Shown piece by piece: positions 1-60,511 of a stretch of DNA of 60,511 nt (position 1 is its first letter; the number at the start of each line of letters is the position of its first letter). Under the pieces are notes generated by a model. It did no database searches, was not told where the DNA came from, and worked only from the letters and a program-made list of their open reading frames with translations. The stretch comes from Halanaerobium saccharolyticum. Its GTDB lineage: Bacteria; Bacillota; Halanaerobiia; Halanaerobiales; Halanaerobiaceae. The position numbers and the translations under genes were made by a program. Location of the stretch: the NCBI RefSeq assembly GCF_003053565.1, contig NZ_QAXS01000015.1, forward strand, positions 1-60,511, read 5' to 3'.

Positions 1-34
1 TTTTCTTCTATATTTTCTGCCGCGTTTTTTATCA

Positions 35-75
35 GCGACATTTAATATCTTATCAACTCTGCCTCACTTTGTCAA
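35..75 (-). promoter_or_regulatory. Tandem rrn-type promoter P1
   Basis: Read on the minus strand, the -35 is TTGACA (70-75), the spacer is 17 bp and the -10 is TAAGAT (47-52). The sequence GTCGC (35-39) lies 8 bases past the -10, at the expected start point. A-rich sequence lies upstream of the -35. Transcription runs left out of the window. The same layout recurs three more times up to 465, which is typical of rRNA operon promoters; the rRNA genes themselves are not visible. Confidence 0.85.
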
Positions 76-236
76 GAACTTTTTAGAAAAACTTTTAAAA
101 AGATTTTTCTTTATTTTAAAGCTTTTTCTTTTCTCTTATATATAAAGAAGAGAAATATTTAAGCTTTAATTTGAAGTTCTTTCAACCTCCGATTTGAGAT
201 CAGTTTCGAACTCAAATTTTAGTGGAGATTATTTGT

Positions 237-277
237 GCGACGCTTATTATCTTATCAAGCTCTTTTAACTTTGTCAA
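237..277 (-). promoter_or_regulatory. Tandem rrn-type promoter P2
   Basis: The -35 is TTGACA (272-277), the spacer is 17 bp, the -10 is TAAGAT (249-254) and GTCGC sits at the start point (237-241). The element matches P1 base for base in the hexamers and start region, with a different spacer sequence. Confidence 0.85.
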
Positions 278-330
278 GAACTTTTTAAAATAATTTTGTC
301 GGCCGGAAAAATTGATAATTCAACTTTTCA

Positions 331-371
331 GCGACATACATTATCTTAACATCAATCCCCCTTTTTGTCAA
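331..371 (-). promoter_or_regulatory. Tandem rrn-type promoter P3
   Basis: The -35 is TTGACA (366-371), the spacer is 17 bp, the -10 is TAAGAT (343-348) and GTCGC sits at 331-335. It lies exactly 94 bp from both P2 and P4. Confidence 0.85.
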
Positions 372-424
372 GAGTTATAGAGGATTTTTTCGAAAAGATT
401 TCTGCAGCAAATATAATTATTGCT

Positions 425-465
425 GCAACGTTTAATATAGTAACATTAAATTAATATGGTGTCAA
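425..465 (-). promoter_or_regulatory. Tandem rrn-type promoter P4 (most upstream)
   Basis: The -35 is TTGACA (460-465), the spacer is 17 bp, the -10 is TACTAT (437-442) and the start region is GTTGC (425-429), a one-base variant of the other three. It lies directly downstream of the dacA terminator, so the array is separated from dacA transcription. Confidence 0.8.
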
Positions 466-492
466 GAAGTTTTTTGATAAAACTTCTATATT

Positions 493-542
493 CAAAAAAA
501 TCCCTCTATCCATTAATTAAACAATAATAATGAATAGAGGGA
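493..542 (-). terminator. Intrinsic terminator after dacA
   Basis: A 9-bp stem pairs TCCCTCTAT (501-509) with ATAGAGGGA (534-542), extended inside by CATTA/TAATG. On the minus strand it is followed by seven T residues (494-500). It ends dacA transcription about 80 bases past the stop codon. Confidence 0.88.
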
Positions 543-621
543 ATATAATCATTTGGTCTTTTTTAATATTTTAGATGTAGTCCTTAGATCTGTTAAACTA
601 TTACCGCTGTAAGTTAAAGTT

Positions 622-1773
622 CTAAGAAAGCAACCCCTGAGCAAAGCCAATTGCTTTTCTCCAAAGCCTAACAAAAATATTTGCACGCTCAATATCCTCG
701 ACTGCAACAACATCTACAGATTCAACAGCTTCTTCGCCGCGATAAACAGTCAATTTTCCAAGTACTCCACCTTTTTCTATTGGAGCAGCCAAAGAATCAT
801 CAACTTCAACTTCCTGCGAAATTTCCTGTTCTTTGCCTTTTTGCACCATAATATATAAATCTTCAGCTATTTCTCCTACAGCAGCCCTATCTGCAGACTC
901 TTCAACAGGAATATTTTGAATCTGATCACCTGCAGCAGCTATCTGTCTTTTAGAAAATGCATTAAAGCCATAATCAAGAAGCCTTGTTGTTGCCTCTTCT
1001 CTTTCATTTAGCGTATCTCCCTGCAGAACAACAGAAATAAGCCGGACATCACCTTTTTGAGCTGTTGAAGCAAGACAGAAACCAGCCTCCTGGGTATGTC
1101 CTGTTTTTAAACCATCCATACTTGGATATTTATTAATTAAACTATTGGTGTTAACTAACATTGCATCTCTGCCGGGAAGCTGAATTGTCTCAGTCCAGAT
1201 AGATGCCCACTCCAGGACCTGCGGATATTTAGCTAATTCCCTGGCCATAATCGAAATATCTCTTGCTGTAGAATAATGATTGGGATCAGGTAGACCAGTT
1301 GAATTAGCAAAATTTGTAGAGTCCATCCCCAGCTCTTCTGCTTTATCGTTCATCATAGCAATAAAGTTACTGTATGTACCAGCAATATACTCACCAACTG
1401 CAACACTGGCATCATTACCAGAAGCAATTGTTACCGCTTTAAGCAATTTTTCCAGCTTAACCTGGGTATTTGCGGCCAAAAAGATCTGAGATCCTCCCAT
1501 TGACTCTGCATAACGGCTAATAGTTACCTGGTCATCTAAAGAAATACTCCCCTCTTCTAGTTTTTCCATAGCTATTAAAAGAGGCATGATTTTAGTAATG
1601 CTTGCCGGTGGCAAAACTCGATCAGCATTTTTTTCAAATAAAACCTGGCCAGTTTCTGCCTCTAGCAAAATAGCAGATTCAGGTTCAATATCAAAAGCTA
1701 AAGTTGGTGTAATAAGTACAAAACTGAAAAATACTGTCATAATGATTGTGGAAATAATAAATTTCTTTTTCAT
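622..1773 (-). CDS. dacA: D-alanyl-D-alanine carboxypeptidase (PBP5/DacF family)
   Basis: A penicillin-binding serine peptidase (S11 family) that removes the terminal D-Ala from peptidoglycan pentapeptides outside the cytoplasmic membrane. The 383-residue product starts with a signal peptide (residues 1-27, cleaved near TLAFD). All three active-site motifs are present: SITK at 58-61, SGN at 118-120 and KTG at 223-225. The last 100 or so residues fit the PBP5 C-terminal beta domain. An AGGAGG ribosome site precedes the ATG. It starts 24 bases after mazG, probably in the same transcript, and a strong terminator follows. Whether it is a vegetative DacA or a DacF type cannot be decided from sequence alone. 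Confidence 0.93.
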   Translation of the reverse strand: MKKKFIISTIIMTVFFSFVLITPTLAFDIEPESAILLEAETGQVLFEKNADRVLPPASITKIMPLLIAMEKLEEGSISLDDQVTISRYAESMGGSQIFLAANTQVKLEKLLKAVTIASGNDASVAVGEYIAGTYSNFIAMMNDKAEELGMDSTNFANSTGLPDPNHYSTARDISIMARELAKYPQVLEWASIWTETIQLPGRDAMLVNTNSLINKYPSMDGLKTGHTQEAGFCLASTAQKGDVRLISVVLQGDTLNEREEATTRLLDYGFNAFSKRQIAAAGDQIQNIPVEESADRAAVGEIAEDLYIMVQKGKEQEISQEVEVDDSLAAPIEKGGVLGKLTVYRGEEAVESVDVVAVEDIERANIFVRLWRKAIGFAQGLLS

Positions 1774-1797
1774 TCTTTTAATCCTCCTGTATAATTT

Positions 1798-2643
1798 TTA
1801 TTCCTGATTTTTTGCCTGCTTCCAGAATTCATCTAATTCTTCTAAATTATAATCTTCAAACTCAGCTTTTTCAGCCATTATTTTTTCTTCTATAAATTTA
1901 AATCTGTTTTTAAACTTTAGAATAGTTTTAAGTAATGCAATTTCTGGATTGATTTCCTTAAAGCGGGCAAGATTAACTACAGCAAATAACAGATCCCCTA
2001 TTTCCTCCTCAAGGTTTTGCTGCTGAGCCTGATTTAAATTTTGATCGGCAAACAAGGTATTGTCCGGATTTGCTCCAATGATTTCTTTGCACTCACCCAG
2101 TTCTTCTTCGATTTTATCTAAAACAGGTTCCAATTCATCCCAATCAAAGCCCACTTCCGCAGCAATTTTTTGAATATCATAGGCCTGATTCAAAGCACTC
2201 TGCCCCTGATTAAATTTATCCATTAGAGAATTGAATTGACTGTTTTTCTCTTTCTCTTCCTTCTTAATCCGCTCCCAGTTCCTTAACACTTCTTCAGAAC
2301 CATCAACATCCACCTCAGCAAAAACATGAGGATGACGTCGAATAAGTTTTTCTCTTAAAACTCTTGCAACATCAGCTAAGTCAAAATCGTCTTTTTCATA
2401 TGCAATTTGAGATTCAAAAACAACCTGCAGCAGAAGATCTCCTAATTCCTCTTTAAATGCTTCAACATCATTTCGTTCCAGAGCCTCGACAACTTCATAG
2501 GCTTCTTCTATAATATTCTCTTTGATTGAATGATAATCCTGCTTTTTATCCCAGGGACAACCATCCGGGCCTCTTAAAACAGCCATAATCTCTATTAATT
2601 TATCTAACTCTTTTAAAATTGATTTCCTTTTTCTGACATCCAA
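1798..2643 (-). CDS. mazG: Nucleoside triphosphate pyrophosphohydrolase MazG
   Basis: Hydrolyses NTPs/dNTPs to NMP and pyrophosphate, a house-cleaning activity in the cytoplasm. The 281 residues hold two MazG domains. The first has GCPWD near residue 30 followed by the metal-binding EExxE series (EEAYEVVEALE) and a later ELGDLLLQVVFES segment. The second repeats the pattern with EEIGDLLFAVVNLAR near residues 215-229. The start is TTG, chosen because GAGGAGG lies eight bases upstream and no in-frame ATG is near. In many Firmicutes MazG follows a SpoVB-like flippase and Mfd, as here. Confidence 0.93.
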   Translation of the reverse strand: MDVRKRKSILKELDKLIEIMAVLRGPDGCPWDKKQDYHSIKENIIEEAYEVVEALERNDVEAFKEELGDLLLQVVFESQIAYEKDDFDLADVARVLREKLIRRHPHVFAEVDVDGSEEVLRNWERIKKEEKEKNSQFNSLMDKFNQGQSALNQAYDIQKIAAEVGFDWDELEPVLDKIEEELGECKEIIGANPDNTLFADQNLNQAQQQNLEEEIGDLLFAVVNLARFKEINPEIALLKTILKFKNRFKFIEEKIMAEKAEFEDYNLEELDEFWKQAKNQE

Positions 2644-2709
2644 GCTGTTACCTCCTCAAAAATTTAAGCTGGAACATATAAATTATATCATAAAATTATT
2701 AAAATAAAA

Positions 2710-4341
2710 TTAATCCTTTAGAAAACTCCATCTTTTTAACAAATTAGCCAGTTTTTCACCAAAAACAGGTATCACAGCTAAATCCTGATACTTAATTTCC
2801 TGCAGCAGTAATAAAACTACAAAGTAGAATAATGCTGCAGCAGCTACTGTTATGAAAGTAGTTATTTGATAGGCATAAGCTAAATTATTCATTTCCAATA
2901 AATTTTTGAGTAGATTATAAAATATTTTAACAAAAGCCCCCATCAAAAATACTGATGCAAATGGTTTTAAAATCATAGTTTTAACATTTATTATAAATCC
3001 ACTTTCTTTTTTTACATAATACAGGTTTAAAAAAGCAGCAATAGCAAAACCAATCGTAGTACCTAAGGCTGCACCACGAATTCCAATAGCTGGAACTGCG
3101 GTTAAAGTGTAATTGATAAACCCATTAAAGACTGCTCCAACCATTAAGTTTCGAGCTGGAATTGATGTTTTCCCAATTCCATTTAAAATCCCTGTACTTG
3201 TCTGCTGTAGAGCAATAAAGAATACACCCCAGGCTACAAAACGAAGTGGGACAGCGGCTCCTGGTTCTGCAAAAATAATCTCAGTCAGAGGCTCTGCCAG
3301 CAAAAACAATCCGGCTGCAGCAGGTAATGAAATTAAAACAGTTAATCTTAAAGCTGTCTGCGTACGATAATTAATTAACTTTTCCTTCCCCAGAGTAAAA
3401 GCTTCAGCAATAGAAGGAACCAGGCTTGCTGATAAAGAAACAGTAATAATTGTCGGGAAATTGACCAGCGGCATTGCTACAGCAGAAAACATTCCATATA
3501 AAGCTGTTGCCTCCCTAACCATATAGCCTGCTGCCTGGAGCCGATTGGGTACAAAAACTAGATCAACAAGACTCATTAATGGCATAACCAGTGCCCCCAG
3601 GGTGATCGGTACTCCTAAAGAAACAATCCTTCTTACAACACTTTTGGTGCTCAATTCTATTGAATCATATCCACCATCTAAAAAGCTAAATATTTTTTCT
3701 TTTCTTTTAGCATAAATATATAATAGAATTAATAAACCACCCAGCGCACCACTCACAGCCCCAAAACTTGCTCCAGCTGCAGCATAGTCCAGGCCGTAGG
3801 GAACTAAAAACACAACCAGGCCAACCATTGTAAACATTCTGATGAACTGCTCTAAAATTTGTGACTTGGCAGTCGGAACCATATCCTGCAGTCCCTGAAA
3901 AAAACCGCGGTAAGAAGCCATAATTGAAACTACAAATATTGCAGGAGAAATTGCAAGAACTGCATAATATGAACGGGGATCAAGAGAAAGAAATGAAATT
4001 AGTGGTTTAGCAGCTAAAGCCATAATAATTGAAACTATTAACCCCACTAAAAAGCTCATTTTTCTGGCAACTTTAAATATTTTATAGGCCTCTTTTTTCT
4101 TATCTGCTGCAATTTTATCAGCAATTAGCTTAGCAAGTGCTACTGGGATACCGGATCGTGAAACAACCAGTAAAACAGTATAAATTGGATAGGCCATCTG
4201 ATAAAGCCCCATTCCTTCTGCTCCAATTATTCTGGTTAAAATTACCCGATAACCAAAACCCATTACTCTGGCAGCAAGACCAGCAGCAGTTAAAATTGCT
4301 GCTCCTTTTATAAAACTTCCCCGTTCTTTATTATCCGACAT
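2710..4341 (-). CDS. SpoVB/MurJ-like lipid flippase (polysaccharide biosynthesis family)
   Basis: A multi-pass membrane protein of the MOP superfamily, about 14 hydrophobic segments over some 543 residues. Relatives flip lipid-linked precursors: SpoVB-type proteins for spore or envelope polysaccharide, MurJ for lipid II. The N-terminal FIKGAAILTAAGLAARVMGF and the RIIGAEGMGLYQMAYPIY region are typical of the SpoVB group. The ATG at 4341 is preferred over an upstream in-frame GTG because AGGGTG lies six bases before it. It lies 45 bases after mfd. The substrate cannot be told from sequence. Confidence 0.85.
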   Translation of the reverse strand: MSDNKERGSFIKGAAILTAAGLAARVMGFGYRVILTRIIGAEGMGLYQMAYPIYTVLLVVSRSGIPVALAKLIADKIAADKKKEAYKIFKVARKMSFLVGLIVSIIMALAAKPLISFLSLDPRSYYAVLAISPAIFVVSIMASYRGFFQGLQDMVPTAKSQILEQFIRMFTMVGLVVFLVPYGLDYAAAGASFGAVSGALGGLLILLYIYAKRKEKIFSFLDGGYDSIELSTKSVVRRIVSLGVPITLGALVMPLMSLVDLVFVPNRLQAAGYMVREATALYGMFSAVAMPLVNFPTIITVSLSASLVPSIAEAFTLGKEKLINYRTQTALRLTVLISLPAAAGLFLLAEPLTEIIFAEPGAAVPLRFVAWGVFFIALQQTSTGILNGIGKTSIPARNLMVGAVFNGFINYTLTAVPAIGIRGAALGTTIGFAIAAFLNLYYVKKESGFIINVKTMILKPFASVFLMGAFVKIFYNLLKNLLEMNNLAYAYQITTFITVAAAALFYFVVLLLLQEIKYQDLAVIPVFGEKLANLLKRWSFLKD

Positions 4342-4395
4342 TTTTTCCACCCTTTTGACTTTCTATTTTAACAGCATTATCATCTATATTTAAAA

Positions 4396-7300
4396 CTAAA
4401 TATTTTTTAAATCTTTTAGCATTTTTAATAATTGTTTATCAATATTTTCTGGATCATCAATTTTAATCAATAACTGTGGCTTTTTTGCAGATTTAATTTT
4501 GATTTTTCTTCTGTATTTTTTGCTGAATTCAACTAATTTACTTCCATCCACCAGATCGGAACTGACAAACTGGCATCTAATTTTACCACCATCATCTTTA
4601 ATTGAGTCCATATTCAATTCAGCCGCAATAAATTTCAAGCGGGCTGTATTAACCAGGCGCACCACTTCTACAGGCGGCTCTCCAAATCTATCAATTAGTT
4701 CATCTATAGTATCTAAAGCGTCAGCTTCATTTTCTATAGATTTAATTTTCTTATAGATTTCAATTTTTCTGGCCTCATATTTAATATAATCATCTGGAAT
4801 ATAGGCATCTAAATTAAGATCAATTTCTACCTCAATTTTATTCTGATCCTTTTTACCCTTAAGTTCTTCTATTGTTCCTTCTAATAATTTAGTATATAAA
4901 GAAAATCCAACGGCTGCAATATGTCCGCTCTGCTCAGGACCTAATAAATTACCGGCACCCCTAATTTCTAAATCACGCATTGCAATTTTAAAACCAGAGC
5001 CCAGAGAAGAAAATTCTTTAATTGCTTCCAGCCTTTTTTCAGCAACTTCGGGTAAAATCCTATCTCGCTCGTAAAGTAGATAAGCATAAGCAATTCGGTT
5101 GGTACGACCAACGCGCCCCCTAAGCTGATACAGCTGGGATAACCCCATCTTGTCTGCATGGTTAATAATAATTGTATTTACATTTGGAATATCCAGTCCT
5201 GTTTCAATTATCGTTGTGCAGACTAAGATATCAAACTTATGATGATAGAAGTCATACATTATTTTTTCCAGTCGTTTTTCATTCATTTGTCCGTGAGCAA
5301 CTGCAATTTTAGCCTCCGGCATTAGTTTTTGAAGTTTACCTGCAGTCTGCTCAATATCCTTAACTCGATTATGGACAAAATAAATCTGACCTTGTCGAGC
5401 TAATTCTCTTCTAATTGCACTGGCAATCAATTCTTTGTTATATTCTTTAATAAAAGTCCTAATTGGATATCGGTTTTCAGGAGGAGTTTCAATCAAACTC
5501 ATATCGCGAACTCCAACCAAAGCCATATGCAGAGTTCTGGGAATTGGAGTCGCAGTTAAAGTTAATACATCAACATTTCTTTTAAGATCTTTCAACTTCT
5601 CTTTATGAGTAACTCCAAAACGCTGTTCTTCATCAATGATTAATAAACCAAGATCATCAAAAATAACATCCTTAGATAAAAGCCGATGAGTCCCAATTAA
5701 GATATCTATTTCGCCTTTAATTAATTTTTTTAGTGTCTTCCTCTGTTCAGCAGTAGTACTAAATCTACTTAACATCCCAATCCGAACCGGAAATTCTTCA
5801 ATTCTCTCTGCAAAAGTATTATAATGCTGCTGAGCAAGTATAGTTGTTGGAACTAAAACTGCAGTCTGTTTGCTGTCAAGGGCCGCTTTAAATGCAGCTC
5901 GAATAGCAACTTCAGTTTTTCCATAACCGACATCACCACAGAGTAATCTATCCATCGGTTTTTTTGATTCCATATCTGCTTTAACATCTTCAATCGCATC
6001 TTTTTGATCAGGAGTTTCTTCAAAAGGAAAAGAGTCTTCAAACTCCTGCTGCCAGACATCATCTTCCGAAAACTGATAGCCGGTCAGAGTTTCTCGTTCA
6101 GCGTAAAGTTCTAATAAACCTACGGCCATTTCTTCAACAGATTTTTGAACCTTTTCTTTTACCTTTTTCCAGTCACTGCTGCCCAGTTTATAAAGTTTAG
6201 GGTTACCGGCATCTGAACCTATATACTTTTGTACAAGATGTATTTTTTCAGTTGGAACATAGAGCTTATCTTCTCCAGCATATTTAAGGACAAGATAATC
6301 TTTGTGCTGCCCCTGGATTTCTAAAGTTTTTACACCTAAATATTTACCAATACCGTGATTCTCGTGGACAACATAGTCGCCAGCTTTTAAATCATTGATA
6401 CTGGAAATCTCTACTCCATCTTCAAAGTCCCCGATCTTTCTTTTTCTTTTCTGTTCATTTCCAAAAACCTCTTTATCACTGAAAACAGCGAGCTTGATAT
6501 CATCAAAAACAAAACCTTCGGCCAGACTATCAGGAAAAATAACAATTCTACTTTGATCAAAATTTTCTCCAACTACCAGATTCTTTTCTTCCAAAAACAT
6601 TTTAACTCTTCTTTTCTTACTGGCTGAGTTGAGTGTAATTGCAATTCGATACTTTTTCTGCAGAAGATCAATTAATTTTTCGCTAAAAAGTTCAAGTTGA
6701 CCATGAAAAGGTTCTAAAGAAGATGTATCAAAATGAATATCATTTTCGGCAACCTTCCGTTCTTCAAATTCGGAATTAATATCAACTACTCGATTTTTAG
6801 TTATTTCTTTTTCAAATTCATTCTCAGAAATAAAATTATCAAGATACTCAGGAAAAACCATACCCTGCTCTAAAAGACGAGTGTGGGTCTCTATGATTTC
6901 CTGATAATATTCATGAGTAAGCTGGGTAATTTTATTTGGACGGACAGCAAAAATCATACTATCTTCTAAATAGTCAAAAAAACTGGCAGTCTCTTCATAA
7001 TAAAAAGGCAAAAACTGTTCAAATCCGGGGAAGCGGTGTTTTTCTCGCAGATCTTCCAGCATCTTTTTTGCTTTATCTCTTAAATAAGAAGCTTCTTCCG
7101 GATAATTATTCTCCGCCAGCCGTGCTACAGCTTTAGAATATGCTGTCTCCAGTCTGGGACAGGCCCTATCGACAACTTCTTCGTCAATAACAAGATTAGC
7201 AAATGGTGGAATTGTGATTTCTGCAACCTCTTTTTTAGAGCGCTGGGCAGTTAAATCAATTTTTCTTATTGAATCAACCTCATCACCAAAAAGTTCAATT

Positions 7301-7884
7301 CTAAAAGGCTGCTCATCTAAAAGAGTAAAGACATCAATGATTCCACCCCGAATGCTGTATTGACCAGGGGCTTCCACCATTTCCTCCCTTTTATAACCTA
7401 AAGCAAAGAGCCTCTGTCTTAAACTTTCAATATTAATTTCACTACCACTTTTAATATTTATACTTTTTTGCTGATAAATCATTTTTGGAGGTAATTTTTT
7501 TAAAACTGCAGCCGGAGTAGTTAAAATAATTTTCTTTTTCTGACCAATTGGGAAAACTAGCTCGGTGAGCACCTTTGTCCGTTCACTCATAGTAGTTAGA
7601 TCTGGCATCAACTGCTCATGGGGAAGAATTTCCTCTTCTGGAAAAACTAAAAATTCATCTTTTCCAATCAAACGGATTAAATCTTCCTGCATCTGCTGCA
7701 GATAATAATTATCTGGCAAAAAGAAAACTAAGTCCTTTTCTGCTTTTTTTAGAAAATTAACTGCAAAATAGGAAATTCTACTGCCACTTAAACCGCTAAT
7801 AGACTGGGCAGAAGTATTTATATTTTTCGCAATTTTTTTAAATTTTTGATTTTCTAGTAATAAATCTTTGAAATTCATCTGCAT
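4396..7884 (-). CDS. mfd: Transcription-repair coupling factor Mfd
   Basis: A DNA translocase that removes RNA polymerase stalled at lesions and recruits UvrAB. At 1162 residues it is full length. The N-terminal third contains the UvrB-like region (QYSIRGGIIDVF). The CarD-like RNA-polymerase-interacting domain includes DYVVHENHGIGKYLG near residue 505. The SF2 helicase core has Walker A GDVGYGKTE near residue 650, DEEQ near 750 and a QLRGRVGR motif VI. The C-terminal TRCF domain follows. A GGAG ribosome site precedes the ATG; a second ATG two codons later is possible. Confidence 0.96.
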   Translation of the reverse strand: MQMNFKDLLLENQKFKKIAKNINTSAQSISGLSGSRISYFAVNFLKKAEKDLVFFLPDNYYLQQMQEDLIRLIGKDEFLVFPEEEILPHEQLMPDLTTMSERTKVLTELVFPIGQKKKIILTTPAAVLKKLPPKMIYQQKSINIKSGSEINIESLRQRLFALGYKREEMVEAPGQYSIRGGIIDVFTLLDEQPFRIELFGDEVDSIRKIDLTAQRSKKEVAEITIPPFANLVIDEEVVDRACPRLETAYSKAVARLAENNYPEEASYLRDKAKKMLEDLREKHRFPGFEQFLPFYYEETASFFDYLEDSMIFAVRPNKITQLTHEYYQEIIETHTRLLEQGMVFPEYLDNFISENEFEKEITKNRVVDINSEFEERKVAENDIHFDTSSLEPFHGQLELFSEKLIDLLQKKYRIAITLNSASKKRRVKMFLEEKNLVVGENFDQSRIVIFPDSLAEGFVFDDIKLAVFSDKEVFGNEQKRKRKIGDFEDGVEISSINDLKAGDYVVHENHGIGKYLGVKTLEIQGQHKDYLVLKYAGEDKLYVPTEKIHLVQKYIGSDAGNPKLYKLGSSDWKKVKEKVQKSVEEMAVGLLELYAERETLTGYQFSEDDVWQQEFEDSFPFEETPDQKDAIEDVKADMESKKPMDRLLCGDVGYGKTEVAIRAAFKAALDSKQTAVLVPTTILAQQHYNTFAERIEEFPVRIGMLSRFSTTAEQRKTLKKLIKGEIDILIGTHRLLSKDVIFDDLGLLIIDEEQRFGVTHKEKLKDLKRNVDVLTLTATPIPRTLHMALVGVRDMSLIETPPENRYPIRTFIKEYNKELIASAIRRELARQGQIYFVHNRVKDIEQTAGKLQKLMPEAKIAVAHGQMNEKRLEKIMYDFYHHKFDILVCTTIIETGLDIPNVNTIIINHADKMGLSQLYQLRGRVGRTNRIAYAYLLYERDRILPEVAEKRLEAIKEFSSLGSGFKIAMRDLEIRGAGNLLGPEQSGHIAAVGFSLYTKLLEGTIEELKGKKDQNKIEVEIDLNLDAYIPDDYIKYEARKIEIYKKIKSIENEADALDTIDELIDRFGEPPVEVVRLVNTARLKFIAAELNMDSIKDDGGKIRCQFVSSDLVDGSKLVEFSKKYRRKIKIKSAKKPQLLIKIDDPENIDKQLLKMLKDLKNI

Positions 7885-7970
7885 ACTGCTCCTTAAACAA
7901 AAACCTTTTATTTCTACATATATTTCTTAATTTTATACTTTTATACATTTAACTCAAAAATGGCAAAATA

Positions 7971-7993
7971 GCCCCTACATAAAATGTACGGGC
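7971..7993 (-). terminator. Hairpin after pth, possible weak terminator
   Basis: GCCCCTACAT (7971-7980) pairs with ATGTACGGGC (7984-7993) with one mismatch. On the minus strand the stem is followed only by TATTTTGCC, so termination would be partial. It may reduce pth read-through into mfd. Confidence 0.45.
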
Positions 7994-7996
7994 TTG

Positions 7997-8554
7997 TTAT
8001 CCATTATATTTATTCATTGCTTTCATTATATCTTCTTTTAACATCAATTCAACTGCTGAAGCAGCATCAGCTACAACTTTTTTTGAGATATCCTCTTCTT
8101 CGCCTGCAAAAGTAGTCAGGACAAAATCAGGTACCGGAATATTTTCCGGCGGTCTACCAATGCCAATTTTTAATCTATTAAACTCATCTGTGCTCAAATT
8201 ATTAATAATTGATTTAATTCCATTATGACCACCACTGCCGCCATTCTGCTTAAATCTCATCTTTCCTAAATCAAGATCTAAATCATCATGAATAACAAGC
8301 AGATCTTCAGCTTCTATCTCAAAATAGTCAAGCAGCCTATATATTGGCTGACCACTTTTATTCATATATTTCATTGGTTGAAAAAGAATAACTTTTTCTC
8401 CACCTAAAAAGAAATCGCCAACAAGGCCATCGAACTTATAACTGCTCTTAACTTTAAATCTGTCTGCCAATTCTGAAATAACCATAAATCCTATATTATG
8501 TCTGGTTTTCGCATATTTTTCACCAGGATTTCCAAGACCAGCAATTACTTTCAA
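7997..8554 (-). CDS. pth: Peptidyl-tRNA hydrolase
   Basis: Releases peptides from prematurely dissociated peptidyl-tRNA. The 185-residue length is normal for the bacterial Pth family. It begins with the family signature GLGNPGEKYAKTRHNIGF, holding Asn9 and the catalytic His19, and continues with HDDLDL at 89-94 and GGSGGHNGIKSI near 105. The start codon is TTG with GGAGG eight bases upstream. It lies between rplY and mfd, a common Firmicutes order (prs-ctc-pth-mfd). Confidence 0.96.
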   Translation of the reverse strand: MKVIAGLGNPGEKYAKTRHNIGFMVISELADRFKVKSSYKFDGLVGDFFLGGEKVILFQPMKYMNKSGQPIYRLLDYFEIEAEDLLVIHDDLDLDLGKMRFKQNGGSGGHNGIKSIINNLSTDEFNRLKIGIGRPPENIPVPDFVLTTFAGEEEDISKKVVADAASAVELMLKEDIMKAMNKYNG

Positions 8555-8573
8555 ACTTTAAACCTCCAATAAT

Positions 8574-8609
8574 AAATTGAAGCGCAGCTGACTAAGCCGC
8601 GCCCAATTT
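8574..8609 (-). other. Hairpin between rplY and pth
   Basis: AAATTG and GCGC (8574-8584) pair with GCGC and CAATTT (8598-8609) to give a broken stem of about 12 pairs with a short loop. No T run follows on the minus strand, so it is more likely an mRNA processing or stability element, or a weak attenuator, than a terminator. Confidence 0.4.
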
Positions 8610-8620
8610 CTTTACTAAAA

Positions 8621-9295
8621 TTATTCCTGTGGTTCTTCCTCTTCTTCTGCTTCTTCGCCTTCTTCTTCCTCTTCTTCGCCAATAACTTCTGGCTCTAAGA
8701 ATTCCTCTTCCTCTTCTTCTACCTCTTCTTCGATAAGTTCAGTAGGAGTAACAACAGTTACAATAACTTCGTCACTGTCAGTTACAAGGTCAATTCCTTC
8801 AGGAAGATCCAGGTCAACAACAGATAAAGACTGTCCAACCTCAAGTTCAGAAATGTCAATAGTAATTTCTTCTGGAATTTCAGCAGGTAATGCATCAATT
8901 TCAATTTCGCGTAATAACTGCTGTAATACTCCACCGTCACGAACACCAACAGCTTCTCCTTCTAAATGCATTGGTACAGAAACAGTGATCTTTTCGTCCA
9001 TAGAAATAAACTGAAAATCTACATGCAGCAGATTTTGCTTAATAACATCTTTCTGATAATCTTTAATGATTACAACCGCTTCATCCTCTTCTCCATCTTC
9101 TCCGACAAAAGTCAGATCAAAGATAGCATTAGAATGGAGAAGCTTTTCAATATCCAGTGGATCTACTTTAATAGATCTTGGTTCATTTCCTCTTCCATAA
9201 ACAACACCTGGGATAAGTCCGTTTCTTCTTATTTTACGGGCTACTCCCTTTCCAGTTTCAGTCCTTAGTTCAGCTTCAATAGAATGTCTCTCCAT
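8621..9295 (-). CDS. rplY: 50S ribosomal protein L25 (Ctc form)
   Basis: Binds loop E of 5S rRNA in the large subunit; the long two-domain form is the Ctc general-stress type of Firmicutes. Residues 1-95 form the L25 domain (GKGVARKIRRNGLIPGVVYG), and residues 96-185 form the TL5/Ctc C-terminal beta domain. The last 40 or so residues are almost entirely Glu, longer and more acidic than in most Ctc proteins. It has its own promoter at 9385-9413 and an ATG with GGAGAGG upstream. Confidence 0.95.
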   Translation of the reverse strand: MERHSIEAELRTETGKGVARKIRRNGLIPGVVYGRGNEPRSIKVDPLDIEKLLHSNAIFDLTFVGEDGEEDEAVVIIKDYQKDVIKQNLLHVDFQFISMDEKITVSVPMHLEGEAVGVRDGGVLQQLLREIEIDALPAEIPEEITIDISELEVGQSLSVVDLDLPEGIDLVTDSDEVIVTVVTPTELIEEEVEEEEEEFLEPEVIGEEEEEEGEEAEEEEEPQE

Positions 9296-9384
9296 GACTA
9301 TCCTCTCCTTGCATAAATTAAATTTTAAGCCAGATTAACTGCTTATACTGGCAGGTCTGCGTTAAATAAGACATAACAAATTTT

Positions 9385-9413
9385 ATTATAACATCAAAGC
9401 TCAGTTTGAGCAA
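9385..9413 (-). promoter_or_regulatory. Sigma-A-type promoter for rplY
   Basis: On the minus strand the -35 is TTGCTC (9408-9413), the spacer is 17 bp and the -10 is TATAAT (9385-9390). It gives a leader of about 80 bases that contains a small hairpin (CCAG...CTGG) before the ribosome site. Confidence 0.75.
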
Positions 9414-9431
9414 GTGTTTTAGAAAAATTAT

Positions 9432-10373
9432 TTAAAATAATACACTAACAGATAAATCTTTAAAAATACGGTCAATAGCCTCTCCAACCAGAGGAGCAAC
9501 AGAAAGCACTTCCAGATTATCAAGATCATGGTCTTTCTGAGCAATTGTATTAGTAACAATAATTTTGGTAATTGGCGCTTCTTTTAGACGTTCAACTGCA
9601 GGGCCTGAAAATAAAGCGTGAGTTCCACATGCATAAACTTCCTTAGCTCCTTTATCTTTAAGAACTTCGGCTGCTGCAGAAATAGTTCCAGCTGTGTCAA
9701 TAATATCATCAAGCAGTATCACATTTTTACCATCAACTTCTCCAATTACATTCATAACTTCAGCCACATTTGGTTTGGGCCTTCTTTTATCAATAATCGC
9801 CATTGGAATATTTAAACTTTCAGCAAAAGAACGCACTCTTTTTACCGAACCAACATCCGGAGCAACAGCAATTAGATCAGAACGATCAAAATCCTTAAAA
9901 TAATCAACCATAATCGGTGAGGCATAGAGATGATCAACTGGGATATCAAAAAAGCCCTGGATCTGAGGTGCATGAAAATCAATTGAAAGTACTCTTCTGG
10001 CACCTGCCTGAGTTAGTAAATTGGCCACCAATTTAGAAGTGATTGGATCTCTTGGTCTTGCTTTTCTATCCTGGCGCGCATACCCATAATATGGTATCAC
10101 CGCAGTAATTCTTCGGGCAGATGCCCTTCTTAAAGCATCAATAATCACCAGCAGTTCCATCAGATTCTCATTAACAGGAGGTGCTGTAGGCTGTACAACA
10201 AAAACATCAGCTCCCCTTACAGTTTCATAAGTGCGAACACCAATTTCCCCATCTTTAAATCTAGTTACATCTGCATTAACCAATTCCGTCCCCAGATAAT
10301 CACAAAGATCCTGAGCTAATTCAGGGTGAGAATTACCTGCAAATATTTTTAACTGTTCACTATAACTGGACAT
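9432..10373 (-). CDS. prs: Ribose-phosphate pyrophosphokinase
   Basis: Makes PRPP from ribose 5-phosphate and ATP for nucleotide, His and Trp synthesis. The 313 residues are full length for class I PRPP synthetases. Visible landmarks are FAGNSHPELA at the N terminus, the flexible-loop region RQDRKARPRDPI, the FDIPVDHLYASP segment and the PRPP-binding loop DDIIDTAGT near residue 222. It lies 23 bases after glmU, in the classic glmU-prs order, so UDP-GlcNAc and PRPP synthesis share a transcript. Confidence 0.97.
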   Translation of the reverse strand: MSSYSEQLKIFAGNSHPELAQDLCDYLGTELVNADVTRFKDGEIGVRTYETVRGADVFVVQPTAPPVNENLMELLVIIDALRRASARRITAVIPYYGYARQDRKARPRDPITSKLVANLLTQAGARRVLSIDFHAPQIQGFFDIPVDHLYASPIMVDYFKDFDRSDLIAVAPDVGSVKRVRSFAESLNIPMAIIDKRRPKPNVAEVMNVIGEVDGKNVILLDDIIDTAGTISAAAEVLKDKGAKEVYACGTHALFSGPAVERLKEAPITKIIVTNTIAQKDHDLDNLEVLSVAPLVGEAIDRIFKDLSVSVLF

Positions 10374-10396
10374 TTTTTGACCCCCTGGCTTATTTT

Positions 10397-11770
10397 TTAA
10401 TTTTCCTGCTTAGATTTTGGATTATATATTCGAGCAGGAACGCCCATTACTGTATCACCAGAATTAATATCTTTTGTAACTACTGATCCAGCAGCTGTCT
10501 TAGCCCTGTCACCAATTTTAAGTGGCGCAATTAAAATAGAATCACTGCCGATGAAGACATCACTACCAATTTCAGTCTTAAATTTATTTTCTCCATCATA
10601 ATTCGCAAATATTGTACCGGCTCCGATATTTGTTCTTTCACCAATTTCGGCATCTCCAGCATAACATAAATGAGGAACCTTAGCTCCATTTTTAACTGTA
10701 GTCTTTTTAAGCTCTACAAAATCACCAATTTTACAATTAGCTTCTACTGTAGAACCCGGTCTTAGATAAGCAAAAGGCCCAACATTAGTTCCAGCTCCAA
10801 CTTTACTTTCCTTTATAATAGTATTTGAAAGGATTTCAACATTTTCCCCTATAACTGCATCTTTCAATTTGCAGTTTGGATTAATGGTAGTGTTTTGAGC
10901 AATTTTAGTTTTTCCTTCCAGATAATTAAAAGGATAAATTGTAACATCCTTTGCTATCTCCACCTCAGCATCTATGTATGTAGTATCTGGATCAATAATT
11001 GTTACTCCATTTGCCAGATGTTTGTCAGCTATTCTGCCTCTTAATATTTTTTCGGCCTCTGCCTGCTGTTTACGAGTGTTAATCCCTATAATTTCATCAG
11101 AATCCTCGACAGTATATGTATTTATTTTTTTATTTCTAGTTACAGCAAATTCTATAATATCAGTTAAATAATATTCCTGCTGAGCGTTATTATTATTCAT
11201 ATTTGCCATAAAATCTCTCAACAGGGCACTATCGATACAGTTTACCCCACTATTAATTTCACTGATCTGCTTTGTTTCTGAATCAGCATCTTTTTCTTCT
11301 ACAATTGCAGTTAAATTACCAGCCTCATTCTTAACGATTCTTCCATATCCTTCAGGATCATCAAAAATAGCCGTCATAACTGTTAAATCAGAATTGCTCT
11401 GCTTATGTTCTTTAACAAATTCTGCAATAGTCTCTTTTCTTAATAAAGGGGTATCTCCATAAAGAATCAATACCGGACCCTCATAATCTGCAAAAAAACT
11501 TTCAGCCTGTTTTACAGCATGACCGGTACCTAATTGTTCTGACTGTATTACATAATTTAAATCCCATTTATTTAAATCTTCCAATTCAGACTGAACCTCT
11601 TCTTTTTGATGTCCAATCACATTAACTATTTTACTATTTAAACCATCTAAAGTATTTAAGACATGCTTAATGATTGCCTTACCGGCAACTGGATGTAATA
11701 CCTTAATTTTATCTGATTTCATTCTGGTTCCCTTACCGGCAGCCAGAATAATACTTAAAAGATCTGCCAT
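10397..11770 (-). CDS. glmU: Bifunctional UDP-GlcNAc pyrophosphorylase / glucosamine-1-phosphate N-acetyltransferase
   Basis: Catalyses the last two steps to UDP-GlcNAc, the precursor of peptidoglycan and lipid A-type molecules. The 457 residues show the N-terminal nucleotidyltransferase with ILAAGKGTRMKS and the Y/GDTPLL region. A C-terminal left-handed beta helix of hexapeptide repeats follows (AYLRPGS, VELKKTTVKNG, GAGTIFANYDGENK). An AAGGAGG ribosome site precedes the ATG. A clear promoter lies at 11869-11897. Confidence 0.97.
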   Translation of the reverse strand: MADLLSIILAAGKGTRMKSDKIKVLHPVAGKAIIKHVLNTLDGLNSKIVNVIGHQKEEVQSELEDLNKWDLNYVIQSEQLGTGHAVKQAESFFADYEGPVLILYGDTPLLRKETIAEFVKEHKQSNSDLTVMTAIFDDPEGYGRIVKNEAGNLTAIVEEKDADSETKQISEINSGVNCIDSALLRDFMANMNNNNAQQEYYLTDIIEFAVTRNKKINTYTVEDSDEIIGINTRKQQAEAEKILRGRIADKHLANGVTIIDPDTTYIDAEVEIAKDVTIYPFNYLEGKTKIAQNTTINPNCKLKDAVIGENVEILSNTIIKESKVGAGTNVGPFAYLRPGSTVEANCKIGDFVELKKTTVKNGAKVPHLCYAGDAEIGERTNIGAGTIFANYDGENKFKTEIGSDVFIGSDSILIAPLKIGDRAKTAAGSVVTKDINSGDTVMGVPARIYNPKSKQEN

Positions 11771-11868
11771 CTATAATTTCCTCCTTTAAATAAGGAATAA
11801 ATATTCTTGCTTTAATTAAACATTATTTCCTGACAATAGTAGTCCATCATAGTTCTTTAATCGCTTGA

Positions 11869-11897
11869 AGTATAACAGAGAAATTAGCATTTGTCAA
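11869..11897 (-). promoter_or_regulatory. Sigma-A-type promoter for the glmU-prs operon
   Basis: On the minus strand the -35 is TTGACA (11892-11897), the spacer is 17 bp and the -10 is TATACT (11869-11874). The predicted leader is about 90 bases long. Confidence 0.8.
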
Positions 11898-11918
11898 GAT
11901 TATAAATTCCATGAATAG

Positions 11919-11952
11919 AAATAACACTACCCCAGCTGAGGTAGTGTTATTT
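11919..11952 (-). terminator. Terminator after spoVG
   Basis: A perfect 13-bp stem, AAATAACACTACC (11919-11931) with GGTAGTGTTATTT (11940-11952), and an 8-base loop. The minus strand continues CTATT, so the U tract is short and partly inside the stem. It separates spoVG from the glmU promoter. Confidence 0.75.
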
Positions 11953-11974
11953 TAGTGATTATTAAAAGATTTAT

Positions 11975-12241
11975 CTAGGCACTTGCCAGCAGTTCATCAA
12001 ACTTTTCTAAAACCTGGTTTTCCATTAGATCCCTCAACTTAGTGGAAATTGGAAAACAGATATCCTGATAGTCTCCGTTTCTCTTTCTTCTTGCCGGCAT
12101 CGATAGGAAAATCCCGTTTTTCCCTTCAATAACCCGCATGTCTCGCACAACAAAAGAGTCGTCAAATGTTACTGTTGCATAAGCCTTGACCATACTTCCA
12201 TTAATTTCGACCGGAAAAACTCTGACATCTGTAATTTCCAT
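11975..12241 (-). CDS. spoVG: SpoVG-family RNA-binding regulator
   Basis: A small regulatory protein that binds nucleic acid and affects septation, sporulation or envelope genes depending on the species. The protein begins MEITDVRVFPV, the usual SpoVG N terminus, with the diagnostic GIFLSMPARR near residue 45. An in-frame upstream ATG would give a longer protein, but that extension covers a consensus promoter. AAAGGCGGTG lies seven bases before the ATG at 12241, so the short 88-residue form is right. It is probably monocistronic. Confidence 0.95.
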   Translation of the reverse strand: MEITDVRVFPVEINGSMVKAYATVTFDDSFVVRDMRVIEGKNGIFLSMPARRKRNGDYQDICFPISTKLRDLMENQVLEKFDELLASA

Positions 12242-12275
12242 AAATACACCGCCTTTGGAATTATTTGTTAATAAC

Positions 12276-12304
12276 ATTATAATTCCATTAAATGTAAATG
12301 TCAA
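12276..12304 (-). promoter_or_regulatory. Full-consensus promoter for spoVG
   Basis: TTGACA (12299-12304), a 17-bp spacer and TATAAT (12276-12281) on the minus strand. Both hexamers are perfect sigma-A consensus, unlike B. subtilis spoVG, which uses sigma-H. The -35 lies three bases past the stop of the upstream gene. Confidence 0.88.
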
Positions 12305-12307
12305 GAC

Positions 12308-13312
12308 TTATTTGTGATTTTTTTCAATAAATTTCCATAATTCGTCCTTTTCAGGTGCTTTAAACTCTTTTTTAACTCCGTTTGCTTCCATATAATTACC
12401 TTCTTTAATCATTCTTCCAACCCTGATTATTTCAAGCTCATTTTCTGCAAAAATGCTTTTTAGATCAATTTCCGGTGGAGCGGCCATCAGCATTGACCCT
12501 GAGGAGATTAAAGCTGCTGGATCTAGATCTAATTTTCGGCAAACTTCTTCAACTTCAGGAATTAACTTAAAATTATCTTTCTCAATAATAAATCCAAGCT
12601 GTGAAGCTGCTGCCATTTCAGTTACTGCACCATAGACTCCACCTTCCGTTACATCATGCATAGCCTTAACTCCATTTTTTCTGGCTATTCTGCTTTCAGG
12701 TAGCACACTTAAAAGTTCCAAATAACCATCCAGTTTGACGATTGTTTCACTGCTGACACCTTTTTCAATCAGATGCTCCCTATAATCACTTGCCAGTATA
12801 TAGCTTCCTTCGATACCCATACCTTTAGAAATATATAAAATATCGCCAGCTTCTGCGGCAGAACTGGAAGTTAATTCTTCCCTGACAGCTCTGCCCATTG
12901 CAGTAACTGTAATGATAGGTTTTTGAACCAAGTCAGTTATTTCTGTATGCCCACCGAGGACTTCTATATTCATCGCGGCTGCTGTATTAACTATTTCTTC
13001 CATCATTTTTTCGGCTCTTTTTTCTCCCAGGCGGGGTGGTAATAATAAGACGACCTGAATTCCAAAAGGCTCAGCCCCAGCGGCTGCAATATCATTACAG
13101 GCAACATTAACAGCCAGATAACCAGCATTTTTTTCAGCACCGGTTATTGGATCAGAAGATACCACCAGCAAATAATCTCCCAGATCTATTACCGCACTAT
13201 CTTCTCCTGGACCTGCCGGTACCAGTACATCAGAGCGAAAATGTTCTATTTTATCAAGTATTGTTCTTTTTAATTTATTTCCTGCCAGTTTACCTATTTC
13301 CAAAAATATCAC
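12308..13312 (-). CDS. AIR-synthase-family protein, HypE-like
   Basis: Belongs to the PurM/HypE/ThiL/SelD superfamily of ATP-using enzymes. The 334 residues show the N-terminal GPGEDSAVIDLGDYLLVVSSDPITG (metal and ATP region), VNVACNDIAAAGAEPFG, the GGHTEIT motif and HDVTEGGVYGAVTEMA. Closest in style to HypE, but the C-terminal PRIC-type cysteine end needed for hydrogenase maturation is absent (it ends FIEKNHK). No hyp or NiFe hydrogenase genes are nearby, so the substrate is unknown. The GTG start overlaps the upstream TGA stop by 4 bases (GTGA), indicating translational coupling to the ECF gene. Confidence 0.8.
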   Translation of the reverse strand: MIFLEIGKLAGNKLKRTILDKIEHFRSDVLVPAGPGEDSAVIDLGDYLLVVSSDPITGAEKNAGYLAVNVACNDIAAAGAEPFGIQVVLLLPPRLGEKRAEKMMEEIVNTAAAMNIEVLGGHTEITDLVQKPIITVTAMGRAVREELTSSSAAEAGDILYISKGMGIEGSYILASDYREHLIEKGVSSETIVKLDGYLELLSVLPESRIARKNGVKAMHDVTEGGVYGAVTEMAAASQLGFIIEKDNFKLIPEVEEVCRKLDLDPAALISSGSMLMAAPPEIDLKSIFAENELEIIRVGRMIKEGNYMEANGVKKEFKAPEKDELWKFIEKNHK

Positions 13313-13845
13313 TTCCCAAAATAATTATCTAAATGATGAGAAAGAGGAATTGCCAGAACTCCCCCAATCAGCATCTGGGCAAAATCAATGCCAATTTCGG
13401 GTAAAACAACTGCCCAGCTTAATAAAAACGCTTTGGCAAGAGCATAACCCAGAATCATTACATTTCCACCAACAATAATAGCAAATATTTTGCGATCAAA
13501 CTTTTTATCCTGCTGCTGGCTGGCAATTTTACCTACAATTAAACCTTCCAGCCCCTTAATTAAAAAAGTAAATGGAGCCCAGATTGAATAACCAAGTATA
13601 ATATCCATTAGAGCAGATCCAACACCACCTGCAATTCCACCAGCTTTAGCACCAAAAGTTAGGGCAATAGTATAAATAGCTACTTCCCCCAGGTTGAAAT
13701 AAGAACTGCTGGGTCCTGGAATATGTAAATAGGTCGCCACAGAGGTAAAGGCTATAAAAAGTGCTAAAAAGGATAATGATCTGGTGTCCAGCTTACCTAA
13801 TTTCATTTTCTTTAAATGATCCTGTATATTTTCTCTGCCTTCCAT
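13309..13845 (-). CDS. ECF transporter S component (vitamin uptake)
   Basis: A substrate-binding membrane subunit of an energy-coupling-factor transporter; 178 residues with about five to six hydrophobic segments. The segment FNLGEVAIYTIALTFGAKAG followed by GGVGSALMDIILGY resembles S components for riboflavin, hydroxymethylpyrimidine or related compounds. No riboswitch is visible upstream and no ECF ATPase lies in the window, so a shared EcfAAT elsewhere is expected. It overlaps the AIR-synthase-family gene by 4 bases, which suggests the two act together. The ligand is not known. Confidence 0.8.
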   Translation of the reverse strand: MEGRENIQDHLKKMKLGKLDTRSLSFLALFIAFTSVATYLHIPGPSSSYFNLGEVAIYTIALTFGAKAGGIAGGVGSALMDIILGYSIWAPFTFLIKGLEGLIVGKIASQQQDKKFDRKIFAIIVGGNVMILGYALAKAFLLSWAVVLPEIGIDFAQMLIGGVLAIPLSHHLDNYFGK

Positions 13846-13866
13846 TTTTATCCCCCCAACTAGAAT

Positions 13867-15198
13867 TTAATAAGTTGTTAAGTATTGATCAATTTCCCAG
13901 CTGTGAACCTGTTTTTTATAAACAGACCATTCTATTTTCTTAGCTTCAACTAAATGGTTAAAAATATGCTCACCCAGTGCTTCCCGCATAAATTCACTTT
14001 CCTGGAAATGTTTAAGCGCTTCTTCCATAGATGAAGGGAGGCTTGTAATCCCTCTTGATTTTCTTTCTTTATAATTCATTTCATAAATATTATCAGTAGT
14101 CTGTTCACCGGGATCTATTTTATTTTTGATCCCATCAAGACCTGCTCTAAGCATTACAGCTGTGGCCAGATATGGATTTGCTGCCGGATCAGGGTTTCTT
14201 AATTCTAATCTGGTTCCATTACCACGAGCTGAAGGAACTCGAACTAAGGCACTTCTATTCTGAGTTGACCATGATATGTAAACTGGTGCCTCATAACCAG
14301 GTACAAGCCTTTTATAGGAATTAATAGTCGGATTTAAAATGGCCGTTGTTTCTTTGGCATGCTTTAACAGTCCACCTATATAATAATAAGCAATTTCACT
14401 TAAACCATGTTCATCTTCAGGATCATAAAAAGCATTTTCTCCATTTTTATATAATGATTGATGAACATGCATTCCAGAACCGCTCTCTCCATAAATAGGC
14501 TTAGGCATAAATGTTGCATGGAGATTATGCTGCATTGCAATAATTTTTGTTACAAATTTAAAAGTTGCAATATTATCTGCTGTTCTTAAAACAGGAGTGT
14601 ATTTAAAATCAATTTCGTGCTGGCCTGGCGCCACTTCATGGTGAGCAGCTTCAACTTCAAAACCCATTTTTTTAAGTGCTAATACAGTATCACGACGAGC
14701 TTCTCCTCCTAAATCAACTGGAGATAGATCGAAATATCCTCCCTTATCATGGGTGTTTGTCGTTGGATTACCATGCTTATCTTTTTCAAATAAGAAAAAC
14801 TCCGGTTCTGGCCCGGCAAACATTTCATAACCCATCTCCTCTGCCTCAGCCATCGCACTTTTTAGTGCACCACGAGGACAGCCAACAAAAGGTTTACCGT
14901 CAGGTAAATAAATATCACACATCATTCTGGCTGTACAGCCTCCACTGGTCTCCCAGGGAAAAATTGTAAAGGTATCATAATCAGGCTTTAAATACATATC
15001 GGATTCGTGGATACGTGTATAGCCCTCAATCGATGAACCATCAAACATGATCTTGCCGTCAAGTGCTTCAGGCAGCTGCTCAATTGTAATTGCAACATTT
15101 TTAATAATCCCTAAAATATCAACAAACTGCAGACGAATAAACTCAACATTTTTCTCTTCAGCAACCCTTAAAATCTTCTCTCTACTAAATTTTTCCAC
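13867..15198 (-). CDS. glnA: Glutamine synthetase type I
   Basis: Makes glutamine from glutamate, ammonia and ATP. At 443 residues it is the short GSI-alpha form of Firmicutes. Landmarks are FDGSSIEGYTRIHESDMYLKP, the EAAHHEVAPGQHEIDF metal site, GSGMHVHQSL, the NPTINSYKRLVPGYEAP glutamate loop and RNPDPAANPYLA. There is no adenylylation-site context, as expected for the GlnR-regulated form. GTG start with GGAGG upstream. It begins one base after the GlnR-like gene, making a glnRA operon. Confidence 0.97.
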   Translation of the reverse strand: MEKFSREKILRVAEEKNVEFIRLQFVDILGIIKNVAITIEQLPEALDGKIMFDGSSIEGYTRIHESDMYLKPDYDTFTIFPWETSGGCTARMMCDIYLPDGKPFVGCPRGALKSAMAEAEEMGYEMFAGPEPEFFLFEKDKHGNPTTNTHDKGGYFDLSPVDLGGEARRDTVLALKKMGFEVEAAHHEVAPGQHEIDFKYTPVLRTADNIATFKFVTKIIAMQHNLHATFMPKPIYGESGSGMHVHQSLYKNGENAFYDPEDEHGLSEIAYYYIGGLLKHAKETTAILNPTINSYKRLVPGYEAPVYISWSTQNRSALVRVPSARGNGTRLELRNPDPAANPYLATAVMLRAGLDGIKNKIDPGEQTTDNIYEMNYKERKSRGITSLPSSMEEALKHFQESEFMREALGEHIFNHLVEAKKIEWSVYKKQVHSWEIDQYLTTY

Positions 15199-15588
15199 TT
15201 ATTCTTCCTCCTTCTGGGAATGCTTTTTATTACTCCGGGAAAGTTTCTTTATCAACTCTGAACGATTAGAAACAGGATAAAGTGAGTCAAGATCAACATC
15301 TGAATAATAATCATAATTGTCATCAAAATCGTCATCCACTTCCAGATCTTTATCAACTGTCAGTGGAGCCTTTAATTTTGAGCGCACAGTCTCTATACTA
15401 TTCCCAGCAGTAAGCAGTTCTTTTATTTTAAGCAGTCTTTTGATATCACTTGCCGAAAAAAGACGCTGATTCCCCTTGCTGCGGGCTGGAAAAATCAATT
15501 CCTGCTGATCATAATAACGAATCTGCCTGGATGTTAATCCTGTTTTTTCCTTAGCTTCCTTCATGGTGATATTTTTTCCCTTTTTCAT
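15199..15588 (-). CDS. glnR: GlnR/TnrA-like MerR-family nitrogen regulator
   Basis: A MerR-family winged-helix regulator. The block TGLTSRQIRYYDQQELIFPARSKGNQRLF matches the GlnR/TnrA DNA-binding domain, and immediate linkage to glnA supports that assignment. The acidic C-terminal half (VDDDFDDNYDYYSDVDLDS) is not like B. subtilis GlnR. The ATG at 15588 is chosen over an upstream in-frame TTG (15606), which would leave a leader of only about 16 bases from the promoter at 15629-15657. No clear GlnR box could be identified. Confidence 0.85.
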   Translation of the reverse strand: MKKGKNITMKEAKEKTGLTSRQIRYYDQQELIFPARSKGNQRLFSASDIKRLLKIKELLTAGNSIETVRSKLKAPLTVDKDLEVDDDFDDNYDYYSDVDLDSLYPVSNRSELIKKLSRSNKKHSQKEEE

Positions 15589-15628
15589 AGCTATCACTAC
15601 TCCCAAAGTCCTAATAATTATTGGAGAA

Positions 15629-15657
15629 AGTATAACACGAAATTAAATTCATGTCAA
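15629..15657 (-). promoter_or_regulatory. Sigma-A-type promoter for glnRA
   Basis: On the minus strand the -35 is TTGACA (15652-15657), the spacer is 17 bp and the -10 is TATACT (15629-15634). An imperfect palindrome CTCATGTGAG just upstream could be a regulator site but does not match the known GlnR box. Confidence 0.8.
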
Positions 15658-15694
15658 TCTCATGTGAGCTTTTAATTTGTCTTTCTAGCCTCAA

Positions 15695-16558
15695 TTAATA
15701 ACTGGGAACAGTTTTTGCCACAGTAACAAAATCATTTTTGCGGGGCCATCTGGCTGCAGCTTTTTCCGCCAGCTCTCTGCTGCTGTAAATCGAAAAGACT
15801 GTTGGACCACTTCCGGAAAGCATTGTGAATTCAGCTTTAGTATTCTTAAATATATCTTTTATTTCTTTTATCTCCGGACAAATTTTTTCTGCCGCTTTTT
15901 TTAAATCATTTTTATAGTCAAGCTCCCAGTCAATCTCCTGATCATTTTTTAAGTTATTTTGAACTGAGTCAAAATCAAATTTATCATAACCTTTTATTTG
16001 ATCATATAATTTATATACTTCTGGTGTAGAAATTTTGAAAGCAGGAGTCACTACTACCAGATATTTTTCTCCGATAAAAGGAAGTTCCTCTAAAATTTCT
16101 CCCCTGCCGGAAGCATAAACAGTTCCTCCTTCAAGACAGTAAGGAACATCTGAGCCGATATTTTCCAGAAAACTGCGGAGTTCTTTTAAGTCATATTCCA
16201 GTTCAAAAAGCAGATAGAGCCCCTTCATTACAGCTGCAGCGTCTGTACTTCCCCCTGCCAGACCAGCTGCTATAGGTATGTTTTTTTCAATGTAGATTTC
16301 TACTCCCTGGTTGATTTCAGGATTATTCTTAAAGAAAATCTCTGCTGCCTGATAAGCCAAATTTTCTCTTCCGGTTGGCAGCTCAGTATGAGAATTTTTA
16401 ACAATTATCCCTCCACTTTTCTTTTTTAGCTTAATTCTATCTGCCAGACTGATGCTCTGCATTATCATCTGTAATTCATGAAAACCATCTTCTCTTAAAC
16501 CCTTAACATGTAAGGCAAGGTTAATTTTTGCTGGTGCTTTTAGATATAATTCGCGCAT
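15695..16558 (-). CDS. ispE: 4-diphosphocytidyl-2-C-methyl-D-erythritol kinase
   Basis: A GHMP kinase of the non-mevalonate isoprenoid pathway. The 287 residues begin with LKAPAKINLALHVKG, carry the ATP-binding GHMP loop PIAAGLAGGSTDAAA near residue 92 and end with a TMLSGSGPTVFSIY motif. All are diagnostic of IspE. GGGGGA precedes the ATG. It is divergent from bioY. Confidence 0.96.
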   Translation of the reverse strand: MRELYLKAPAKINLALHVKGLREDGFHELQMIMQSISLADRIKLKKKSGGIIVKNSHTELPTGRENLAYQAAEIFFKNNPEINQGVEIYIEKNIPIAAGLAGGSTDAAAVMKGLYLLFELEYDLKELRSFLENIGSDVPYCLEGGTVYASGRGEILEELPFIGEKYLVVVTPAFKISTPEVYKLYDQIKGYDKFDFDSVQNNLKNDQEIDWELDYKNDLKKAAEKICPEIKEIKDIFKNTKAEFTMLSGSGPTVFSIYSSRELAEKAAARWPRKNDFVTVAKTVPSY

Positions 16559-16604
16559 AATTATCCCCCAAATTATAATTTTTTAATAATTTTTTTATTA
16601 GCTG

Positions 16605-16633
16605 TTTACATTAACTAAAGTTTGTGATAACAT
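16605..16633 (+). promoter_or_regulatory. Probable bioY promoter
   Basis: TTTACA (16605-16610), a 17-bp spacer and TAACAT (16628-16633) on the plus strand, about 65 bases before the TTG start. The -10 is weak. A BirA operator would be expected here but no convincing one was found. Confidence 0.45.
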
Positions 16634-16697
16634 TATTTAAAGAATTTGACTATTGGTCAGATTTTATCAAGCTTAACAAATAGAAAGGAGTTTTAAA

Positions 16698-17216
16698 TTG
16701 AAAACAAATCAGATGATTAAAGCTGCTTTGATGGCAGCATTAACAGCAGTTGGTGCTTTTATTATTTTCCCTATTGGTCCAGTTCCTATAACCCTGCAGA
16801 CTTTCTTTGTTCTGCTTTCAGGAAGACTGCTTGGAAAAAAATATGGTGTTTTAGCTCAGGTTACATATCTTTTGCTTGGTGCTTTTGGCCTGCCAATTTT
16901 TTCAGGTGGTCAGGGTGGATTGGGTGTAATTGCTGGACCTACAGGTGGTTTTTTAATTAGTTTTGTAACTGCAGCCTGGATTGCAGCCCACTGCAGTGGT
17001 GAAAATAAAAAAGATTTTTTGGTGCTTTCAGCTGCAGTTTTAAGTAACTATATTATTGGAAGTATCTATTTTTCTTTTATAACCGGCACAGGTTTAATTG
17101 CTTCCCTCAATATGACGGTGATTCCATTTATTCCAGGTGATTTAATAAAAATTGTCCTGGTATTAATCCTGGCCCCAGTCATTGAAAAAAGAATTGCTTT
17201 AAACAATAAAATTTAA
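16698..17216 (+). CDS. bioY: Biotin transporter BioY (ECF S component)
   Basis: Biotin-specific membrane S component; 172 residues with six hydrophobic segments. FPIGPVPITLQTFFVLLSG near residues 24-43 and FSGGQGGLGVIAGPTGGFL are the BioY hallmarks. The TTG start (16698) has AAAGGAG eight bases upstream. It stands alone on the plus strand between divergent ispE and a shared bidirectional terminator. No bioMN-type ATPase or permease partner is nearby, so it works alone or with a shared EcfAAT module. Confidence 0.94.
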   Translation: MKTNQMIKAALMAALTAVGAFIIFPIGPVPITLQTFFVLLSGRLLGKKYGVLAQVTYLLLGAFGLPIFSGGQGGLGVIAGPTGGFLISFVTAAWIAAHCSGENKKDFLVLSAAVLSNYIIGSIYFSFITGTGLIASLNMTVIPFIPGDLIKIVLVLILAPVIEKRIALNNKI

Positions 17217-17231
17217 GCTTCTAATCTTTAA

Positions 17232-17270
17232 AAATAAATGCCACCTGAGTACTTCAGGTGGTTTTATTTA
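17232..17270. terminator. Bidirectional terminator between bioY and the LiaF-like gene
   Basis: CCACCTGA (17241-17248) pairs with TCAGGTGG (17254-17261), with a 5-base loop. The flanks are A-rich on the left and T-rich on the right, so it can end transcription from either convergent gene. Confidence 0.88.
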
Positions 17271-17293
17271 AATCTTTAATTTAATAAGCTATC

Positions 17294-17605
17294 TCATCTA
17301 AATGGTAAATTATCAAAATCAAAAATACGCATTCTAATCTGCGGCATAAAATAAAAAGGCTGCTGGTTAACAAGCATATAGATTAAATATAAAGCAAGCC
17401 CAATAACAATAACCGGGACAACAAACCAGAAACTACTATTCTGCAGCAGCATGTGAAAACCAAATATAATTAATAATACAGGCCAGTAACTGCGCAAAAA
17501 GAAAAATAGATTAAAATTGTATTCACCCAGGGTATCTCCCAGGAAAATGACACCCGCAAAAATCAAAATTATTGCAATCAAACTCCGATCGCGATTATCT
17601 GTCAT
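17294..17605 (-). CDS. Small LiaI/LiaF-like membrane protein
   Basis: A 103-residue membrane protein with three hydrophobic segments and a short cytoplasmic or external tail. The pattern [18 protein letters not shown] followed by [14 protein letters not shown] matches the LiaI-LiaF-like transmembrane region also found at the C terminus of the upstream PspC protein. ATG at 17605 is preferred to the upstream GTG because AAGGGTG lies six bases before it. It overlaps the pspC gene, so the two are translationally linked and probably act together in envelope stress. Confidence 0.75.
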
Positions 17606-18122
17606 TATTATCACCCTTAAGCATTAGAACCCCGGCAGCAATTAAAATTACCGGCCAGTATTTTTCCCAGTAGAGAGCTGGAATCCAGATATCAACTAAG
17701 AAGATTGAACCGACTAAAATCATGATTACTGCAAATAATTTACGGCGGTTACTACTGCTCTCAGAGTTCTGCTCCTGATACTGCTCGTAATATTCTTTTT
17801 CTTTTTTCTTTCTGGCATCATATTCTTCGTTTCTTTGTTCTTCCCTTTCGGAACCTTCCTCCTGTTCCTGCTTTGAGTGATCAAAATCTTTCTTATCCTC
17901 TATATAATAGTCATCAGGCATTCTATACTCATTTTTAACAGGTTCCTCAGACATCACAAGCCAGGCAATAATATAGGCAATTAAGCCTACCCCTTGAAAG
18001 AGGAAGATAAATAAAACTGCAAGTCTAACTAAAGAAGAATCTACATTAAAATAATCTGCAAGCCCTCCGCAGACTCCGGCAATCATCCGGTCATCACGAG
18101 AACGATATAATTTTTTTGACAT
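17595..18122 (-). CDS. PspC-domain envelope-stress protein
   Basis: Residues 1-62 are a PspC domain ([22 protein letters not shown], then one transmembrane segment and [11 protein letters not shown]). A highly charged Glu/Lys-rich linker follows at about 65-125. The end is a LiaI/LiaF-like pair of hydrophobic segments ([34 protein letters not shown]). PspC proteins sense or buffer membrane stress in the inner membrane. It has its own promoter at 18208-18236 and overlaps the small LiaF-like gene by 11 bases. Confidence 0.87.
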
Positions 18123-18207
18123 TCTAAATCTTCCTTTCTTTATCTTATTAATTATAAATCCAAACTCAGCTTAAATATAATAATTCTAAAGATTTATTAC
18201 TGATTAT

Positions 18208-18236
18208 AGTATCGCAGATTTTAAAGCACTTGTCAA
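18208..18236 (-). promoter_or_regulatory. Promoter for the pspC operon
   Basis: On the minus strand the -35 is TTGACA (18231-18236), the spacer is 17 bp and the -10 is GATACT (18208-18213). A second possible -10 (TATAAT) lies a few bases further on at poor spacing. Confidence 0.6.
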
Positions 18237-18268
18237 AGAAAAAAGCCGGGTTAAATACCCGACTTTTT
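18236..18268 (-). terminator. Terminator after the ABC exporter
   Basis: A 12-bp stem with one wobble pair, AAAAAGTCGGGT with ACCCGGCTTTTT on the minus strand, a 5-base loop and a run of T residues. It lies directly before the pspC promoter. Confidence 0.88.
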
Positions 18269-18330
18269 AGTAAACTCTATCTTCTTTTTATCACTCTGAA
18301 TTACTAATTGATTTTTACTAATTTTAATTC

Positions 18331-20058
18331 TTAACCTGCTATATCTGCAGAAAATTGCTCATTATAGAGCTGAGCATATTCACCACCATTTTCAATTAAT
18401 TCCTCATGTCTGCCTCGCTCAACTATTCCTTTATCAGTTAAAACAATGATTTGATCTGCATTAATTACTGTCGAGAGTCGGTGAGCAATTACCAGAGTTG
18501 TTCTTCCCTCAGCCAGTTTTTCAAGTGATTCCTGAATAATTTTCTCACTGCGATTGTCAAGAGAAGATGTAGCCTCATCTAAAATCAAAATCGGCGGGTT
18601 CTTTAAAAATGAGCGCGCAATAGAAATCCGCTGTTTCTGGCCACCAGAAAGTTTAACTCCTCTTTCTCCAATATCGGTATCATAACCATCACTTAGATTT
18701 AAAATAAAGTCATGAGCATTAGCCTTTTCTGCAGCCTCTATTATTTCTGCATCAGAGGCATTTGCTGTACCATAAGCAATATTTTCTCTAACTGTACCAT
18801 TAAAAAGGAATACATCCTGCTGGACTATCCCAATATTTCGGCGCAGAGATTCTAATGTTACATCCTTGATATCAATATTATCTATCGAAAGTCTGCCGCT
18901 GTCAATTTCATAAAAACGGGGCAGTAATTTAGTTAAGGTTGATTTGCCAGCTCCAGAAGGGCCAACAAAGGCCACAGTTCTACCCGGATCAATCTCTATA
19001 TTTATATTACTCAAAACTTTCTCATGGTTATCATAGCCAAAGGTTACATCTTCATATTTAATTAAGCCTTCAACATTTTTTAATTCCTGTGCATCAGGAA
19101 GATCAACAATTTCAGGGTCAACCTCTAATAATTCTTTAAAACGGCTGAAACCTGACATCCCACGCTGCAGCTGTTCATTAAAGTTAACAAGCCTCCGGAT
19201 GGGATTCATAAACATATCTACATAAAAAAGAAAAGCTACCATCTGACCGGCAGTTAGAGAACCATTATAAATAAAATAACCTCCTGCTGCCAGAGTACTC
19301 AGACGAATTAAATTGATGAAAAGGTTCATTCCCGAATGAAACTGGGCCATGTTTTTCATTGCCCATTCGCGAGAGCGCCGGTAATTGTGGTTCCCCTCAC
19401 AGAACTTTTCATTTTCGTAGTCTTCATTGGTAAAGGACTTAACGACTCTAATTCCACTCAAACTGTCTTCAACTATTGTATTAACAACTGCCATTTTTTC
19501 TCTAATCACTTTAAAGGCATGATACATTTTTTCGCCCAATTTTTTAGAGAAAAAGAACATAATCGGAATCAGGGCAAAGGTAACTAAAGCAAGCTGCCAG
19601 TGCATATTGATTAAAATAACTAAAGACCCAAGCAGAAGCATTGATGAAATTAGTACATCTTCCGGACCATGGTGAGCAAGCTCAGAAATATTGTTTAAAT
19701 CATTTATAACTCTGGACATTAAATAACCAACTTTGTTATTATCATAAAACTTAAAGGAAAGTTTCTGCAGATGGGTAAAGAGGTCTGAGCGCATATCAGT
19801 TTCCATTCTGATCCCAACTACATGGCCCCAATAGTGAACAATATATTGAAAAACAAAGCGTAAAACATAAATAACAAGTAAAATCACTGAAATTCTGACC
19901 ATCATGTTTAAATTTCTGTCTGGAAAATGCTGATCTATCAGCTGCTGAACAAACATTGGGTAAATCAAATCCAGCCCTGACATTAATACAGCACTTCCAA
20001 GAGTGGCTGTGAATAATTTCCAGTGGTTTTTATAATAACTTAAAAACTTTTTTAACAT
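18331..20058 (-). CDS. ABC exporter, fused permease and ATPase (MsbA/LmrA type)
   Basis: A half-transporter that works as a homodimer or heterodimer. Residues 1-310 hold six transmembrane helices with the exporter fold. Residues about 335-575 hold the ATPase with Walker A GPSGAGKST, Q-loop GIVQQDVFLF, signature LSGGQKQRIS, Walker B ILILDEATSSLD and the H-loop AHRLSTV. The substrate could be lipid, drug or peptide. It stands alone between a promoter at 20096-20124 and a terminator, with no partner half next to it. Confidence 0.9.
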   Translation of the reverse strand: MLKKFLSYYKNHWKLFTATLGSAVLMSGLDLIYPMFVQQLIDQHFPDRNLNMMVRISVILLVIYVLRFVFQYIVHYWGHVVGIRMETDMRSDLFTHLQKLSFKFYDNNKVGYLMSRVINDLNNISELAHHGPEDVLISSMLLLGSLVILINMHWQLALVTFALIPIMFFFSKKLGEKMYHAFKVIREKMAVVNTIVEDSLSGIRVVKSFTNEDYENEKFCEGNHNYRRSREWAMKNMAQFHSGMNLFINLIRLSTLAAGGYFIYNGSLTAGQMVAFLFYVDMFMNPIRRLVNFNEQLQRGMSGFSRFKELLEVDPEIVDLPDAQELKNVEGLIKYEDVTFGYDNHEKVLSNINIEIDPGRTVAFVGPSGAGKSTLTKLLPRFYEIDSGRLSIDNIDIKDVTLESLRRNIGIVQQDVFLFNGTVRENIAYGTANASDAEIIEAAEKANAHDFILNLSDGYDTDIGERGVKLSGGQKQRISIARSFLKNPPILILDEATSSLDNRSEKIIQESLEKLAEGRTTLVIAHRLSTVINADQIIVLTDKGIVERGRHEELIENGGEYAQLYNEQFSADIAG

Positions 20059-20095
20059 GATATATAGTTATCCCCCTTTTATTTACTAACTAGAA

Positions 20096-20124
20096 ATTTT
20101 ATCACAGCTGGTTGCTGATTGCAA
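20096..20124 (-). promoter_or_regulatory. Probable promoter for the ABC exporter
   Basis: On the minus strand the -35 is TTGCAA (20119-20124), the spacer is 17 bp and the -10 is TAAAAT (20096-20101). The start would lie about 30 bases before the ribosome site GGGGGAT. Confidence 0.5.
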
Positions 20125-20143
20125 TCAAATTTATTTAAGCATT

Positions 20144-20179
20144 AAAAAAAGATACACCCCCAGTTGAGAATGTATCTTT
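20144..20179 (-). terminator. Terminator of the pstSCAB-phoU operon
   Basis: AAAGATACA (20148-20156) pairs with TGTATCTTT (20171-20179) around a 14-base loop. The minus strand then runs into seven T residues. It lies downstream of phoU. Confidence 0.85.
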
Positions 20180-20246
20180 TATCACAATTTATATGGCTGA
20201 AATATCGAATTTTAATCTTTGCTAATAATTAAAATCACTTATCAGT

Positions 20247-20906
20247 TTATTCAAGTTCAGTCCATTCTCCGGTCTTCATATAAACAGTACGCTCACAGAT
20301 ATTGGTTGAGTGATCACCAATTCTTTCTAAAAAGCGGCTGATAAACATCAGAGAAGTTCCCTGTTCAATTGTGGCACAGTCATTTTCCATTACAGTTAAA
20401 AGTTCAGCGTTAATCTGTTTATCCAGGCGGTTAACTTCTTCATCTCTGGCTGCAACCTCTTTTGCCTTTTCAATATCCATTTCAACAAAAGCTTCCAAAC
20501 TCTCTCTAAGCTGCTGGACAACCTTATCTCTCATCCCAGGCAGATCCTGCATCTCTTTGATCAGAGGCTGATCTCCAATATCTTTGACCCTGTGAGCAAT
20601 ATTTGAGGCATTATCACCGATTCTTTCTAAATCAGTTACCAATTTTGAGATTACAATGATTTTTCTAAGATCAATTGCTACCGGCTGCTGAAGGGCAATT
20701 AAACGAGTACATTTTTCTTCGATATCAAGTTCATAATTATCTATAATGTCATCCTCTTTTATTACCTGATCAGCAAGTTCAAGATCCTTATTCATTAGTG
20801 CCTCAATACTTTTACTGATACTTTCGCCAACAATACTTCCCATCTTTAGCATTTCTTTTTCTAAGTCTTTTAATTCTGTATGAAAAGTTTTGCGAGAATC
20901 ATTCAT
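20247..20906 (-). CDS. phoU: Phosphate signalling regulator PhoU
   Basis: A cytoplasmic all-helical protein of two PhoU repeats that couples Pst transporter state to the PhoR kinase. The 219 residues carry two copies of the metal-binding ExxxD pattern: RIGDNASNIAHRV near residue 97 and RIGDHSTNICERT near 198. It is the last gene of the pst operon, 79 bases after pstB. The gap contains a short AGCTGTT/AACAGCT hairpin that may modulate expression. Confidence 0.95.
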   Translation of the reverse strand: MNDSRKTFHTELKDLEKEMLKMGSIVGESISKSIEALMNKDLELADQVIKEDDIIDNYELDIEEKCTRLIALQQPVAIDLRKIIVISKLVTDLERIGDNASNIAHRVKDIGDQPLIKEMQDLPGMRDKVVQQLRESLEAFVEMDIEKAKEVAARDEEVNRLDKQINAELLTVMENDCATIEQGTSLMFISRFLERIGDHSTNICERTVYMKTGEWTELE

Positions 20907-20985
20907 TTTTTAAATTCCTCCTCAAAGCTGTTAATTTCAAAAATTTTAAACAGCTCTTATCTTATAATTTTTTTGGGGTTAACAA

Positions 20986-21747
20986 TTAACCAAAACGTCC
21001 TGTTATATAATCTTCTGTTCGCTGATCAGCTGGATTTTCGAATATCTTATTAGTCTTATCATATTCAACCAACTCACCCATTAAGAAAAATCCCGTTAGA
21101 TCAGAAACCCGAGCAGCCTGCTGCATGCTGTGGGTTACAATTACAATACTGTAGTTGTCTTTTAATTCTTCTATCAGATCCTCAATCTTAGCTGTAGCAA
21201 CCGGATCTAATGCAGAAGCTGGCTCATCCATTAAAAGCACTTCGGGTTTAACTGCTAAGGCACGAGCAATACACAAACGCTGCTGCTGGCCGCCAGAAAG
21301 ACTGAGAGCAGATGTATCAAGACGATCTTTTACTTCATCATATAAAGCAGCTCCCTTTAAACTTTCGACAACAATTTCTTCCAGCTCTGCCTTATCAGTA
21401 ACTCCATGGATTTTAGGTCCATAGGCTACATTTTCAAATATTGACTTTGGAAAAGGATTCGGCTGCTGAAAAACCATTCCGATTCTCTTCCTAAGATTTA
21501 CTACATCTACATTTTCCTGATAGATGCTTTCTCCATCAAATAAGATATCTCCTTCAAGTCTTGCTCCTTCTATTAAGTCATTCATTCTATTTATTGTTCT
21601 TAAAAAAGTTGATTTTCCACAGCCGGATGGTCCAATTAGGGCTGTAACCTTATTCTTTTCTACATCCATAGTTATATTTTCTAAAGCCTGAAAATCATCA
21701 TAGAAAAAATCTACATTTTTAATTTCTAAAACTTTTTGATTTGACAT
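20986..21747 (-). CDS. pstB: Phosphate ABC transporter ATPase PstB
   Basis: The ATP-hydrolysing subunit of the high-affinity phosphate importer. The 253 residues contain Walker [10 protein letters not shown] (37-45), the PstB-specific [17 protein letters not shown], signature [16 protein letters not shown], Walker [13 protein letters not shown] and [13 protein letters not shown]. The ATG is preceded by GAGG. It follows pstA by 14 bases. Confidence 0.97.
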
Positions 21748-21761
21748 TAATTATCCTCCCT

Positions 21762-22613
21762 CTATTTCCGACTGTATTTATAGCGAATAAATGTTGCCAG
21801 TCCATTTAAAATAAATAACAAGATTAATAAAAGCAAACTACCGCTGGCAGCTACCAGCTCAAATTCAACTTTCGGTAAAGAAGTCCAGTTGAAAATCTGA
21901 ATTGGGATTACTGTAAAGCTGTCCATAATTCCCTGGGGAGTAAACATAACAAAGGTTAAAGCTCCCATCATAATTAAAGGTGCAGTCTCGCCAATCGCCC
22001 GCGAAATTGCCAGGATAAAACCAGTTAGAATTGACGGCAGAGCTGAAGGTAAAACAACTTTGTAAACTGTATGCCAGTGATTTGCTCCCAGAGCATAAGA
22101 TGCATTACGCAGAGAGTCGGGAACACTTTTTAGAGCTTCCTGGGCAGAAACAATTACTACCGGCAGCACCAGTAAACTTAAGGTTAAAGCCCCTGCCAGC
22201 ACACTTCTCCCCATATTTAAATATCTAACAAAAACTCCAAGTCCCAGCATACCATAAATTATCGAAGGAATACCTGCTAGATTAGCAATATTCAGTTTGA
22301 TTAAGTCTGTCAGCTTATTTTTAGGTGCATATTCTTCTAAATAAATTGCTGTTGCCGTTCCTACAAAAAATGTAATCGGAATCATTAAACCTATTACATA
22401 GATAGTACCAAATAAACCGGCCTTGATCCCTGCTTTTTCAGGAAAGCGAGAATCAAAACGGGTAAAGAATTCCCAGTCAAGCATGACCATTCCTTTAGAA
22501 ACAATATCATAGATTAATGCTGCCAGAACAACCAGGCCTAAAGAAATAAAGATTAAAAATATAACTTTAAAGATCTTATCGGTCAGCATTCTTTTTTTCT
22601 TAAGATCAGCCAT
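21762..22613 (-). CDS. pstA: Phosphate ABC transporter permease PstA
   Basis: An inner-membrane permease; 283 residues, six transmembrane helices, with the EAA-type coupling loop (LRNASYALGANHWHTVYKVVLPSALPSI) and the following AISRAIGETAPLIMMGA typical of PstA. Its ATG overlaps the last base of the pstC stop codon, giving tight coupling. Confidence 0.96.
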   Translation of the reverse strand: MADLKKKRMLTDKIFKVIFLIFISLGLVVLAALIYDIVSKGMVMLDWEFFTRFDSRFPEKAGIKAGLFGTIYVIGLMIPITFFVGTATAIYLEEYAPKNKLTDLIKLNIANLAGIPSIIYGMLGLGVFVRYLNMGRSVLAGALTLSLLVLPVVIVSAQEALKSVPDSLRNASYALGANHWHTVYKVVLPSALPSILTGFILAISRAIGETAPLIMMGALTFVMFTPQGIMDSFTVIPIQIFNWTSLPKVEFELVAASGSLLLLILLFILNGLATFIRYKYSRK

Positions 22614-23572
22614 TATTGATATACCTCCCTGTATTTCTTTAAGATCAGGTGACTAATTATATTTAAGCTTAAAGTCATTAAAAATAATAATAATCCAACT
22701 GCAAAGATTGTATAATATGATAGAGATCCAACCGGAGTATCTCCCATACTGATCTGAACTATAAATCCGGTCATTGTCTGAATCGGTTTTAAAAAACTAG
22801 ATGTAAGCTGGGGCCTCATACCGGCTGCTACAGCTACAATCATTGTCTCACCAATTGCTCTTGAGATAGCAAGAATAAAAGATGATAGGATTCCCGACAA
22901 AGCTGAAGGAACCATTACTCGAGAAGCTACCTCAAACCTGGTTGAACCCATTGCGTAAGCACCCTGTCTGATGCTTTCCGGTACAGCATTTAAAGCATCC
23001 TCACTCAAAGATATTACCATCGGTAAAATCATAATACCTACTGCAATACTGGCACTTAATGCATTAAAGGTCTGGATATTTGGGAAAATCGGTTTCAAAA
23101 TATTTGGGGTAATAAAGGTTAAAGCAAAGTAACCATAAACAACCGTAGGCACACCTGCTAAAATCTCCATTATTGGTTTAATAATTTTGCTGAATCTGGT
23201 TGAAGCATATTCAGTTAAATAAATTGCACTTCCCAGGCCAACCGGAATTGCTATTAAAGCAGATCCCAGGGTTATCATCATTGTACCTGCAACCAGAGGC
23301 AGCACTCCATACGATTTGTTGGGTTCTATTAAAGGATTCCAGTTGGTACCTGTTAAAAAGTCAAAAACCGGAACCTGTTCAAAAAAATGAAAAGAATCAG
23401 TTAATAAAATTATTATAATCCCAATAGTTGTAATTAAAGAAATCAGTGTAGTTAAAAGCAAAACATAGTTAACCAGACCATTCTTATTCTTTTTGGAATT
23501 CATATAGCGTATTTTGGGATCAAAAAATAAAGAGGTCCAGCTTTTTTTATTTTCATTTTTTAAATCTGACAT
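22613..23572 (-). CDS. pstC: Phosphate ABC transporter permease PstC
   Basis: Partner permease of PstA; 319 residues with a cytoplasmic N-terminal extension rich in Lys, then six transmembrane helices. The EAA loop (IRQGAYAMGSTRFEVASRVMVPSAL) and AISRAIGETMIVAVAAGM are family signatures. It begins about 100 bases after pstS, beyond a strong hairpin at 23617-23641 that should lower permease mRNA relative to pstS. Confidence 0.96.
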   Translation of the reverse strand: MSDLKNENKKSWTSLFFDPKIRYMNSKKNKNGLVNYVLLLTTLISLITTIGIIIILLTDSFHFFEQVPVFDFLTGTNWNPLIEPNKSYGVLPLVAGTMMITLGSALIAIPVGLGSAIYLTEYASTRFSKIIKPIMEILAGVPTVVYGYFALTFITPNILKPIFPNIQTFNALSASIAVGIMILPMVISLSEDALNAVPESIRQGAYAMGSTRFEVASRVMVPSALSGILSSFILAISRAIGETMIVAVAAGMRPQLTSSFLKPIQTMTGFIVQISMGDTPVGSLSYYTIFAVGLLLFLMTLSLNIISHLILKKYREVYQ

Positions 23573-23616
23573 TTAAAAACCACCTTTCTTTTAATTTATA
23601 ACAAATTAAACTGCCT

Positions 23617-23641
23617 AAAAAGGGGCAATTTAAGCCCCTTT
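23617..23641 (-). terminator. Attenuating hairpin between pstS and pstC
   Basis: AAAGGGGC (23619-23626) pairs with GCCCCTTT (23634-23641), and the minus strand continues into T residues. Its position inside the operon implies partial termination that favours the binding protein over the membrane subunits. Confidence 0.8.
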
Positions 23642-23674
23642 CAGCAGTAATCTATATTTTAATATTTAATATTT

Positions 23675-24580
23675 TTACTTTGCTAATTCTTCAACTTTAG
23701 CCATTGCTTCCTCATAAGATGGAAGTGGCGCATAACCAACTTGAGGTATAATTTCTTGAGCGTTTTTAAAATAGAACTTTAAGAAAGCTTCTACTTCTGG
23801 ACGCTGAACAGCTGAGTTTTTAGCATAAACAAATAATGGTCTAGCAAGTGGTGTATATTCTTTGGCAGCAATAGTTTCTGGATTTGGTAGAACTCCATTT
23901 ACTGCAACAGCTTTTAATTTTTCACTATTTTCTTCATAGTAAGCATAACCGAAATAGCCAAGTGCATATTTGTTGCCGGAAATTCCTCTAACTAATACAT
24001 TGTCATCTTCACTAGCAGTGAAATCTGAACGACTGGCTCCACCTTCACCATTAATTGCTTCAGTAAAGTAATCAAAAGTACCTGAATCTGCACCAGGACC
24101 ATAAAGATCTATTTCTTCATCTGGCCAATCATCTCTAACATCACTCCAGGTTTCTACACTTGAGTTTGGTTCCCAGATCATCTTTAATTCTTCAACAGTC
24201 ATATCATTGGCCCAGTCATTTTCTGGATGAACAGCAACTGTAATTCCATCATAACCAACAATAAACTGAGTAAATTCAATTCCATTTTCAGCTGCAATTT
24301 CTGCTTCTGATTCTTTAATCTCACGGGAAGCATTACTTAAATCTGTTTCACCAACATTAAACTTAGCAAAACCTCCACCTGAGCCAGATACTCCAACAGT
24401 AACTCTTACACGTGGATTTTCATAAGAAAACTCTTCTGCCATTGCCTGTGTTACAGGATAAACTGTACTGGATCCATCAATCTTAATAGTACCTTCCAGT
24501 TCCTCTGCTGCAGCGCTAATCGGAAGTACTGCCATAACTACAAGTGCAAGAACAAATAATAATGCTGTAATTTTTTTCAT
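23675..24580 (-). CDS. pstS: Periplasmic phosphate-binding protein PstS
   Basis: The high-affinity phosphate receptor of the Pst system; 301 residues. A signal peptide (1-25, ending ISAAAEE) has no lipobox cysteine, unlike PstS lipoproteins of single-membrane Firmicutes, so the protein is probably soluble in a periplasm. The phosphate site shows DGSSTVYP (34-41), [12 protein letters not shown] (63-74) and the later [11 protein letters not shown] four-repeat Pho box lies upstream and contains the integration site of the mobile element. Confidence 0.96.
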
Positions 24581-24638
24581 TAAATATTTTCCCCCTTAAG
24601 GAATTTTTGATTTTTTCTTTAACTTGACTCTGATTAAA

Positions 24639-24692
24639 ATAATAACAGGCGAATGTTACAGCAGTATGTCCCTTATGTTAACAAAATGTAAA
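24639..24692 (-). promoter_or_regulatory. Pho box and promoter of pstS
   Basis: Four direct repeats lie in exact 11-bp steps on the minus strand: TTTACA (24687-24692), TTAACA (24676-24681), GACATA (24665-24670) and GTAACA (24654-24659). This is the layout of PhoP binding sites in Firmicutes (TTAACA-like hexamers, 5-bp gaps). A TATTAT -10 candidate lies at 24639-24644. A PhoPR-type pair is encoded at 37579-40033. Confidence 0.85.
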
Positions 24693-24693
24693 C
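24673..24693. repeat. attL core, 21-bp direct repeat
   Basis: Identical over 21 bases to 35539-35559 and different on both sides. Read on the minus strand it contains TTTACA-5 bp-TTAACA, two of the four Pho-box hexamers of pstS. Because the repeat keeps these hexamers, integration leaves the pstS Pho box complete. Confidence 0.88.
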
Positions 24694-24802
24694 TCTCTAG
24701 TTTTTAAGATTTTTTAATTTAGTCTAACATAAGCTAAATGACAGCATTCTTTAATTTTACACCTTTAATCCGTTTTAGGTGATTCACCCTGTTTTTAATC
24801 TG

Positions 24803-24825
24803 TATTGCAGTAACATTGCAGTAAA
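24803..24825. repeat. Left arm-type repeat
   Basis: A 23-bp sequence built of two GCAGTAA units (TATTGCAGTAA, CATTGCAGTAAA), identical and in the same orientation as 35441-35463. It lies between the core site and int, where integrase arm sites are expected. Confidence 0.7.
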
Positions 24826-24850
24826 AAAGACCAGCTTATTTGCTGGCCTT
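24822..24850 (-). terminator. Terminator overlapping the integrase stop codon
   Basis: AAGGCCAGC (24842-24850) pairs with GCTGGTCTT (24827-24835) on the minus strand with one wobble, followed by a T run. The TAA stop of int lies in the loop. It should stop int transcripts before the pstS promoter. Confidence 0.85.
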
Positions 24851-25984
24851 CTTAATCTTATACATGGTATCCATATTTTTAGCTGCACTATCCAGCATTT
24901 CATCTGTTACATGTGAATATGTATCCATTGTAACTGTAATACTACTATGCCCTAATATCTGCTGTAATGTTTTTATATTTCCTCCATTTTCTAAAAATAG
25001 TGTTGCGAATGTGTGTCTTAAATCATGCAGTTTGATTTCAGGCAAGTTTATATCCCTGCTTAAATTTTTGAATTCAATATACGCCATCATTGGACTAATT
25101 GGTTCCCCCAGCTTATTACAGTTGACTAAATCTTGATCTTTATAATTATTTCCTAATGCTAATTTATTTTCACTCTGCCGTATCTTATGCCTTTTTAATT
25201 CTTTTACAACATTATTAGTTATTGGAATAACCCTGTTACCTGCTTTAGACTTAGGCTTCTTTAATATTATGCCTTTATCAGTCTTAACAGCCTGTCTCTT
25301 GACTTCTAGTCTTTTCTTATTAAAATCTATATCCTTCCACTTCAAACCCAGTAATTCGCCCCTTCTCATGCCTGTGTTGACCGCTAAAAAGAATATCATA
25401 TAATATTTATGCTTTTTTGCCCGGGCCAGAAATCTGCTTACCTGTTTTTTATTCCATATATGCAGTTTTTCCTCTTCCTGTTTGGTTGGAAGCTCTACCC
25501 CTTTGGACGGATTAGAATAAATCAGTCGTTCTTTTACAGCCTGTTTTAATGCTTTATTAGCAATAGCATAAATTAGTCTAACGGTACCAGTATTCAAACC
25601 ACTATCAAACCTATCATTTAATACCTGCTGCAGATGCCTGGTCTCTAATTCTTTTAGTTTTATATCTCCTATTTCTGTTTTAAGGTGATTTCTAATAATA
25701 GAACCATAAACTCTATATGTGCTGTAAGCAACAGTGTTCTTTCTACCTTTATTCCATTCTAACAGCCAATCCCCGAACTTCATTTCTGACTGTTTTTTAT
25801 ATGACCCCTCAAACAACTTTTGCTTTAACTCAGTCATTTGCCGGGAGACATCTCTTCTTTTATCTCCGTAAAAAGTTTTTCTAATAATTTTTCCTGTCTT
25901 TGGATCAGTTCCTACTGTTACCTGTCCACACCACCGGCCATTTTTTCTTTTATAAATAGTGCCTTCTCCATCTCCTCGGGCCAT
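24836..25984 (-). CDS. int: Tyrosine site-specific integrase
   Basis: Catalyses integration and, with an excisionase, excision of the element. The 382 residues have an N-terminal AP2-like arm-binding region (1-60, TIYKRKNGRWCGQV), a core-binding SAM-like domain (about 65-160) and the catalytic domain. Catalytic residues are visible: Arg207 (TGMRRGE), a Lys in PKSKAGNR, HDLRH (320-324), LGH (His346) and Tyr356 (DTYSHV). The family is common on low-GC Gram-positive phages and integrative elements. It sits at the left edge and reads towards attL and pstS. Confidence 0.96.
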   Translation of the reverse strand: MARGDGEGTIYKRKNGRWCGQVTVGTDPKTGKIIRKTFYGDKRRDVSRQMTELKQKLFEGSYKKQSEMKFGDWLLEWNKGRKNTVAYSTYRVYGSIIRNHLKTEIGDIKLKELETRHLQQVLNDRFDSGLNTGTVRLIYAIANKALKQAVKERLIYSNPSKGVELPTKQEEEKLHIWNKKQVSRFLARAKKHKYYMIFFLAVNTGMRRGELLGLKWKDIDFNKKRLEVKRQAVKTDKGIILKKPKSKAGNRVIPITNNVVKELKRHKIRQSENKLALGNNYKDQDLVNCNKLGEPISPMMAYIEFKNLSRDINLPEIKLHDLRHTFATLFLENGGNIKTLQQILGHSSITVTMDTYSHVTDEMLDSAAKNMDTMYKIKKASK

Positions 25985-26011
25985 CTTTAAAACCTCCTTA
26001 TTTTTTAATGA

Positions 26012-26176
26012 TTATAACCATATTTTCAGTTTTAAATCGGTTGAATCAGCTTCATCTCTAATCTTTTCTTCCTCTGTCTTATTTAAATCTTTATTAAGAA
26101 GTAGATTTTTATTTTCTTTTGGACTGTATAAACAAGCTTTTAAATCTTTCGGTAATGTTTTCTTAAATATTTTCAT
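26012..26176 (-). CDS. Hypothetical 54-residue element protein
   Basis: Starts MKIFKKTLPKDLKAC with AAAGGGGT upstream and runs to a TAA near int. Lys/Asp/Glu-rich with no recognised domain (a LNKTEEEKIRDEADSTDLK stretch). Its start overlaps the end of the RHH gene by 14 bases, which supports a real small operon. It is too short for function to be guessed. Confidence 0.55.
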   Translation of the reverse strand: MKIFKKTLPKDLKACLYSPKENKNLLLNKDLNKTEEEKIRDEADSTDLKLKIWL

Positions 26177-26312
26177 TATTTATTACCCCTTTTCTAGTAT
26201 TGGCTTTCAAAATATTTCTAATCACTCTAGACCGGCTACCTTCCTCTAATGATTTAACCCAATTAATTAAATGCTGATCCTTATTCTCCCTTAATCTTAT
26301 TGTAACTTTCAA
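26163..26312 (-). CDS. Ribbon-helix-helix (CopG/Arc-like) DNA-binding protein
   Basis: A 49-residue protein starting at TTG (26312) with GGAGGTGA five bases upstream. The N-terminal strand KVTIRLRE followed by helices INWVKSLEEG and SRSRVIRNIL fits the ribbon-helix-helix fold of CopG/Arc repressors. Lying just upstream of int, it may control integrase or copy functions of the element. Confidence 0.65.
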   Translation of the reverse strand: MKVTIRLRENKDQHLINWVKSLEEGSRSRVIRNILKANTRKGVINNENI

Positions 26313-26326
26313 AAAATCACCTCCAG

Positions 26327-26506
26327 TTAACATAATTCATTAATAAGGGCCTTTACTTTCTTAACTCTAAATTCTATTGATTCTAGCTGCATTTCTTTTA
26401 CCAAAGGACAAATTGTCATTTCCATATCTGCTGCTGTATTTCTTATATCATCAACATAATTTAATAGTTCCTTTTGCTTTGCAATTCTAACTTTTTCAGA
26501 TAGCAT
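26327..26506 (-). CDS. Hypothetical 59-residue helical protein
   Basis: Starts MLSEKVRIAKQKELL with a GGGGGAGG ribosome site and ends NELC. Mostly helical by composition (DDIRNTAADMEM, ESIEFRVKKVKALI). It precedes the RHH gene by 14 bases and reads the same way. It is the first gene leftward from the divergent control region at 26507-26716. No family recognised. Confidence 0.6.
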   Translation of the reverse strand: MLSEKVRIAKQKELLNYVDDIRNTAADMEMTICPLVKEMQLESIEFRVKKVKALINELC

Positions 26507-26716
26507 TATGCCTCCCCCCTTTGTCGGATTTTGTCATACTAGATAAATAAAAAAATATACTTTTGAAACTGGCCTACTTTTTATAATCTTTTCTAATCTA
26601 ATTTAATTCTTGCTTATATTATATCACTATAGTTATATATTGTAAAGTTATATATTTTATAGTTATATTGTTATTAGAATATATATAAATTATAATTAAA
26701 CAAAGGAAGTGTTAAA
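26507..26716. promoter_or_regulatory. Divergent control region with AGTTATAT repeats
   Basis: This AT-rich gap separates leftward int-side genes from the rightward XRE gene. Between about 26628 and 26672 the motif AGTTATAT occurs three times in direct orientation. The rightward promoter candidates (TTGTAA, 17 bp, TTATAT) overlap these copies. They are candidate operators for the adjacent XRE or RHH protein. Confidence 0.4.
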
Positions 26717-26935
26717 ATGATAAAATTAAACATAGAAAAGTTATTAGAAAAAAATAATAAATCCATGTACTGGTTAGCTGAAAATACAGATATAACATAT
26801 GCAGCAATATATAAAATTGCCAAAGGTAATACTGAAGGTATCCAATTTCATACTTTAGAAGAAATAATGCTGGCCCTGGATATTAATGATTTTAATGAAA
26901 TATTTAAGTTTATAGATGATAAGGACCAGCAATAA
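26717..26935 (+). CDS. XRE/Cro-type repressor
   Basis: A 72-residue single-domain helix-turn-helix protein. IEKLLEKNNKSMYWLAENTDITYAAIYKIAKGN matches the Cro/CI type of short phage or element repressors (YozG-like), followed by HTLEEIMLALDIND. Divergent from the int-side operon, the usual place for the switch regulator. An AAGGAAGTG ribosome site precedes the ATG. Confidence 0.85.
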   Translation: MIKLNIEKLLEKNNKSMYWLAENTDITYAAIYKIAKGNTEGIQFHTLEEIMLALDINDFNEIFKFIDDKDQQ

Positions 26936-27059
26936 TTAGCTTCTAAGCCTAAAAAAATAGATATACTGGCTTTTTATGGACTTAATTTTATTTATAGGTA
27001 TCAAAAGTCAATAAACTAACTAGGTATTATTATTTAATGAATATAAGGTTGTAATAATT

Positions 27060-27314
27060 TCAATTCTTAGCAATATCCTTATAATCATCTGATTCTTCAA
27101 GTTGATCAAATAAACTTAATAACTGTTCTCTTTCTTCTTCTGATAATTCTTTTTCTAATTCCATTTTCTCGTACAAAACAACAATTTCATTTAGAATTTC
27201 AAGCGTTTCTTGGCTTAAAGCATCAAGTTTCTTAATTTTCATTTGAAAATCATCTTTTTTATTATCTAATTTATCTGCTATTTCATTTAATATATGCTTG
27301 CTTACTGTACTCAT
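27060..27314 (-). CDS. Hypothetical helical element protein
   Basis: 84 residues, strongly charged and predicted almost all helical (ADKLDNKKDDFQMKIKKLD, ELEKELSEEEREQLLSLF), with a coiled-coil character. Its start codon shares a base with the stop of the HGG zinc-motif gene, so the two are co-translated. No family recognised. Confidence 0.65.
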   Translation of the reverse strand: MSTVSKHILNEIADKLDNKKDDFQMKIKKLDALSQETLEILNEIVVLYEKMELEKELSEEEREQLLSLFDQLEESDDYKDIAKN

Positions 27315-27835
27315 TAATATTTAACCTCCTTTAACCTGCCAGCAATTCTTTTAACAGCAGAATCATCCCTTATTTCCTCATTTACTATTGTTACTACCTG
27401 ATTAACTATATTTTTTACCTCGGTAACCTCTAAAATATACTTTTCTCCCTCTTCAACTTTCTGCCTTCTCTCAATATTCCTGCCCAGTTTATCAGCTAAA
27501 GTATTAAGCGTTTTAGCCAAACTCTGGTTAAATTCTAGTTTTCCCTGTTCTAACTTTTCTAAAATAGATAAAATAATGGACTGCTGCAGGGCTATAGTTT
27601 TCCTTAAATCAAGTAATTCTTCATCATCTGCTAATTTATCAACCATTTCCCCTAATCTATGACTGGTATATTTACTGTACATTCCATGTTTTATTGGACT
27701 GGCTCCTCCATGTAACTTGCATTTACCTATACCTTGATGATTAGTACCCCAACCTGCCGGCTTTTGACAGGGAGATCCATCTTTTTTAGTTTTAGCCCCG
27801 CATATTTCAAAGTTTTTTTCTTTTACTTCTTTCAT
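27314..27835 (-). CDS. HGG zinc-motif phage-type protein
   Basis: 173 residues. The N terminus holds a small zinc-binding motif, Cys12-Gly-Ala, Cys23, Cys39 and His42 in the order CGAKTKKDGSPCQ...GKCKLHGG, seen in many phage proteins, often next to or fused with small-terminase-like functions. The remainder is helical and could form coiled coils (LRKTIALQQSIILSILEKLEQ). A packaging or DNA-binding role is an inference; no large terminase is present. Confidence 0.65.
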   Translation of the reverse strand: MKEVKEKNFEICGAKTKKDGSPCQKPAGWGTNHQGIGKCKLHGGASPIKHGMYSKYTSHRLGEMVDKLADDEELLDLRKTIALQQSIILSILEKLEQGKLEFNQSLAKTLNTLADKLGRNIERRQKVEEGEKYILEVTEVKNIVNQVVTIVNEEIRDDSAVKRIAGRLKEVKY

Positions 27836-28017
27836 AAGGTATCATCCTTTCTTTAATCTTTCATGGACTATAAAAAACAATTCCAAATTGTTAATATATG
27901 GTAATTGAAATAATCTGAAATAGCTTAAAATTTATATCATATATTCGGGAGGGCATATATATATTATAGATACCGACTTCGACTCACCCCTTCCCCCTCC
28001 CCTGTTTTCCATTAAAA

Positions 28018-28554
28018 TCACTTAATATTCTCTCTTAACCAATAATAGAAGCATTGATACAAGTAGCTTCCAGTTAATTCAGGCCTAATGAAAACTATAT
28101 TCAAATTATATCTGTGCTGAAAAGTATGCAGCGTTGCCAGAAATGATTTAGGATTATATTGAGTTCTATAATTATGTTGAATCATATCCTCATAACCGCT
28201 GCTGTTTTCTATTAATAAGATTAGCTTTCCCTTATTCGATCTAATTAATTCGTTTTCAAATTGAGTTCTATCATGAGTAAAGTTGTTGCTTAACTCATTC
28301 AGACTGGCTTTCCTCTCAACTGCTATCTGATCATTAAAGTAAATATCCCGGATTATTCCTAGCTCTTCATCTTTAGGCAGAAAAAAAGAGTAATCTCCAA
28401 AATCTAACTTTTTAGTTTTATATTTAATTTTCTTTTTATCTAAATAAGATGTAATATGTTCATTCTTTTGCTCCCTGGTATCAATAAGGACTTTTAAACT
28501 CTTTAGCAGCTTTTTCTGTTCTGTTGCTGTATATCTATAATTTAACGCCTGCAT
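28018..28554 (-). CDS. ERCC4-family nuclease
   Basis: 178 residues matching the XPF/ERCC4 nuclease core: VLIDTREQKNEH (Asp25 and the DTRE element), KLDFGDYSFFL (GDY), and ERKASLNELSNNFTHDRTQFENEL carrying the ERKxxxD-type catalytic block in the variant ERKAS. Such nucleases occur on phages and satellites in recombination or resolution roles. It follows a 47-residue gene and precedes a 182-base gap before the HGG gene. Confidence 0.82.
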   Translation of the reverse strand: MQALNYRYTATEQKKLLKSLKVLIDTREQKNEHITSYLDKKKIKYKTKKLDFGDYSFFLPKDEELGIIRDIYFNDQIAVERKASLNELSNNFTHDRTQFENELIRSNKGKLILLIENSSGYEDMIQHNYRTQYNPKSFLATLHTFQHRYNLNIVFIRPELTGSYLYQCFYYWLRENIK

Positions 28555-28581
28555 GGTCTGGTACCACCTCCAGTATTGTAT

Positions 28582-28725
28582 TTAGTGCTTGATTGCTTTT
28601 AGATGTTCCTGTTTCCATTTCAGCAGATGATCATAATGCTTGTGTCCTAATCTGAATGCTTTCATTATTAACTTATCTAAATCTTTTACTTGCTTTTTGC
28701 GATAATTATCTGATATACTAATCAT
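28582..28725 (-). CDS. Hypothetical 47-residue basic protein
   Basis: Starts MISISDNYRKKQVKDLD and ends LKAIKH, rich in Lys and His. Ribosome site AGGT nine bases upstream. It fits neatly between the 153-residue gene and the nuclease on the same strand, which is the main reason to call it. Confidence 0.5.
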   Translation of the reverse strand: MISISDNYRKKQVKDLDKLIMKAFRLGHKHYDHLLKWKQEHLKAIKH

Positions 28726-28784
28726 AAGTTAAATACCTCGCTTTCCATTGTTTTGAGTCCTGCCTCTAACAGGACTTTTTTTAT

Positions 28785-29246
28785 TTATATAGCAACTTTT
28801 TCAAATATCTTTGCAATTTCTCGACTGAATGGAATTAAATATTCTTCCCTGGCCTCGGTCCAATGCTCCTGAGTATCCCAGAATTGGACTTTATCGGGTC
28901 CAGCTTCCAACCTTAGCTTATTATCCTTAACTTGTAATACAGCACCTACTGCCCTGAATCCATGCAGATTTGAATATAATTTTTCGTCTATCTGTTCAGC
29001 TTTCTTTAATACTTTTTTCCAGAAATGATGGTCAACTTTCAGGTCCGGCCTCGGATCATATCTGTATTTTAGAAATCTAACTGCAGCTGATTTATTATTT
29101 TTGAGTTCATTTATTAGATGTTTAATCTCATCTTTATTATTAGACTTCTTTTCATCTGCTAATTTTAATTTGAGGTTTTGGCCGAACTGGATAACCAACT
29201 TATAACCGGCCTGCTCTAATTTTTTAATTATTTCAGCTGCAAACAT
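28785..29246 (-). CDS. Hypothetical protein next to the primase
   Basis: 153 residues. The first 60 residues (LEQAGYKLVIQFGQNLKLK, then LKNNKSAAVRFLKYR) resemble the short TubC-N-like module often seen at the N terminus of mobile-element replication proteins. The rest (FRAVGAVLQVKDNKLRLEAG, EYLIPFSREIAKIF) is not recognised. Its start shares one base with the primase stop, so it likely works with that protein in element replication. Confidence 0.6.
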   Translation of the reverse strand: MFAAEIIKKLEQAGYKLVIQFGQNLKLKLADEKKSNNKDEIKHLINELKNNKSAAVRFLKYRYDPRPDLKVDHHFWKKVLKKAEQIDEKLYSNLHGFRAVGAVLQVKDNKLRLEAGPDKVQFWDTQEHWTEAREEYLIPFSREIAKIFEKVAI

Positions 29247-31303
29247 TAGATAACCACCTCTCGTAAATCATCAAATTCTAAGTCTTTAATAGTATCGACA
29301 TTATCGACATAATCGACATTATTAATTTTATTTGTTATTTTGTCTATATTGTCTATATTGTCGCTACTGGTGAGTTTAATTATTTCGGGATTTAACTTTA
29401 TTAATGGACTTGGATTTCTACCTGGTTTATTATTTTCTCTTTTGATAACTTTCAAATAATATCTTTCTTCTAAAAAGGCTAATATTTTATCTAAGTCTTT
29501 AACTTTTTTGATTTCTTTTTTCTTTTCAACTAATCGGTAAACATCTCTTTTAGTTATTTTTTCTTCACCTGAGGACAAAATTCTTTCTAATACATATTTA
29601 GCAAGCTCAACCTCTGGATCAATCTCCAATAAACCATATACCTTTTTAGCATGAGGAATCAATATTTTTCCTAACTCAATAGCTGCATTCATGCTGTCTG
29701 GCTCTATTTTCTGCTGCCAGATGTCTTGAGATGCTTGCCCGGTCTTTGGATTTATTTTACTTGCTAGATGGAATATACCGGCAACTCTTGCTAAATTACC
29801 TTTTAATTTTCCAGCCCAATCAACCATATTATTTAAATCTCCCTCTGGACCCATTCGTCTTTCTATGTCTTCTTCAAAATTATAAAATATTTCTTTTGCT
29901 TCTCTGGTCATTTTAATTACATGTGGTATCCATTCGCCTGAATTATCAACCTGCATTGGCTGCATATTCAAGAGACCATGCATAGCTCTTTTATAATTAT
30001 TAACAACTAACTGATCAAGTTCTGGAGCATTGAATCCTACTTTTCTATGCCCTATCTTAGATTTCGGAAACCCCAACAACATTCTTCCGATTGCCCCCTC
30101 TTGTCTGAAAGCTCTTTTATTCTGTAGATCCTCGAATATTATCGGTTGAACTGCTAACCCCAGAGTAAGTGCTGCATTTTTAACATTAACGCTACTTCTG
30201 CCCACTCTATCATCTGTAATATTGCCACCATCCCAACCTTTATTAAATCCCTCTAAATTGGTTACTCTTGAATATTGGCCGGATAGAATTTTAAATATAC
30301 CTCCTTCATCAGATAATATTGCTAATCTACCTTTGTTTTCTTCAAGCAATATATTCATCTGCTCCGGTGTAACATTAGAAGCAATTAATTTTGGAAGTGT
30401 TGGAATCTCCATTTCTTCAATTTCGTCACTTAAAGCATAAACTTTCTCAAATAATTCTCTTTGTTTATTGGTATCAGTAGTACTTGCTGCAGCTTTCTCC
30501 AGCTTACTCAATTGTTCTTCTAAAATATTTTTCTTTTTATTAAGATGTCGCCTTTCGACTTTTACTTCTTCTCTCAATTGCTCCTGTTTTTCTTCTATTG
30601 GTTTTATGAATAATTGATAGATACTGCTCTTTCTATTGGCCGGACCCATGAAGACAACTATAAATAAATTAAGTGGTTCCTGGTACCCTGTTTTAATCTG
30701 TACAACTGCTTTTTTTGCTAATGCTGTTGCAAGTGAAGCTAAACCAATCAACAAAGGCATTAACTTAGGTGTTTGAGTAAATTCTGAAACATTTTCAACC
30801 ATATCTCTGAAATAATCGATATTTAAAAAATCTAAATCAAACTCAGGAATATTGTGATTTACTATTGGAATTGGTTTTTCCCAAACTTTTGAGTTTTCTA
30901 ATACCTCTACAACACTTGCTATTTCTTCAGAACTCTTACCTTCATCAATCATCTTAGAAATTTTATTTTTTAAATCTTCTCTATCGCGAATCTTTCTTCT
31001 TTCTTTTAATTTATCTACAAGATCGTTATTTGACATTAATTTTAATTGCATACCCTCTTTAAAATCTATCAATTGTTCCATTTGATTGTCATTTAAAACG
31101 CCTGCAGATTGTAAAGTTAAAAGAGAAATTTTATCATCAGTATCTAATTGGTTTTTTATCCATTCAAAAGCCTTTTTTGTTATTTCTAAATCAAAATGTT
31201 CTGATTTCAATTCATTAAAGTTATCAAATCCAAATGGCGATCTATCATCTAATACTGTTGCGATTATTCTTTTTTCTACGGAATCATAAGCAATCTTGCT
31301 CAT
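29246..31303 (-). CDS. DUF3987-type primase/helicase-like replication protein
   Basis: 685 residues. The N terminus (DSVEKRIIATVLDD to about 100) resembles the DnaB N-terminal domain. The central DUF3987 ATPase-like region has FMGPANRKSS (220-227) as a P-loop variant and GRLAILSDEGGIF near 330 as a Walker-B-like strand. A C-terminal winged-helix-like part follows, then a low-complexity tail of NID/NVD units at about 649-674. Such proteins start replication in phage satellites and integrative elements. No separate polymerase is present. Confidence 0.82.
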   Translation of the reverse strand: MSKIAYDSVEKRIIATVLDDRSPFGFDNFNELKSEHFDLEITKKAFEWIKNQLDTDDKISLLTLQSAGVLNDNQMEQLIDFKEGMQLKLMSNNDLVDKLKERRKIRDREDLKNKISKMIDEGKSSEEIASVVEVLENSKVWEKPIPIVNHNIPEFDLDFLNIDYFRDMVENVSEFTQTPKLMPLLIGLASLATALAKKAVVQIKTGYQEPLNLFIVVFMGPANRKSSIYQLFIKPIEEKQEQLREEVKVERRHLNKKKNILEEQLSKLEKAAASTTDTNKQRELFEKVYALSDEIEEMEIPTLPKLIASNVTPEQMNILLEENKGRLAILSDEGGIFKILSGQYSRVTNLEGFNKGWDGGNITDDRVGRSSVNVKNAALTLGLAVQPIIFEDLQNKRAFRQEGAIGRMLLGFPKSKIGHRKVGFNAPELDQLVVNNYKRAMHGLLNMQPMQVDNSGEWIPHVIKMTREAKEIFYNFEEDIERRMGPEGDLNNMVDWAGKLKGNLARVAGIFHLASKINPKTGQASQDIWQQKIEPDSMNAAIELGKILIPHAKKVYGLLEIDPEVELAKYVLERILSSGEEKITKRDVYRLVEKKKEIKKVKDLDKILAFLEERYYLKVIKRENNKPGRNPSPLIKLNPEIIKLTSSDNIDNIDKITNKINNVDYVDNVDTIKDLEFDDLREVVI

Positions 31304-31333
31304 TCATTTTCTGCCTCCTTTTTGAGTTTTCCT

Positions 31334-31552
31334 TTATTTCTGGCTCTGTTCATCTATCCATCTCAAAAACTCTTTTTTAGTAACCATATATCTGCCACCT
31401 AATTTAATTGAATTGAAATCATTTCTTTTAAAGATGGAATACATCTTATTAACATTAATGCCCAGGAAACTCGCACAATCTTTAACTTTTAAAATCGCAC
31501 TTAAATCATCAGGGCTTTTATATTCCTTATACTTATCTTTTGCTGTTCTCAT
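31334..31552 (-). CDS. Excisionase-type helix-turn-helix protein
   Basis: 72 residues with an excisionase-like winged helix: LKVKDCASFLGINVNKMYSIFKRNDF followed by KLGGRYMVTKKEFLRWIDEQ. This is the usual sequence layout of Xis/AlpA-type proteins that bend att DNA or activate int. It overlaps the XRE gene by 4 bases, so the two are co-expressed from the promoter at 31809-31837. Confidence 0.82.
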   Translation of the reverse strand: MRTAKDKYKEYKSPDDLSAILKVKDCASFLGINVNKMYSIFKRNDFNSIKLGGRYMVTKKEFLRWIDEQSQK

Positions 31553-31743
31553 CTCTCCACCTCCTCAAGCAATTCATCAATACCCATTTCAAAAAATGAT
31601 TCGAGCTTTTCCTGTGTTGGTTTATACGGGATTAATCTACCGTTTTCAATTTTGCTCAACTGTGACGGCTGCACCCTTAACTCAAATGCCAAATCGGACT
31701 GTGTCATATTTTTCTTTTTCCTTTCTTTAACTAATCTTTTCAT
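31549..31743 (-). CDS. XRE-family regulator
   Basis: 64-residue Cro/CI-type DNA-binding protein: KERKKKNMTQSDLAFELRVQPSQLSKIENGR is a textbook XRE helix-turn-helix. First gene of the leftward replication operon and divergent from the 347-residue zinc-ribbon gene. It probably binds the palindromes at 31811-31879. AGGAGG precedes the ATG. Confidence 0.87.
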   Translation of the reverse strand: MKRLVKERKKKNMTQSDLAFELRVQPSQLSKIENGRLIPYKPTQEKLESFFEMGIDELLEEVER

Positions 31744-31808
31744 TTGTTTTAGCCTCCTAATTTTAAATTATAAATAAAGATTTCGTGCTTTTGTTCTTGT
31801 ATATGTCT

Positions 31809-31879
31809 ATTATATCTGATATAATCATTATGGTAAAAACAAGTTAGCATAATATTTTATTATGATATCTGTCATATCA
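31809..31879. promoter_or_regulatory. Divergent promoter with two palindromic operator candidates
   Basis: Leftward promoter: TTTACC (31832-31837), 17 bp, TATAAT (31809-31814) on the minus strand. A palindrome TATATCTGATATA (31811-31823) overlaps its -10. A second palindrome, TGATATCTGTCATATCA (31863-31879), lies on the rightward gene's side just before a TATAAT. Both contain ATATCTG, as expected for sites of one repressor. Confidence 0.6.
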
Positions 31880-31942
31880 AGGTTTATAATAGTTATATTA
31901 TTAGACAATAAAGTGGGTTAGTATAAAGGAGGAAATTTTAAG

Positions 31943-32986
31943 ATGTATGAAGTATTCTTTGATTTTAATGGCCATAATTCTGAAAATAGTCATAAATTGG
32001 AGGGTTTATGGATGCCTGCTCAGTCTAAACCTCAAATTAATAAGTTTGGTCACGGTCTATTTAGCTTTGTAAATTTAAATTTGAATAACTTGGAAAAGAT
32101 TAAAGAATTTATAAACCAATGGTCAGTTAATAAAATAAGACTGATAAATGGTGATGAATACAATATTGATAAGTTATCGGTTAAAGACATTAATATCTTA
32201 AGAACTCAACAGGAAAAAATAAAAAGAGCAATTTTTTTATATTTAGGCGATATGGAAGAAATTGGTAGCAGTATAGATACTGAATATTTGTCTCCAGAAG
32301 AAAGATTTAATATCTTTGAGGCAAATATATTTAATATTCCTGTTGAACTAACTACTGATAGGATATTTACGAAAAGTGATAGAACATTGAGAAGGGTTCA
32401 AAAAAGAATTGGTGAAATAGAAAAGGAAATTGATAAAATAGAGAAAGAAATTACTAACTTAAATTCCCATAATATTTTATACAATAATATACTTTTTGAA
32501 ATGTTTGAAAAATACTGTGATGAAAATGAATGTAATCAAGAAATTTGTAATGAATACGAATGTATGGAAAGAGCTCGAAAAGAAAAAATAGATGAACTAA
32601 ATAATAAAAGCAATCTTAAAAGACAACAATTGAGGGAATTAGAATTTCGAGGATGGAAGGTTATTACTAAATATACGGTTCCAGATATTTTAACTCTTTC
32701 ACTATTAGAAATACTATTAGCAATTCAAAATAACATTCCAGCAAAAAGATGTTCTTTATGTGGAAAAATTTTTTTAAATTATGGCAAACGAAATAGCATA
32801 AAAAGATGCCCAATATGTGGTGAAAATGATAATACAGCAGCAAATGCATATAATAAAAAAAAGAGGATTTTAAAAAAAATTGTTGAAAATGAAGCTAAAC
32901 TTGAAAGAATTGCTAAAGAAGAAAATTTACCAATTAATTGGTTAAAAAAACAAGTTGGAAGTTTTAAATCAAATAAAAAATCCTAG
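31943..32986 (+). CDS. Unrecognised protein with C-terminal zinc ribbon
   Basis: 347 residues, divergent from the replication operon. The N-terminal 130 residues have no known match (VFFDFNGHNSENSHKLEG). A long charged coiled-coil segment spans about 145-245 and includes an odd cysteine cluster (CDENECNQEICNEYECM). Residues 270-292 carry CSLC...CPIC with 15 residues between, followed by a basic NAYNKKKRILKK helix, an arrangement like CGNR-type zinc fingers. AAAGGAGG precedes the ATG. Nucleic-acid binding is likely; a regulatory or anti-phage role is speculation. Confidence 0.7.
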   Translation: MYEVFFDFNGHNSENSHKLEGLWMPAQSKPQINKFGHGLFSFVNLNLNNLEKIKEFINQWSVNKIRLINGDEYNIDKLSVKDINILRTQQEKIKRAIFLYLGDMEEIGSSIDTEYLSPEERFNIFEANIFNIPVELTTDRIFTKSDRTLRRVQKRIGEIEKEIDKIEKEITNLNSHNILYNNILFEMFEKYCDENECNQEICNEYECMERARKEKIDELNNKSNLKRQQLRELEFRGWKVITKYTVPDILTLSLLEILLAIQNNIPAKRCSLCGKIFLNYGKRNSIKRCPICGENDNTAANAYNKKKRILKKIVENEAKLERIAKEENLPINWLKKQVGSFKSNKKS

Positions 32987-33010
32987 GAGTTAATCCCCTA
33001 GGATAATTTA
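32971..33010. terminator. Bidirectional terminator between convergent element genes
   Basis: ATCCTAGG (32980-32987) pairs with CCTAGGAT (32997-33004). The left flank is A-rich and the right is AT-rich, giving a U tract for leftward transcripts and a weaker one rightward. The TAG stop of the 347-residue gene lies inside the left arm. Confidence 0.75.
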
Positions 33011-33024
33011 TTAATCTATTCTTT

Positions 33025-33186
33025 TTAACTGTCAGTTTCCATTTCTAAAAAAGAATTCAATTTATTTTCAGCATTTATATATATCAAATTATTCTTATCA
33101 CAATTCGGACAAGTAATTCTTAAAAATCCTTCAAAATCACCTTCAAACAAATCAGTTTTACAACCTTTACATTTTACTGTTTTCAT
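33025..33186 (-). CDS. Com-like zinc-finger protein
   Basis: 53 residues. KCKGC near the N terminus and CPNC at residues 27-30, separated by LFEGDFEGFLRIT, match the layout of phage Mu Com, a small zinc finger that binds mRNA to activate translation of the mom DNA-modification gene. No mom homologue is evident here. It is convergent with the 347-residue gene. The assignment rests on the cysteine spacing and overall length. Confidence 0.65.
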   Translation of the reverse strand: MKTVKCKGCKTDLFEGDFEGFLRITCPNCDKNNLIYINAENKLNSFLEMETDS

Positions 33187-33213
33187 TTTATTTTACCTTC
33201 TTTTTATATTATT

Positions 33214-33876
33214 TTATTTATAAGAATATCCTCTATATCTCTCACCATATTTATCAAAAACCGTTATAAGGCCATGTTCATTATTGTCCTTTCCTAACAT
33301 GATTGAAAAATCTCCCTCACCATTTAATAAAATAATACTTCCTCCTGTATTATTTGCTGAATTTGTTATTAACATAGTAGAATTTTCTCCTATTACTAAA
33401 TTATCTTTTGGATCATCTCTTTCATATAAATCTATTCCAAAACCAAATAATAAATCATTATCATTATCTTCATCTTCTTCAAAGAAGTCATCCTTAAAAT
33501 TTCTGAAATTACTGCCAATGTTCATGGCGTTTTTATTATCTTTGAGATTAATACTACCAGTCCCTATATATGTTCTCCATTCACTATTATTATTTAAATC
33601 AATACTTCCTGCCTGAATATTAGTATTAGAATTCCCTAAAGTAGAACTTTTGCTAAAGACATCTATTTTTCCATAACCCTGTTCAAATACTTCATTTTTT
33701 TCAGCACTTAATTCAATCAATTTATTTCCTCTTTCATCCACAATCTTAATATTTTTAGCGATAATCTCATTATAAAACTGTTGAGCTGTCGTCTGCTGCA
33801 AGCCATCATCTGCAAAACTAAAAAACACAGCAATAAAAAGAAGTGGATAAATAATAAACCTTTCAAATTTCTTCAT
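33214..33876 (-). CDS. Secreted protein of unknown function with strand-rich repeats
   Basis: 220 residues with a signal peptide (1-23, KFERFIIYPLLFIAVFFSFA). The mature part has repeating short strand-turn units such as NIKIVDERGNKLIEL, SINLKDNKNAMNIGS, NLVIGENSTMLIT and GSIILLNGEGDFSIML, suggesting a beta-solenoid or beta-sheet repeat, with an acidic DEDNDND insert. An exported surface or periplasmic product of the element's cargo block; no family recognised. Confidence 0.7.
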   Translation of the reverse strand: MKKFERFIIYPLLFIAVFFSFADDGLQQTTAQQFYNEIIAKNIKIVDERGNKLIELSAEKNEVFEQGYGKIDVFSKSSTLGNSNTNIQAGSIDLNNNSEWRTYIGTGSINLKDNKNAMNIGSNFRNFKDDFFEEDEDNDNDLLFGFGIDLYERDDPKDNLVIGENSTMLITNSANNTGGSIILLNGEGDFSIMLGKDNNEHGLITVFDKYGERYRGYSYK

Positions 33877-33983
33877 AATTTCATCTCCTTATTTAATGCT
33901 ATATGAATAGCTATCAAAAAAATATCTCTATTTAAATAAATCCTCTGGTAAAGTCTTATATTTAAGATTAATAAATAAAATTA

Positions 33984-34526
33984 TTATTTATCCTTCCAAA
34001 ATTTCATCACATCAGTAACTGTCAAAGCTATAATATCTGCAATTGTTTGATGAATAAATGGATTCAAATTATTTGTACCTGGAATACATATTTTTTCAAT
34101 TCGCTTTTTGAAACTACGGACAAGTAACACCGCTGAAATTTCTTCAAAAGGATTAATATTTTTATTTATTGCTTCTCGAAATACTTCTTCATATTTTTCA
34201 ATTATACTTATCTTAATAATTTTAGGGTTTGATTCGAATTTAGAGCTCATTAATATACTTTTACAATATCCATTTATTTTTTGCCCTCGCTTTTTAGGTA
34301 TGGCTTTAGAATTGCCATTCAAGATACCAAAACAAGCACCAAAAATCGCCCCTAATAACTCATCAATATTAATATTATCCTGATATTTTTTTATACTTGT
34401 CTCTTTTTCCATTTTAAGAACATCATTTATAATACTAATAGTTTTAGATCCTTTTTCCAAAACAATAGTTAAAAATTCAACAGAATTTAAGTCATCTTTT
34501 GGTTTTCTTTTAAAAAAATCAAACAT
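33984..34526 (-). CDS. Hypothetical cytoplasmic protein
   Basis: 180 residues, no signal peptide or membrane segment. Starts MFDFFKRKPKDDLNSVEF; a central GAIFGACFGILNGNSKAIPKKRG segment and a helical C terminus ending DVMKFWKDK. No known motif. It lies between a secreted protein and two small membrane proteins on the same strand, in the part of the element that carries no replication or integration genes. Confidence 0.65.
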   Translation of the reverse strand: MFDFFKRKPKDDLNSVEFLTIVLEKGSKTISIINDVLKMEKETSIKKYQDNINIDELLGAIFGACFGILNGNSKAIPKKRGQKINGYCKSILMSSKFESNPKIIKISIIEKYEEVFREAINKNINPFEEISAVLLVRSFKKRIEKICIPGTNNLNPFIHQTIADIIALTVTDVMKFWKDK

Positions 34527-34660
34527 TTTTTCTCCTCTCTTTATTTATTCATACCACAATTAACTTTCCTTATAATAAGATTCATATCCAAAAAATTTAA
34601 AATTTCTAAAATTAATTTTTTACTTAATAGTTGATGGAATTAAAGTTTTTATTTCACCCT

Positions 34661-34996
34661 TTATATTTCCATCCTATTCCATTCATTAGGTGGTATAAGA
34701 TTGGCGAAAAGATATGTTATTATTATTCCAATAAGTGCGCCATACCATGCTCCTATATTAATATAGAAAGTATAAGCATGAATAACTAAATAAATAAACA
34801 TAGTGAAGGTATAAATAATATCTAAATATTGCTTAGTTTGTTTCTTAAAAAACTGCATTGGATTCAGAATAATCCTAAATATAATCATCATCAAAGGAAA
34901 AGCAATTATTGTAATCCACCAAATCATTGAATATAATTGAATATTAATGACCAAAGATATAAAAATCTCAAATACTAAAACAAATAAAGATAACAT
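34661..34996 (-). CDS. Small membrane protein of unknown function
   Basis: 111 residues with about four hydrophobic segments (LFVLVFEIFISLVINIQL, IIAFPLMMIIFRIIL, IIYTFTMFIYLVIHAYTF, ALIGIIITYLFANL) and a short polar tail. It starts 16 bases after the upstream 99-residue membrane gene, so the two probably form a pair. No family recognised. Confidence 0.65.
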   Translation of the reverse strand: MLSLFVLVFEIFISLVINIQLYSMIWWITIIAFPLMMIIFRIILNPMQFFKKQTKQYLDIIYTFTMFIYLVIHAYTFYINIGAWYGALIGIIITYLFANLIPPNEWNRMEI

Positions 34997-35012
34997 TTCA
35001 ATCCCCCTCTTT

Positions 35013-35312
35013 TTATTCTTTAAAATTAAAACTTCTAATTAAAAATATCCCAGCAGCAATAACATCTAGAACTTGCCAGACAGATCTCTTTAAATAAAAA
35101 GGTAATACAGGATTAAATATTATAACAATTAGTGCAAATAAGGATACATATATGTTATCTTCATTCTGAAATGAAATATATATATTATACATTCCTACTA
35201 AAAAAACTGTCCAGCGTAGTAATATGTAATAATTATAAGGTTGTGATTTTAAAGCTAAAATTAATAGAAGAACACAAATTAAATTAATAAACAATCTTGT
35301 ATACTTTCTCAT
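35013..35312 (-). CDS. Small four-helix membrane protein (DUF6804-like)
   Basis: 99 residues, four hydrophobic segments. The pattern YNYYILLRWTVFLVGMYNIY followed by FALIVIIFNPVLPFYLKRSVWQVLDV resembles the widespread DUF6804-type small membrane proteins of unknown role. It is the outermost gene at the right end of the element, about 230 bases from attR, with GGGAG before the ATG. Confidence 0.7.
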   Translation of the reverse strand: MRKYTRLFINLICVLLLILALKSQPYNYYILLRWTVFLVGMYNIYISFQNEDNIYVSLFALIVIIFNPVLPFYLKRSVWQVLDVIAAGIFLIRSFNFKE

Positions 35313-35440
35313 AAATCATCTCCCTAAAAAATATTCTTAATACATAATTGAAGATAAAGAAAAAAATTCCTTTATTTAAAATAAAAAAACTCCAGCAGGG
35401 AAAATCTCCACTAGGGCCATAAAATCGCTTCTATTTTTGC

Positions 35441-35463
35441 TATTGCAGTAACATTGCAGTAAA
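35441..35463. repeat. Right arm-type repeat
   Basis: The same 23 bases as 24803-24825, same orientation, 76 bp inside the attR core. Further partial GCAGTAA-like matches (AACAGTAACC) follow towards the core. Confidence 0.7.
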
Positions 35464-35538
35464 TCGGGTTATTTGAATTAATTAGACCTGCTATAATGAC
35501 TGCTATAACAGTAACCTGTCTAAAATATCATTAATCTA

Positions 35539-35559
35539 TTATGTTAACAAAATGTAAAC
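35539..35559. repeat. attR core, 21-bp direct repeat
   Basis: The second copy of the 21-bp core at 24673-24693. It holds only two Pho-box hexamers; the two further hexamers seen at attL are missing here. It lies 8 bases from the terminator stem of the neighbouring host operon. Confidence 0.88.
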
Positions 35560-35560
35560 A

Positions 35561-35596
35561 AATAAAAAAACCGCCCCTAAAGGCGGTTTAAAAAAG
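35561..35596 (-). terminator. Terminator of the ArsR-permease-redox operon
   Basis: AAACCGCC (35568-35575) pairs with GGCGGTTT (35582-35589), followed on the minus strand by a T run. It lies between the small redox gene and attR. Confidence 0.88.
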
Positions 35597-35619
35597 TTTA
35601 TCTTACTTTTTATTATTAT

Positions 35620-35850
35620 TTATACTATTAATTCTTTAATCTCATCTACTGTTGCAACTCTACCTTTAATTTTAACTTCTCCATCAATTCCAATTGCAGG
35701 TGTACTCATGATTCCAGCCACTGCTATTTCTTTCATATCCTCTACTTTAACTATTTCTGCCTCAACACCTGTTTCTGCTACAGCTTTTTTTGCATTATCA
35801 GCTAAGTTGACACAATTTTTACATCCTGGTCCATAAATAGTAATCTTCAT
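35620..35850 (-). CDS. Small redox-active thioredoxin-fold protein
   Basis: 76 residues of the TM0996/MTH895 family of mini-thioredoxins. The active site is GPGCKNC at residues 7-13, and the cis-Pro loop is STPAIGIDG. ATG at 35850 is preferred to an upstream in-frame GTG because GAGGAG lies eight bases before it. With the permease and ArsR regulator upstream it forms a conserved trio often linked to metalloid or thiol stress. Confidence 0.88.
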   Translation of the reverse strand: MKITIYGPGCKNCVNLADNAKKAVAETGVEAEIVKVEDMKEIAVAGIMSTPAIGIDGEVKIKGRVATVDEIKELIV

Positions 35851-35894
35851 GATTAACACTCCTCAAATTTTAGTTTGTGATTTTATTCTTTTTA

Positions 35895-35926
35895 ACCAGG
35901 TCCAAATCGACTTATTTGGACCTGGT
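35895..35926. repeat. Palindromic repeat, GGTACC-family copy a
   Basis: A perfect 13-bp inverted repeat, ACCAGGTCCAAAT (35895-35907) and ATTTGGACCTGGT (35914-35926), with a 6-base loop, 26 bases past the permease stop. It shares its core with the copies at 37560, 51778, 53413 and 58836. Confidence 0.75.
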
Positions 35927-35951
35927 ACGAATCTACATTTTTGGTACGAAT

Positions 35952-36908
35952 CTACATTATAAAGTTGAACATATAACCTACTCCAATAATTGAAACTCCA
36001 ACAACTGTTACGAAAACTGTTATCAACTTTGGTTTGATTACCTTGCGTAAAATAACCATTGCTGGTAGTGATAAAGCTGTTGTTGCCATCATAAAACTTA
36101 AAGCAGTACCTAAAGCAACTCCTTTGCCCATTAAGGCTTCTACAATTGGAATTGTTCCAACTGCATTAGCATAAAGGGGAATCCCAACAATAACAGCAGC
36201 AATTACAGATAAGGGATTATTGGCTCCCGCATATTCAGCCAGCAGTTCAGCAGGTGCATAACCGTGGATTGCTGCTCCTATTCCAATACCGATAATTACA
36301 TATTTCCAGACCCGACCAACAATTTCTTTAACCTCTGCTTTAGCAAAATCTATTCTATCACTCCAGTCTAACTCTTCTATTTCACTTTCGCCAGCACTGA
36401 TCTGATAAACATATTCTTCAACCTGTTTTTCCATTCCTAAAGCTTCAATTACAATTCCACCAATAATACCGACTAAAATACCGCTGGCCAGATAAAGTGT
36501 ACCTATTTTCCAGCCAAAAATTGTATAGAGCATCACCAGGGCCACCTCATTAACTATTGGTGAAGTAATTAAAAAAGAAAATGTGATTCCCAGTGGAATA
36601 CCTGATTCTACAAAACCAATAAAAATTGGTACTGAAGAACAGGAGCAAAACGGTGTCACAACTCCCAGCAGTGAAGCCATAACATGACCGGTGATTTTTC
36701 TATAATTACTTAAAAGTTTTTTTGTTTTTTCTGGGGGAAAATAACTTCTGACAATTGAAATAAAAAAGATCATTATCGAAAGTAAGAAAATAATCTTAGT
36801 TGTATCATAAAAGAAGAAGTGAACTGACTCTCCCAGGCGGGTCCCAGCCTCCAGGCCAAATAAATTAAAAGCTACTAAATCAGCAAATCTCTCAAACACT
36901 GTAAACAC
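35952..36908 (-). CDS. Permease of the UPF0718/YraQ family
   Basis: A 318-residue membrane protein with about eight to ten segments. The signature GVVTPFCSCSSVPIFIGFVESG near residue 90 and SFLITSPIVNEVAL are typical of this family, where the two-cysteine CSCSS loop is conserved. Members sit with ArsR regulators and mini-thioredoxins and are suspected metalloid or thiol-compound exporters. The GTG start at 36908, nine bases after GGAGG, overlaps the TAG stop of arsR and fits better than the upstream TTG. Confidence 0.88.
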   Translation of the reverse strand: MFTVFERFADLVAFNLFGLEAGTRLGESVHFFFYDTTKIIFLLSIMIFFISIVRSYFPPEKTKKLLSNYRKITGHVMASLLGVVTPFCSCSSVPIFIGFVESGIPLGITFSFLITSPIVNEVALVMLYTIFGWKIGTLYLASGILVGIIGGIVIEALGMEKQVEEYVYQISAGESEIEELDWSDRIDFAKAEVKEIVGRVWKYVIIGIGIGAAIHGYAPAELLAEYAGANNPLSVIAAVIVGIPLYANAVGTIPIVEALMGKGVALGTALSFMMATTALSLPAMVILRKVIKPKLITVFVTVVGVSIIGVGYMFNFIM

Positions 36909-37270
36909 TAACAGCAACCTCCCTTAGAACCTGATTTTATTTCTGCAGCTGTATCTAAAGTATCAATTTTATTTTTTAGCTCTGCTAAATTTAAATCCTC
37001 CAATGAACTGGCCTTTAAGGAAATAAGTCTTGCCAGATAACTATCATAAACACTTCTATCTATTGAATAATAAATCCACTTACCGCTTTTCTCTTCCTCT
37101 AAAAGCTCAAGCTCTTTAAAATAACTCAAATGCTGAGATACACTGGACTGCGACTTATCCAGTAATTCCTGCAGCTGGCAGACACAGTACTGACCATCCA
37201 GGAGCAGTTTTAATATTTTAAGACGATTTTCATCAGCTATACATTTTAAAAAGTTAAGTAATTCTTCCAT
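36908..37270 (-). CDS. ArsR-family metal/metalloid-responsive repressor
   Basis: 120 residues. The winged helix includes DENRLKILKLLLDGQYCVCQLQELLDKSQSSVSQHLSYFKELELL. The CVC pair in the recognition region and a terminal SGSKGGCC tail provide candidate metalloid ligands. ATG at 37270 has GGGAG five bases upstream, better than the upstream GTG. It probably binds the palindrome over its own -10 (37299-37321). First gene of the operon. Confidence 0.92.
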   Translation of the reverse strand: MEELLNFLKCIADENRLKILKLLLDGQYCVCQLQELLDKSQSSVSQHLSYFKELELLEEEKSGKWIYYSIDRSVYDSYLARLISLKASSLEDLNLAELKNKIDTLDTAAEIKSGSKGGCC

Positions 37271-37298
37271 AAGCACTCCCTCGTTTTCATATTAATAT

Positions 37299-37338
37299 TT
37301 ACTAATATGATTATATAGTAATATATTTCTCATGTCAA
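37299..37338 (-). promoter_or_regulatory. Consensus arsR promoter with overlapping operator
   Basis: On the minus strand TTGACA (37333-37338), 17 bp, TATAAT (37310-37315). An inverted repeat TTACTA (37299-37304) / TAGTAA (37316-37321) brackets the -10, the usual position for an ArsR operator. Confidence 0.8.
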
Positions 37339-37419
37339 CAAAAAGAGTGTATTTTAATTTTTTATGATTTTGAGCACTGTCAAATAAGTAATTTATTTTA
37401 ATATTAATTTATCACCCCA

Positions 37420-37456
37420 AAAAATAATGCCTGCTCATATTAACATAAGCAGGCAC
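37420..37456 (-). terminator. Terminator of the phoP-phoR operon
   Basis: TGCCTGCT (37428-37435) pairs with AGCAGGCA (37448-37455) around a 12-base loop, followed on the minus strand by TTATTTTTT. Confidence 0.85.
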
Positions 37457-37559
37457 TAAACTCAATATATTTATCTGTAATGATTGAAAATATTTTAGAT
37501 AATAATCTTTACTTAACGTCCAAAGCAAAAATCAAATTAACTTTGTGTTTTTATTCACC

Positions 37560-37576
37560 TGTACCGGGTCCAAATA
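37560..37576. repeat. Half palindrome, GGTACC-family copy b
   Basis: TGTACCGGGTCCAAAT, one arm of the GGTACC-family palindrome without its partner, 4 bases past the phoR stop codon. Confidence 0.55.
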
Positions 37577-37578
37577 AT

Positions 37579-39360
37579 TTATTCCGCCATCTTCAAATAA
37601 AATGTAAACTCACTTCCGGCTCCTTCACGGCTTTTAACCTGAATATCACTGCCGTGCTGTTTAACGATATTACGGACAATTGAAAGGCCAATACCAGTAC
37701 CACCTAAAGATCGACTGCGGGCTTTATCAACTCTATAAAACCTTTCAAAAATCCTTTCCTGGTCAGCAGCTGGAATTCCCATTCCATTATCTTTTACCGA
37801 AAAATAGACCTTATCACCTTCATGTTCAACTTTAATTTTAACTTCTCCACCGGCAGGAGTATATTTAATTGCATTATCAATTAAATTAATCAGTACCTGC
37901 TTAATCTGTTCCCGCACCATATATACAAGTGGTAAATTATCAGCTATTTCAACTTTAAAATCAATTTTTTTGTCTGCTGCATTTTTTTCCAACAAATTAA
38001 CTACTTTGTCTAATACTTTTTTCGGATCATCTTTTTGTAAGTCAAATGACTGTGACTCAATTTTTGAAAGATTAAGGAGATCATTAATTAAGATAGATAA
38101 GCGGTCAGTTTCTTCTTTAATTATCCCTAAAAATCTGTCTCTTGTTTCCTGGTCTTCAATATTACTTTCTAAAAGTGTATCTAAATAACCAACCATTGAT
38201 GTCAGAGGTGTTCTAAGCTCATGTGAAACATTGGCAACAAAATCATTGCGCACTGTCTCCAACTTCCTCAACTCAGTGATATCAGTAAGCACAATTACTC
38301 CACCACTAACATTTTCCTTTTCATCAAGCAGAGGAATAAAGGTAGCCTGAATTATTTTTTCATCCGGATTTTTATATTTAATCTCTCTACTGATACTTTC
38401 TTTTTTATCAAATGCACGCTCTAAATACATATCAATTCGGTGGCTGAAAAGCGAGCTGATTAGTTCTTTCCCCTTAATTTTTTCTGCTTCAATATTAAAA
38501 ATTCGGCGGGCAGCAGGATTAATCAGAGAAACTTTCCCCTCCCTGTCAACTGCAATTACTCCATCGACCATACTCTCTAAAATAGCTTCAATCCGATTTT
38601 TTTCCTGAGAGACTTCCGTAATTTTTTCTTCTAATTCTTCCGCCATAAAATTAAACATTCGGGCCAATTTTTCAATCTCACTATTATATTTTCTTACCGG
38701 TATTCGTTCAGAAAGTTCGCCTTCTGAAATTTTGGCCGCAGTTTTTGTAACTGTCTCCAGAGGCTTAACTATACTGTTTGTTAAACGCCAGCCAAGAATA
38801 ATAGTAATTACTGCTAAAATTATAAAGAAAAATAAATAACTTTTAATATCTTCATATAAAACACTGCGGATAAAACTCAAAGGCCTTGCTGTCCTTATTG
38901 TTCCCTGCAATTCGTCATTTTCATAAATTGGAATCGCATAATAAAGCATTTCTTCACCAATTGTATCACTAAAACGAATTGAGCTCCCCGACCTTTGATT
39001 ATTAACAGCCTCCACTACTTCCGGTCGATCGTTATGGTTATCCATCGCCTGAACATTATGATGAGAATCAGAAAGAACGACCCCCTCAGCAGTAATCACT
39101 GTAACCCTGGTCTCCGTATTTTCTGACCACTCTGCTGTTTCTTCCTGAAGTGCTGGCTGATTATTTAATAAATTATCTTCTTTAATATCACTTAAAATTA
39201 ACTTGCTGTAATGTCCCAGACTCAGTCTTTCCTGCTCCAGGTAAAATTCCCGATGATTGGTACTGAAATAATAGAAACTAAAAGCAATAATTAAAAGCTG
39301 AATCACTATAAAAATAATTACAAGCCGGTTTTTGATTCCAATATTATTCCATTTTAACAA
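37579..39360 (-). CDS. phoR: PhoR-type membrane sensor histidine kinase
   Basis: 593 residues. Transmembrane helices at about 11-30 and 174-192 flank an extracytoplasmic sensor. HAMP follows (193-245), then PAS (about 255-365, LESMVDGVIAVDREG), HisKA with the phospho-acceptor His380 in FVANVSHELRTPLTS, and HATPase_c with NLIDNAIKYTPAGG, DNGMGIP and GGTGIGLSIV. This layout is that of PhoR/PnpS/WalK-type kinases; closeness to pst genes and the Pho box favours PhoR. The gene overlaps the response regulator by 17 bases. Confidence 0.88.
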   Translation of the reverse strand: MLKWNNIGIKNRLVIIFIVIQLLIIAFSFYYFSTNHREFYLEQERLSLGHYSKLILSDIKEDNLLNNQPALQEETAEWSENTETRVTVITAEGVVLSDSHHNVQAMDNHNDRPEVVEAVNNQRSGSSIRFSDTIGEEMLYYAIPIYENDELQGTIRTARPLSFIRSVLYEDIKSYLFFFIILAVITIILGWRLTNSIVKPLETVTKTAAKISEGELSERIPVRKYNSEIEKLARMFNFMAEELEEKITEVSQEKNRIEAILESMVDGVIAVDREGKVSLINPAARRIFNIEAEKIKGKELISSLFSHRIDMYLERAFDKKESISREIKYKNPDEKIIQATFIPLLDEKENVSGGVIVLTDITELRKLETVRNDFVANVSHELRTPLTSMVGYLDTLLESNIEDQETRDRFLGIIKEETDRLSILINDLLNLSKIESQSFDLQKDDPKKVLDKVVNLLEKNAADKKIDFKVEIADNLPLVYMVREQIKQVLINLIDNAIKYTPAGGEVKIKVEHEGDKVYFSVKDNGMGIPAADQERIFERFYRVDKARSRSLGGTGIGLSIVRNIVKQHGSDIQVKSREGAGSEFTFYLKMAE

Positions 39361-40033
39361 ACTTATATCCCACCCCTCTTACTGTGGCTATATAGTCTGA
39401 AGATATCTTTTTGCGCAGACGCCTGATATGTACATCAACTGTCCTTGTATCTCCAGCATACTCATAACCCCAGATCTTTTCTAATAGTAAATCTCTGCTC
39501 AGTACACGACCCTGGTTAATTATTAAATAACGTAAAAGCTCAAATTCTTTGGGGGTTAAGACAATTTTCTGTTCCTGATAAATAACTTCATGGCGGGGGA
39601 TATCGAGTTTCAAATCACCTAAGTCAATAATTTCCTCTTTTAACTCACTGGTGTCAGCTTTAAATTCCTTTATTCTGCGAAAAATCGCTTTTATTCTGGC
39701 TATCAACTCCCTGGGACTAAATGGTTTAGTCATATAATCATCCGCTCCCATTTCCAGACCCAGAATTCTCTCAACTTCTTCTCCCTTGGCCGTCAGCATA
39801 ATTATTGGGATCTGGCGCAGTTCTTCACTTCCACGCATTCGCCTGCAGACCTCCATCCCATCAATTTGGGGCAGCATTAAATCTAGAACCACCAGATCTA
39901 TTTCATCTGAAAGCTGCTCCAAAGCCTCTCTGCCATCGTCAGCAGTCAGCACCTCAAAACCTGCATTTTCTAGATTGAATTTTATTAGTTCTCGTATATT
40001 TTTTTCATCTTCAACAACTAAAATCTTTTCCAT
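39344..40033 (-). CDS. phoP: PhoP/PhoB-type response regulator
   Basis: 229 residues, OmpR family. Receiver domain: acidic pair near residue 9, phospho-acceptor Asp51 (LVVLDLMLP) and MLTAKGEE with the conserved Lys near 101. C-terminal winged helix: LTPKEFELLRYLIINQGRVLSRDLLLEKIWGYEY then TVDVHIRRLRKKI. ATG at 40033 is chosen because GGGAGGA lies six bases before it; the upstream ATG at 40066 has no such site. It is the probable regulator that binds the pstS Pho box. Confidence 0.88.
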   Translation of the reverse strand: MEKILVVEDEKNIRELIKFNLENAGFEVLTADDGREALEQLSDEIDLVVLDLMLPQIDGMEVCRRMRGSEELRQIPIIMLTAKGEEVERILGLEMGADDYMTKPFSPRELIARIKAIFRRIKEFKADTSELKEEIIDLGDLKLDIPRHEVIYQEQKIVLTPKEFELLRYLIINQGRVLSRDLLLEKIWGYEYAGDTRTVDVHIRRLRKKISSDYIATVRGVGYKFVKME

Positions 40034-40090
40034 TCTAAATCCTCCCGGATTTCTTATTTTAATCATATCTATTTGAAATATTTGTAGATT

Positions 40091-40684
40091 TTATATTTCT
40101 TCTGGCAGATACTTTTCTTGGAATTCTTTTTTTGCTTCAGCTGTATGTTTTTTAATGAATTCAGTTTTAGCTTCAGTATAGCCATCGCGATTATGTTTAT
40201 ATTCTTTTTCTAATTTTTGCTTAAGTTCTCCATACTTTTCTGCTATCTCAGGGTGAGCAATTAAATAATCTCTAAAATATAATTCCTCCCAGTCTCCCAG
40301 ATAACGTAAGTGAAGGTGAAATACTTTATCTGCAAAGCCTTGGGGAGTATAGCCTTTATTAAAAACTAGATTAAGTTCTTGATCTTCTTCATTTCTATGC
40401 ATCAGAGTCCAGCCAGCATCTTTTAGTTCAGCTTCAACTTTTGCCAGTTCAGCTTTTCTGCTTATTTCCAGCAAAATATCAACAGTTGGCTTAGCCAGCA
40501 GTCCAGGTACTGCAGTACTCCCAATATGATTGATCCGTTTAATATAAACTGCAGGCAAAGCTTCTGTAAGCCCTGCTTTTTCTTCCCGATACCAATTTTT
40601 ATATTCCGGATTATGTTCTTTTAAAATAATGGGAAAAAGCTGCCACAACTCCTCCAGTGACATCTCAGAAAGTGATTTTGCCAT
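40091..40684 (-). CDS. GrpB-family protein (nucleotidyltransferase fold)
   Basis: 197 residues. INHIGSTAVPGLLAKPTVDILLEI holds the GS...D-x-D pattern of the GrpB/UPF0157 group, a nucleotidyltransferase-like fold of unsettled function. The second half (HLHLRYLGDWEELYFRDYL, then a Lys-rich helix) is typical of the family. ATG at 40684 has AAGGAGG five bases upstream, so the longer in-frame start at 40711 is not used. Confidence 0.87.
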   Translation of the reverse strand: MAKSLSEMSLEELWQLFPIILKEHNPEYKNWYREEKAGLTEALPAVYIKRINHIGSTAVPGLLAKPTVDILLEISRKAELAKVEAELKDAGWTLMHRNEEDQELNLVFNKGYTPQGFADKVFHLHLRYLGDWEELYFRDYLIAHPEIAEKYGELKQKLEKEYKHNRDGYTEAKTEFIKKHTAEAKKEFQEKYLPEEI

Positions 40685-40711
40685 TGTTACCTCCTTAATA
40701 TAACCCAGCAC

Positions 40712-41107
40712 AGCGGTGCGTCGGACCGCAGCGAGTTAGAAATTTACAATGTAACTATCATTAGAACAATTCGTTAAATTAAAGTATAAATCCAAACTCC
40801 AAGTATCTTCCGAGAAAAGGTTTATCTGATTTTGCACTTCAGACGGAATAGCTTTGATTATAATTTATTAACCTAGCATCAAAGCAATTTGCTATACTAA
40901 GATTCAAACTCAAATTATAAGTATCCCCCAGAGAAAAGAGTTTTTTTAATTGGCACTTTAGTCGAAACAGGTTTGAGTATAGCTAATTATGAAAAGTTTT
41001 TTCCCTGTTTGAACGAAGTGAGTTAGAAAAAACTCATAATTAGCTATCAACGAAAACCGTCGTGAAGACTATGGCCAATTAAAAATAACCCTTTTCTCCA
41101 TTATAGC
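40712..41107. repeat. Gene-free region of tandem and inverted repeats
   Basis: Two diverged tandem units lie about 119 bp apart. Each runs CAAACTC, AAGTATC, GAGAAAAG (40812, 40931), GCACTT (40834, 40953) and a TTTGA-TATA segment. An inverted copy follows: GCCAATTAAAAATAACC then CTTTTCTC (41074-41098) pairs with 40931-40954, and ATAATTAGCTAT (41037-41048) pairs with ATAGCTAATTAT (40979-40990). AGTTAGAAA occurs at 40734 and 41031. It could be a structured RNA or the remains of a small palindromic element. Confidence 0.6.
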
Positions 41108-41136
41108 AAAAAGAGCCTCCTATAGAAAGGAGGCTC
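41108..41136 (-). terminator. Terminator after the Na/Pi cotransporter gene
   Basis: GAGCCTCCT (41113-41121) pairs with AGGAGGCTC (41128-41136) with a 6-base loop, followed on the minus strand by TTTTT. Confidence 0.9.
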
Positions 41137-41176
41137 CACCCAAATAAAGCTATTTTAATGTTAAATCTTTGTAAAA

Positions 41177-42877
41177 TTAAACTACATCAACATCCTGAAC
41201 ATCTTTACTAATATTCTCATCTTCATAAATTTCAATTATACTGTGAGCAATATCAGCCATCTGATCACTGATATGTTCTAGATCATCAAGCAGTTCTAAA
41301 AGGATAATACCAGAATTGGGGTCACAGCTGTCTTTATCATTACCCTTGATTCTGCTGATGCTTTCATGTCTAAACTGGATCTGCATTTCATCAAGACGTT
41401 CTTCTGCCTCTAAAATTTCAGCAGCAATTTCTAAATCATCAGTTTCAATTAATTCTAATGTCTTATCTAAAACATCACAGATAATAGAATATACTTCCTG
41501 AATTGTAGCCTGAGCATCAGAAGAAAACTTAAGCTTATTTTCTAAGCGGTTTTCTATTAATTCAGCAATATCATCAGCATCATCAGCAATACTTTCAATA
41601 TCATCTACAACTGCAAAATACTTATCTAAGGTTCTAATGTCAACATCATTCAATTGAGCCTGAGGAATTTTTTGAATGAAATGTAAAAGTTCTTCTTCCA
41701 TTTCATTAACAATATCCTCATGCCGTCTAATTTTTTTAATAACGTCTCCATTTCCATCTAGAAATCCATCTACGGATTCACAAACCATATCGCGAGAAAT
41801 TCCACCCATTGCTACAATTTCTTTTTTTACCTGATCAATTGCAACATAAGGGGTACTCAACATTCTCTCATCAATAAATGTAGTTCCTCTTTTCAGTGTC
41901 AAATCTTCTCCAGGAATCATCTTTTTAACTAAATAAACCATAAAACCTGTAAATGGCAGCCAGAGGAATGTATTTAAAACATTAAAAAATGTGTGTGTAT
42001 TAGCCAGAAGTCTCTCTTCAGATGGATTTATCTGACCAAAAAATCCACTAATACTTAAAATAAGGTTTTCAATCATTACTCCAAAGTCGGGGATAATGTA
42101 GAGAAAAGCTATCATAATACTGGCACCCAAAACATTAAATAAAAAGTGGGCTGCAGCTGCTCTTTTAGCAGTCAAATTAGCTCCGATAGCAGATAAAATT
42201 GCAGTAACAGTTGTACCAATGTTACTACCTAAAAGAATTGGGATGGCAGCTTCGTAATGAATCGCTCCTGCTGTAACCAGACCTAACAAAATACCAAAGG
42301 AAGCTGAACTACTCTGAACAGCAACTGTAACAAATATACCTGTTAAAACTCCTAAAATTGGATACTGAGCAAAACTCTCCATCCAGTTAACAAAAACAAC
42401 TGAATCTTTGAGGGGTTCCATTGTATCCCCCATAGTTTCCAAACCTAAAAATAAAAGACCAAATCCCAGTAAAACTTGCCCGATATATTGAAACTTTTTA
42501 CTTTTAGAAAATAAATATGTAAAAGCACCAATTGCTATCGCATGAAAAGCATAATCACCAAGTTTAAATGCAATTAACTGTGCGGTTATAGTAGTACCAA
42601 TATTGGCACCCATTATTACTCCAACTGACTGAAATAATGTCATTAACCCCGCATTAACAAAACCTACAACCATAACTGTAGTAGCACTACTGCTCTGAAT
42701 AATAGCAGTAATAATTGTTCCAACTCCAACCCCCATAATTGGTTTTGAAGTCATTGCTGCTAAGAAATGACGCAGTCTTTTCCCGGCGGTTTTCTGGAGA
42801 CCTTCACTCATCTGTTTCATTCCGTAGATAAAAAGCCCCAGACCACCGAGTAAACCTATAGCCATATCAATTCCCAA
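41177..42877 (-). CDS. Na/Pi cotransporter with C-terminal PhoU-like domain
   Basis: About 566 residues. The membrane half has the inverted repeats of the NptA/PNaS family: QSSSATTVMVVGFVNAG with GANIGTTITAQLIAF, and QSSSASFGILLGLVTAG with GSNIGTTVTAILSA. The C-terminal 200 residues are helical and PhoU-like. Likely a low-affinity sodium-driven phosphate carrier or a cyclic-nucleotide-regulated exporter. The TTG at 42877 has AGGGGAG six bases upstream; an ATG at 42895 lacks a ribosome site. Its nearness to the phoPR and pst genes fits a phosphate role. Confidence 0.9.
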   Translation of the reverse strand: MGIDMAIGLLGGLGLFIYGMKQMSEGLQKTAGKRLRHFLAAMTSKPIMGVGVGTIITAIIQSSSATTVMVVGFVNAGLMTLFQSVGVIMGANIGTTITAQLIAFKLGDYAFHAIAIGAFTYLFSKSKKFQYIGQVLLGFGLLFLGLETMGDTMEPLKDSVVFVNWMESFAQYPILGVLTGIFVTVAVQSSSASFGILLGLVTAGAIHYEAAIPILLGSNIGTTVTAILSAIGANLTAKRAAAAHFLFNVLGASIMIAFLYIIPDFGVMIENLILSISGFFGQINPSEERLLANTHTFFNVLNTFLWLPFTGFMVYLVKKMIPGEDLTLKRGTTFIDERMLSTPYVAIDQVKKEIVAMGGISRDMVCESVDGFLDGNGDVIKKIRRHEDIVNEMEEELLHFIQKIPQAQLNDVDIRTLDKYFAVVDDIESIADDADDIAELIENRLENKLKFSSDAQATIQEVYSIICDVLDKTLELIETDDLEIAAEILEAEERLDEMQIQFRHESISRIKGNDKDSCDPNSGIILLELLDDLEHISDQMADIAHSIIEIYEDENISKDVQDVDVV

Positions 42878-42919
42878 GCCTATCTCCCCTTTCATATTTT
42901 GAGATTATCCTGTTATTAT

Positions 42920-42939
42920 ATTATCTAATTATAGATAAT
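42920..42939. promoter_or_regulatory. Perfect palindrome upstream of the Na/Pi gene
   Basis: ATTATCTA (42920-42927) and TAGATAAT (42932-42939) with a 4-base centre, next to a TATAAT candidate on the minus strand. A possible operator; no known site matched. Confidence 0.4.
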
Positions 42940-43017
42940 CATCTAAAATGCTGCAGTTTTCAGTTTTTATTAGGAATTATTTACTTTTCTGTAAAACTAT
43001 ATTTAAAAAATAACAGG

Positions 43018-43043
43018 AAAAAAAGCAGCCACCCAGGGCTGCT
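43018..43043 (-). terminator. Terminator after veg
   Basis: AGCAGCC (43024-43030) pairs with GGCTGCT (43037-43043) with a 6-base loop, followed on the minus strand by seven T residues. Confidence 0.88.
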
Positions 43044-43071
43044 CTATTAAATTTATATACTCTATCTAAAA

Positions 43072-43329
43072 TTAAACTCCTATCTTAACTTCATCATCTT
43101 TAGATATCACAACTACATCATCTGTTAATAGATCTGAGTAGGTATAAGACAGCCGCCTAATTTGATTGTGATCTTTGATCCTGACTACAAAGACATTCTC
43201 ATGAGTTTTTTCTAAAACTCCTTCTTTTTCTACAGCTTTTCTTCTGCCACGATTGGCTTTAACACTTACTCGGTGGCCGACAAAAGATTTTACTTCTTCT
43301 TTAATTTTATCCAAAACATTTTCTTCCAT
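43072..43329 (-). CDS. veg: Veg family protein
   Basis: 85 residues of the Veg family, which in B. subtilis stimulates biofilm matrix gene expression. VGHRVSVKANRGRRKAVEKEG followed by VFVVRI and LSYTYSDLLTDDVVV matches the whole family length. In many Firmicutes veg lies close to rsmA/ksgA; here rsmA is about 2 kb away with a hydrogenase pair between. It has its own promoter and terminator. Confidence 0.93.
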   Translation of the reverse strand: MEENVLDKIKEEVKSFVGHRVSVKANRGRRKAVEKEGVLEKTHENVFVVRIKDHNQIRRLSYTYSDLLTDDVVVISKDDEVKIGV

Positions 43330-43365
43330 TCAGATTCACCTCATTTTGAAAACAATTCAAAAATA

Positions 43366-43394
43366 ATTATATCATAAGTTGCTCATTTAAGCAA
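43366..43394 (-). promoter_or_regulatory. Sigma-A-type promoter for veg
   Basis: On the minus strand TTGCTT (43389-43394), 17 bp, TATAAT (43366-43371). The start would lie about 30 bases before the ribosome site. Confidence 0.75.
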
Positions 43395-43446
43395 AACTTA
43401 TAACTCTTATAAGGACTAATCATAAGAGATGATTCTAAGGACATAT

Positions 43447-44958
43447 TTATTCTTTTTTCTCTTTTTTATTCAGTTTTTCATTTTCAAAAGCAAATTTATA
43501 TGGCGACTCACCGGCAAATTTATCAACATATTTTGCTCCCCGCTTGGTTGCCAGTAAAGTACCAGGCCCACCAACACAACCGCCCTCACAGGCCATTCCT
43601 TCAATCAGATGTCCATCTAAAACTCCTGCTTTGGCTTTGATCAAGGTTTTTTTGCAATCTGCCAGTCCATCCGCCTTAGTTATTGGAGGATTAATATTAT
43701 ATTTTTCTTTTAAATTCTGCCGGATTGCCTCTGCTACTCCACCAGCATTAGCATAAGCGCGGCCATAATAGGAAGCATCTCTAATTTCTTCTTCGGCATC
43801 CACTTTTGTCAGCTCAATATCTGCTGCTACAAAAATAGCTGCCAGTTCTTCAAAAGTAATTACAAAATCCACTTCTTCTTTAACTTTATCACTTAAGGCC
43901 TCTAATTTTTTGGAAACACAGGGACCGATAAATACAACTTTACTGTCCTCATTATTTTCTTTGACAGATTGTGCTGCAAAAATCATGGGTGAACTGGATT
44001 CAGAAATATTATCTTTAACTTCAGGAACATGTTTATCAGCAACATAAGTCCAGGAAGGACAGCAGGAAGTTCCCAGATAGGGTTGTTTTTCCGGAATATC
44101 TTCTGCAAATAATTCTGCTTCATGCAGAGAAGCAAAGTCAGCACCCAGGCTAACCTCACGCACCTCTTTCATCCCCAGCTCTTTTAAGGCAGCTACAATT
44201 TTTTCAGCAGAGACTAAAGGACCAAACTGTCCAACAAAAGAAGGGGCAATAATTGCCCGCACATCTTCTCCTCTTTTAATCGATTTTAATAGCTGAAAAA
44301 TCATAGATTTATCTGCAATGGCGCCAAAGGGGCAGGCAATAATGCACTGGCCACAGCTGACACATTTATCCTGATTTATTTTAGCCCGATCATAGTCATC
44401 ACTTTCAATAGCATCAACTCCACAGGCTGCAGCACAGGGACGCTCATAGTTAACAATCGCCTCATAAGGACAGGCTTCTTTACATTTACCACAGTTGATA
44501 CATTTTTCCTGATCAATTACTGCTGCATGTTCTTCAATGGTAATCGCATCTACAGGACAGACAATACTGCAGGGATGAGCCAGACACTTGCGGCAGTTAT
44601 TGGTTACAAAATGAGCGTTAGTTGGACATTTTTCACAGGCAAAACGAATAACATTTACCAGCGGTTCTTTCAGCTGATTATCATTTTTTAGAAAATCTCT
44701 AATTCCCTCTGAAAGGAGTTTATGCTCCTGATTTGTTTCATAATCCATTCCGAGGCCCATCCGAACCCGAGCAGCAACTATTGCTCTTTCTTTAAAAATA
44801 CTGGAACGGTATGTAGCTTCTTCAGTATCAATAATTCTATATGGAATTTTATCAAATTCTTCGCATTCTGCATCTTTGAGAGCCAGTCTTGCCAGCTCCG
44901 CAAAGACCATCCGTCGGATTTTTACAATATCTGTATAAATACCCTTTAGCTTGCTCAT
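43447..44958 (-). CDS. [FeFe] hydrogenase, group-B-like, with ferredoxin domains
   Basis: 503 residues. N-terminal 110 residues are helical. A cluster region (about 108-215) has CEKC...CRKC-x3-HPC, CINCGKCKEACP and CVSCGQCIIACP, for several [4Fe-4S] clusters. The H-cluster domain carries the three motifs in variant form: TSCCPSW (L1), GPCVSKKLEA (L2, GPC in place of the usual MPC) and GMACEGGCVGGPG (L3). These variants fit the poorly characterised group B rather than group A. The ATG overlaps the upstream [2Fe-2S] gene by 4 bases. It likely makes or uses H2 with ferredoxin or NADH. Confidence 0.9.
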   Translation of the reverse strand: MSKLKGIYTDIVKIRRMVFAELARLALKDAECEEFDKIPYRIIDTEEATYRSSIFKERAIVAARVRMGLGMDYETNQEHKLLSEGIRDFLKNDNQLKEPLVNVIRFACEKCPTNAHFVTNNCRKCLAHPCSIVCPVDAITIEEHAAVIDQEKCINCGKCKEACPYEAIVNYERPCAAACGVDAIESDDYDRAKINQDKCVSCGQCIIACPFGAIADKSMIFQLLKSIKRGEDVRAIIAPSFVGQFGPLVSAEKIVAALKELGMKEVREVSLGADFASLHEAELFAEDIPEKQPYLGTSCCPSWTYVADKHVPEVKDNISESSSPMIFAAQSVKENNEDSKVVFIGPCVSKKLEALSDKVKEEVDFVITFEELAAIFVAADIELTKVDAEEEIRDASYYGRAYANAGGVAEAIRQNLKEKYNINPPITKADGLADCKKTLIKAKAGVLDGHLIEGMACEGGCVGGPGTLLATKRGAKYVDKFAGESPYKFAFENEKLNKKEKKE

Positions 44959-45194
44959 TTTATCCTCTCCATTACTTTACTGATTACCATCTGAGTCTGA
45001 GCTGAGGTGATAAGATCATCATCAACTTTAACTACCGGAGCATTCTTAATATCTCCACACCTGTCCATACATTCAACTCTTTCAATTTTCAGCTGATCTG
45101 GATATTCTTCCTGCAGCTCTTCTAGAGTCTCTAAAATATTTAAAGCTCCTACAAGTGAGCAGTGGCTGCCCACACATATCTCTACTTTAACCAC
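44955..45194 (-). CDS. Thioredoxin-like [2Fe-2S] ferredoxin (NuoE-like, short)
   Basis: 79 residues. Four cysteines in the [2Fe-2S] thioredoxin-fold pattern: ICVGSHC (Cys7, Cys12) and ECMDRCG (about Cys42, Cys46). It lacks the N-terminal helical domain of full NuoE/HydA-gamma subunits. GTG start with AGGAGG seven bases upstream. Four-base overlap with the hydrogenase gene indicates a two-subunit unit in which this protein passes electrons. Confidence 0.88.
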   Translation of the reverse strand: MVKVEICVGSHCSLVGALNILETLEELQEEYPDQLKIERVECMDRCGDIKNAPVVKVDDDLITSAQTQMVISKVMERIK

Positions 45195-45241
45195 TTTTCT
45201 GCCTCCTTCCGGGATTTGATAAATATATTTGAAATAATATT

Positions 45242-46138
45242 TTATTGATTATTTTTTCTCATTTTATAAATCCTGTTGCTGATAGAAATCATTTCGGATA
45301 TCGAAAGTTTTTCTCCCCGTTTTTTAAGACCAATTCCTTCATCCTCTAAAGCCTTAGTTACAAGATCTCGGTCAAGCGCGATTACAGCTGATTTGCTCAA
45401 ACTATTGCGTAAGGTTTTACGCCGCTGTTGAAAGATCGACTTTACAACCTGAAAGAAGAATTTTTTATTGATTACCTCTTCCTGATAAATATTTTCCTCA
45501 TAGGGTGAGAGGCTGACAATAACTGAATCTACATCAGGCTGGGGTATAAAGACTGAGGAAGGCACCTGGTGTACAATCTCTGGCTGCATATGGTACTGAA
45601 CTGCCACACTTAAAGAACCAAATTTTTTGGTTTCCGGGCCAGCACAGATTCTTTCTCCAACCTCTTTCTGCACCATGAAAACCATCTGCTCCAGTTCAAT
45701 TTCGCTTTCTAAAACTCCCATAATTATTGGAGTGGTGACATAATAAGGGAGGTTAGCAATTAGCTTTATCTTCCTCTCTTGCGGGTTGTATTTAGCTGCA
45801 GTTTCTTCCCAGCTGATCTTGAGTGCATCCTCGTTTAAAAGCTCAAGTTTTTCCTGACCGGCAAAAATATCTTTTAAAACTTCAACCATAGCAGCATCTT
45901 TTTCTACTGCCAGCAATTTACCGCTGTCAAGTTTAGCAAGCAGAGCCTGAGTTAAAGAACCAATACCAGGGCCAATCTCGATTACAAATTCATCACCCTT
46001 AATATCTGCTGCTGCTGTAATTATATCAATGATATTTGAGTCAATTAGAAAATTCTGACCAAGGCTCTTTTTTAAATTAAGATTGTGTTTGCGGAGAATC
46101 TTTTTTGTTTCCGATGGTGTTGCAATTTTATTTTCCAT
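45242..46138 (-). CDS. rsmA: 16S rRNA adenine dimethyltransferase RsmA/KsgA
   Basis: Dimethylates two adjacent adenines at the 3' end of 16S rRNA during 30S maturation. 298 residues: KKSLGQNFLID at about 23-33, SAM-binding EIGPGIGSLTQAL, catalytic NLPYYVTTPI, then VDSVIVSLSPY and FQQRRKTLRNSL. Full length for the family. Its own promoter lies at 46177-46205. Confidence 0.97.
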   Translation of the reverse strand: MENKIATPSETKKILRKHNLNLKKSLGQNFLIDSNIIDIITAAADIKGDEFVIEIGPGIGSLTQALLAKLDSGKLLAVEKDAAMVEVLKDIFAGQEKLELLNEDALKISWEETAAKYNPQERKIKLIANLPYYVTTPIIMGVLESEIELEQMVFMVQKEVGERICAGPETKKFGSLSVAVQYHMQPEIVHQVPSSVFIPQPDVDSVIVSLSPYEENIYQEEVINKKFFFQVVKSIFQQRRKTLRNSLSKSAVIALDRDLVTKALEDEGIGLKKRGEKLSISEMISISNRIYKMRKNNQ

Positions 46139-46176
46139 ATTAATTTTAAATCATCCTTAATATATTATTTGTTATA

Positions 46177-46205
46177 ATTTTATCACATCTGCTCTATCCA
46201 GGCAA
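46177..46205 (-). promoter_or_regulatory. Promoter for rsmA
   Basis: On the minus strand TTGCCT (46200-46205), 17 bp, TAAAAT (46177-46182). Confidence 0.6.
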
Positions 46206-46259
46206 TAATTGTTGCTCTGATAAAGATAGATGCTTAAAGCTTTAAATAATTGCTGGAGC

Positions 46260-47156
46260 TTAAGCTTCAATTACTTTCTCTGCCAGACGGTGAGTCAATA
46301 AATCTGCAGCCAGCTCATTTTTATTGTTTTCTCCTTTTTTAACTCTTGCCAAAAATTCATTTATCATATCAACAAAACCACGATCATAGCCCATCTTATT
46401 CCAACCTGCTGTCTGCGATGTTTTTTCCCCACCGTCAGTGTAATCAATAATTTGAGTTATATTCTTGATTTTCTGTTTCTCTTTAAAGCCCATAACTTCA
46501 AGGCTTTCTTCAGTAACCGCATTATCACGGTTCATTATTCCAATGGCAGTATTTTCTCCATTTTTGAGAGTTAATATTACCTGAACTAGTTTATTTTTTC
46601 TCTTAATCTTACTAACCTCAAGCTGATCAAGCTCAACTTCTCCCATTAGATATGAAATAGTATCAATTACATGGATAAAGTCATCCACAACAAAGCTGCG
46701 GGGCTCTCCTGGCAGCTCAGTCCTATTTTTCTCCATAATTATTGTTTTAGGATCTTTAATTTTTAAAAGCGAACGATAGGTTGGCACATAGCGGCGATTA
46801 AAACCGGTCATCAAAATTGTATTCTGATCTTTGGCCAGCCTAATCAGTTCTTCGGTTTGTTCTAAATGATAAGTTATTGGTTTATCAACAAAGGTAGGAA
46901 TTTCATTCTTCAGCAGTTTTTTTACTAACGGATAATGAGCTTCTGTAGCAGCATGAACAAAAGCTGCATCCAGATCCTCAGCTAGTAACTGATCAAGAGA
47001 GGTATAAAGCTGATCAACCCGATATTTTTTCCCCAGCCTCTGCAGAGTACTTTCAGTTCTAGTGCAAAAATATGGCTCTACCTCTTCCAGCTGAGTAATT
47101 AAAGGTAAATATGCTTTCTGAGCAATATCTCCCAGTCCAATAATCCCTATTTTCAT
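46260..47156 (-). CDS. Gfo/Idh/MocA-family NAD(P)-dependent oxidoreductase
   Basis: 298 residues. The N-terminal Rossmann fold starts KIGIIGLGDIAQKAYLPLI, and the family EKP-like motif appears as VDKPITYHLEQTEELI near residue 94. The C-terminal alpha/beta domain is shorter than average. The substrate, a sugar or inositol-type compound in relatives, is unknown. It lies between tatD and rsmA with a 44-base gap to tatD. Confidence 0.87.
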   Translation of the reverse strand: MKIGIIGLGDIAQKAYLPLITQLEEVEPYFCTRTESTLQRLGKKYRVDQLYTSLDQLLAEDLDAAFVHAATEAHYPLVKKLLKNEIPTFVDKPITYHLEQTEELIRLAKDQNTILMTGFNRRYVPTYRSLLKIKDPKTIIMEKNRTELPGEPRSFVVDDFIHVIDTISYLMGEVELDQLEVSKIKRKNKLVQVILTLKNGENTAIGIMNRDNAVTEESLEVMGFKEKQKIKNITQIIDYTDGGEKTSQTAGWNKMGYDRGFVDMINEFLARVKKGENNKNELAADLLTHRLAEKVIEA

Positions 47157-47200
47157 TTTAGATTCCTCCCGCTTAATTTTTGTTGAAATTTAATTCCAAG

Positions 47201-47968
47201 TTAAAAATCATAAATTCTTTCAGCATTTTTAGTCGTGATTTCTGCCATTTTTTCAGCGCTAACCCCTTTAACTGCAGCTGCTTTTTTAACAATATGTTCC
47301 AGGTAAGCCGGCTCATTTCTCTTACCCCGGTGAGGTGCTGGTGTCAGATAGGGAGCATCAGTTTCCAGTAAAATTCTATCTAACGGCATTTTCTTTAAAG
47401 CATTTCTGATCGGTTGAGCACTGTTGAAGGTAATTAAGCCACCAAAGGCTGCATAATAATCTCTCTTTATTATTTCTTCGATTTCACTGGGACCGTACGC
47501 ATAACAATGAAAAATTAAATTTTCAGCGAAGTCAGCAGTCTGGTCTAATATTTCCAAAGTTTCTGCTGCTGCTTCTCTGGAATGGACTACCATCGGCAGT
47601 TCAAGCTCCAGGGCCAGCTGCAGCTGTTTTTTAAAGGCTTCTTTTTGAATTTCTCGCGGTGAATTATCATAATAAAAATCAAGGCCGCATTCTCCAACTG
47701 CTTTAACCTTTGGTGAAGCTGCAAGAGCTTTAATTTCGGCCAGACTTTTTTCATTAACTGTATCTGCTTCATGGGGGTGAATTCCAACTGAAGCATAGAC
47801 AAAATCATGCTTTTCTGCCAGTTCAACCGCCCGGTAACTTCCCGCCAGATCTGCACCAATATTAACTATCTTTTCTACTCCGATTTTCTGGGCTCGTTTG
47901 AAAACTTCTTCTCGATCCTGATTGTAATCATCAAAATCAAGATGAGCATGAGTATCTATTAAACGCAA
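47201..47968 (-). CDS. tatD: TatD-family metal-dependent hydrolase
   Basis: 255 residues, an amidohydrolase-fold DNase or quality-control hydrolase. Metal-binding motifs are complete: IDTHAHLDF at the N terminus, GECGLDFYYDNSP, VVHSREA and LETDAPYLTP. TTG at 47968 is chosen because GGAGG lies seven bases upstream and the family begins RLIDTH at this point; an in-frame ATG at 48025 would add 19 unrelated residues. Confidence 0.93.
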   Translation of the reverse strand: MRLIDTHAHLDFDDYNQDREEVFKRAQKIGVEKIVNIGADLAGSYRAVELAEKHDFVYASVGIHPHEADTVNEKSLAEIKALAASPKVKAVGECGLDFYYDNSPREIQKEAFKKQLQLALELELPMVVHSREAAAETLEILDQTADFAENLIFHCYAYGPSEIEEIIKRDYYAAFGGLITFNSAQPIRNALKKMPLDRILLETDAPYLTPAPHRGKRNEPAYLEHIVKKAAAVKGVSAEKMAEITTKNAERIYDF

Positions 47969-48136
47969 GTTATTTCCTCCTAATTGATTATAAGTTTCAA
48001 TAAAAATATAATTATTATAGTTCAACCTTTATTATATCACTAGAATTAAAAAAATAAAATAAGGCCAGAAAAACTTAGATTAAATTAGAATAGCTAAATC
48101 AAAATAATCTTTTCTTTAAATTTCTGAGCTTAGCGG

Positions 48137-48165
48137 TTTATTTATTTACCCAATACTGGTATAAT
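48137..48165 (+). promoter_or_regulatory. Promoter for the cysteine desulfurase-thiI operon
   Basis: TTTATT (48137-48142), 17 bp, TATAAT (48160-48165) preceded by TGG, an extended -10, on the plus strand. Confidence 0.6.
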
Positions 48166-48198
48166 AAAAGTTAGTGTTAAAAATTAGGAGTGAGTCTA

Positions 48199-49347
48199 AT
48201 GGAAAAAGAAATATATCTAGATAATGCGGCAACTACTAAAGCACTGCCGGAAGTAACAGCTGCTGTAGTAGATGCTTTAGAGAATAATTATGCAAACCCG
48301 TCTTCTCTGCATCGTTTTGGTCTGAAATCAGAAAAGATTTTAAAAAACAGCAGAAAAACTATAGCTGACTATCTTGGCGTCAGATCAGAAGAGATCATCT
48401 TCACATCTGGCGGCACAGAAAGCAACAATCTGGCAATTAGAGGAATAACTGAAGCTTATAAAAATCGGGGCAGACATTTAATTACCTCTCCTATCGAACA
48501 TTCTTCTGTGGCTGAACTTTTTAAGGCTCTGGAAAAAGAAGGCTGGCAGGTAGATAGAGTTAAAGTAGATCAAAAAGGACAGGTTGATCTTGACCATCTG
48601 AAATCTTTAATCAGCGAAGAAACCATTTTAATCAGCATTATGCAGGTTAATAATGAAATGGGAACTATCCAGCCGCTGAAAAAAATTGCTGAAATCATTA
48701 AAGAAAAAAATCCACTCAGCTTTTTCCATGTCGACGGAGTCCAGGCCTTTGGTAAAATATACAGTAATTTAGGTGAATGGCCGGTAGATCTCTATTCGAT
48801 CAGTGGTCACAAAATACATGGTCCTAAAGGTATCGGTGCTTTATATATCAAAAAAGGTATAGATTTAAAACCTCTAATTTATGGAGGTGGACAGGAAAGA
48901 AATTTGCGCTCTGGTACAGAAAATATTCCTGCAATTGCCGGGTTTAGAGAGGCAGTAAGAAAGCTACCTCAATTAACTGCTGAAGAAAATACTGACCAAA
49001 AAATGGCTGAACTCAGACATTATCTTTTCAATTCTTTTAAAAAAATTAAGGCGGTTGAAATCAACTCACCTGAGTCTGGGGCACCACATATTATTAATTT
49101 TTCTATTCCAGGAATTAAAGGAGAAACTATGCTCCATGCACTGGAAAGTCAGGGAATCTATATTTCAACCGGTTCCGCCTGTTCTTCCAAGAAAAAAGGC
49201 AGCCGAATTATTAATGCCTGTGGACTATCAGCAGCAAGAAGTGAGAGCGCACTTAGAGTGAGTTTAAATAGAAATATAACTAAAACTGATTTAGATTATT
49301 TTGTAGAAACTTTAAAAGAACAAATTGATTTTCTTAAATTATTTTAA
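48199..49347 (+). CDS. Cysteine desulfurase (IscS/NifS class), tRNA-thiolation partner
   Basis: A PLP enzyme that takes sulfur from cysteine as a protein persulfide. 382 residues. YLDNAATTKALPEV at the start, TSGGTESNNLAIRG, the PLP lysine in SGHKIHGPKGIGALY and the active cysteine in STGSACSSKKK. ATG at 48199 has AGGAG eight bases upstream, better than the GTG at 48190. thiI follows by 14 bases, so it probably feeds 4-thiouridine synthesis, leaving Fe-S work to the suf operon. Confidence 0.93.
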   Translation: MEKEIYLDNAATTKALPEVTAAVVDALENNYANPSSLHRFGLKSEKILKNSRKTIADYLGVRSEEIIFTSGGTESNNLAIRGITEAYKNRGRHLITSPIEHSSVAELFKALEKEGWQVDRVKVDQKGQVDLDHLKSLISEETILISIMQVNNEMGTIQPLKKIAEIIKEKNPLSFFHVDGVQAFGKIYSNLGEWPVDLYSISGHKIHGPKGIGALYIKKGIDLKPLIYGGGQERNLRSGTENIPAIAGFREAVRKLPQLTAEENTDQKMAELRHYLFNSFKKIKAVEINSPESGAPHIINFSIPGIKGETMLHALESQGIYISTGSACSSKKKGSRIINACGLSAARSESALRVSLNRNITKTDLDYFVETLKEQIDFLKLF

Positions 49348-49361
49348 TGAGGTGAAAAATT

Positions 49362-50582
49362 TTGTATGATTTAATAATTATTCGTTACGGAGAAATTGGC
49401 CTTAAAGGTGACAACATCAATGATTTTATCTCTCAGCTGGTTTCAAATATTAAAAGGGCAACTGGTGATCTCGGAGATTTTGAAATCAGTACAATTTACG
49501 GCCGAATTTTTCTCTATGCAGAAAGTAATAAGATTGAAAAAATTGTAGATAGATTAATTAATGTTCCCGGTATCATTTCCTTAAGTCCAGCTCAGAGATT
49601 TAGAATCGGAAAAAAGGTAGCAGACTTTAATGAACAGGACTTTGAAAAATTAAAAAGCAAAGTTGTTCAGCTTTTCAAAGCTGAAGTCAGAAATTATCCC
49701 ACTACCTTTAAAGTTGAAACAACTCGAGCAGATAAATCCTTTCCCATGGAAAGTCCAGAACTAAATCGGGAACTGGGAGCAGAAATTTTAAGAGAAATTG
49801 AAGGACCTGATTCTCCTCTTAGTGTTGATGTGCATCAGCCCGAGCATCTTTTTGAAGTTGAAATTCGCCGGGGAAAAATTTATCTTTTCATCAGGCGGGA
49901 AGCTGGTCCAGGCGGGCTGCCGGTTAAATCATCCGGAAAAGCTCTGCTTTTATTATCGGGAGGTATTGACAGTCCTGTTGCCGGTTGGCTTGGTTTAAAA
50001 AGGGGATTATCATTAAGTGCAGTTTATTTTAATTCTCCCCCTTACACTTCCGAGCGGGCAAAAGAAAAGGTGATTGATCTGGCTAAGGTTTTAAGCCGTT
50101 ATGGTGGAGAAATAAAACTGCAGATCCCTTATTTTACAGAAATCCAGCAGGAAATATTAAAAAAATCACCGCGCAGATATACGGTGACAATTATGCGGAG
50201 AATGATGATCAGAATTGGCAACAGACTGGCAGCAATGAACAATGAGCTGGCTTTAGTTACCGGAGAAAGTCTGGGTCAGGTGGCAAGTCAAACATTAGAA
50301 GGTCTGCGTTCATCTGATGAAGTTGCTGAATTTCCAGTTCTTAGACCTTTAATTACCATGGATAAAAATGATATTATTTCTCTAGCGAAAAGAGTAGGGA
50401 CTTATGAAATTTCAATCAGACCACATGAGGACTGCTGTACAATTTTTGTGCCTGATAATCCAGCAACTCAGCCTAAACTTGACACTATTCACTTTGGAGA
50501 AGAGGATTTAGAAATTGAAAAATTAATTGATAGAGCAATAGAAAAAATGGAAGTTATTACAATTAATGAAGGGGCGGAATAA
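49362..50582 (+). CDS. thiI: tRNA 4-thiouridine synthase ThiI
   Basis: Adenylates U8 of tRNA and transfers sulfur to it; in some species it also serves thiamine synthesis. 406 residues: ferredoxin-like and THUMP domains (1-165), then the PP-loop pyrophosphatase domain with LLLSGGIDSPVAGWL near residue 196. No C-terminal rhodanese domain, as in other Firmicutes. TTG start with GAGGTG eight bases upstream. Confidence 0.96.
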   Translation: MYDLIIIRYGEIGLKGDNINDFISQLVSNIKRATGDLGDFEISTIYGRIFLYAESNKIEKIVDRLINVPGIISLSPAQRFRIGKKVADFNEQDFEKLKSKVVQLFKAEVRNYPTTFKVETTRADKSFPMESPELNRELGAEILREIEGPDSPLSVDVHQPEHLFEVEIRRGKIYLFIRREAGPGGLPVKSSGKALLLLSGGIDSPVAGWLGLKRGLSLSAVYFNSPPYTSERAKEKVIDLAKVLSRYGGEIKLQIPYFTEIQQEILKKSPRRYTVTIMRRMMIRIGNRLAAMNNELALVTGESLGQVASQTLEGLRSSDEVAEFPVLRPLITMDKNDIISLAKRVGTYEISIRPHEDCCTIFVPDNPATQPKLDTIHFGEEDLEIEKLIDRAIEKMEVITINEGAE

Positions 50583-50626
50583 ATAAGTTTTATTTCAGCT
50601 GCTTAAAATATTGGTGTTTAAAAAGT

Positions 50627-50658
50627 TAACGGAGTAGAATAATTCTACTCCGTTTTTT
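50627..50658. terminator. Terminator after thiI, shared with gpx
   Basis: AACGGAGTAGAAT pairs with ATTCTACTCCGTT (about 50628-50654), followed on the plus strand by TTTTTT. The A/T flanks also allow leftward termination of gpx. Confidence 0.9.
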
Positions 50659-50662
50659 CTAG

Positions 50663-51136
50663 CTATAATAATTTTTCGATATCAGCTTTTGTTTTTTCTG
50701 GTTCAGTTGTGGGTGCATATCTATTAACTACATTTCCTTCCCGGTCAATTAAAAACTTAGTAAAATTCCACTTAATTATTCCTCCCAGCAGTGATCCAGT
50801 TTCTTTTTTGAGATAATTAAATAAAGGATGGGCTTCACTGCCGTTAACCTTGATCTTTTCAAACATCTTAAAAGTAACTCCATAATTTAGCTGACAGAAT
50901 TCCTTAATTTCTTCATTACTACCCGAATCCTGATTGGCAAATTGATTGCAGGGAAAGCCTAAAATTTCAAAACCCTGCTCTTTATATTCTTGATATAATT
51001 CTTCAAGCCCCTCAAACTGTGGAGTCAGGCCGCATTCACTGGCAGTATTAACAATCATTAAAACCTTTCCTTCATATTTTTTAAAGTCAATTTCTTGACC
51101 CATAATATCATTTGCTTTAAAATCATAAACACTCAT
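50663..51136 (-). CDS. Glutathione-peroxidase-family thiol peroxidase
   Basis: 157 residues. The active site uses cysteine ([10 protein letters not shown], Cys35) in place of selenocysteine, with the partner residues Gln in GFPCNQF and Trp in KWNFTKFL. Such bacterial enzymes usually use thioredoxin. The start at 51136 (the second of two adjacent ATGs) has GGGGAG at six bases. A palindrome at 51165-51190 matches that at the OhrR gene, so it is probably under OhrR control. Confidence 0.93.
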
Positions 51137-51164
51137 CATAATCTCCCCTTTTTCAATTTTATAA

Positions 51165-51190
51165 AATTTAATTGTGCTCAATCTAAAATT
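51165..51190. promoter_or_regulatory. OhrR-type operator upstream of gpx
   Basis: TTTAATTG-TGCT-CAATCTAAA, an imperfect palindrome with the same plan as the one at 51690-51713 (TTAAATTG-CGTT-CAACTTAA). Confidence 0.65.
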
Positions 51191-51223
51191 TAAAAATATA
51201 AGTTAAACCCTGGTGAATAGGAT

Positions 51224-51664
51224 TTAACTCTTTTCATCAAATTCTGCTAAAATCTTGTCTAAATTCTCTTTCAACTGGAAAAGTGCCTCTTTATCTCCCT
51301 CAAAATTTCTATATAATTTTTCAGGAATTTCAACAATTTCTTCTTTTATCTCTTTTCCTTTTTCAGTTAATTTAACCATGACTATCCGCTCGTCTTCTTT
51401 AAATCTAAACTTTTCAAGCAGACCCTGTTTAACCAGTTTTTTTACCACAGGCGATATAGTCCCAGAATCAAGAAAAAGCTTTTCTCCTAATTCCTTAATT
51501 GAAATTTTCTCTTCTTCCCAGAGAACAAGCATAATAATATACTGGGTGTAAGTTAAGTTATATTTATCCAGTAATGGCTTGTATAACTGAATCACCTTTC
51601 TGGATAAAGCATAAAGAGGAAAACAGATCTGATTATCTAATTTTAAAATATCATATTTTTCCAT
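51224..51664 (-). CDS. ohrR: OhrR-like MarR-family peroxide-sensing repressor
   Basis: 146 residues. QICFPLYALSRKVIQLYKPLL puts a cysteine at position 14, as in the single-cysteine OhrR sensors of organic hydroperoxides. YNLTYTQYIIMLVLWE and the winged helix EKLFLDSGTISPVVKKLVKQGLLEK are also family features. It is next to a glutathione peroxidase rather than ohr. A promoter with overlapping palindrome precedes it, indicating autoregulation. Confidence 0.9.
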   Translation of the reverse strand: MEKYDILKLDNQICFPLYALSRKVIQLYKPLLDKYNLTYTQYIIMLVLWEEEKISIKELGEKLFLDSGTISPVVKKLVKQGLLEKFRFKEDERIVMVKLTEKGKEIKEEIVEIPEKLYRNFEGDKEALFQLKENLDKILAEFDEKS

Positions 51665-51689
51665 AGTATCACCCTATTCAGTTTCATAT

Positions 51690-51744
51690 AATTAAATTGC
51701 GTTCAACTTAATTTATTATACATCTAATTTGATCATTCTGTCAA
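51690..51744 (-). promoter_or_regulatory. ohrR promoter with overlapping operator
   Basis: On the minus strand TTGACA (51739-51744), 18 bp, TATAAT (51715-51720). The palindrome AATTAAATTG-CGTT-CAACTTAATT (51690-51713, one mismatch) covers the transcription start. Confidence 0.8.
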
Positions 51745-51777
51745 TAGTTTTTTATCAATTCTTGAAAATATTTCTAA

Positions 51778-51796
51778 GTACCCGGTACCTGGAAAT
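51778..51796. repeat. Half palindrome, GGTACC-family copy c
   Basis: GTACCCGGTACCTGGAAAT, one arm closely matching copy e at 58836, ending 2 bases from the stop of the KdsC-like gene. The second arm is missing. Confidence 0.55.
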
Positions 51797-51797
51797 G

Positions 51798-52301
51798 TTA
51801 ACCAGTAAAACTTTCTATAACCTGATGGTATTCTCCCTTTGCTTTCATAATATGGCTTAAAATCTCCCTGACTGCCCCATCTCCACCCTTAAAATCAGAT
51901 ACCAGATCAGAAACTTCTTTAACTTCTGCTGCTGCATCTCGGGGACAGCCGGCAAATCTAGCTTCTTTCATTACAGGCAAGTCATTTAGATCATCACCAA
52001 GATAAGCTAAATTTCCATAACCAAAATCTTTTTCTTCCATCAATTTCTCTAAAGCAGCTTTTTTATCTCTAACTCCCTGATAATATTCTTCTATTCCCAG
52101 CTCAGCTGCTCGGCGGGCCACAACTTCAGATTTTCTCCCAGTCATAATTATGACATCATAGCCCATTTTAATTGCAGCCACTACCATCAGACCATCTTTA
52201 ACATTAAAAGCTTTAAATTCATTTTTACCGTTATCTAAATAAACTTTACCATCTGTCAGTGTACCATCAACATCTAAAAATATAGTATTAATATTCTTCA
52301 T
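51798..52301 (-). CDS. kdsC: KdsC-like HAD phosphatase (Kdo-8-phosphate phosphatase type)
   Basis: 167 residues, a cap-less HAD hydrolase (class C0). FLDVDGTLTDGKVYLDN has the two catalytic Asp, IMTGRKSEVVARRAAELGI holds the second motif, and YLGDDLNDLPVM the metal site. The full pattern is that of KdsC, which makes Kdo for LPS; related phosphatases act in other sialic-type sugar pathways. Its presence suggests an outer membrane. No other LPS gene is in the window. Confidence 0.85.
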   Translation of the reverse strand: MKNINTIFLDVDGTLTDGKVYLDNGKNEFKAFNVKDGLMVVAAIKMGYDVIIMTGRKSEVVARRAAELGIEEYYQGVRDKKAALEKLMEEKDFGYGNLAYLGDDLNDLPVMKEARFAGCPRDAAAEVKEVSDLVSDFKGGDGAVREILSHIMKAKGEYHQVIESFTG

Positions 52302-52389
52302 CTTATCCCTCCATTGCTAAACAAAAATAGTTGCAGACTAATTTAATTATATGTTTTTAAAAGGCATTCTGCAATGTATATCACGCAAA

Positions 52390-52420
52390 AGTTAAAACCC
52401 CCAGTTTTTAGACTGAGGGT
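52390..52420 (-). terminator. Terminator after the EamA transporter
   Basis: ACCCCCAGT (52397-52405) pairs with ACTGAGGGT (52412-52420), one mismatch, 6-base loop, then TTTTAACTTTT on the minus strand. Confidence 0.75.
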
Positions 52421-52450
52421 AATCTAAACAAATCATTATTTTTTCAAATT

Positions 52451-53353
52451 CTAAACTGTACTCTGCTGCTTTTCCTGCTTGAGCTTTAATTTTGCCGCTT
52501 TTTCGGCCGCTTCTTTTTCCTTGGCTCGATAATTTAAATAGCCGGCTGAAATAATTAAAACTGCACCAACAACTGAAAAGAAATCAGGAATCTCCTGAAA
52601 TAAAACAAGCCCAAAAATTGAAGAAAAGACAATATTAGCATAGGTATAAATTGAAAGTTCTCCTGCCTCAGCATGACGATAGGCATTTGTCATAAACATC
52701 TGTGCTGCTGCTGCAAATAAGCCTAAAGCTAGTAGAGCCAGTGCCTGCAGAGCTGTTGGAATCACAAAGCTGCCGCTGAGCATAAAAGGAATCATCGCTA
52801 TAGTTGAAAAAAAGCTAAAATAAAATACTACAGTGGCTGCTGAATCAGTTTTACGCAGCTGCCTGACTAAAGTATAAGCAACTCCCGCAAATAGACTGGA
52901 CATTAGAGCAATCAATGATGGGATGAGATTAGAATCAAATCCCGGCCTAATAACAAGTATAGCTCCTAAAGCAGCTGTCACCAGGGCAATTAACTGCTTT
53001 TTTGTAATCTTTTCTTTTAAAAATAAGGCAGCAAAAATCATTACAAAAAATGGAGACATCTTATTTAAAATAACTGCATCCGAAAGTTTCATGTTTGCAA
53101 GGGCATAAAAATAAGCTGCAATTCCTAAAAGCCCAAATGTGCTGCGCAGAATTAAAAGCTTCTTGTTATTACCAAAGAGTGTACTGCCACTTTTTTTAAC
53201 CAGACTAAATGCTACAAAAATTCCGACTAAGTTCCTAAAAAATATCTTCTCTGCTGTCGGCATATCTCCTAAGTATTTAACGGTAGCTGCCATCAAGGCA
53301 AAAAAGAGTGATGATAAAAGTATATATGTTATTCCCTTTTTCCTATTTTCCAT
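52451..53353 (-). CDS. EamA/DMT-family transporter
   Basis: 300 residues, ten transmembrane helices made of two EamA repeats (GITYILLSSLFFALMAATVKYL and the second starting near LIPSLIALMSSLFAGVAYTLVRQL). A Lys/Glu-rich tail of about 25 residues ends the protein. Exporter or importer of metabolites; substrate unknown. ATG at 53353 has GAGGTG six bases upstream, so the GTG at 53362 is not used. Confidence 0.87.
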   Translation of the reverse strand: MENRKKGITYILLSSLFFALMAATVKYLGDMPTAEKIFFRNLVGIFVAFSLVKKSGSTLFGNNKKLLILRSTFGLLGIAAYFYALANMKLSDAVILNKMSPFFVMIFAALFLKEKITKKQLIALVTAALGAILVIRPGFDSNLIPSLIALMSSLFAGVAYTLVRQLRKTDSAATVVFYFSFFSTIAMIPFMLSGSFVIPTALQALALLALGLFAAAAQMFMTNAYRHAEAGELSIYTYANIVFSSIFGLVLFQEIPDFFSVVGAVLIISAGYLNYRAKEKEAAEKAAKLKLKQEKQQSTV

Positions 53354-53412
53354 TTTTTCCACCTCTTCTTATAGTATTATAAAATTATAGAGTTATTAAA
53401 ATCTTATCCACA

Positions 53413-53450
53413 GGTACCAGGTTCAAAACGGCCGTTTTGGACCTGGTACC
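53413..53450. repeat. Palindromic repeat, GGTACC-family copy d
   Basis: GGTACCAGGTTCAAAACG (53413-53430) and CGTTTTGGACCTGGTACC (53433-53450), near-perfect 18-bp arms with one mismatch and almost no loop. It lies between the EamA gene and the end of the suf operon. Confidence 0.8.
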
Positions 53451-53497
53451 ATGATATTCATTATCATTATTATATAGATTATTTAGCCCTATGTAAA

Positions 53498-53529
53498 GTA
53501 AAAACTCCACCTTTTAGGTGAAGTTTTAA
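53498..53529 (-). terminator. Terminator of the suf operon
   Basis: AAAACTCCACCT pairs with AGGTGAAGTTTT with one mismatch (about 53501-53527), followed by TTTTT on the minus strand, downstream of sufU. Confidence 0.8.
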
Positions 53530-53545
53530 AAATAGTGTTCAAATT

Positions 53546-53977
53546 TTAATTTCTCTCTTTTAAAGCTTCCTTGAGAGTATGCCAGGAAAGCACTGCACAC
53601 TTAACCCGGGCCGGCATATTAGAAATATTTTTTAAGGCCATTGCATCTTTAAGCTTCCTTAATTCCTGCTGATCTTCTATATCTTTTTTGATCATAGCGA
53701 TAAAAGTTTCGACCAGCTCCAGCGCCTCTTCGATACTCTTTCCTTTAATCAGATCAATCATGATTGAAGTTGATGCCTGTGAGATAGCACAGCCACTGCC
53801 GGTAAATGCAGCATCAGAGATTGTATTCCCATCAAATTTAAGCTCGAGGGTAATATCATCTCCACAGCTTGGATTATGGCCGTGTTCACTTAGATCAGCA
53901 TCCTCTAAAGAGTGCTTGTTGCGGCTGTTTTTATTGTGCTCCATTATTAATTCTGTATAGACTGAATCAAGATCCAT
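53546..53977 (-). CDS. sufU: SUF-system sulfur-transfer/scaffold protein SufU
   Basis: 143 residues of the IscU/SufU fold. Zinc or cluster ligands: Cys in NPSCGDD, Cys in GSGCAISQAS and Cys in VKCAVLSWHTL, with the conserved Asp in GDD. The 18-20 residue insert of Gram-positive SufU appears to be present (SIEEALELVETFIAMIKKD). ATG at 53977 lies nine bases after GGGAGG and overlaps the sufS end. It accepts sulfur from SufS. Confidence 0.93.
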   Translation of the reverse strand: MDLDSVYTELIMEHNKNSRNKHSLEDADLSEHGHNPSCGDDITLELKFDGNTISDAAFTGSGCAISQASTSIMIDLIKGKSIEEALELVETFIAMIKKDIEDQQELRKLKDAMALKNISNMPARVKCAVLSWHTLKEALKERN

Positions 53978-55241
53978 ATCCAAAAACCTCCCTTACTTTC
54001 TCCAGGGATTCCAGAAAACGATCCACTTCTGCTTTAGTATTATAAAGATAAAAACTAATTCGGCCGGTAGAATTAAGGCGATAAAATTTCATCAGCGGCT
54101 GGGCACAGTGATGGCCGGAACGAATGGCAATTCCTTCACTATCAACTATAGTTGCCAGATCATGAGAGTGAATATCCTTTAAATTAAAAGATATAATTCC
54201 ACCTCGATCTTCTAAATCAAGTGGGCCAGCTATTTCTACATAGTCCAGCTCCTTCATTTTTTTTAGGGCATACTCTGTTAACTCCAGCTCATGTTCTTTA
54301 ATTTTATCCAGCCCAATCTCTTCTAAATATTCAACTGCTGCCTCAAGTCCTACTGCTCCCTCTACATTGGGAGTACCAGCTTCAAACTTTTCTGGAAGTG
54401 GCGCATAAGTAGAATCCTGTTCTTTAACATATTCTATCATACCTCCACCTTTTAGAAAAGGAGGTAATTCTTCTAGCAGCTCTTTTTTACCGTAGAGAAC
54501 ACCAATTCCCATTGGCCCCAGCATTTTATGACCGGAAAAAGCATAAAAATCTGCATCCAAATTCCTAACATCGGTCTTAAGATGAGGAGCACCCTGCGCC
54601 CCATCAACTATAACTAAGGCACCTATTTGGTGGGCAAGTTCTGCCATTTCTTTAACCGGGTTAATAACTCCACTCACATTGGACATCTGAGAGATACTGA
54701 AAATCTTTGTTTTCTCTGTCAGCTTTTCTTTCAATTCAGAAAGTGGGATTCTGTAATTTTCATCAGGATAGAGATATTTCAACTTTAAATTTTTCCGCTC
54801 AGCCAGCTGCTGCCAGGGAAGAATGTTGCTGTGGTGTTCAAGCACAGAGATTAAAATCTCATCTCCTTCTTCAACCAGAGCTTCCAGGCTGTTTGCCAGC
54901 AGATTTAGTGACTCCGTGGTGTTGCGGGTAAAAATAATCTCTTCTGACTTTTCGGCATTAATAAAATCTCTAACCTTAGCTCTCGCGTTTTCGTAGGCTT
55001 CAGTTGCCCGTACACTTAAAGTGTGAGCTCCCCGATGTGGATTAGCGTTAATTGTACGATTATAATTATCTACTGCATCTAAGACAGAAACCGGCTTTTG
55101 AGTTGTAGCTGCATTGTCAAAATAAACCAGCTCTTTACCATTTATCTGCTGATCTAAAATTGGAAAATCAGCTTTATATTTTTTAGCAAATTCCTGATTT
55201 TGTTTTTCTTCTCTAACTGCGGATTCTAGTTTTGACGTCAT
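53967..55241 (-). CDS. sufS: Cysteine desulfurase SufS
   Basis: 424 residues, group II PLP desulfurase. VYFDNAATTQKPVSVLDA, the VLEHHSNILPW segment, the PLP lysine in SGHKMLGPMGIG and the active cysteine in RSGHHCAQPLM are all present. ATG at 55241 has AGGAAGTG six bases upstream and overlaps the sufD end by 29 bases; an upstream in-frame ATG at 55283 lies deeper inside sufD and has no ribosome site. Confidence 0.96.
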   Translation of the reverse strand: MTSKLESAVREEKQNQEFAKKYKADFPILDQQINGKELVYFDNAATTQKPVSVLDAVDNYNRTINANPHRGAHTLSVRATEAYENARAKVRDFINAEKSEEIIFTRNTTESLNLLANSLEALVEEGDEILISVLEHHSNILPWQQLAERKNLKLKYLYPDENYRIPLSELKEKLTEKTKIFSISQMSNVSGVINPVKEMAELAHQIGALVIVDGAQGAPHLKTDVRNLDADFYAFSGHKMLGPMGIGVLYGKKELLEELPPFLKGGGMIEYVKEQDSTYAPLPEKFEAGTPNVEGAVGLEAAVEYLEEIGLDKIKEHELELTEYALKKMKELDYVEIAGPLDLEDRGGIISFNLKDIHSHDLATIVDSEGIAIRSGHHCAQPLMKFYRLNSTGRISFYLYNTKAEVDRFLESLEKVREVFGYGS

Positions 55242-56403
55242 TGATAACACTTCCTTTGAGGTCATTAAGCGGTATTTTATCAAAAATTGGGTTAAATGAA
55301 GCTTCTACCATCAGCTGTTTAGCTTCAGCTTTTGTCATCCCTCGGCTCATTAAATAAAATAGACGCTGCTCATCAATCTGACCCGCACTTACAGCATGTT
55401 CTCCTTCCACATTATCTTCTTCAGAAAATAGGGCAGGAATTGAATCAGAATCCACTGTTTTATCTAAAAGCAGTACTTCTTCTCGTTCTGATCCCTTTGA
55501 CTGACCGGCACCTTTTTGAAAATATAGATCTCCTCTAAAAATTTTCTGAGCCCTGTCTTTTAAAACTCCCTTTGACTCAATTTCACTGCTGCTGTGGCGC
55601 CCCTGATGATTCATCTTAAATCCAAGATCCATTTTTCGTTCACCATCTGCAAAATATACTGAACTAATGCTGGCTCTGCTGCCGTCATCCATCAGAGTGT
55701 TTTCATTATTAGTTACTGAATTTTTTGCTCCCAGTTCAATCGGAATCCAGTTGAGCTCTCCCTGGTTGGAAACAAGAGAAATATTGCTGTCAAAATTATC
55801 ACTCTGGTCATTGAAACGCTGTACTTTAACAATATTTAAAACAGCATTTTCCTTAACTATAACCCGAGTTAAGCCATTATGAAAGGCCTTTAAATTTTGA
55901 TCCTGCATTCTGTAATCAATAACAATAGTCAGCTTAGAATTTTCCTCAGCTACAATTAAATTATTATCTATTAAAACCGGGTTCTCCTGATCAAGTTCAT
56001 AAAAAATCTCTACAGGAACCTTCAACTCCACATTTCTGGGCGCTTTAATAAAAAGACCGGTATTATAAAACGCTTCTGCCATTGCTAAATATTTCGGGTC
56101 AAGTCCCTGATTTCCCTTTTCAACCTTTTTATCTTTAAATTGTTCTAAATAATTAATAATTTCTTCTTCATTATTTAGATTATCTGTCATTTTTTTGATC
56201 AGCAGTTCCTGCTGCCATTTTTTCTCTTTTAAATATTCCTTATTATAGGGGCTGTATTCTGGAAACTGATAATCAAATAATTTTATCCTTTTAAAGTCAC
56301 TTTTAGTCAGGTTTTCATAAAGATCATAGCTTTCTCTTCTTCTGCTGCTCAAAAGTTTTGACTGGCCGGTAGTTAAATTATCTACTAATTTTTTATTATA
56401 CAT
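55213..56403 (-). CDS. sufD: Fe-S assembly protein SufD
   Basis: 396 residues with the SufBD beta-helix core (VELKVPVEIFYELDQENPVLI, NENTLMDDGSRASISSVYF, LFYLMSRGMTKAEAKQLMVEA). Partner of SufB and SufC in the scaffold complex. The C-terminal YLMSRGM segment parallels that in SufB. It lies 10 bases after sufB. Confidence 0.94.
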   Translation of the reverse strand: MYNKKLVDNLTTGQSKLLSSRRRESYDLYENLTKSDFKRIKLFDYQFPEYSPYNKEYLKEKKWQQELLIKKMTDNLNNEEEIINYLEQFKDKKVEKGNQGLDPKYLAMAEAFYNTGLFIKAPRNVELKVPVEIFYELDQENPVLIDNNLIVAEENSKLTIVIDYRMQDQNLKAFHNGLTRVIVKENAVLNIVKVQRFNDQSDNFDSNISLVSNQGELNWIPIELGAKNSVTNNENTLMDDGSRASISSVYFADGERKMDLGFKMNHQGRHSSSEIESKGVLKDRAQKIFRGDLYFQKGAGQSKGSEREEVLLLDKTVDSDSIPALFSEEDNVEGEHAVSAGQIDEQRLFYLMSRGMTKAEAKQLMVEASFNPIFDKIPLNDLKGSVINDVKTRIRS

Positions 56404-56413
56404 TTCATATCAC

Positions 56414-57817
56414 CTATCCTATAGTACCTTCGAGTTCAAGGTTGATTAGATTATTCAATTCAACTGCATATTCTAAGGGAAGTTCGCTGGCAATCGGCTC
56501 CACGAAACCACGAACAATCATTGCTTTTGCTTCTTCTTCACTAATTCCTCTGCTCATCAGATAGAAAATTGCTTCCTCACTAATCCGACCAACTTTTGCT
56601 TCGTGACCGATATCTATATCATCAGTCTGCAGCTTCATTATTGGCAGTGTATCTGATTTAGATTCATTGTCCAGCATCAGTGATTCACAGGACACTGAAG
56701 CCTTTGCTCCGTGGGCATTATCAGTTGCCTTAAGCAGGCCTCGGTAATAGGCATGTCCGCCGTCTTTAGCGATCGAGCGGGAATTGACTGTAGAAGTAGT
56801 ATTGGGAGCTGCATGGATCACCTGAGCTCCTGTGTCCAGATACTGTCCTTCAGCAGCAAAGGTTACACCGGTAAATTCCGCTCTGGCTCTGGCTCCTTTT
56901 AAAATACTCATTGGATAAAGCATCGAAACCTTTGAGCCGAAAGAACCGGAAACCCATTCAATAACTCCATCTTCTTCCACTAAGGCCCGCTTGGTGTTCA
57001 GATTATACATGTTTCGGGACCAGTTCTCAATTGTACTATAGCGCAATTTTGCACCTTTATTAACAAATAATTCTACAGCACCTGCATGAAGATTATTAAC
57101 TGAATATTTTGGGGCTGAGCAGCCTTCAATAAAGTGAGCATTTGCTCCTTCTTCTAAAATAATCAGTGTGTGCTCAAACTGTCCTGATCCAGGTGCGTTC
57201 TGACGGAAATAGGACTGCAGCGGTATATCTACATCTACTCCTGCCGGAACATAGACAAAAGACCCTCCTGACCAGACAGCTCCATGCAGAGCTGAAAATT
57301 TATGATCATTAGGTGTGATTAATTTCATAAAGTGTTCTCTAACTAAATCTTCGTGTTTTTTAACGGCATTTTCCATATCCATATAAATAACGCCCTGTTC
57401 AACCAGCTCTTCTTTTAAGTTGTGATAAACAACTTCAGAATCATACTGGGCACCTACTCCGGCTAAAGATTCTTTTTCCGCCTCTGGAATCCCCAGAGCA
57501 TCAAAAGTATTTTTAATCTCTTCCGGAACCTGATCCCAGTCACTCTGAAGATCAGCATCTGGTCTCACATAGGTGATAATATTATCCATATCTAAATCTG
57601 AAATATCTGCTCCCCAGGTGGGAACCTCTTTTTTCTGATATATTTTTAAAGCCTTCAGCCTGAATTCAAGCATCCATTCCGGTTCATCTTTCTCCCTGGA
57701 AATTTCTCTGATCACTTCAGGAGTCAGACCTTTTTGTGCTTTATAGCGGTGTTTTTCTTCATTTTTCTCATCGTGAAGACTCCGGTCAATATCTTTGACT
57801 TCTGTCTTATCGCTCAT
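56414..57817 (-). CDS. sufB: Fe-S assembly scaffold SufB
   Basis: 467 residues. Highly conserved segments include VYVPAGVDVDIPLQSYFRQN, EGANAHFIEGCSAP, GAKLRYSTIENWSRNMYNLNTKRA and the C-terminal EAKVGRISEEAIFYLMSRG. ATG at 57817 has GGGAGG six bases upstream; the longer in-frame start at 57844 includes that site and is unlikely. Confidence 0.96.
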   Translation of the reverse strand: MSDKTEVKDIDRSLHDEKNEEKHRYKAQKGLTPEVIREISREKDEPEWMLEFRLKALKIYQKKEVPTWGADISDLDMDNIITYVRPDADLQSDWDQVPEEIKNTFDALGIPEAEKESLAGVGAQYDSEVVYHNLKEELVEQGVIYMDMENAVKKHEDLVREHFMKLITPNDHKFSALHGAVWSGGSFVYVPAGVDVDIPLQSYFRQNAPGSGQFEHTLIILEEGANAHFIEGCSAPKYSVNNLHAGAVELFVNKGAKLRYSTIENWSRNMYNLNTKRALVEEDGVIEWVSGSFGSKVSMLYPMSILKGARARAEFTGVTFAAEGQYLDTGAQVIHAAPNTTSTVNSRSIAKDGGHAYYRGLLKATDNAHGAKASVSCESLMLDNESKSDTLPIMKLQTDDIDIGHEAKVGRISEEAIFYLMSRGISEEEAKAMIVRGFVEPIASELPLEYAVELNNLINLELEGTIG

Positions 57818-57932
57818 CTTAAAACCTCCCTGTTCTGAAAACATTAAGCGTGGTGTTTCTGTGATATTAAATCCCCCAAAAATATTTTATCTATGAGATT
57901 CAGTATAAATTATATTTAACTAAAAATTCAGC

Positions 57933-58709
57933 TTAACAATTAGTTTTAGAATTACTTTCATCTAAAATTTCATCTTTATATTCAGCATAACCTTCTTTTT
58001 CAATTGCTCTTGCCAGTTCCATATCTCCAGATTTAGCAATTCTACCGTCAACCAGTACATGTACATAATCCGGCTGCAGATAATCTAAAATCTGATTATG
58101 GTGAGTAATTATTATCATTGCATTATCTTCAGAAGCAAGTTTTTTAATCCCCTCAGCGACTGTTTTTGTTGCATCAACATCAAGTCCAGAATCTGTTTCA
58201 TCTAAAATTGCAAGTTTAGGTTCTAAAACTGCCATCTGCAGAATTTCATTTTTCTTTTTTTCTCCACCAGAAAAACCCTTGTTTAAATAACGATCTGCAT
58301 AGGACTGGTCAATATCCAGCAGGTTCATTTTCTCTTCCAAAAGAAACTTGAAATCAAAAATACTCTGCTGTTCACCACTGACTGCAGTTTTAGCAGTACG
58401 CAGAAAATTTTCCACAGTTACTCCCGGTATTTCCTGAGGATACTGAAATGATAAGAAAATACCCTTTTTTGCTCTTTTATCTACTGCAAGCTCATTTATA
58501 TTTTCTCCCTCAAATTCAATTTCACCATTTATAATTTTGTGTTCAGGATGCCCCATTAAAACATTGGCCAGAGTCGATTTCCCGGCACCATTGGGACCCA
58601 TAATTACATGAATTTCACCCTTGTTAACTTCTAAGTTAATTCCATTTAAGATTTTTTCTTCTTCTACCTTTGATTCCAGATTACAAACTTTCAGCAATTT
58701 TTTATCCAT
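57933..58709 (-). CDS. sufC: SUF-system ATPase SufC
   Basis: 258 residues, an ABC-type ATPase without membrane partner. Walker A GPNGAGKST near residue 38, GIFLSFQYPQEIPGV, the signature GFSGGEKKKNEILQM typical of SufC, Walker B LAILDETDSGLD and the H-loop THHNQIL. First gene of sufCBDSU, with a promoter at 58763-58791. Confidence 0.97.
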   Translation of the reverse strand: MDKKLLKVCNLESKVEEEKILNGINLEVNKGEIHVIMGPNGAGKSTLANVLMGHPEHKIINGEIEFEGENINELAVDKRAKKGIFLSFQYPQEIPGVTVENFLRTAKTAVSGEQQSIFDFKFLLEEKMNLLDIDQSYADRYLNKGFSGGEKKKNEILQMAVLEPKLAILDETDSGLDVDATKTVAEGIKKLASEDNAMIIITHHNQILDYLQPDYVHVLVDGRIAKSGDMELARAIEKEGYAEYKDEILDESNSKTNC

Positions 58710-58762
58710 AATCTATGTCATCTCCTTTATTAAAGTTATCTGCTCAGCATTCTGCTATTTAT

Positions 58763-58791
58763 ATCCTACAACATTACTCAACTTTAGTCAA
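58763..58791 (-). promoter_or_regulatory. Promoter for the suf operon
   Basis: On the minus strand TTGACT (58786-58791), 17 bp, TAGGAT (58763-58768). No clear IscR/RirA-type site was recognised. Confidence 0.6.
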
Positions 58792-58821
58792 GGATTTAGT
58801 TGAAAAAGTAATTTAATTTAC

Positions 58822-58876
58822 AATAAAAAAAAGATGGTACCGGGTATCTGGAAATAATTTCCAGGTACCCGGTACC
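58822..58876 (-). terminator. Terminator built from GGTACC-family palindrome copy e
   Basis: GGTACCGGGTATCTGGAAAT (58836-58855) pairs with ATTTCCAGGTACCCGGTACC (58857-58876), about 20 bp with one mismatch. The minus strand then runs into eight T residues (58825-58832). It lies 14 bases past the AI-2E gene stop and works as its terminator. Confidence 0.85.
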
Positions 58877-58889
58877 AATAATGTTGCCT

Positions 58890-59963
58890 TTAAATTTCTT
58901 TTTCAATATATTTTTTCCTAAAAAGCAGTCTTAAAACTACATAAAAAGGAACTGCGGTCAGTGCTCCGATAAATCCAAATAAATAGACTCCAGATAAAAC
59001 AACAAATAATACTACAATCGGATGAATCTCCAGTCTTCTCCCCTGGACCAGAGGTCTAATTACATTTCCTTCTAAGTATTGAGCAATTAAAATAATAACC
59101 AGAACTCCTAAAAATAAAACCCAGCTATTTGTAACTGCAACAAACACAGCCGGCAGACTGCCAAAAAAAGGCCCAATGATAGGTATTAAAGAAGTAATCA
59201 TAGCTATCAAAGAAAGAACGACTGCATTGGGAAGTCCGATAATTAAAAATCCAATGAGCATTACTACCCCAAGGAAAAAAGCAACCACCAGCTGTGAACT
59301 AATAAATGTAGAGAGAATTTGATCAACTTCAACAGCCAGTTTTTCAACTTTTCTTTTTTTGGGTTCTGGAACTAAGAGCATTAGATTATTAAAGATCTGC
59401 TTATCATCTTTAAGGAGATAAAATAAAACAAAAGGAATCAGCAGTAAAATCAAACCAAAGTTTGTAATCGAGCTAAAAATACCCATATAATTATAAGAAG
59501 AAATTCTCTGGGCCAGATTATTGGCATAAGAAAATATTCGTTCTCGTAAATTTAAGTCATCTAAAAAAGCCTGATCAAAATCTATATATCCTCTTAAGCT
59601 TTCAATTATACCCAGAATAAAATTATAAATATAATTATAATTTCCGCTTACACTCTGGCTCAGTTCTTTACCCTGTTCGTAAATAATACTGCCGCCAAAA
59701 TAGAAAACTATTGTTAAAATACTAATTACAGCCAGAAAGGAAATCACAATTGACAGCGCCTTATTTTTTATCCACTTGTGCAGAAATCTAACCAGCGGCC
59801 TCATTAAATAATACAAAAATGTACTGAACAAAAGCGGCAGCAGCACAAAGCTGAGCACTGAAGTTAATGGTGCAGTGAAATATGGTATCTGACCAGCTAA
59901 AAAGATTATAATCAGAAAAATTATTATTCCATGTCCTATCTTAAAAAAACGCTCATTAAACAT
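58890..59963 (-). CDS. AI-2E-family membrane permease
   Basis: 357 residues, about eight transmembrane segments with a large loop between the first and second halves. LIGLPNAVVLSLIAMITSLIPIIGPFFGSLPAV and QYLEGNVIRPLVQGRRLEIHPIVVL are family signatures. Members export autoinducer-like molecules or act as Na+/H+ antiporters, which would suit a salt-loving host. Monocistronic or following the ComFB-like gene by 44 bases. Confidence 0.88.
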   Translation of the reverse strand: MFNERFFKIGHGIIIFLIIIFLAGQIPYFTAPLTSVLSFVLLPLLFSTFLYYLMRPLVRFLHKWIKNKALSIVISFLAVISILTIVFYFGGSIIYEQGKELSQSVSGNYNYIYNFILGIIESLRGYIDFDQAFLDDLNLRERIFSYANNLAQRISSYNYMGIFSSITNFGLILLLIPFVLFYLLKDDKQIFNNLMLLVPEPKKRKVEKLAVEVDQILSTFISSQLVVAFFLGVVMLIGFLIIGLPNAVVLSLIAMITSLIPIIGPFFGSLPAVFVAVTNSWVLFLGVLVIILIAQYLEGNVIRPLVQGRRLEIHPIVVLFVVLSGVYLFGFIGALTAVPFYVVLRLLFRKKYIEKEI

Positions 59964-60007
59964 AAAAATCTCTCCTAAAATTATTTTCTTTTATACCTCT
60001 TAAGTCT

Positions 60008-60322
60008 CTATTTATTATTATGATGATGCTCATTTTCAGATACAACCTTTATTGCTCTGGTAACCACAGAAAGAACATCAACTGAATGCTGCTGTTCAAG
60101 TTCTTCACTTTTAGAAATAACTTTTCCTTTAGATGTGGCAACATACTTAGCTGGCAGACGGTTTAAGGCATAGCTTGCCATATCCAGCAGACATTCTTCA
60201 TCTTTGCAGACATCTTTAAATTCTTCTCTTTTTAACATTTTAGCCAGAGTTTCTAATACAACCTCTTCAGTTATATTATTCAATCTTGTTTTTAAATTTT
60301 TAAGATCTTCATTTTTCAACAT
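60008..60322 (-). CDS. ComFB-like protein
   Basis: 104 residues. NITEEVVLETLAKML, then the two-cysteine segment CKDEECLLDMASYALNRLPAKYVATSKG, matches the late-competence ComFB family (C-x4-C, D-x-ALNRLPPxY). Function is unsettled; some relatives bind cyclic dinucleotides. The His/Asn-rich end (EHHHNNK) is unusual. Confidence 0.78.
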   Translation of the reverse strand: MLKNEDLKNLKTRLNNITEEVVLETLAKMLKREEFKDVCKDEECLLDMASYALNRLPAKYVATSKGKVISKSEELEQQHSVDVLSVVTRAIKVVSENEHHHNNK

Positions 60323-60484
60323 ATTTATACCCCCTGTTAATTTTTTGCATAATTACCAATAACTCTAATTTAAATTCAAAATTTAATTTAGTATAGAATT
60401 CCACTCTCTAATTATTAACCTGAATTATTCATAGCAATCACGAAATAAATTATCAGCCCTGATATATCAACTTCTATCAAAATA

Positions 60485-60511
60485 TTGTTTTCACCCGGTG
60501 GGTGAAAGATT
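60485..60511. terminator. Hairpin at the right edge
   Basis: TTTCACCC pairs with GGGTGAAA (about 60489-60507) around a 3-base loop. The sequence is cut by the window end, so any T run cannot be seen. Confidence 0.4.

Follow-up and report, generated by a model that had tools for sequence, protein, structure and literature searches.

The stretch of DNA analysed here, hereafter the window, comprises 60,511 nucleotides of the halophile Halanaerobium saccharolyticum (contig NZ_QAXS01000015.1). In it, a phosphate transport locus headed by pstS lies at one end of an insertion of ~11 kb, and the phoP and phoR genes are located 2-5 kb beyond the other end, on the side of a thioredoxin-like gene (trx) (Table 1). 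Genes coding for the thioredoxin-like protein, an ArsP-type permease and an ArsR-type regulator occupy positions 35620-37276, between phoPR and pstS; in several relatives (G007, G010, G011, G012 and G013), phoR is found directly upstream of pstS.

Table 1. Features of the pstS-trx region and of the inserted element (positions in the window)
Feature	Position	Strand	Evidence and remarks
pstS, followed by pstC, pstA, pstB and phoU (down to 20247)	23675..24580	-	TIGR02136 1.3e-87; ORFs
Full pstS Pho box	24650..24693	-	TTTACA-N5-TTAACA-N5-GACATA (weak)-N5-GTAACA; attL core plus sequence to about 24650
Core repeat, pstS side (attL)	24673..24693	-	Two Pho-box units; exact repeat; footprint kept in 11 relatives; joins in empty site
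Candidate arm-type integrase site, pstS side	24803..24825	+	TATTGCAGTAACATTGCAGTAAA (tandem TTGCAGTAA, 11-bp spacing); 23-bp exact repeat (D15)
Intrinsic terminator overlapping int stop codon	24820..24852	-	10-bp stem and U-run; -15.5 kcal/mol, z -5.2
Tyrosine integrase (int), 382 aa	24836..25984	-	PF00589 1.5e-29; PF14659 4.2e-13; phrog_1 2.2e-82
Small ORF, about 57 aa, RHH-like C-terminus (..INWVKSLEEGSRSRVIRNIL..)	26163..26333	-	Candidate excision/control factor; translation
Cro/C1-type HTH regulator	26717..26935	+	PF13443 3.6e-10
HGGxSTG-like protein, TerS-like candidate, 173 aa	27314..27835	-	NF041373 1.7e-6, just under its cut-off
ERCC4-type nuclease	28018..28554	-	PF02732 3.3e-16; phrog_3490 7.7e-59
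DUF3987 primase/helicase-like protein	29246..31303	-	PF13148 3.2e-95; phrog_2373 DNA helicase 5.2e-70
HTH_17 (excisionase-type fold) and HTH_3 regulators	31334..31743	-	PF12728, PF01381; phrog_66 excisionase 2.8e-5
Divergent 347-aa protein, C-terminal cysteine motifs	31943..32986	+	ORF; no family above cut-off
Cargo, four ORFs (220, 180, 111 and 99 aa; last DUF6804)	33214..35312	-	All read away from attR
Candidate arm-type integrase site, trx side	35441..35463	+	Identical to 24803-24825
Core repeat, trx side (attR)	35539..35559	-	Second two-unit Pho box facing the element's own genes (first ORF start 35312)
Terminator of thioredoxin-like gene	35564..35592	-	-13.1 kcal/mol; adjoins Pho box in empty site
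phoR	37579..39360	-	Profile matches
phoP/phoB-like regulator	39344..40066	-	Best NCBIfam match TIGR02154 PhoB 2.2e-78, below equivalog cut-off

The insertion is bounded at both ends by a direct repeat of 21 bp, TTATGTTAACAAAATGTAAAC, the two copies of which are identical, as the earlier note on this DNA had reported. When up to three mismatches are allowed, the repeat occurs at these two sites only in the whole 3.2-Mb assembly; shuffling of the window gives an expectation of zero such repeats, and the longest word common to shuffled end regions is 12 bp. The 10.9 kb enclosed by the repeats have a GC content of 29%, versus 35% for the window, and code for a tyrosine integrase. An empty site is present in the near-identical Halanaerobium sp. 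5-U2 MAG (G003, QBLP01000018), the contig of which aligns to positions 21774-24693 (99.5%) and 35539-48037 (97.9%) of the window, the two alignments overlapping by exactly one 21-bp core. With the flanks joined over one core, 226 of the 227 bases are matched in this genome, and a 92% version of the same join is found in G004. The earlier note had held that an empty site in a close relative should join at the core, and this is where the join is seen. Identical cores at both ends, a single copy in the empty site, and an integrase with catalytic and SAM-like domains beside one att site are features of an element integrated by a tyrosine recombinase, in agreement with the note's reading of the region as mobile DNA. 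The sole difference in the core of G003 lies in the first hexamer, which is TTAACA rather than the TTTACA of the window; since both window copies and most relatives have TTTACA, this was probably also the form in the ancestral attB of this host.

Pho boxes are defined as tandem direct-repeat units of 11 nt, with seven conserved and four less conserved positions (PMC4415409). On the pstS strand the core reads GTTTACATTTTGTTAACATAA, which consists of two 11-nt direct-repeat units, GTTTACATTTT and GTTAACATAA, and forms the distal, two-unit half of a box of tandem units upstream of pstS that is conserved in 11 related genomes lacking the element. The placement of attB within the pstS Pho box, put forward in the earlier note, thus holds, while its description of four TTTACA/TTAACA hexamers needs amendment: hexamers 1, 2 and 4 (TTTACA, TTAACA and GTAACA) fit, whereas the third is GACATA and is degenerate in relatives. 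Mean column information across the pstS upstream regions of the 11 element-free genomes is 1.93 bits for hexamers 1, 2 and 4 and 1.17 bits for the spacers, and a sliding hexamer comb peaks at the proposed register (offset 0). The strict two-unit pattern TTWACATNNNNTTWACAT has 18 matches in 12 genomes of the genus, two of these being the att copies and most being pstS sites, and a reversed-pattern control has one: the pattern is largely pstS-specific. In this genome, the core motif with up to two mismatches is restricted to the two junctions. The few other matches in the genus occur mostly away from Pho genes, and the pattern was set aside as a guide to a wider Pho regulon. Binding of PhoP at the pstS box is predicted from the footprint and the gene neighbourhood. 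In G004, the DNA over the trx/Pho-box junction is 92% identical (L085, G004:C21), yet the pstS product is just 37% identical; pstS appears to have been replaced, downstream of a conserved Pho box, in several Halanaerobium-related genomes (G004, and also G005, G011 and G013).

The integrase comprises a SAM-like core-binding domain and a catalytic domain in which the R..K..HxxR..H..Y residues are kept in the alignment, and the candidate arm-type sites, placed near the two ends as such sites should be, resemble tandem repeats near the ends of related elements. Two or three HTH regulators, including one of the excisionase-type HTH_17 family, are encoded in the element, and candidate recombination directionality factors are located at 31334-31552 and 26163-26333. 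The small ORF upstream of int has no match in a Pfam search, and the DNA around it is 81% identical to a phage contig (L109, IMGVR_UViG_3300035102_000521) which codes for a tape-measure-like protein and for an integrase 92% identical to that of the element. Neither virion genes nor relaxase or conjugation genes were detected within the element, and a PADLOC search for a defence function gave no match for the cargo. According to PMC13376191, phage satellites are 7-20 kb in size and code for an integrase and for regulation and replication genes, with no structural genes; the same combination is found here. By gene content the element therefore resembles a phage satellite, with a weak TerS match, and it is very probably a 10.9-kb satellite-like element whose own tyrosine integrase placed it in the two-unit half of the Pho box farther from pstS.

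That the element is instead a decayed prophage or an integrated plasmid seems unlikely, although a real chance of it is left. The 92% identical integrase on the phage contig would fit such an origin, as would the occurrence of relatives of the TerS-like (66-67% identity) and ERCC4 (70%) proteins on two IMG/VR contigs of 9.9 and 12.2 kb, L151 (IMGVR_UViG_3300006866_000028) and L152, in which no integrase is seen; the end of L151 overlaps its own start, suggesting a circular form. The element's genes are, however, intact and compact, and related elements of 13-15 kb share the integrase, the HTH modules and, in some cases, the ERCC4 and DUF3987 genes, which argues for a satellite-like element. 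In L152, a small gene module is also present twice, as paralogous copies.

On the pstS side, neither the box nor any of the promoter sequence downstream of it differs from the empty site, and the complete Pho box which the earlier note expected the host to keep is indeed retained. In the empty site the terminator of the thioredoxin-like gene lies upstream of the box; in the occupied site it is replaced, at a distance of about 130 bp, by the int terminator. This terminator directly after int and the second two-unit box at the far junction are features the earlier note had not described. The shared core would rebuild the operator, while the int terminator would take over the upstream insulation, and the insertion should be near-silent for pst because pstS keeps its full box and a strong terminator follows int. 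A disturbance of pst regulation, by which the element would serve as a switch in the way SpyCI does at mutL, is very improbable. The insertion does replace everything that lay upstream of the 21-bp core, and promoter-proximal islands are able to switch genes (PMC4129442), but the unchanged box and promoter sequence argue against such a role and the int terminator should prevent read-through into pst.

PhoP-type proteins read the units of their boxes as direct repeats, and tyrosine recombinases bind inverted repeats on either side of the crossover. The core may serve both, as it can be written as a dyad, TGTTTACA-TTT-TGTTAACA: because each unit (TGTTWACA) is nearly palindromic, the pair of direct repeats is also an inverted repeat, which may provide the arrangement needed for recombinase binding. 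The usual targets of integrases are tRNA genes or conserved gene ends, which are favoured for their conservation and because the shared core restores them after insertion. A Pho box conserved throughout the genus would be as reliable a target as a tRNA gene, and the integrase may have picked this sequence for the combination of genus-wide conservation and dyad symmetry.

The integrases most closely related to that of the element, after the phage-contig integrase, share 60-61% identity with it and belong to elements located in a tRNA-Arg gene, with a 48-bp core, and in a tRNA-Thr gene, with a 32-bp core; a further relative (G015) lies beside an apparent tRNA 3' end. For each of the three closest integrases whose site can be seen (about 60% identity), that site is a tRNA gene, and target choice has therefore switched within this integrase family. 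Seven residues of the core-binding domain found in the three tRNA users are missing from both the Pho-box integrase and its phage-contig relative. The latter was considered as a second Pho-box case and set aside, as its contig record goes no further than the int stop codon, is probably trimmed and holds no att sequence. A more distant integrase (51% identity) uses a 31-bp intergenic site. In G012 (L102, G012:C4, about 84.4 to 100 kb), the 31-bp intergenic site of a 15.5-kb element whose integrase is related lies near rsmA, contains the hairpin-like CTGGC...GCCAG and is unusual as a target outside tRNA genes; the integrase lies 10 kb from pstS, a proximity judged coincidental, and this element was rejected as a second pstS insertion. 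Searches of IMG/VR and GTDB contigs with the core for a second occupied site yielded nothing beyond chance hits and unoccupied pstS sites of Halanaerobium, and the Pho-box insertion is a single verified instance. A search for the arm-type repeat in viruses yielded one unrelated 46-kb phage contig, L150 (IMGVR_UViG_3300033998_000339, 14414-14433), in which the repeat adjoins a tRNA-like 3' end; an HTH_17-like protein near that repeat is the sole match to the element.

The overlap with the Pho box could also be incidental, in that the integrase prefers an AT-rich dyad (a TGTTWACA pair) for which the pstS promoter happens to be the best site in the genome. This is given a little less than an even chance, and is consistent with the restriction of the core motif to the two junctions and with the location of the integrase's relatives at unrelated sites such as tRNA genes. 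It is not really exclusive of targeting through the Pho box, however, as the site owes its rarity to being a Pho box, and its functional conservation would make it a dependable target.

Use of the operator as attB raises the possibility of phosphate control over the element. At attB or attL, bound PhoP~P would lie across the integrase core, and mutual exclusion of the two proteins at both sites is physically reasonable, because they would need the same base pairs; an effect of PhoP on integration or excision is thus plausible. The fuller proposal, that at low phosphate PhoP~P covers attB and attL, blocks both integration and excision and drives the element's genes from the attR box, such that mobility and cargo expression follow phosphate, is improbable. 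The integrase core wholly overlaps Pho-box units 1-2, a two-unit box is present at both junctions, and that at attR faces the cargo ORFs from 226 bp upstream of the first. However, units 3-4 are missing from attR, no clear -10 element is seen at the right distance from its box, and many integrases displace bound proteins. If the proposal is true, the operator of a response regulator doubles as an integrase core, and its duplication places the element's genes under phosphate control.

The Pho-box landing site is unusual, and a search of the open-access literature for Pho box, att site and integrase did not turn up any case of a Pho box serving as attB. It suggests that the operator of a transcription factor can provide what tRNA genes offer as targets, namely conservation across a genus, near-palindromic units and regeneration after insertion; other elements in tandem-repeat operators may be worth looking for, and the locus would be a direct test case for control of a mobile element by a metabolic signal, phosphate, through competition for the same base pairs. 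The closest parallels are the elements in the tRNA-Arg (G022) and tRNA-Thr (G017) genes, which share a homologous integrase, a similar size (13 kb), tandem arm-type repeats and a target-restoring identity core; their targets are tRNA genes rather than a response-regulator operator, and their integrases have the seven residues missing here. Like SaPI, PICI and SpyCI, the element is about 11 kb, with int at one end, divergent regulators, a primase-like gene, a TerS-like candidate and no structural genes, although its primase is of the DUF3987 type, its TerS match is weak and its satellite nature is predicted from gene content. Prophages and islands near promoters are already known in Streptococcus pyogenes, where prophages and SpyCI insert at promoters or the 5' ends of genes and can alter or block expression, whereas the operator is regenerated here (PMC4129442). 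Regulatory DNA is likewise targeted by TnGBS and ISLre2 elements, but by means of a DDE transposase that inserts at a distance of 15-17 bp upstream from sigma-A promoters generally, with no identity core; their target is not one specific transcription-factor operator (PMC3942029), as it is in the element described here.
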